Shown here one piece after another: positions 1 through 22,482 of a DNA stretch of 22,482 nucleotides. The stretch spans positions 1-22,482 of IMG/VR virus record IMGVR_UViG_3300044647_000226; one strand, written 5' to 3'. A program made the translations under genes and the position numbers. Under the pieces are notes generated by a model. The model saw only the letters and a list, made by a program, of their open reading frames with translations. It did no database searches and was not told the DNA's origin. How positions within the stretch are numbered: position 1 is the first letter of the stretch; every line of letters begins with the position of its first letter. Source of the DNA: a virus.

Positions 1-2
1 TC

Positions 3-1796
3 GAGACATATTATTCCCGTGAGTTCAGCCTAACAAAAGTTACCACTGAGGAATACATTCGTAGCCCTGAGTTCGAAACTATTGGCGTAGCCGTACAGGT
101 CAACGATGGTGAGCCGGAATGGTTTAGCGGGGATGGCGAAGCCATGCACCAGTTCCTGACTAAATTTGATTGGGGGAATTCCCTAGCCCTTGCGCACAAC
201 GCCCCGTTCGATGGCGCAATTTTGAAGTGGGTCTACGGACTCAGCCCCAAAGGTTGGCTTGATACTTTATCCATGGGCAGAGCTTTGCATGGCACTAACG
301 TAGGCGGTAGCTTGAAGGTGCTGTCAAACTATTACGGCCTTGGTGAGAAAGGCATAGAGGTAGAAAACGCATTAGGTCTGCGGCGTCAGGACTTCAGCCC
401 CGAACAGTTAGAACGATATGGCGACTACTGTAAGAATGACGTTACCCTTACGTGGGAATTGTTTAACGCAATGTCTGCTGGCTTCCCCGCTATTGAGTTG
501 CGCCTGATTGATTTGACTGTGCGCATGTTCACCGAACCTGTGTTGCAGTTAGATAGAGAGCTTATCAAAGACCATCTACTTAGTGAGAAACAACGCAAAG
601 AAGACCTACTCGAGAACTTTGACAAAGACGACCTGATGAGCAACATAAAGTTTGCCATTATCTTGGAAGGCTATGGCGTATCACCACCGATGAAAGTCAG
701 CCCCGCAAACGGCAAACAAACCTTTGCTTTCTCTAAAACAGACGAAGAGTTCAAAGCGTTGCTTGAGCATCCAAACCCACAGGTACAAACCTTAGTGGCA
801 GCGAGATTGGGCACTAAGTCTACGATAGAAGAGACAAGGACAGCTAGGTTTCTTGGCATAGCTGAACGTGGCTCATTACCTGTACCCCTACGCTACTATG
901 CGGCACACACGGGTCGATGGGGCGGTGACGATAAATTAAATCTGCAGAACTTACAACGCAACTCACCTCTGAAGCATGCAATCATCCCCCCGGACGGATA
1001 CATGATGATTGATTCGGACTCATCACAAATTGAAGCCCGTACGCTCGCATGGCTTGCGGAACAAGACGACTTAGTAGACGCATTTGATCGGGGTGAAGAT
1101 GTATACAAAATCATGGCAACGGCTATTTATGGCAAGAAGATTTCGGAGATTACAAAGGACGAAAGGTTTGTTGGCAAGACCACTATCCTTGGGTGCGGGT
1201 ACGGGATGGGCGCGGCAAAATTCCAAGCGCAACTTAAGAACTTCAATGTCACGATCGAATTGGATGAAGCGAAACGGATTATTGACACATATCGAACTAC
1301 GTATCCAAAGATTACTGAACTATGGAAGTCTGCGGCGTCAGCCCTCAAAGCCGTACTTCAGAATCAGCAGACAACGTTGGGCCGAGGCGGTATCTTAAAG
1401 ATCGAAGGCAGTGATGGCATTCTATTGCCCAACACCTTGTACCTACGCTATCCCAACCTACGCCTAATAGAGAACGAGGAAGGGAAGTCTGAGCTGGTGT
1501 ACGACACCAAGAAGGGCAAGGCAGTTATACCGACCCGTATCTATGGCGGTAAGGTAATTGAGAACGTGTGCCAAGCGTTAGCCCGTATCGTGATCGGTGA
1601 GCAGATGCTCATGGTTGCGAAGAAGTACCGAGTGGTAATGACTGTACATGACGCCATCGCTTGCATTGTGCCGACTGCGCAAGTTGATACAGCCAAGGAG
1701 TACGTTGAGATGTGTATGCGTACCCGACCCAGTTGGGGCATGGAGCTACCACTTAACTGCGAAGCGGGAGCAGGGGCAAGCTATGGCGACTGTTAA
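3..1796 (+). CDS. polA: Family A DNA polymerase with 3'-5' exonuclease, 5' end cut by window edge
   Basis: This is the phage replicative DNA polymerase. The frame is open from base 3, and its first residues (ETYYS) match the end of the DFETYY exonuclease motif, so the true start lies a few codons to the left. The internal ATG at 144 would remove Exo I and is not the start. Exo II is HNAPFD (195-212) and Exo III is Y-x3-D (426-440). The polymerase domain has motif A, D-S-S-Q-I-E-A-R from 1017; motif B, R-x3-K then LGCGYG (1164-1205); and motif C, VHDA (1644-1655). Two residues are unusual. Leu (codon 1188-1190) stands where E. coli Pol I has Phe762, and Ala replaces the Glu of the usual HDE in motif C. 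No 5'-nuclease domain is visible, as in most phage enzymes. The 597 residues seen suit a compact exo+pol enzyme. The gene heads the replication module and its end overlaps the next small gene. Confidence 0.95.
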   Translation, partial: ETYYSREFSLTKVTTEEYIRSPEFETIGVAVQVNDGEPEWFSGDGEAMHQFLTKFDWGNSLALAHNAPFDGAILKWVYGLSPKGWLDTLSMGRALHGTNVGGSLKVLSNYYGLGEKGIEVENALGLRRQDFSPEQLERYGDYCKNDVTLTWELFNAMSAGFPAIELRLIDLTVRMFTEPVLQLDRELIKDHLLSEKQRKEDLLENFDKDDLMSNIKFAIILEGYGVSPPMKVSPANGKQTFAFSKTDEEFKALLEHPNPQVQTLVAARLGTKSTIEETRTARFLGIAERGSLPVPLRYYAAHTGRWGGDDKLNLQNLQRNSPLKHAIIPPDGYMMIDSDSSQIEARTLAWLAEQDDLVDAFDRGEDVYKIMATAIYGKKISEITKDERFVGKTTILGCGYGMGAAKFQAQLKNFNVTIELDEAKRIIDTYRTTYPKITELWKSAASALKAVLQNQQTTLGRGGILKIEGSDGILLPNTLYLRYPNLRLIENEEGKSELVYDTKKGKAVIPTRIYGGKVIENVCQALARIVIGEQMLMVAKKYRVVMTVHDAIACIVPTAQVDTAKEYVEMCMRTRPSWGMELPLNCEAGAGASYGDC

Positions 1797-1893
1797 CCCT
1801 GTATGGCCTTTTCCACCATTCCCAAACCCCAAGGACAGGGGCAACCGAGTCCCCAAGTTCAACCCTGATAACCACGAGGATGCACCACTATGA
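1783..1893 (+). CDS. Proline-rich microprotein, 36 residues
   Basis: This small open frame begins inside the polymerase 3' end, in another frame. It has an AGGGG ribosome-binding site six bases before its ATG, and its stop overlaps the start of the next gene as ATGA (1890-1893). The product is rich in Pro, Asn and Trp/Phe near its N-terminus (WPFPPFPNP), with a basic middle and an acidic end. I do not recognise the family. The case for it being real rests on the ribosome-binding site and on tight coupling to both neighbours. It could instead be a translational bridge whose peptide does not matter. A role next to the polymerase, such as an accessory factor, would be guesswork. Confidence 0.55.
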   Translation: MATVNPVWPFPPFPNPKDRGNRVPKFNPDNHEDAPL

Positions 1894-2048
1894 ACGACGA
1901 TGACGATATTCAAGAATACGTAAATCCAAACAAGCAGCGAAACGATGTGTTGGAAGAGGTAGCCAAAGAGATCGAGAAGATGAAAGCCTTTGAGAAAGAC
2001 ACAATGGCAAGCTTTGCGGCATACATACGGAGCATGAAGCGTGATTAA
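1890..2048 (+). CDS. Small acidic/helical hypothetical protein, 52 residues
   Basis: The ATG at 1890 overlaps the stop of the preceding microprotein, with GAGGA nine bases upstream. The protein starts with an acidic patch (MNDDDD), then a Lys/Glu-rich stretch with heptad-like spacing (roughly residues 20-37), then a short basic end (RSMKRD). This suggests one amphipathic helix. There are no Cys residues, membrane segments or catalytic motifs. Its stop (2046-2048) overlaps the GTG start of the next gene by eight bases. The family is not recognised; it is called a gene on start signal, coupling and coding-like composition. Confidence 0.65.
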   Translation: MNDDDDIQEYVNPNKQRNDVLEEVAKEIEKMKAFEKDTMASFAAYIRSMKRD

Positions 2049-2277
2049 GTACGACGGATACGACGAGGCAATCATTGGGCCCGCAAGCATTTGGCGTGAC
2101 AGTACTATGGTATCCGTATTGGTTTACGACGCCGAGAAGATACGAGAAGTCCTGATGCGGGATGGTATGGATGCCGAGGAAGCTCGGGAGTTTATTGAGT
2201 TCAACATTGAAGGCGGCTACCTAGGGATTGAAACCCCTGTGCTAGTTTGGCCTAACGATATATGGGATGAAGAATGA
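2041..2277 (+). CDS. Conserved small phage protein of unknown function, 78 residues (GTG start)
   Basis: I choose the GTG at 2041 because GGAG lies eight bases upstream (2029-2032), and because the N-terminal stretch KYDGYDEAIIG looks like a motif I recall at the front of similar small phage proteins. The later ATG at 2107 would delete it. The rest is an alternating acidic helix/strand pattern (EEAREFIEFNIEGGYLG) and an acidic C-terminus, with no Cys, membrane span or catalytic signature. The stop overlaps the following nuclease gene as ATGA. Position between polymerase and nucleases suggests a replication or recombination accessory role, but that is only context. Confidence 0.8.
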   Translation: MIKYDGYDEAIIGPASIWRDSTMVSVLVYDAEKIREVLMRDGMDAEEAREFIEFNIEGGYLGIETPVLVWPNDIWDEE

Positions 2278-2918
2278 ATCAAATTAAAGCAATCGAAACT
2301 ACGTACAAGGGCTACCGCTTTCGCTCAAGGTTGGAAGCACGATGGGCTGTGTTCTTTGATACCATGGGTATAGAGTGGAAGTACGAAGACCAAGGCTACG
2401 AAAAGGAAATCTTTGCGAACGGCAAAACCGAAACCTTGCGCTACCTACCCGACTTCTTTTTGCCTAACCGCTATGGCACAGGTGTGTTTGTAGAGGTCAA
2501 AGGTGACAAGCAAGCGTTAGTAAAAGAACAACGAAAGTACACAGATCTTTTAGATTTTGGTAGCGTACTGCCGTATTTTGATGACTCAGGTGATGCAGGG
2601 ATGCACGAACCTACACGTGGTTTGATCTTACTCGGTGATACACCTTTAGCCACAAAAGGAAAAACATTCTTTCATCCAATCGTCCAACACCACAAGGGCT
2701 TGGTCAGAAAGTGGGTGTACTTTACCCCTATGGGGGCAGTTGTAGCGCAACCTAATGAGTTGAGTACGTTATTAAACTTAGATGCAGATTGGAACATGTC
2801 GGGTGACGATTGGCTAGTTGAAATACGCGAGCTAACTACACCGCAGTTTTACCCAAAGGTTTATGATGCCTATGCCGCCGCACGTAGCGCTCGGTTTGAA
2901 CATGGAGAAAGAGGATGA
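2274..2918 (+). CDS. PD-(D/E)XK-type nuclease, TnsA/Vsr-like
   Basis: This is a predicted metal-dependent DNA endonuclease of the restriction-endonuclease-like fold, 214 residues. An N-terminal helix with F-R-S-R-L-E-A-R-W-A (residues 16-25) supplies a conserved Glu at 21. The core follows as LPDFFLP with Asp60, and FVEVKGDK with Glu74 and Lys76, which is the PD...ExK catalytic set. This arrangement (helix with Glu, then D and ExK) is shared by many small phage proteins with TnsA- or Vsr-like nuclease cores. The C-terminal 120 residues are not recognised and may bind DNA or a partner. The gene is coupled on both sides by ATGA overlaps, linking it to the next nuclease. Likely roles are recombination, Holliday/flap processing or host DNA degradation; sequence alone does not decide. 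Confidence 0.75.
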   Translation: MNQIKAIETTYKGYRFRSRLEARWAVFFDTMGIEWKYEDQGYEKEIFANGKTETLRYLPDFFLPNRYGTGVFVEVKGDKQALVKEQRKYTDLLDFGSVLPYFDDSGDAGMHEPTRGLILLGDTPLATKGKTFFHPIVQHHKGLVRKWVYFTPMGAVVAQPNELSTLLNLDADWNMSGDDWLVEIRELTTPQFYPKVYDAYAAARSARFEHGERG

Positions 2919-3577
2919 GTATTGTTTGGTCATTCAGTAGCCTGAAAACATTTCAGCAGTGCCCTAAGAAGTACTACCATACTAAGATAGCCAAGGACAT
3001 TGTTGAGCCGGACACACAGGCAACACTGTATGGAAAGACAGCTCATACTGTAGCGGAAGAATATATTAGAGATGGGGTGCCGATCCCTGAACAGTTTGCG
3101 TATATGCAAGCTACCTTAGATACCTTAAAGGACATCCCCGGAGAAAAGTTATGCGAAGTAAAACTTGGGTTGACGAAGAACTTAGAGTCGTGCGACTTCG
3201 ATGCTCCGAATGTATGGTGGCATGGGGTAGCGGATTTGGTGATTATCAATCGGACTACGGGGACGGCACACTCCATAGACTACAAGACGAGCAAGAGTGC
3301 GAGATATGCGGACGTGAAGCAACTCGATCTTGTCGCCTGTGGGTTATTCGCCAAGTTTCCGGAGATCAAGAGGGTAAAGTCGGCTCTCTTGTTTGTAGTC
3401 AGCAAGGAATTCGTGAAGGCTACGCACTATTCAGAAATGGTAGAGAAATACATTGAGAAGTCCGCCCAAGACGTTGCAAGAATTGAAGCGGCGTTAGAAA
3501 ATGGGGTATGGAATCCAATCCAAGGCCCACTGTGCAAGTTCTGCTCGGTGAGAGAATGTGAATACAACAGGAACTAA
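2915..3577 (+). CDS. Cas4/AddB/RecB-like PD-(D/E)XK nuclease with Fe-S cluster cysteines
   Basis: The opening W-S-F-S-S-L-K-T-F-Q-Q-C-P-K-K-Y is the hallmark of RecB/AddB/Cas4 family nucleases. Visible motifs are Cys16, His44 in GKTAH, Asp107 in GVADLV, Asp122-Tyr-Lys124 (the DxK core), and a C-terminal C-x2-C-x4-C (Cys207, 210, 215). One N-terminal plus three C-terminal cysteines is the 4Fe-4S arrangement known in Cas4 and AddB, which stabilises the nuclease domain. At 220 residues it has Cas4 size, with no helicase attached. In phages such proteins resect DNA ends for recombination. Its place just ahead of an SNF2 helicase and near a Gam-like protein fits that. No CRISPR array or cas1/cas2 is present, so a CRISPR role is not suggested here. 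Confidence 0.88.
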   Translation: MSIVWSFSSLKTFQQCPKKYYHTKIAKDIVEPDTQATLYGKTAHTVAEEYIRDGVPIPEQFAYMQATLDTLKDIPGEKLCEVKLGLTKNLESCDFDAPNVWWHGVADLVIINRTTGTAHSIDYKTSKSARYADVKQLDLVACGLFAKFPEIKRVKSALLFVVSKEFVKATHYSEMVEKYIEKSAQDVARIEAALENGVWNPIQGPLCKFCSVRECEYNRN

Positions 3578-3578
3578 C

Positions 3579-3893
3579 ATGCCCTACGTAAACAAACCCC
3601 GACCCTATAAAAAAGAATATCAACAACAGATTGCACGTGGCGAAAACCCAGATCGTTTAGAGCGTCAGCGTGCTAGAGAAGGTATAGATAAAAAGAATGC
3701 AGACCGAAACAAAGATGGACGTGCTGACGTCCGCGAAGGCAAAGATGTTGCTCACATCAAGGCACTATCTAAAGGTGGCACAAACGGGAACGGAGTCAAA
3801 CTTCAAACCCCATCAGCCAATCGCTCGTTCAAACGTGGCTCAAACCACAAAGTTGTATCAGAAGTAAGCACCAAGGAACGTAAGAAAAAATGA
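3579..3893 (+). CDS. HNH-like endonuclease/DNA-binding protein, 104 residues
   Basis: The start is ATG at 3579, with AGGA six bases upstream (3569-3572). The ATG at 3558 lacks such a site and overlaps the upstream gene. The protein is strongly basic. Residues 56-83 read as a shortened HNH pattern: D-V-A-H-I-K-A-L-S-K-G-G-T-N, then a hydrophobic strand, then A-N-R-S. The conserved His (59), the Lys-Gly-Gly-Thr-Asn loop and the final Asn (81) match compact HNH proteins of phages, but the usual first His is replaced by Ala58 and there are no zinc cysteines. Just before this, residues 42-53 form D-R-N-K-D-G-R-A-D-V-R-E, which fits an EF-hand calcium loop. The stop overlaps the helicase start as ATGA. 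It could be a nuclease or a non-catalytic HNH-fold DNA binder. Confidence 0.6.
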   Translation: MPYVNKPRPYKKEYQQQIARGENPDRLERQRAREGIDKKNADRNKDGRADVREGKDVAHIKALSKGGTNGNGVKLQTPSANRSFKRGSNHKVVSEVSTKERKKK

Positions 3894-5293
3894 ACCTATC
3901 AGAATATACGTGGCCTCGTCCCCCGGGGTTCACGCCGTTTGAGCATCAGAAGACAACATCAGAATTCCTCACAACAAACCGCAAAGCGTTTTGTTTCAAC
4001 GAGCAGGGTACAGGTAAAACAGCATCGGTCATTTGGGCTGTCGACTACCTCATGACCCTTGGATTAGTGAAGCGTGTGCTAGTGATCTGCCCTTTGTCGA
4101 TCATGAAGTCGGCATGGCAAAACGATTTGTTTAAGTTTGCTATTCACCGCACCGTATCAGTCGCTTATGGAGCCGCACGTAAGCGCAAAGAGATTGTGAG
4201 TATGGGTGCTGAATTCGTCATCATTAACTTCGATGGTGTGGGCATCGTCAAGAAAGAAATCATGGCGGGTGGGTTTGACCTCATCGTAGTAGATGAAGCG
4301 TCAGCCTATAAGAACGCACAGACTGAGCGTTGGAAAGACCTACGAGACCTAACAAAAGTTATCAAGGGCTTGTGGATGTTGACCGGTACGCCTGCCGCGC
4401 AATCACCTGTGGATGCTTACGGATTGGCAAAGCTTGTGAACCCCAAGGGCGTGTCACCTTTCTTTGGGCAGTTTCGAGACACAGTGATGATGAAGCTCAC
4501 TATGTACAAGTGGATACCCAAGCCGACCGCGCAACTAATCGTACACAAAGCGCTTCAACCCGCCATTCGGTTTGAGAAAGCCGACTGCCTTGATCTGCCG
4601 CCTGTTACGTTTGTTGAGCGAGATGCACCATTAACACCGCAGCAGATTAAGTTCTACAACATACTCAAGAAGCAGATGCTCATTGAGGCTGCTGGAGAAG
4701 AAGTATCAGCCGTTAACGCTGCCGTACAAATCAACAAACTTCTACAGATAGCTGGAGGTGCGGTGTATACGGATACGAACGAAGTCATTGAGTTCGATGT
4801 GAGCAGTAGGCTCAACGTAGTTCAAGAGGTCATTGAAGAGTCAAGCCACAAGGTGCTTGTGTTTGTTCCGTTTACGCACACCATACAACTGCTTGAAAAG
4901 CATTTGCAGAAAAACAACATTACATGCGACGTGATTAACGGCTCGGTTCCTGTAAACAAACGCTCGGATATTGTCAAGCAGTTTCAAGAGCAACCGGAAC
5001 CAAAAGTATTAATCATCCAACCAAAGGCGGCGTCACACGGGTTAACTCTAACTGCCGCCAACACAATCATTTGGTATGCTCCATGTACAAGTGTTGAGAC
5101 GTACTTGCAAGCCAACGCACGTATCGACCGCCCCGGGCAAGTTAATAACATGACTGTGGTACACATCAAAGGCAGTCCAATAGAAGCCAAGATGTACACG
5201 ATGCTTCAAGGCAACATTGACAACCACCAAAAAGTAATTGATTTGTACAAGCAAGAAATTTCTTCAGAAGATGTTGACAATGTCAAATGTTAG
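3890..5293 (+). CDS. SNF2-type superfamily 2 DNA helicase/translocase
   Basis: This ATP-dependent DNA translocase of the SNF2 family has 467 residues, the minimal two-RecA-domain form without accessory domains. Motif Q/I region: FEHQ then EQGTGKT (Walker A, residues 38-44). Motif II: DEAS at 135-138. Motif III: LTGTP at 164-168. The second RecA domain has VFVPFTHT, and motif VI is QANARIDRPGQ at 407-417, matching the Q-A-x-x-R-x-x-R-x-G-Q signature with its arginine finger. Phage SNF2 proteins of this size usually sit in replication/recombination modules and are thought to remodel forks or branched DNA. The gene is coupled to the HNH-like protein. Its last codons contain the -35 box of the downstream promoter. 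Confidence 0.92.
   Translation: MNLSEYTWPRPPGFTPFEHQKTTSEFLTTNRKAFCFNEQGTGKTASVIWAVDYLMTLGLVKRVLVICPLSIMKSAWQNDLFKFAIHRTVSVAYGAARKRKEIVSMGAEFVIINFDGVGIVKKEIMAGGFDLIVVDEASAYKNAQTERWKDLRDLTKVIKGLWMLTGTPAAQSPVDAYGLAKLVNPKGVSPFFGQFRDTVMMKLTMYKWIPKPTAQLIVHKALQPAIRFEKADCLDLPPVTFVERDAPLTPQQIKFYNILKKQMLIEAAGEEVSAVNAAVQINKLLQIAGGAVYTDTNEVIEFDVSSRLNVVQEVIEESSHKVLVFVPFTHTIQLLEKHLQKNNITCDVINGSVPVNKRSDIVKQFQEQPEPKVLIIQPKAASHGLTLTAANTIIWYAPCTSVETYLQANARIDRPGQVNNMTVVHIKGSPIEAKMYTMLQGNIDNHQKVIDLYKQEISSEDVDNVKC
5274..5286. promoter_or_regulatory. Palindromic candidate operator over the -35 box
   Basis: TTGACA-A-TGTCAA is a perfect 6+6 inverted repeat around one central base. It includes the whole -35 element, so a bound dimer would block RNA polymerase. 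The small HTH protein at 6739-6987, which this promoter would transcribe, is an obvious candidate ligand (autoregulation). A 13-base palindrome could also arise by chance, because TTGACA itself supplies half of it. Confidence 0.4.
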
Positions 5294-5301
5294 TATATAA
5301 T
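5274..5301 (+). promoter_or_regulatory. Consensus sigma-70 promoter (TTGACA-N16-TATAAT)
   Basis: The -35 box TTGACA is at 5274-5279 and the -10 box TATAAT at 5296-5301. Both are perfect matches, separated by 16 bases. The predicted start is about 5308. The promoter lies across the 3' end of the helicase gene and precedes the longest gap in the plus-strand module. It should make a second transcript covering the Gam-like, ssDNA-binding-like, HTH and primase-helicase genes, read by unmodified host polymerase, so expression could begin immediately after DNA entry. Confidence 0.85.
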
Positions 5302-5307
5302 TAGATT

Positions 5308-5398
5308 TGTGTGGCAGTGGTGGGTATCGGGTTAGCGCCGATACAGCCTCTAGTATTAGGACGAAACACTGCTTCATGTGAACTGCTACTGTCACACA
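5308..5398 (+). ncRNA. Structured leader RNA (candidate cis-regulatory element)
   Basis: The predicted transcript begins at the first base of a long closing helix. TGTGTGGCAGT (5308-5318) pairs with ACTGTCACACA (5388-5398), 11 pairs with one G-U. Inside, GTATCGG (5324-5330) pairs perfectly with CCGATAC (5338-5344) around a 7-base loop, extended by GGU/GCC (5319-5321 with 5346-5348). Small hairpins can form at 5349-5360 (loop GTAT) and 5371-5386. The result is a compact multi-helix junction ahead of the ribosome-binding site (AGGAGA, 5409-5414) and the ATG at 5420. No U-tract follows, so it is not a simple terminator. It matches no tRNA and no RNA family I recognise. It may be a regulatory leader, a stability element or a processed small RNA. 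Pairing was done by eye. Confidence 0.55.
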
Positions 5399-5419
5399 CT
5401 TAACCATTAGGAGAATTAG

Positions 5420-5845
5420 ATGGACGAAGAAGTCAAGGATAGAGTCACCCCCATGGATTTGGACAAGCTGACCACAATCTACATCAAGATCAGAGACAAA
5501 CGTGCCGACAACAAGCGCATGTTTGAAGCTGAAGACAACGATCTCAAAGAGCAGATGGAAGTGTTAGAAGCACAGATGCTCGATGTATGCAAAGAGATGA
5601 ATGCCGACAGCATTCGCACCCCACACGGCACAATCATTCGCTCGGTAAAGTCACGGTACTGGACGAACGATTGGGATTCAATGTACGACTTCATAGAGGA
5701 GCATGGTGCATTTGGCCTGTTAGAGAAGAGACTTCATCAAACAAACATGAAGGATTTCCTCTCTGAGAATCCCACAGTTCTACCACTTGGTCTCAATGTG
5801 GAGAATGCTTATACCGTGGTTGTTAGACGTTCTAAGGAAAAATGA
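5420..5845 (+). CDS. Gam-like putative host-nuclease inhibitor / DNA-end-binding protein
   Basis: The 141-residue protein starts at an ATG with AGGAGA six bases upstream. Residues 12-60 form a long charged helix with coiled-coil character (IRDKRADNKRMFEAEDNDLK and on). Next comes R-T-P-H-G-T-I-I-R-S (66-75), a Trp-x3-Trp turn (81-85), a helix DFIEEHGAFGLLEKR (90-104), and a C-terminal strand after L-G-L-N-V (123-127). This order (coiled coil, Thr-x-x-Gly strand, helix, final strand after a Gly-hydrophobic turn) parallels phage Mu Gam, a Ku-like dimer that coats DNA ends against exonucleases. The resemblance is of pattern, not strong identity. As first gene behind the strong promoter it would be made early, which suits protecting incoming linear DNA. 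Alternatively it is an uncharacterised replication accessory protein. Confidence 0.5.
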   Translation: MDEEVKDRVTPMDLDKLTTIYIKIRDKRADNKRMFEAEDNDLKEQMEVLEAQMLDVCKEMNADSIRTPHGTIIRSVKSRYWTNDWDSMYDFIEEHGAFGLLEKRLHQTNMKDFLSENPTVLPLGLNVENAYTVVVRRSKEK

Positions 5846-5846
5846 A

Positions 5847-6734
5847 ATGAGTGATCTCACTATTCTCAACCAAGACCTCCCCGACTTCCTGCAAACCGCA
5901 GGTGTTAGCGAGCTTACAAAACAACTTGCTGGCAAGTCCGGCGTTAAACGCATCGTGCCTAAAAACGGAATCTTCCGTAAAACGGTCGGCGGTGAAGAGA
6001 TGGGCAAGATCAAGGGCAACCTGAACGCCATCATTGTTAACGCATCCCCTGCCGTGGGTCGTATCTTCTATGCAAAAGCATGGAGTCCTGATGCTGAGCC
6101 GACTGCGCCCGACTGCTTCTCTAATGATGGTCGTACGCCTGATGAGGGTTCATCAAACAAACAAGCTGAGCGTTGCGATAACTGCACCCAAAACACCAAG
6201 GGTTCAGGTATGGGCAACTCAAAAGCTTGCCGCTATTCACGTCGCATTGCGCTCGTGTTAGAAGAAGACTTCGGTACTTCACTCGAAGGCGAAGTGTATC
6301 AAATGAACTTGGCATCCAAGTCATTGTTTGGTGATGGGCATGGCGACAATGCACACACGTTTGAAAACTATTCAAAGTACTTAGCCAACAACGGCAAGAG
6401 CTTGGACTACGTTATTACACAGATCAGCTTCAATGAAGAGAACGACAATCAGTCAGTGTTGTTCACGCCAACGCGCTTCATCAAGCAAGCTGAGTACGGC
6501 GTTACCAGTGAAGTGGCTAAAAAGCCTGACGTGCTGAAGATGGTAGTTATGACACCATACCAAGCTGACATGGCGGGCAAGCAAGCTAAGCTAGAAGCAC
6601 CAGCCCCTAAAGCCGCGCCTAAAGCTGAGTCTCCTATTGAGGAGCCGACTAAGCGTGAGAAGAAAGCCGACCCCAAACCCACAGTTAAGAAAGACCTTGA
6701 CTCTGTGGTAAAGGCTTGGAGCGAAGAGGAGTAA
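5847..6734 (+). CDS. Putative single-stranded DNA-binding protein with zinc-type cysteines
   Basis: The start is ATG at 5847, with AAGGA (5833-5837) upstream and one base after the previous stop. A longer in-frame extension to 5787 lacks a ribosome site and would overlap the Gam-like gene. The 295-residue product has a globular part (about 35-235) holding Cys90, Cys110-x2-Cys113 and Cys128, a likely zinc site in a loop rich in Gly, Ser and Asn. A low-complexity Ala/Pro/Lys linker (about 245-280) leads to an acidic tip ending SEEE. A disordered linker plus acidic tip is the layout of SSB and T7 gp2.5-like proteins, where the tip recruits partners, and T4 gp32 also carries a structural zinc. 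Location between Gam-like and primase genes fits ssDNA coating. I see no OB-fold motif that proves it. Confidence 0.5.
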   Translation: MSDLTILNQDLPDFLQTAGVSELTKQLAGKSGVKRIVPKNGIFRKTVGGEEMGKIKGNLNAIIVNASPAVGRIFYAKAWSPDAEPTAPDCFSNDGRTPDEGSSNKQAERCDNCTQNTKGSGMGNSKACRYSRRIALVLEEDFGTSLEGEVYQMNLASKSLFGDGHGDNAHTFENYSKYLANNGKSLDYVITQISFNEENDNQSVLFTPTRFIKQAEYGVTSEVAKKPDVLKMVVMTPYQADMAGKQAKLEAPAPKAAPKAESPIEEPTKREKKADPKPTVKKDLDSVVKAWSEEE

Positions 6735-6738
6735 ACGC

Positions 6739-6987
6739 ATGACCTATGGTTATAGCCAAAGCTTGGTGTACGCCAACAAAAAAGCAAGTATCAAGTCTTT
6801 GGGTGTAGCCTTGGGTCGTGTATGTATTCGTGCAAACATAAGCGTGACCAAGATTGCAGATGACTTCGGGGTGACTCGGATGACTATCTACAATTGGTTT
6901 AAGGGAGACCGAGAACCGCACTCAAGCTATGCGCAAGCAATTAGCGACTACATCATTCACACCAAAGCTCACCAACAATTAAAGTAA
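6739..6987 (+). CDS. Small helix-turn-helix DNA-binding protein
   Basis: This 82-residue protein has one clear helix-turn-helix at about residues 34-56 (SVTKIADDFGVTRMTIYNWF), of XRE/resolvase-like type. The turn Gly is at 44 and the recognition helix contains TRMTIYNW. Flanking helices are basic. GAGGAG lies at 6725-6730, eight bases before the ATG. It is too small for more than DNA binding and perhaps dimerisation. It may be an autoregulator of this operon acting on the palindrome at 5274-5286, or a replication-origin binder next to the primase gene. Nothing here shows an integrase or a lysogeny switch. Confidence 0.75.
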   Translation: MTYGYSQSLVYANKKASIKSLGVALGRVCIRANISVTKIADDFGVTRMTIYNWFKGDREPHSSYAQAISDYIIHTKAHQQLK

Positions 6988-6990
6988 AAC

Positions 6991-9843
6991 ATGTCATCTT
7001 TCGATCTACTTGATACGGTACTGCCACCGGAAGGGCGCTACTGTGTGATGGGGATTGGTAAGTACCCTGACCAAAAATTTGTAGATACTAAGGAAGAGGT
7101 TGAAGAGTTAGCGCAGCGATTTGTTAAACGGAAGATTGACGTATTCTTTGGATGCGCCAAGTACGGCTCGTTAAATAACCGCACTCATGAGAATGCCAAA
7201 TACTTCCGTGCTCTGTGGATGGACATTGACTGTGGCCCCACAAAAGGTGTACCCGACGAAAAAGGCATTATCAAGGGCTATCTCGATCAGCAAACTGGAC
7301 TCGATGAGTTCAAGAAGTTCTGCGTTGCGGTCGGCTTACCAAAGCCAATACTAGTTAGCTCTGGCTACGGCATACATGCGTACTGGCTACTAGAAGAAAC
7401 AGTGTCTCGCCGAGAGTGGGAGCCACTAGCCAATCGGCTTCGTGAGTTGTGCGTTGAGCAAGGGTTGATTGTGGACTCCTCAGTATTTGAGGCTTCACGC
7501 ATCCTGCGTATCCCCGGCACATTCAACTTCAAGCAGAAAGAGCCTAAAGAGGTAACAGTACTAAATGAACTGACGCCTCGCATGACGTATCAAGAGTTGA
7601 AAGACTTGCTTGGTGCGCCTGAGCCAAAAGACGACGTACCCGATTTCATCCCGCGCTCAATGAGCCCGATGATGGAAGCACTCATGGGTAACAAGGTCAA
7701 GCGGTTTAAGACGATCATGATGAAGGGTGAAGGTGGGTGCGCCCAACTTAACCACTGTTTTGCTAACCAAAACAGCATTGAAGAACCACTGTGGCGCTCC
7801 GCTCTTTCTATTGCAGCTTTCTGCGTAGACGGAGACAAGGCCGCACATAAACTGTCGAGCGAACACGAGGGCTACGATCCCGCAGAAGTTGACAACAAGG
7901 TTAACAATCTGCGCAAGAAAGGTGGCCCACATCACTGCTCAACATTTGCAAAACTCAATCCGCAAGGTTGTGAGGGTTGCATCCATAGAGGCAAAATTAA
8001 ATCGCCCATCATGCTCGGTGTTGAGATTGAAGAAGCCGACGCAGAAGATAACGAATATGCCGTCGAAGATGAAGACGGTGAGGTTGAGATACAGCACATA
8101 CCAGAGTACCCATTTCCGTTCTTTCGTGGCAAAAAGGGTGGTGTTTACATCCGCCCTGAAAGCGAAGATGACGAAGCCGAGCCCAAACTTGTTTACGAGC
8201 ACGACTTGTATGTAGTCAAGCGCATGCGTGACCCTGAGCTTGGCGAGATAGCTTTGTTTCGTTTGCACTTACCGCATGACGGTGTTCGAGAGTTCAGCAT
8301 CCCTACGATGGGTATCTCTTCACCCGATGAGTTGCGCAAACAGTTGGCACACAACGGAGTTGTAGCCCATAAGTCACAGTACGAATTGCTTGCAAGGTAT
8401 GTTGTTTTCTTTATAAAAAATTTGCAATACATTAAAAAGGCAGAGACCATGAGAACTCAGTTTGGTTGGGTCGAGGGGAACAGCAAGTTCATCCTTGGCG
8501 ATCGAGAGATCACAAAAGACGGCGTGTTTTACAGCCCCCCGTCAAGCGTTACGAAAGATATTGCCGGAAAGCTAATTGCCAAAGGCTCTATGGAGAAGTG
8601 GAAAGAAGCGTTCAACATGTACGCTAAGCCCGGGCTTGAACCCCATGCGTTTGCCGCACTCACGGCATTTGGCTCACCACTGTTGAAATTTACAGGTCTT
8701 GAAGGCGCGATCATTAACGTAATTCACCCTGAGTCTGGTTCAGGTAAGTCGACAGCATTGTTTATGTGCAACAGTGTGTATGGTGAACCCAAGGGGTTGA
8801 CCTCCATGTACAAAGATACATTCAACGCAAAGATGCACCAGCTTGGCGTGATGAACAATTTGCCCAACACCATTGACGAGATCACCAACCTTAGTGGCAT
8901 GGAGTTCTCTGACTTGGCGTACAGCATCAGCCAAGGCCGAGGCAAAAATAAAATGAACGGGCAAACCAATACGTTGCGTGTTAACAACACTAGCTGGCAG
9001 GGTATGACTTTGTGCTCGGCAAACGCCAGCTTCTACGAGAAGTTAGGTGTGGCAAAGAATACGCCCGATGGCGAGTCCATGCGTCTGCTTGAGTACAAGA
9101 TTGAACCCAACGGCATCATTGATGTGCAAGAGGGTAAGCAGATGTTTGACCACCAGCTTCGTGAGAACTTTGGTCATGCCGGTGAGATTTACATCCAATG
9201 GCTTGTTAATAACTTGGAAGAAGCAATAGCCTTAGTACGCAAGATTCAGGCTCGGCTTGATAGGGAAGTACAGTTCAACCAAAAGGAGCGTTTCTGGTCA
9301 GGTGTGTCAGCTTGCAACATAGCTGGCGGTTTGATTGCTTCACAGTTGGAACTGCACAACTACGACATGAAGGCCGTGTACGACTGGCTCAAAGGCATGT
9401 TAGGCGAGATGCGGTTTGAAATCCAAGCACCGAATTCAACACCCGTAACAATCCTTGGTGAGTTTGTTAACGCTCACATTAATAATGCTTTAGTTGTAAA
9501 TGGTGAAGTCGATGCTCGTAGTAACCTGCAGTCCATGCCCATGCTTGAGCCCCGTGGAGAGCTGCTCATACGCTACGAGCCAGATACCAAAGAACTCTTC
9601 ATCGCGGCCAAACAATTCAAAGACTTCTGCGTCAAACAGCAGATCAACTACAAGACTACCTTAAAAGAGTTAGGTAACGCCAAGATTTACTTAGAGGGTG
9701 TGAACAAACGAATGTCCAAAGGCATGAAGGTTGTATCCCCTGCAGTGCGTGTATTGAAGTTTGACGCATCCTCCGCCGAGTTCTTACAGATGGACGCTTT
9801 TGTAACCCCCGATGAAAATCGAGACAGTAACGTATCAGATTGA
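6991..9843 (+). CDS. Primase-helicase fusion (AEP-type primase plus DUF927 ATPase)
   Basis: This 950-residue protein should prime and unwind DNA at the phage origin. The N-terminal part carries archaeo-eukaryotic primase signatures: D-I-D at 78-80 (metal ligands), S-S-G-Y-G-I-H-A-Y-W at 122-132 with His129, and R-I-L-R-I-P-G-T at 170-177. A small zinc-type cluster follows: HHC (314-316), C-x2-C-x-H (327-332), then KSPI. After an acidic linker (about 345-368), the C-terminal half is a DUF927-type superfamily ATPase with Walker A HPESGSGKST (579-588) and Walker B TIDE with Asp629-Glu630. The ATG follows the HTH gene by three bases, with no clear Shine-Dalgarno, so translation may depend on coupling. 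No DnaB- or T7 gp4-like helicase is present, so this is probably the replicative helicase. Confidence 0.85.
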   Translation: MSSFDLLDTVLPPEGRYCVMGIGKYPDQKFVDTKEEVEELAQRFVKRKIDVFFGCAKYGSLNNRTHENAKYFRALWMDIDCGPTKGVPDEKGIIKGYLDQQTGLDEFKKFCVAVGLPKPILVSSGYGIHAYWLLEETVSRREWEPLANRLRELCVEQGLIVDSSVFEASRILRIPGTFNFKQKEPKEVTVLNELTPRMTYQELKDLLGAPEPKDDVPDFIPRSMSPMMEALMGNKVKRFKTIMMKGEGGCAQLNHCFANQNSIEEPLWRSALSIAAFCVDGDKAAHKLSSEHEGYDPAEVDNKVNNLRKKGGPHHCSTFAKLNPQGCEGCIHRGKIKSPIMLGVEIEEADAEDNEYAVEDEDGEVEIQHIPEYPFPFFRGKKGGVYIRPESEDDEAEPKLVYEHDLYVVKRMRDPELGEIALFRLHLPHDGVREFSIPTMGISSPDELRKQLAHNGVVAHKSQYELLARYVVFFIKNLQYIKKAETMRTQFGWVEGNSKFILGDREITKDGVFYSPPSSVTKDIAGKLIAKGSMEKWKEAFNMYAKPGLEPHAFAALTAFGSPLLKFTGLEGAIINVIHPESGSGKSTALFMCNSVYGEPKGLTSMYKDTFNAKMHQLGVMNNLPNTIDEITNLSGMEFSDLAYSISQGRGKNKMNGQTNTLRVNNTSWQGMTLCSANASFYEKLGVAKNTPDGESMRLLEYKIEPNGIIDVQEGKQMFDHQLRENFGHAGEIYIQWLVNNLEEAIALVRKIQARLDREVQFNQKERFWSGVSACNIAGGLIASQLELHNYDMKAVYDWLKGMLGEMRFEIQAPNSTPVTILGEFVNAHINNALVVNGEVDARSNLQSMPMLEPRGELLIRYEPDTKELFIAAKQFKDFCVKQQINYKTTLKELGNAKIYLEGVNKRMSKGMKVVSPAVRVLKFDASSAEFLQMDAFVTPDENRDSNVSD

Positions 9844-10006
9844 CTGGTCTAAGTTCCGGCGCGGTTATTCTTTCTTTGTACCCTGCATTGACGAGAAAGC
9901 CGCCCGGGGAACGATTGCAACAATCTGTAGGCGGTTAAAGATGACTACTGTTACGAAAGTAGTTATAGAAGACGGGATCAAAGGCTTGCGTGTATGGCGG
10001 GTTTAA
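9812..10006 (+). CDS. Conserved small basic phage protein, 64 residues
   Basis: The gene overlaps the end of the primase-helicase gene by 32 bases and is the last one before the terminator. The product is basic, with W-S-K-F-R-R-G-Y-S-F-F-V-P-C near its N-terminus and D-G-I-K-G-L-R-V-W-R-V at the end, and a strand-helix-strand feel between. I recall this WxxFRRGxSFFVPC...GLRVWRV layout in small unnamed phage proteins near replication genes, so I take it as genuine despite a weak ribosome site. One Cys is present and no membrane span. Function is unknown; nucleic-acid binding is plausible from its charge. Confidence 0.75.
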   Translation: MKIETVTYQIDWSKFRRGYSFFVPCIDEKAARGTIATICRRLKMTTVTKVVIEDGIKGLRVWRV

Positions 10007-10059
10007 AGTAGACTGAACCCATTGAGATTTCCTTTCGAGTTGGTTGCTACTCTCCTTTT

Positions 10060-10088
10060 ATCCCCGGCTAATCACTGGGGATTTTTTT
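10060..10088 (+). terminator. Intrinsic terminator ending the plus-strand module
   Basis: ATCCCC (10060-10065) pairs with GGGGAT (10077-10082) across an 11-base loop, and a run of seven T (10082-10088) follows. It works only for plus-strand transcripts; the minus-strand reading has no U-tract after the stem. It overlaps the last codons and stop of the convergent 2213-codon gene, so the two modules share this 3' boundary. Confidence 0.85.
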
Positions 10089-13000
10089 CGGCCTTTCGCC
10101 TAGCCGCCATCTCTTCGGCCCGTTTGTCTAAACGGTCTTCAAGCGTATTTACAGCCTCTTCAACTAATCCAATATTTTTCTTGGTGACGGCTACACCAGC
10201 ACGAGCACCTTCGCGTTGTTTGGCTTTTTCCCTTAGCGAATTCTTAATGCTGTTGCCATCTAACTTATACGTTGGATGCTTGATGTTAAATTTAATTACT
10301 TCATTTTCTAAAATGTTGTTGAATTCTTCAGCGCCCTTGTCCGTATCTTTACGAAGCTGGAAATCCAATTTGTTTAGAATCATATTGCGTTGGTTAACAA
10401 TTCTTTGCTCAATGCCGGTTAACTTAAATGCTGGCCCTTGAGTAGCTGCAAGAATGTCAGGACGGAAACCAATTGCTTGACCAAGCAGCTCGCCCTTCTT
10501 TACGTCATCTTTGCTAACTAATTCTTTACCACGTGGGGTCTTCATGCCTTCGTCTGCATATTTGTTAGCAACCACAAGATTACGTACGGCAGCGGGAAGC
10601 ATCTTTTCTAACATCTTCTGATAGTCACCCATTGCGTAAGCATCGTAGGCGTCGGCAAAACCAAGCAGTAAACTTGCAGTTGGGCCACCAAAGTGATCCA
10701 GCATAAATGCAATTGCGCTTTCGCGAGAAGTCTTAGTCTCTTTACTATCACGGCCCCACAGATCATTCAAACCAATACGAGAGCCAATGTCGTAGCCTGT
10801 GATTGCATTCAATGGGCCACGGTCAACAATGTCACTTACAGGTACGCCACCAATCGTAACGTCACCTAGCTTCTCAGGCAAGAACACAGTGCGGAACCAA
10901 GTCTCAAAGTCTAGGTTTTTAAGTTCTTCAGGCCAATCATCGTCAAGCTCTAATTGACCCCAAGCCCAACCAACAAGTCCCATAATGGGACTAAACAAAG
11001 CCATGTTTGCCGCGCCAGCGAGCAAGAACGATGTGCCCATCATGCCGAAGAACTTAGTAGCTGCTTCCTTTTTGCCCTCTTTATTAAGGAAGGGGAGCAT
11101 CTTCTTAAAGTTAGTTAACAACAGCAGAGACATCTGCAGTGGGTACGTCTTAAACTGGAACGCAATCTTGCCAATACCCTGTTGCATAAAACGTGGGCGA
11201 TTAGTAATGTCGTAATTACCAAGCGCTTCGTTAGTAGAGTCAACTGCTTTTTGAACAGCGTCATCGTAGCTAAGCCCTTGCTTCTTACCCAGCCTATACG
11301 CAGCTAGGTAGACGGCCTCACGACTCAAACGTTCTGTGTTGTGCATCAGAGCGCCGACCATCAGGTTTGCAATACGCTTGCCTTTTCCCTTGATACCTTC
11401 AAACTGCTCGGTGGACATGCTCTTGTAGCCCCACACTAAAGAAGCGTAAGTAGACTCAGACACACCACGGGCTGTCATTTCACTGACGGCTTTGCGTTCA
11501 TCTTCAGGAATAGATTTACTGTTAGCAATACTTGGCGCAGTGATAGAAGTTGTGCCGTCTGCGTTAGTGCGGAATACACTGTACTGATTGACCAAGGTGG
11601 TCATTTTTGCAAGCTCAGTAGCCGCGCCTGTAGCGTTGTTGTAATTACCGGCAAGTACGGGCAAGCCAGAAATGAATACGCTAGAAGGCTGAATCAAAGC
11701 CGACGCAGCGGAAGACAAGTACCAGAAGTAAGACGCCTTGTTTGCGATTCCAGCAACAGACTCACTTAAAGAACCATGATCGCCAGACAACGCCATGTCA
11801 ATACGCTTCTCAGCTTCTTGCACAAACGGTGATAACTCTTCACGTTCGTTGATTGAATCACGTGCAGCCGACAATGAAAGGCGAAGCTTAGGCGCGTACT
11901 TCAAACGTGCCAACTGAATGGATTGCTTAGAAGCAGTAGTGGCAATGTTGCGCTGCAAGTCTGTGCTGAAACCACCACGCCCTTTACGATGAGTGAACTG
12001 CCTGCGGAATGACTGCTCCGGCATCGTGGTCAAATAGATTTGGTAGACCGCATCCTTTAAACCTTCTTTAGCCGAAGGAGAGCCCAAGTCTTTGGCGTCG
12101 ATTGCTTCAAAGATTTTCTTAAGCATCTCGCTTGAGTTCTGTGATGCGGCACGTAGTGTCTTAAGGTCGTTACCTTGCACGAACTCTTGACGGAACAGCA
12201 CGTCTTCGTAGTCTTCTCCACGCTTTGCGGCTAACTCTTTAGCCTTAGCATTACGCTCCGCACGGCTTTCAAACAAATAGAACAAGCGGTTTTCGCCTGA
12301 ACCAATTGCTAACCAATAGTCACCACGACGCACCAATGGGAAGAAAGGTTTGATCCTTGCATCAGCCTCAAAGGTCTTGCGTATGAGAGCCATCAAGTTT
12401 TTCTTCTCTTCAGGAGCCATACCCTGAATACCATTGATCTGCTCGTCTAACAAATCGGAGTACAACTCAATGACTGACTCGTAGTAATCCCGCAATTGCT
12501 TGTACATGCGCTGACCGACAGGGCCAAGTGCTTTGTAGTCGGCGGCAAGAGTTGTTGTTTTTGGCGCAGGCTTAGCACCCTTTTTAGTTTTCTTCTCTTT
12601 ACGCTCTACTTCTACTTCACGTGCATTTGGGTCAGATGGGTCAACCTCTGCCAACGTAGTGGCGTATATAAAGTCTGAAAACTTCTCACGGCTAAGCTTA
12701 GGGTCTTCTTTGAAACCACGGTTGAGCGAACCAATGACTTGTTCGGCACCAGCTAAGAACTGCTGAGACATACCTAACATGCGTTGTAGCTGCGTATTTG
12801 TTTCGCTAAGCGCAGAGATACCCACATCAGCGGCCCACTTAGCCAAAAAGTCAAACGTGGGTAAGCGCACTGAAGCTTGTAGTTTGAGGTACCCCATATC
12901 ATCAACTGCGTTGGCTAGAATTTGCCGAACAGCTTTAGGGTCACGTGCCGTCTGCATCAGACTTACATTCTTAGCCTCCTCGCCTTCGCGGGACAAACGT

Positions 13001-16000
13001 ACTTTTTCTTTTGCAATCTTTACGTCTTTAGCAAGCTGGAGGGCGGAACGTTTTGCTTTTAGGTCAGCCTCTTCGTCAAACTCGGGAGGAGTGAACTTAC
13101 CCTTTTGCTGGAGTGCGCCACCTTTTGTATCAACTTTAGTTAGCCTTGTGCCGAGCATCTTGTCAGTAATATCGACCAGATCAGTAAACGCAGTTGCATC
13201 TCCGGCCTTAACACCAAACAAGTCGCGGATGCTATCGACAAAACCAGAGAAGCCTGTGCCCCGTTTACCTTGCACGCTCATCAAGAACTTCTGGAACTCA
13301 GGGCTAGACATGCCGTAAGCCAAGAACTCATGGGGATCGGAGAACACACCGATAGATACTTTGCCCGTTCTGTCGCGGTCAGTAGTGCCTTCAATCATTT
13401 GTTGCACTTCTGGGGATAGTTCGCCAAACAGCACGCCTTCTTCATACGCTTCTTGCGTACGTTTCATCAGGCTTTCCATTTCGCGCATAAACTTCTGCAA
13501 GCTGGCGTTCTTAAAGCCTTTTAATAGACCTGCTTCAATACGACTAGCCGTTGCTGCATGCAGCAATTCGTGCAACACTGTTATAACGTTTATGCCTTGT
13601 TGGTCTCCGAAGCTACTACCACGCACGTAGATAGTACGTTCTTTAGACCCGGGCGTATACACAAACAAACCACGCGCACCGCTTAGCTGAGGCGGTACTG
13701 GATCACCCTTCTCAACCACCACAAACTTAACACCAATTACAAAGTTGCGTATGCGTTGCGCCACAAACCGCTGGAATAGATTACCAGTCTTAATGATGTG
13801 CGCAATAGCTTGTGAGCCGTTAGTCAGATTGCTAAACCCTGTGTCGGGCTTGGCTACCCTTGCTTCAGAAGAACGCAAACCTTTGGGTATGTCTTTTGGA
13901 TCAATCTCGTCCTCAAGCATTTGCTGGGCACGCTCACGTGCGGCTTTAGGCACATTTGGGTCAACTGCGGCATCACTAATGTACAGTGCTGCGTTTCTAG
14001 CTTCTTTGTCATTCGTAGTTGAGTTGTACGTTTCAAGCGCTGATTCCAACCTATTAATTTCGTCACGCGCTTCTTGATCTACCTCAGTAGTACCATCTTT
14101 TGACGGAGCTTTAGGTGGTCGGCCTCGCCCCGTAGACTTAAGTGCTGCATCTAGCTTCTCTTGATTTTTAGCAATTAGTGCAGCATCGCCTTTATCTTTA
14201 GATCTTGCCAAATTAACAGCCGCAATAGCTTGCTTCTTGTTCTTGTAAGTTGCAGTTACTTCGCCATCTGTAACATGGTCAAACCCACCTTCGGAATTTT
14301 CTGTAACTACGTGGCGTTGCTGAACAGGTGGCCGACCACGTTTGCCTTTGCTTACTGCTCCGGCTGGTGGTGCTTCTTGTCCTTCTTGCGTTGTTTCGAT
14401 GGTTTCAGAGGTTTCAGGGCCACTTATGTTTCCTTCTTGGCGTTGGGTTATTTCTGTTTTTACAAGGTTGTATTCAGCATCACTAAGACTAGTGTTAGTA
14501 AGTTCTGTATCAAGCTGCTCGTCTGATAACGCACGAATAGTATCGGGTGTAACTGCCCCACGAGTTAACGCAAAGGGCTGTGGTTTTGTTTCTGCAGGTG
14601 TTTCTTTTGACGTTCCTCTAGCGGCGTCAAGTTCGTCAAGTTGTTTAATAATGGCGTCAAATTTAGCTGAAGCCTCTTTACGCTTGGCTTCTAAAGCCTT
14701 TACAGCTTCGTATTTTTTGTCTGAGTCGTATTTACCGTTTTCATCAAGAACCAACGGCTTGCCGTCGTCGCCTAGAACGTCTGCTGCGCGAACACTATCT
14801 AAGTCAAGTAGTTTGTCTAGTAGAACCGAGCTCTCTTCGCTTACTGCATCGAGTTGTTTAGTAAGCTCATCTCGTTTTTCAAAATACGCTACCGTGTCTG
14901 ATATGCCTTTGTCTTTTTCTTCGTCCGTTAATGCAGCCTGCTGTGCTCCTTCTCCAGTAGTAGCTCCTGCAGTAGTCTGTCCAGCAGGAACCACTCCACT
15001 TGTGTCAACTCCAGCAGTTCCTCCGGCGGGGAGTTCTGGACTGGGCTGTTCAGCCACGCTAACGCTTTCTCCACTTGGAGTACTGATAGGTTCAGCAACA
15101 TCTGCTGTTCCTCCTGTTTCGTTCTGCGCAAGCTCATCTGCTTGTGCCTCCTGTTGGGCTAAGTTCTGGGCGTCAATCTTTGCCTGTTGTGGTGGAACCC
15201 CAACCGCAATCAGTTCTTGTGCAATCTGTTCAACACGACCTTCAGGTATCTTAATAGCGATAGTCTTAGCTTCAGCCTTTAACTGTGCATCAACTTTACG
15301 CGCAGCAATATTCCCAGCGTTTTCTGCGGGGATACCTTGTTGGATATAAACTTTGGTAAGCGCATCAATTCTGTCGGCACGAACTTTCTCGGGGGTTTCC
15401 GCAGGTGCTTCTTCTTTTTTCTCCGCCGCAAGTTCAGCGTTGATTGTGGCTTGTTGTTCAGCCATCTTAGCATCACGCAAGTTAGAGCGTGCTTCAATGG
15501 GAGCAGTAACACCTTCCGCTATGGCTTCAAGTAACACGTCGGCGGGTTTGTCTTCACCTGTAGCTTTTTGTGCGGCAAGTTCACCACCTGCACCACCACC
15601 CATTTGTAAAGCAAGCTCTTTACCCCACGCCGCCATCGTAGCTTTTTTAGCCGCAGTACCAGCGAGTTTGCCTTCAGCAATAAGAGCCTGTGCAGGCTTC
15701 AAGAATCTACCAGCTATGCCCATAGACAAAGCATCAAACGTGCCAATAATTAGACCACGCTTAGCGCCCTTTTCTTTGATCTCGTCCATGATCTTGGGGT
15801 TAGACAAGGCTCTGGATATTGCGTTTGCGTCCAGCATGTTGACGCCTTTGTCTTGCAAGACATCAGCCATGACCGAGCCGTACTCAATACCGCCAGAACT
15901 AAGACCAGCCGCACCCGAACGAGCCACAACTCCAGCCGGGCCGAGCACCAAAGAAGGCACCATACCGGGCAAAGATACAGCTAGAGACTCCACCAACATT

Positions 16001-16713
16001 GTGAATGTTGCACGTGGGTTAGAAGCCAGAGCGGAGATAGCCTCACCGTAAGTTTCGGAGTTGCCGATTTCCATCATACCCGCACGGATATCTTGAGAAG
16101 GGGCAGCGGCTGCTCTCTGTTTTGCGTTGCGTGCCAGTAAACGCCCTGCGGCATCAGCGTCGGCTACGCCTGTCTGGAACAAATAACTTGTAGCTATGTC
16201 CCCTAGGCTTGCGTCTACGCGCTTAAACATATTGCCGGTTGCTTCTGCGGCATATTTTCCGGGGGATTCAGTAAACTTAGTTTCAGGTGTGGCTTTAATT
16301 TCGCCAACGGGTTCAGTCCTAGCGCGAGGTGGCACAGGCGCAGTCATTGGCGCTTGTTGTTTAAAGTAATCGCTACCCCGTTGTTGCCCGTGCTTAATTA
16401 CATCTTCAAACTTAACGCCCATGTTTTCAAGGGACTGTTTTAGTTTTGCTTGGTCAGCGCCTTCTTCAAGGAGGTTGACGGCATCGTCAAGCATTTCAAC
16501 CCGATTTTTATACGGGGCACGTTTAGGTGGCTCAGATACTTTTTCTACTACGGGAGTAGACGAAGCAAGCTTTGGCGCAGTGGCGGCAGGCGCGGAAACG
16601 GGAGCAGGGGGTGCCTCCTGAGTACCAAGGTAACTAAGAATCTTAGCTTTAGCTGCGGATGGATCGTCAGTAGCAATGTCGTATTGCTTACCTTGGTATT
16701 CATAGATGGGCAT
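10072..16713 (-). CDS. Giant polyvalent virion/ejection protein with zincin peptidase motif and AT-hooks
   Basis: The 2213 residues open with MPIYEYQGKQYDI, a small N-terminal module I recall in large phage structural proteins. A Pro/Ala linker and hydrophobic Gly/Ala segments (about 240-275) follow. Then comes a long Ala/Glu/Gln-rich helical region (about 395-760), two AT-hook motifs (RGRP at 792-795 and 863-866), and a zincin-like peptidase segment with HELLH at 1048-1052 and HEFLAYG at 1128-1134 (possible third ligand Glu1129). Farther on are PFFPLVRRGDYWL (about 1455) and an LPD38-like region (GKIAFQFKTYP near 1848) leading into hydrophobic helices (about 1885-1922). This layout fits the 'polyvalent protein' class injected with phage DNA. 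It likely acts in the capsid, then at the host membrane or in the cytoplasm. No RNA polymerase motif of the N4 type was seen. TGAGG at the upstream gene's stop serves as ribosome site. Confidence 0.8.
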   Translation of the reverse strand: MPIYEYQGKQYDIATDDPSAAKAKILSYLGTQEAPPAPVSAPAATAPKLASSTPVVEKVSEPPKRAPYKNRVEMLDDAVNLLEEGADQAKLKQSLENMGVKFEDVIKHGQQRGSDYFKQQAPMTAPVPPRARTEPVGEIKATPETKFTESPGKYAAEATGNMFKRVDASLGDIATSYLFQTGVADADAAGRLLARNAKQRAAAAPSQDIRAGMMEIGNSETYGEAISALASNPRATFTMLVESLAVSLPGMVPSLVLGPAGVVARSGAAGLSSGGIEYGSVMADVLQDKGVNMLDANAISRALSNPKIMDEIKEKGAKRGLIIGTFDALSMGIAGRFLKPAQALIAEGKLAGTAAKKATMAAWGKELALQMGGGAGGELAAQKATGEDKPADVLLEAIAEGVTAPIEARSNLRDAKMAEQQATINAELAAEKKEEAPAETPEKVRADRIDALTKVYIQQGIPAENAGNIAARKVDAQLKAEAKTIAIKIPEGRVEQIAQELIAVGVPPQQAKIDAQNLAQQEAQADELAQNETGGTADVAEPISTPSGESVSVAEQPSPELPAGGTAGVDTSGVVPAGQTTAGATTGEGAQQAALTDEEKDKGISDTVAYFEKRDELTKQLDAVSEESSVLLDKLLDLDSVRAADVLGDDGKPLVLDENGKYDSDKKYEAVKALEAKRKEASAKFDAIIKQLDELDAARGTSKETPAETKPQPFALTRGAVTPDTIRALSDEQLDTELTNTSLSDAEYNLVKTEITQRQEGNISGPETSETIETTQEGQEAPPAGAVSKGKRGRPPVQQRHVVTENSEGGFDHVTDGEVTATYKNKKQAIAAVNLARSKDKGDAALIAKNQEKLDAALKSTGRGRPPKAPSKDGTTEVDQEARDEINRLESALETYNSTTNDKEARNAALYISDAAVDPNVPKAARERAQQMLEDEIDPKDIPKGLRSSEARVAKPDTGFSNLTNGSQAIAHIIKTGNLFQRFVAQRIRNFVIGVKFVVVEKGDPVPPQLSGARGLFVYTPGSKERTIYVRGSSFGDQQGINVITVLHELLHAATASRIEAGLLKGFKNASLQKFMREMESLMKRTQEAYEEGVLFGELSPEVQQMIEGTTDRDRTGKVSIGVFSDPHEFLAYGMSSPEFQKFLMSVQGKRGTGFSGFVDSIRDLFGVKAGDATAFTDLVDITDKMLGTRLTKVDTKGGALQQKGKFTPPEFDEEADLKAKRSALQLAKDVKIAKEKVRLSREGEEAKNVSLMQTARDPKAVRQILANAVDDMGYLKLQASVRLPTFDFLAKWAADVGISALSETNTQLQRMLGMSQQFLAGAEQVIGSLNRGFKEDPKLSREKFSDFIYATTLAEVDPSDPNAREVEVERKEKKTKKGAKPAPKTTTLAADYKALGPVGQRMYKQLRDYYESVIELYSDLLDEQINGIQGMAPEEKKNLMALIRKTFEADARIKPFFPLVRRGDYWLAIGSGENRLFYLFESRAERNAKAKELAAKRGEDYEDVLFRQEFVQGNDLKTLRAASQNSSEMLKKIFEAIDAKDLGSPSAKEGLKDAVYQIYLTTMPEQSFRRQFTHRKGRGGFSTDLQRNIATTASKQSIQLARLKYAPKLRLSLSAARDSINEREELSPFVQEAEKRIDMALSGDHGSLSESVAGIANKASYFWYLSSAASALIQPSSVFISGLPVLAGNYNNATGAATELAKMTTLVNQYSVFRTNADGTTSITAPSIANSKSIPEDERKAVSEMTARGVSESTYASLVWGYKSMSTEQFEGIKGKGKRIANLMVGALMHNTERLSREAVYLAAYRLGKKQGLSYDDAVQKAVDSTNEALGNYDITNRPRFMQQGIGKIAFQFKTYPLQMSLLLLTNFKKMLPFLNKEGKKEAATKFFGMMGTSFLLAGAANMALFSPIMGLVGWAWGQLELDDDWPEELKNLDFETWFRTVFLPEKLGDVTIGGVPVSDIVDRGPLNAITGYDIGSRIGLNDLWGRDSKETKTSRESAIAFMLDHFGGPTASLLLGFADAYDAYAMGDYQKMLEKMLPAAVRNLVVANKYADEGMKTPRGKELVSKDDVKKGELLGQAIGFRPDILAATQGPAFKLTGIEQRIVNQRNMILNKLDFQLRKDTDKGAEEFNNILENEVIKFNIKHPTYKLDGNSIKNSLREKAKQREGARAGVAVTKKNIGLVEEAVNTLEDRLDKRAEEMAARRKAEKNPQ

Positions 16714-16719
16714 TTAAAG

Positions 16720-16724
16720 CCTCA
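16720..16724 (-). promoter_or_regulatory. Ribosome-binding site TGAGG overlapping the upstream stop
   Basis: The TGA stop of the 490-codon gene is itself the start of the TGAGG site, six bases before the ATG at 16713. Ribosomes finishing the upstream gene would stop on the new start site, so the giant protein is probably made by re-initiation. Confidence 0.65.
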
Positions 16725-18194
16725 ATCAAGTTTAATTGGCTTCACAGTAGTACCGGGCGCAGCTTCACCAGCACCGGTAAGTCCTTGTGTTCTTTCATGC
16801 GTAGCACGGAAATCTTTTTCCGCCTCTCTTAATAACCGAGCGGCTTCTTTTGGAGCTTTATCTCTTAGAGCTCTTCTGTATGCCGCACCCTCTGGACTAT
16901 ACAGTTTAAAGTCAGCTATATCTTGTGCTACTGCAGCGTCAACACGTTGTTGTACAGGAGCCACAGCCGCAGCTTGCTTGTTAGGCGCGTTTTCACTTGT
17001 AGAGAACGAGGTTGAAGATTTCATCTTAGCCGCCGCGCTACTTAGTGCATCTAAACGAGCTTTGTTTTCTTTACTTGGATCCATTGCGTATGCTTCTTCC
17101 GCATCAGCCAAACGCTCAGCCAACTTAGCCGCATTAGCACCCTTACCAGAAGTTTTACTATACCCAACAGTACGTGCTGCAATATCTGCGCCGTAACGAA
17201 GCTTATCACCCTTAGCTCTGTTGGCATCTTGTTGGAATTTACGAGCTTCTGCCAAAGCAGCTTGAGCGCCACGGTTATCCCCCATGCGCTCTTTACGTTG
17301 TGCGTCGGCAAGAGCAAAATTCATTTGTTCAATAGCACGTTTTTCTTGCTGTTCGGCGCGTCTTGATTCACCAAGCTGCTGTGCAAATGCTGGCGCTGCT
17401 TCACTTGCGCCTTCAGCTAAATTACGACCTTTTAAAATTTTTCCAGCGGCAGTAAGGTATGCCATACCTTCACCAAATCTTCTGTCACCAGCTAACGCTT
17501 CTCTACGTTTTTTTAATTCTTCTTTAGCAGGAGTGTATATATCTTCCCCTGCATCTCTTTTTGCCCGTGCCATGTACCTGTCAAGAAAAGCTTCTTGCTC
17601 TGTAGCGGTCATTTCTTTAGGCTCAAAATTCATGTAACGTTCAAGCGCTTCTTGCGCTCTACTTATTGCCGTTGAGTCAGCGCCACCCCATCCGGGTTCT
17701 TGTTCAGTACCGTAAGCACGTCGCTTGTCATCCTCAATTGCATCAAGGATTCTTTGTGTGGGGTCTTCTACTTGTTGATTACCAGAGGCTCCGCTAAACG
17801 CAACAATACCGCCCTCGGCGTAGTCTTCTTCGGGTGTGTACATACCAGCTAAACCACCAGAGGCAGCTTGCATAGTAGGTTGTGGCATTGGGGCTCGTTG
17901 TTGCGGAGGCATACCTTGAGGAGCTTGACCCATTGTGCCGGGCACCATTGCGCCTAGACCTTGCATCATAGGGGGAGGAGCCATGTTCTGGGCAACCAAA
18001 GAAGGAGATGAAGTTGGCTGTTGTGCCTTACCCGCCATGTCCAGCATGTCGGCTTCGTTAACCAAACGCAGTGCGTTTAGCGCTGTGTAGGAGTCTAACT
18101 TGGGATCAGGACTTTGACCCATTACCGCAGCACGAAGCATGTCGGGTTGTTTTCTATACCGTGCGGCATAGACAGATGCCATATCAATTGCCAT
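16722..18194 (-). CDS. Putative internal virion protein, coiled-coil, with GG motifs
   Basis: The 490-residue protein has three parts. The N-terminal third is Met/Pro/Gln-rich (about 60-110) and ends in ASGGLAGM (111-118) and EGGIVAF (127-133). The middle (about 140-400) is a long, highly charged helical region rich in Ala, Arg, Glu and Lys, likely coiled coil. The C-terminal part (about 400-490) is also helical and basic. There are no cysteine clusters, enzyme motifs or signal peptide. Its setting between a Gln-rich protein and the giant polyvalent protein, plus composition like other podovirus-type inner-core proteins, suggests an ejection or internal head protein. The GG segments occur in both genes upstream of it as well. 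Function is inferred from context only. Confidence 0.7.
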   Translation of the reverse strand: MAIDMASVYAARYRKQPDMLRAAVMGQSPDPKLDSYTALNALRLVNEADMLDMAGKAQQPTSSPSLVAQNMAPPPMMQGLGAMVPGTMGQAPQGMPPQQRAPMPQPTMQAASGGLAGMYTPEEDYAEGGIVAFSGASGNQQVEDPTQRILDAIEDDKRRAYGTEQEPGWGGADSTAISRAQEALERYMNFEPKEMTATEQEAFLDRYMARAKRDAGEDIYTPAKEELKKRREALAGDRRFGEGMAYLTAAGKILKGRNLAEGASEAAPAFAQQLGESRRAEQQEKRAIEQMNFALADAQRKERMGDNRGAQAALAEARKFQQDANRAKGDKLRYGADIAARTVGYSKTSGKGANAAKLAERLADAEEAYAMDPSKENKARLDALSSAAAKMKSSTSFSTSENAPNKQAAAVAPVQQRVDAAVAQDIADFKLYSPEGAAYRRALRDKAPKEAARLLREAEKDFRATHERTQGLTGAGEAAPGTTVKPIKLD

Positions 18195-18200
18195 GATATT

Positions 18201-18206
18201 TCCTTA
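18201..18206 (-). promoter_or_regulatory. Ribosome-binding site TAAGGA overlapping the upstream stop
   Basis: The TAA stop of the 355-codon gene (18204-18206) forms the first half of TAAGGA, six bases from the ATG at 18194. This is the same design as at the neighbouring junctions. Confidence 0.7.
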
Positions 18207-19271
18207 GACCAAGTTGTTCAAAGCAAGTGCGCCGAGACCGCCGCCGTTAGACATAGCCACACCACCGTTAGCCATACTTCGAGTCAAACCACCTTCTGCG
18301 GAACCAATTAGCTTACTAATACCAGCCGCGCCAAGACCCAACGATGCAATATTCTGTGCTGTGGAAGGGGGAGCTTGATACACAGAAGAACCTGTCTGAG
18401 TCAAAGGTGCGCCACGAATAATGTCGGACATGAAGCCGAGTTGTTTATAAGGATAGTTCTGGTAGTTTAAATAATCCTGATACTTGGTATCAACATCTTT
18501 TTGCATCTGTGCTTGTTGCTGCAGACCGTACTGGTTCTGCAGTGCATTGATGCCCATGTTCTGTTGGTATTGCAGATTACCTAAAGTGCCTAAGTTTTGT
18601 GCAGACTGGTTAGCCGCTTGCAAACCTTGAAGGCCTAGACCCGCACCAAACTGCTGCTGCTGAGCGTTAAGTTGGTTCTGGGTGTTGTACTGACCCATTG
18701 CTTGGTTGTAAGCATTTTGCAAACCAGTAGCCTGAATGTCGCCTTTTTGACGCATTAACGCGGCATTAAGCTGGTTGTTAGCAATAAGATTACCACTTCC
18801 ACCGAAAGCCCCAGAACGCGCTGCTTGCGCATTTTGAGTTTGGCGGGCAATGTCGGCTTGACGCTGGGCATCTTGTTGTTGACGTTCCACTACATTCTGC
18901 ATGTAGGGGTTCATCATGGCGTTGCCGGTCACATTACCTTGCGCGTCTCTAGTAGTAGCACCACTAAATGCTTTATTAAAATCCGCTGGATTAAATGTGT
19001 ACTGTGTATTAAGAGCACCAAGGCCCGCTTGCCCCGCCAAAGCAGTCGCATCCTGTAGTTGTGGCTGAGACTGCATCAAGGCCGCATTTTGGTACGACTG
19101 ATTTTGCAGTGGAGAGAACTGAGCAACACGCTCACCCTGATACTGCATGAACGGATTCATCTCCGTATCGGTCAAAGCCGCAGCCTGACCGAGCATGGTC
19201 TGGGCGTATTCCGCTATTTCTGGTGCAAAGCCGTATTGCGTTTGCTGTACTTGGGTTGGTTGAGTTGCCAT
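18204..19271 (-). CDS. Glutamine-rich putative virion/ejection protein
   Basis: The 355-residue product is extremely rich in Gln, Asn and Ala and nearly free of Cys. An N-terminal motif (PEIAEYAQTML) is followed by NPFMQYQGERVAQFS. Further on come MNPYMQNVVERQQQDA, a basic RSGAFGGSG segment (about 152-160), a long Q/N helical stretch (160-260), and PYKQLGFMSDIIRGAP near 275-290. The C-terminal 35 residues carry three glycine motifs: AEGGL, NGGV and NGGGL. I recall this order (MNPYxxxVV, then A-R-x-G-x-F-G-G-S) in phage proteins encoded beside tail-hub and internal-core genes. It probably assembles in the virion near the portal or is ejected. Translation likely couples to the upstream gene through TAAGGAG at its stop. 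Confidence 0.75.
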   Translation of the reverse strand: MATQPTQVQQTQYGFAPEIAEYAQTMLGQAAALTDTEMNPFMQYQGERVAQFSPLQNQSYQNAALMQSQPQLQDATALAGQAGLGALNTQYTFNPADFNKAFSGATTRDAQGNVTGNAMMNPYMQNVVERQQQDAQRQADIARQTQNAQAARSGAFGGSGNLIANNQLNAALMRQKGDIQATGLQNAYNQAMGQYNTQNQLNAQQQQFGAGLGLQGLQAANQSAQNLGTLGNLQYQQNMGINALQNQYGLQQQAQMQKDVDTKYQDYLNYQNYPYKQLGFMSDIIRGAPLTQTGSSVYQAPPSTAQNIASLGLGAAGISKLIGSAEGGLTRSMANGGVAMSNGGGLGALALNNLV

Positions 19272-19278
19272 TTATTGG

Positions 19279-19285
19279 CTCCTTA
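19279..19285 (-). promoter_or_regulatory. Ribosome-binding site TAAGGAG overlapping the upstream stop
   Basis: The TAA stop of the 1044-codon gene (19283-19285) begins a full-strength TAAGGAG, seven bases before the ATG at 19271. The strong match predicts high output of the Gln-rich protein. Confidence 0.8.
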
Positions 19286-22200
19286 TGCGGGAAGATGTTT
19301 GTCGGCGCGGCTGTTCTTAGCCACTCTACCTTTGCCGACTGTACCTCGGCGAGCTCTTTGGACTCTGTCCATCATTGCGTATAACTTACGTGCACCGGCT
19401 TCAGTTGAGCCGTTACCCAACTCAGACACAATACGTGCAGGAACTACAAATTCCCCGTCGGCGAGTCGTGCAGGGCGCTTGTTACCAATAGTTGCAGGGA
19501 TGGAATCGGATACACCATCACCGGGGCCACGAAGCAACCTGCCGCCATCGGAGTAGCCACCAAGGTCAAACTGACCAGCCATACCGCCACCGGCCATAGC
19601 CATTAGACCACCAGTAGCCATACCACCGCCGCCATCGTAAGAACCGCCAGTATTTGCAGTGTCGTCTGTAGTTGTTGACGCTTTACCGGCTAATTTTGGA
19701 TAACGTTTCTTAGCTTCGGCAAGGCTAATATTAAGAGCTTCGGCAATTTGTGCAAGGGTTACGTTATTGTCTTTTGTCCATTTTTCGTAATCAGACGTAG
19801 CCACATCAGGTAGTTGAGCAGCAATGTCTTTACTAGATAAACCATAGACTTTTTTACCCTCGGCTGTGTAAGACACGGGAATGTAGTCAGGATTATTTTT
19901 GTATTTTTTAGTAACAGGGTCAAACAAAACTTTCTTAGAAGAAATATTAGTAGGCACACCTAAGACCGACTCAGCGTACGGCTTCATTACTTCGCCAGTC
20001 TCTGTAAAAGGAGTAGGTGTGTATTTAGTTTTGCCGGTTAGGTAATCCATAGCCTGCTTAGAACCGCCGGTCAGAGTGTTGTACTTTTCGTCAAACTCTT
20101 CAATTGTCTTAGGTGCGTAGGGGATGTAGCCTAAGCTGCCGCCGCCTTGCGTGTATGCGTTTTTAACTTCGCCCATGCCAGAAAAACCACCATAGGGGCG
20201 ACCGGGAATGTTAGGCGTTACAGTAGTAGTTCCGTCAGCGTTAAATGTCAAATCGCCGGGGTTGTTAATATTGCCGTACGGGTTACGCGTGCCCGCAGGT
20301 GCATTTGTTTGAGAATTTGTATCAAGTACTGTCTGCGTAGTTGTTAGCGCTTTAGGCTTGGTAATTGTGTTGAAGTCAAATCCAGCCTTCTGCCCGGGCT
20401 TAAGTAGCTGAGATGCTTTGAAAAGGTCATTCTCAAGTTTTATATCACTACCTACCAACTCAGCAATGGTTTTACCTGTTTGGCGCAGGACATCCATTTC
20501 AGATAGGCCTTTGGATGTCAACAGTGTTTTAGCGTCTGCAATTTTCTTTGCGGCTGTAGCCGCGGCATCGTCTCTAGCAAAGTTTTTAAACTTGCTGTAA
20601 ATGTCTTCAGCTTTACCAACTGTAGTCATAACGCCGCTATTGGCAGCGTCTTTGTACCACTGTGTTTTGCGGTCAGCGTCAGTTACTTCACGACCAAGCG
20701 TGTTGCGTACCCATTCATCGGCAATAGTTCTCTTGTCAGCAGACTGATACCCGCCGTAATCTTTTGTAGCATCAGCAAGGGACAAATCTTTGAAGATTTC
20801 TTTTGTGCCCTCAGAGCCGAGCAAGCTCTTAGCGCTCTCTTTAAACGATTCGTACATTTCAGCGCCTGTACGGTCGCCGTTCATAATCTGGTTAGTCCAC
20901 CAAGAAAGACCCGCAGGATCTGGATCACGGCCAAGCACGTTGCGGTACACGTTAGTCACCATCTGCTGGGCGTTTTGAGCCGCAACAATCTGGGCGGGGT
21001 CAACGTTAAATTTCGTAGCTGCGGTGGCAATACCTGCCGCGTCTAAGGCGTTATTGGCAATGTAGTCGTTAATGTTTGCGCCAGTGTAGTTATTGTTAAA
21101 CGCGGCTAAGTTAGTGCCGCCCGTAGTAGCGCCTGTAACAACGTTATTACCGCCACCTGTAACATCTACAATATTGTTAGCTGCGGCAAGGTTAGTTAAG
21201 CCGCCTGTGGTGTCTGTAGCCGTAGCTGCACCGCCGCCAGTTTGGTTTGCGCGATAATCGTTTACGTATTGGGTGTAACGATCATTTGGGTTGTCGGCAA
21301 TGTAACGAGTAACCGCACCTTGGAATACGTTACCAAAATCTTCAGGTTTGGCCGCGCCTGTTTGCAACATATTGAGGAAGTGGTTGTACCCACCTTGGTC
21401 AATTTGGCTAGTACCTTCTCCCACTCCTGTGCGACCAATTGTGGCGTATGCGTCTTTAATAACTTGATCGTAGTTTGGTGCCGCGCCACCATCAACAAGA
21501 CTACCATCTTCCCCGTCGTATCTAGGCACACCGCCACGAGCCATGCGAACAACAGGTTCGCTACGTTCAGCAAAATTTAATTGGCCGGGGCTATAGCCGC
21601 CGTCGTTCATACCCATTAAACCGCCATCAGCCGCTTCTTTTACAGGCACTTCATAGTTACCTGTAGGTGTATAGACCTGCTCGTAGGGGTTGTAAGAAAA
21701 TCTACGCATTGCACCGGGGCGAGTTGTAGTCGTTGGCATATTAGACTTAACTGCTTGATCGGCAAGAATAGGAGCAGCCGTATACGCTATGTTCTTAAAG
21801 TTATCTTTGGCAAAACTGCCTAGTGCTTCTGGGCTTTTTGTTGCTGCGTCGAACCCCGCAGAAAATGTTGATCCGGGGTTTGTAAGTGCGGATTTAGTGG
21901 CATCCGCCGCTGCTTGATTTAACACGCCTTGCTGTGTTAAACCTGACCCGTCAAACGAAAACGCACCTTGTGCCATTTCCGTTGCAATTTGATCTGCGCT
22001 TAAAGCCCCCATAGCACCTTGTTGTGCAGCGTCTATACCAGCAGTAGTTAAACTAGCACCTAATCCAGCGCCACCATAAGCACCAAAGCCCGCCATAATG
22101 CCCTTACCTAAATCACCAGTGCGCAAAGTTTGAAGAGCTCCAACAGTCATTGCTGAAGCAAGAGGGGTTGCACCAAGAAAAGCCAAAGACGTGCCCGCAG

Positions 22201-22417
22201 TCAGAGGAGCTAAAGCAAAACCAAGAACAGCAGGGAGTAGTTTATCTAAGAAGCCAGCTTCAGGTAGACCCGTCTCAGGGTTAATAGACAGTGAGCCGCC
22301 ATGCTTCATGGCCAACGCTTGTAGTCCCTGCACTTCACGTGGGGACATGTGGATAAGCATCGAGTCAGGGCCGCGACCCTTGGATGCCATGTGGTCGGCT
22401 AGTACAGCAAGGCTCAT
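19283..22417 (-). CDS. Large DUF4214-containing virion protein
   Basis: This 1044-residue protein is probably a tail-, neck- or core-associated virion component. The N-terminus reads MSLAVLADHMASKGRGPDSM, then a Gly/Ala-rich hydrophobic zone (about 60-140) that could insert in a membrane. Glycine motifs ADGGL (263-267), NDGGY (271-275) and ARGGV (293-297) lie around residues 260-300. Two imperfect Asn/Gly/Thr repeats are near 401 and 431. A DUF4214-type module (NVYRNVLGRDPDPAGLSWW) sits at about 487-530, with a degenerate second copy at about 565-600 (VRNTLGREVTDADR). The C-terminal 120 residues hold more GG motifs (927-958) and then GPGDGVSDSIPATI...LADGEFVVPA, a closing domain I recall in many phage proteins. 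GAGAGG precedes the ATG. The hydrophobic zone and lack of enzyme motifs argue for a structural or ejection role. Confidence 0.75.
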   Translation of the reverse strand: MSLAVLADHMASKGRGPDSMLIHMSPREVQGLQALAMKHGGSLSINPETGLPEAGFLDKLLPAVLGFALAPLTAGTSLAFLGATPLASAMTVGALQTLRTGDLGKGIMAGFGAYGGAGLGASLTTAGIDAAQQGAMGALSADQIATEMAQGAFSFDGSGLTQQGVLNQAAADATKSALTNPGSTFSAGFDAATKSPEALGSFAKDNFKNIAYTAAPILADQAVKSNMPTTTTRPGAMRRFSYNPYEQVYTPTGNYEVPVKEAADGGLMGMNDGGYSPGQLNFAERSEPVVRMARGGVPRYDGEDGSLVDGGAAPNYDQVIKDAYATIGRTGVGEGTSQIDQGGYNHFLNMLQTGAAKPEDFGNVFQGAVTRYIADNPNDRYTQYVNDYRANQTGGGAATATDTTGGLTNLAAANNIVDVTGGGNNVVTGATTGGTNLAAFNNNYTGANINDYIANNALDAAGIATAATKFNVDPAQIVAAQNAQQMVTNVYRNVLGRDPDPAGLSWWTNQIMNGDRTGAEMYESFKESAKSLLGSEGTKEIFKDLSLADATKDYGGYQSADKRTIADEWVRNTLGREVTDADRKTQWYKDAANSGVMTTVGKAEDIYSKFKNFARDDAAATAAKKIADAKTLLTSKGLSEMDVLRQTGKTIAELVGSDIKLENDLFKASQLLKPGQKAGFDFNTITKPKALTTTQTVLDTNSQTNAPAGTRNPYGNINNPGDLTFNADGTTTVTPNIPGRPYGGFSGMGEVKNAYTQGGGSLGYIPYAPKTIEEFDEKYNTLTGGSKQAMDYLTGKTKYTPTPFTETGEVMKPYAESVLGVPTNISSKKVLFDPVTKKYKNNPDYIPVSYTAEGKKVYGLSSKDIAAQLPDVATSDYEKWTKDNNVTLAQIAEALNISLAEAKKRYPKLAGKASTTTDDTANTGGSYDGGGGMATGGLMAMAGGGMAGQFDLGGYSDGGRLLRGPGDGVSDSIPATIGNKRPARLADGEFVVPARIVSELGNGSTEAGARKLYAMMDRVQRARRGTVGKGRVAKNSRADKHLPA

Positions 22418-22445
22418 AGTTGCCTCTCAAAATGGGGGTTGGCAG

Positions 22446-22474
22446 ATAATATCATGTTGACGTCTTTATGCGAA
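22446..22474 (-). promoter_or_regulatory. Candidate promoter for the minus-strand virion operon
   Basis: On the minus strand TTCGCA (22474-22469; 4 of 6 consensus) and TATTAT (22451-22446; 5 of 6) are 17 bases apart. Transcription would begin near 22439, leaving a leader of about 22 bases before the 1044-codon gene. It is much weaker than the plus-strand promoter at 5274, which would fit a later or activated class. The operon may instead be read through from genes off the right edge. Confidence 0.4.
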
Positions 22475-22482
22475 GCATTTGG

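Follow-up and report, generated by a model that had tools for sequence, protein, structure and literature searches.

The T4 capsid targeting sequence is a short N-terminal peptide that otherwise unrelated internal proteins have in common; it routes them to the head and is removed by the prohead protease. Adenovirus-type cleavage sites read (M/I/L)XGG, the double-glycine leaders of C39-peptidase substrates are short, N-terminal and end in GG, and tape-measure proteins are known with a C-terminal module of the layout GPGTGxSDSIPAxLSxGEYV. The ejection proteins of T7 and P22 are encoded by a block of adjacent, fast-diverging genes, and T7 gp16 has a peptidoglycan-hydrolytic domain (PMC8954989). 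Because of their fast divergence, ejection-protein genes are hard to recognise. The window analysed here, a whole stretch of 22,482 nucleotides from a viral record of IMG/VR (IMGVR_UViG_3300044647_000226), encodes a cassette whose proteins share a short Gly-Gly element (Table 1). No paper describing this GG element was recognised in literature searches, some of which drowned in irrelevant matches.

Cassette proteins and their GG-hydrophobic copies

Three neighbouring proteins of 490, 355 and 1044 residues (p490, p355 and p1044) are probably injected by the phage along with its DNA. By profile, p355 is a member of the phrog_4287 "DNA ejection protein" family, which matches most of the protein (residues 7–330, E 4.3e-10), with ejection itself predicted; p490 matched neither Pfam nor PHROG families at E 0.1. 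The earlier note had described an x-Gly-Gly-hydrophobic motif in these three otherwise unrelated proteins. No significant phmmer match links them, although single-linkage clustering with the GG neighbourhoods masked put all three, by chaining, in a single cluster with 126 further proteins. All the tetrapeptides it quoted are present, namely (by position of x) SGGL 112 and EGGI 127 in p490; EGGL 326, NGGV 335 and GGGL 343 in p355; and DGGL 264, DGGY 272, RGGV 294, TGGL 404 and 935, and GGGM 930 and 943 in p1044, which also carries QGGY 341, YGGY 554, YGGF 742 and LGGY 952, missing from the original list. Compared with 5000 shuffles of each protein at fixed composition, GG-hydrophobic counts were 11 versus 4.07 expected for p1044 (p=0.0024), 2 versus 0.60 for p490 (p=0.12), 3 versus 1.08 for p355 (p=0.08) and 4 versus 3.74 for p2213 (p=0.53), so that enrichment over composition, the check suggested with the motif, was obtained for p1044 and not for p490 or p355.

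The p490 model (AlphaFold2) has pLDDT below 50 over most of residues 59–143, and the p1044 model is below 50 at 253–312 and 911–1008, with residues 313–670 of the latter largely confident, mostly at 60–91 except about 391–450. The element of p490 and p1044 probably sits in disordered stretches according to these models, low pLDDT being weak evidence in p1044 because 472 of its 1044 residues fall below 50, part of the invariant C-terminal module included. Foldseek searches of both models against the PDB gave zero matches at E <= 0.001.

Table 1. Positions of the cassette genes and of the segments discussed, in window coordinates.
Feature	Position	Strand	Basis or remark
p490	16722..18194	-	third protein of the cassette
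p355	18204..19271	-	DNA ejection protein family, phrog_4287 match
p1044	19283..22417	-	
p2213	10072..16713	-	LPD39 (PF18858), DarB-like PHROG match
HELLH of p2213, residues 1048-1052	13558-13572	-	
p490 residues 111-133, extended element ASGGLAGMYTPEEDYAEGGIVAF	17796..17864	-	GG conservation, invariant columns, low pLDDT
p490 N-terminal helical domain, residues 5-57	18024..18182	-	AlphaFold2 model, three helices
p355 residues 333-355, C-terminus, MANGGVAMSNGGGLGALALNNLV	18207..18275	-	conserved GG at 336 and 344
p1044 residues 262-300, first linker, AADGGLMGMNDGGYSPGQLNFAERSEPVVRMARGGVPRY	21518..21634	-	conserved GG at 265, 273 and 295; low pLDDT
p1044 residues 313-670, hypervariable region	20408..21481	-	identity to relatives about 0.1-0.3
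DUF4214 in p1044, residues 484-529	20831-20968	-	PF13946, E 1.2e-9
p1044 residues 931-961, second linker, with MATGGLMAMAGGGMAGQFDLGGYSDGG	19535..19627	-	conserved GG at 936 and 944; low pLDDT
p1044 C-terminal module, residues 960-1044	19286..19540	-	invariant columns; matches in isolated cyanophage records

Conservation and distribution among relatives

Conservation was assessed in alignments including the window, limited to lengths of 430–560 aa for p490, 300–380 for p355, 700–1300 for p1044 and 1700–3200 for p2213, with identical or contained sequences removed and copies numbered by their first G. The 23-row p490 alignment was not pattern-selected; 16 of the 38 rows of alignment A1 came from pattern scans, and the A.GGIVAF..GG columns of alignment A3 are fixed by selection. 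Both GG and GG-hydrophobic are kept in 23/23 sequences at p490 113 and 128, and of the 20 p490 columns that are invariant across the 23 rows, 10 lie in residues 111–133, A126, G128, G129, I130, A132 and F133 included. In p355, the copy at 336 (MANGG) retains GG in 30/31 with a hydrophobic residue next in 20/31, the copy at 344 is kept in 24/31 and that at 327 (EGGL) in 2/31, and the p355 proteins of the relatives G011 and G014 read GGAT. For p1044, GG and GG-hydrophobic respectively persist in 38/38 and 37 sequences at 936 (MATGG), 35/38 and 33 at 944, 35/38 and 29 at 295, 28/38 and 27 at 743, and 8/38 and 4 at 931; the copies at 265, 273 and 953 are kept in 30/38, 26/38 and 20/38, and those at 342, 405 (TGGL-404) and 555 in 5/38, 6/38 and 3/38. 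The C-terminal module holds 58 of the 75 p1044 columns identical in all 38 rows. The idea that every GG-hydrophobic copy is meaningful was dropped, as several are poorly conserved across relatives, and EGGL-326 of p355 and QGGY-341, TGGL-404 and YGGY-554 of p1044 are taken, from their alignment columns, as chance copies.

The element lies partly at borders of conserved and hypervariable segments: the conservation step reaches the 97th percentile at p490-128 and p1044-295 and the 99th–100th at p1044-936 and 944, with weak borders at p355-336 (83rd), p490-113 (51st) and p1044-265 (34th). A position near a protein terminus, part of the original description, was confirmed for p355 only, the conserved copies of p490 and p1044 lying between modules.

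Across seven related records, 38 of the 270 GG of cassette proteins belong to the strict form ([M/Y/F/A]-A-x-G-G-hydrophobic), as do 6 of 43 for the small-protein clusters of three records and 5 of 669 for everything else; p values overstate independence, since the window served to define this form and the records are relatives of one another. G004, G005, G011 and G013 were covered up to their last 227 to 2,494 bases, and their genes are greedy ORF calls rather than annotations. In three relatives, copies are borne as well by small proteins coded between head genes and tail genes. The proteins in the p490 slot (slot 3) of G011, G012 and G014 keep the element and have no p490 match. That of G012 carries an SLT (transglycosylase) domain directly after the element (residues 145–219, E 2.8e-13) and matches the p1044 model (E 1.4e-14), best aligned over the first-linker block (262–300). 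Payload domains were recognised in only 5 of 68 slot-3 proteins, and at L044, L045, L046, L047 and L049 p355- and p490-type regions form one chain with the element near the junction.

In a phage collection, tblastn gave zero matches for p355 and four matched records for p1044; a p355 profile picks out proteins in MinM2, Caulobacter phage RW and Microcystis phage MJing1. Three of the records matched are from cyanophages, MinM2, Pag-Yong1 and Pra-JY27, which are equal in length, have identical p355-type proteins and may be one phage. MinM2, a cultivated Synechococcus phage, bears the element. The strict form is absent from the p355 homologues of MinM2 and RW and from the RW slot-3 protein, and MJing1 has one doubtful copy, the MinM2 scan covering all but the first 4,079 bases and those of RW and MJing1 covering seven genes each.

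Pattern scans found AxGGIVAFxxGG in at least 120 viral stretches of IMG/VR and a second pattern (B) likewise in at least 120, from which 117 and 119 loci with 117 and 123 matches were analysed, all open in the motif frame. An adjoining or fused p355-type ejection gene accompanies 108 of the 117 AxGGIVAFxxGG loci from those at least 120 stretches: in 93 a p355 homologue lies on the strand of the motif gene, at most 150 bp from it, motif and homologue share one ORF in 15, and a homologue was looked for and not found in 9; second-pattern loci have one in 17/119. The p490 model matches only 25 of the 117 motif proteins, and the element recurs across many similarity clusters; it forms tandem arrays in unrelated small proteins. 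At positions that the search pattern leaves free, M, Y or F precedes the Ala in 101/115 and the upstream element is present in 86/115 versus 15.8 in shuffles. An 8-residue spacing occurs in 24 of 96 non-selected neighbours in second-pattern families, the commonest short spacing being 7 in p355 and 15 in p490, i.e., not 8. Some second-pattern matches look chance-like by eye, e.g., L217, L237, L238 and L279. Ten representatives were scanned, and L258 among them is evidently a tape-measure protein. Only 2 of 21 matches in cellular genomes fit, both phage-like and both with a homologue of p355 or p490 next to them, and the other 19, none with M, Y or F before Ala, look like chance.

Possible roles of the element

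The tentatively preferred reading, short of an even chance in our estimate, is a short linear tag by which exchangeable ejection proteins are assembled or loaded. The element, [MYF]-A-x-G-G-hydrophobic, with an upstream G-[ILVM]-x(1,2)-[LMQ] in its p490-slot form and often repeated within about 7–15 residues, would be a short linear motif placed in the flexible linkers that ejection-cassette proteins contain. It may be bound by one partner common to them in the virion, be it the portal, the head interior or a further cassette protein, by which cassette proteins with very different payloads would be loaded or arranged in the particle, the element acting as a targeting tag on exchangeable cargo. 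The shared tag suggested by the earlier note is upheld as far as conservation amid drift, concentration in the cassette and reuse in proteins dissimilar to p490 are concerned, docking or assembly being what these features would suggest. A loading tag would explain the exchange of payload domains without loss of incorporation, and the conserved element offers a cassette marker in uncultured phages and a testable handle on protein choice for the particle. A broader version, a phage-wide address code in which [MYF]-A-x-G-G-hydrophobic loads unrelated ejection, tape-measure and small lysine-rich head-tail-encoded proteins through one conserved structural reader, is doubtful; if true, new payload domains would become cargo by joining the tag.

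It is unlikely that the element is a flexible or membrane-active hinge with no specific partner, serving unfolding through the portal and refolding or insertion in the host envelope: its Gly, Ala and hydrophobic make-up between N-terminal domain and payload would suit such a hinge, yet a hinge should drift, and six p490 residues in 126–133 are invariant and the small head-tail-encoded proteins bear copies too.

Proteolytic processing, in which a phage or host peptidase cuts at GG at assembly or after ejection and parts anchor from payload, appears improbable. The probably flexible linkers, the junctions of the fused chains and the HExxH found in 28 of 28 aligned p2213 sequences are consistent with it, but the repeats at intervals of a few residues, tandem arrays included, and the conservation on both sides of GG exceed what a simple cut needs, and G012 and G014 keep the element (7 and 4 strict copies in their cassettes) although the large protein in the p2213 position is devoid of HExxH. 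Of 18 records, 4 yielded no p2213 homologue, although some of these may be fragmentary, and p2213 itself has zero strict copies. The proposal that the peptidase-like domain reads the element is weakened by these records: p2213 is unlikely as a general reader, and its peptidase as a needed reader is weakened as well, but possible for the window's own phage.

An inherited joint, i.e., an element that marks the site of payload exchange and is kept by descent or DNA-level recombination, seems improbable too. It accords with the border positions, the slot replacement and fused chains and the p1044 block in the G012 slot-3 protein, and p490-128 and p355-344 show less codon diversity than their families on average (1.16 and 1.23 bits), so that recent descent or DNA-level constraint is possible there and purely protein-level conservation was set aside. 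Against it, the p1044 blocks are near their family mean, GGT and GGC are both common at the Gly codons over 240 pattern matches, and the element occurs in many similarity clusters. Chance composition in Gly- and Ala-rich proteins, suggested by the non-significant p490 and p355 counts and the unconserved listed copies, is negligible given the concentration in cassettes and the 19 chance-like cellular matches without M, Y or F before Ala, and is refuted for the conserved copies by their conservation among relatives.

Three further candidates were rejected: an internal ribosome site of Shine-Dalgarno type, as AGGAGG-like sequence lies at the GG codons in only 9 of 240 matches; the adenovirus-type cleavage consensus, as M-A-x-G-G has Ala at P4; and the double-glycine leader, as in the three window proteins every conserved GG-hydrophobic copy is more than 100 residues away from the N-terminus. 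GGA makes up 2% and 4% of first Gly codons versus 13% and 20% in the remainder of those ORFs.

Comparison with known systems

Like the T4 capsid targeting sequence, the element is a short peptide common to otherwise unrelated proteins, whereas the T4 sequence is N-terminal and removed and the element is internal or C-terminal, Gly-Gly based and often repeated, its conserved copies lying at 113/128 of 490, 336/344 of 355, and 265–295/936–944 of 1044 residues. Among ten G009 proteins scanned, the major head protein matches head and head-protease families. The p1044 protein ends in a module of the same layout as that of tape-measure proteins, with GG copies before it, and Caulobacter phage RW has MARGGYAVKGPGTGRSDSIKANLSDGEYV; p490- and p355-type proteins, however, carry the element and lack such a module. 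The cassette differs from the T7 and P22 blocks in that a fourth protein of 2000–3000 aa follows and in that the passages on those blocks in PMC8954989 mention no shared GG element, and it resembles them in its adjacent fast-diverging genes, in the ejection family of p355 and in the slot-3 transglycosylase of G012, which recalls T7 gp16.

Conservation and concentration of the GG element

The p490, p355 and p1044 proteins of the window (named, like p2213, by residue count) share a GG-hydrophobic element that is conserved and reused. The tetrapeptides quoted in the earlier note are all present in the window proteins, and the motif exceeds the frequency expected from composition in p1044 (11 against 4.07 expected, p = 0.0024), though not in p490, p355 or p2213. 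When the window proteins were aligned with their IMG/VR relatives, both GG copies of p490 were kept in 23 of 23 sequences, and the GG of MANGG in p355 in 30 of 31, followed by a hydrophobic residue in 20 of 31; GGGL of p355 was found in 24 of 31 and EGGL-327 (copies are numbered by their first glycine) in 2 of 31. For p1044, GG-936 is present in 38/38 sequences, GG-944 and GG-295 in 35/38 each, GG-265 in 30/38 and GG-273 in 26/38, with the copies at 342, 405 and 555 in only 3 to 6 of 38.

The strict form, [MYFA]A.GG[LIVMFYA], was sought in 13 window proteins; it occurs twice in p490, once in p355 and four times in p1044, and is absent from the rest, p2213 included. Across seven related records it accounts for 38 of 270 GG in cassette proteins against 5 of 669 elsewhere (Fisher 8.5e-17, a value that overstates independence, given that the window served to define the form and that the records are relatives); small-protein clusters of three records, counted apart, gave 1/9, 2/23 and 3/11 GG. 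In the isolated cyanophage MinM2, the cassette proteins hold three strict copies and the 16 remaining genes of the stretch hold none; ORFs outside it have 2 strict copies among 132 GG. In the relative G009, small proteins between the major head protein (Phage_capsid_4) and the tail genes contain variants rich in lysine, as well as an ADGxAxKGKTKGKM-like element. Four such head-tail-interval proteins (L331:8091-9607) show recurring short elements with xGG copies, ADGxAxKGKTKGKM-like ends in three of the four, and in one a 40-residue N-terminus common to virion structural PHROGs.

The cassette probably encodes the ejection proteins of a short-tailed phage, as suggested by gene order and by the match of p355 to the DNA ejection protein family phrog_4287 (E 4.3e-10); p2213 has LPD39 and DarB-like PHROG matches, and p490 matched nothing in Pfam and PHROG family searches. 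The window spans an entire virus record of 22,482 bases, which is perhaps a fragment, since it is classed linear.

Features of the cassette in the window
Feature	Position (nt)	Strand	Residues	Remark
Cassette p1044, p355, p490, p2213, in that order	22417 down to 10072	minus		
DUF4214	20831-20968		p1044 484-529	inside hypervariable region
p1044 C-terminal module	19286-19540		p1044 960-1044	nearly invariant: GPGDGVSDSIPA...ADGEFVV...GNGSTEAG
HELLH	13558-13572		p2213 1048-1052	zinc-peptidase-like signature

Position of the element and competing readings

Flexibility around the element is predicted by AlphaFold2 models whose quality is limited (mean pLDDT 71.5 and 56.7, pTM 0.34 and 0.28, for p490 and p1044, respectively). 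The p490 copies lie within residues 59-143 (pLDDT near 40), a stretch that separates N-terminal helices (5-57) from the helical body, and those of p1044 fall in 253-312 and 911-1008 (pLDDT below 50), flanking the mostly confident 313-670, which is weaker evidence than that of p490 because 472 of 1044 residues of p1044 fall below 50. Conservation changes sharply beside p490-128 and p1044-295 (both at the 97th percentile over all positions) and beside p1044-936 and 944 (99th-100th), less so beside p355-336 (83rd), with no sharp change at p490-113 (51st) or p1044-265 (34th). A flexible or membrane-active hinge at these sites is unlikely. Of the 20 invariant columns in the p490 alignment, whose rows are 24-81% identical to the window protein, 10 fall in residues 111-133.

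Cleavage at the element is rather improbable. The peptidase-like domain of p2213 had been proposed as a reader; HExxH is indeed kept in 28/28 aligned p2213 proteins, but a Pfam search at E 0.1 matched p2213 to no peptidase, and the domain is not needed everywhere, HExxH being absent from the large proteins of G012 (2254 aa) and G014 (2855 aa), while those of G013 and G011 have one HEALH and one HEVTH, respectively. That the element is an inherited joint is about equally improbable. Compared by phmmer, p490, p355 and p1044 do not match one another significantly, although single-linkage clustering of motif proteins chained them into one cluster.

An internal ribosome site was rejected, as only 9 of 240 matches were SD-like and the GGA codon is avoided. 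DNA-level constraint is less clear-cut: at 4-fold sites the p1044 blocks come close to the family mean in codon diversity, but p490-128 (G 0.26, G 0.83, V 0, A 0.26 bits; family mean 1.16) and p355-344 have low values.

Reuse across viral and cellular genomes

Degenerate DNA scans of IMG/VR returned at least 120 stretches for pattern A (AxGGIVAFxxGG) and at least 120 for pattern B (MAxGG-hydrophobic-xxMxxGG), the motif frame being open in all 240 matches analysed. GG-masked single-linkage clustering placed 239 proteins, four from the window, in 39 clusters (largest 129; 27 singletons). Among 117 pattern-A loci analysed, a p355 homologue lay within 150 bp of the motif gene on the same strand in 93, shared one ORF with the motif in 15 and was not found in 9, whereas it was present in 17 of 119 pattern-B loci (Fisher 3.7e-37); the p490 model matched only 25 of the 117 pattern-A motif proteins. 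Positions beyond the search pattern are constrained too, with A preceded by M, Y or F in 101/115 and an upstream G[ILVM]x(1,2)[LMQ], 10-20 residues away, in 86/115 against 15.8 in shuffles. The commonest non-selected GG neighbour distance in 28 pattern-B cluster representatives is 8 (24 of 96 within 20 residues), differing from 7 in p355 and 15 in p490. Cellular genomes gave 21 pattern-A matches. In two of them (L352, L355) the A follows a Y, and a p355 (8.9e-85) or p490 (1.3e-12) homologue lies alongside; in the other 19 the A is preceded by none of M, Y and F, and there is no such homologue.

The proteins at the p490 position (slot 3) in G011, G012 and G014 match no window protein by phmmer and do not match the p490 model, and nevertheless carry MADGGIAGY, together with a FAQxSEPV(V/L)RM block resembling FAERSEPVVRM of window p1044. 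The p1044 model matches the G012 protein (E 1.4e-14, three-sequence search), best over that block, which is followed by a transglycosylase SLT domain (E 2.8e-13, residues 145-219). Recognised payload domains in 68 slot-3 proteins were SLT in four and Peptidase_M15_3 in one. The slot-3 protein at L337:3320-5617 has an SLT domain downstream of the element, and as a whole it matches 164 phage records by tblastn, among the matches listed mostly over that domain. A single ORF matches both p355 and p490 models in five loci (L044, L045, L046, L047, L049), and in two (L038, L048) a long p355 ORF shows no match to the p490 model.

Proposed role and known systems

On the best-supported reading, the element may be a short linear motif that recruits or arranges cassette proteins with different payloads in the particle; its partner and loading role we infer. 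Exceptions count against it: p355 homologues were identified by profile in MinM2, Caulobacter phage RW and Microcystis phage MJing1, with no strict form in those of MinM2 and RW and one doubtful copy in that of MJing1; the strict form is also missing from the slot-3 proteins of RW and MJing1, the RW p1044-type protein retains MARGGY, and p355 of G011 and G014 has GGAT at the element site. Passages of PMC10386132, on another podovirus, contain nothing on the GG element, and PMC8954989 describes T7 ejection proteins as sitting on the portal and exiting via its channel. The C-terminal module of p1044 is also matched in isolated cyanophage records, and its layout is similar to that of the C-termini of tape-measure proteins.
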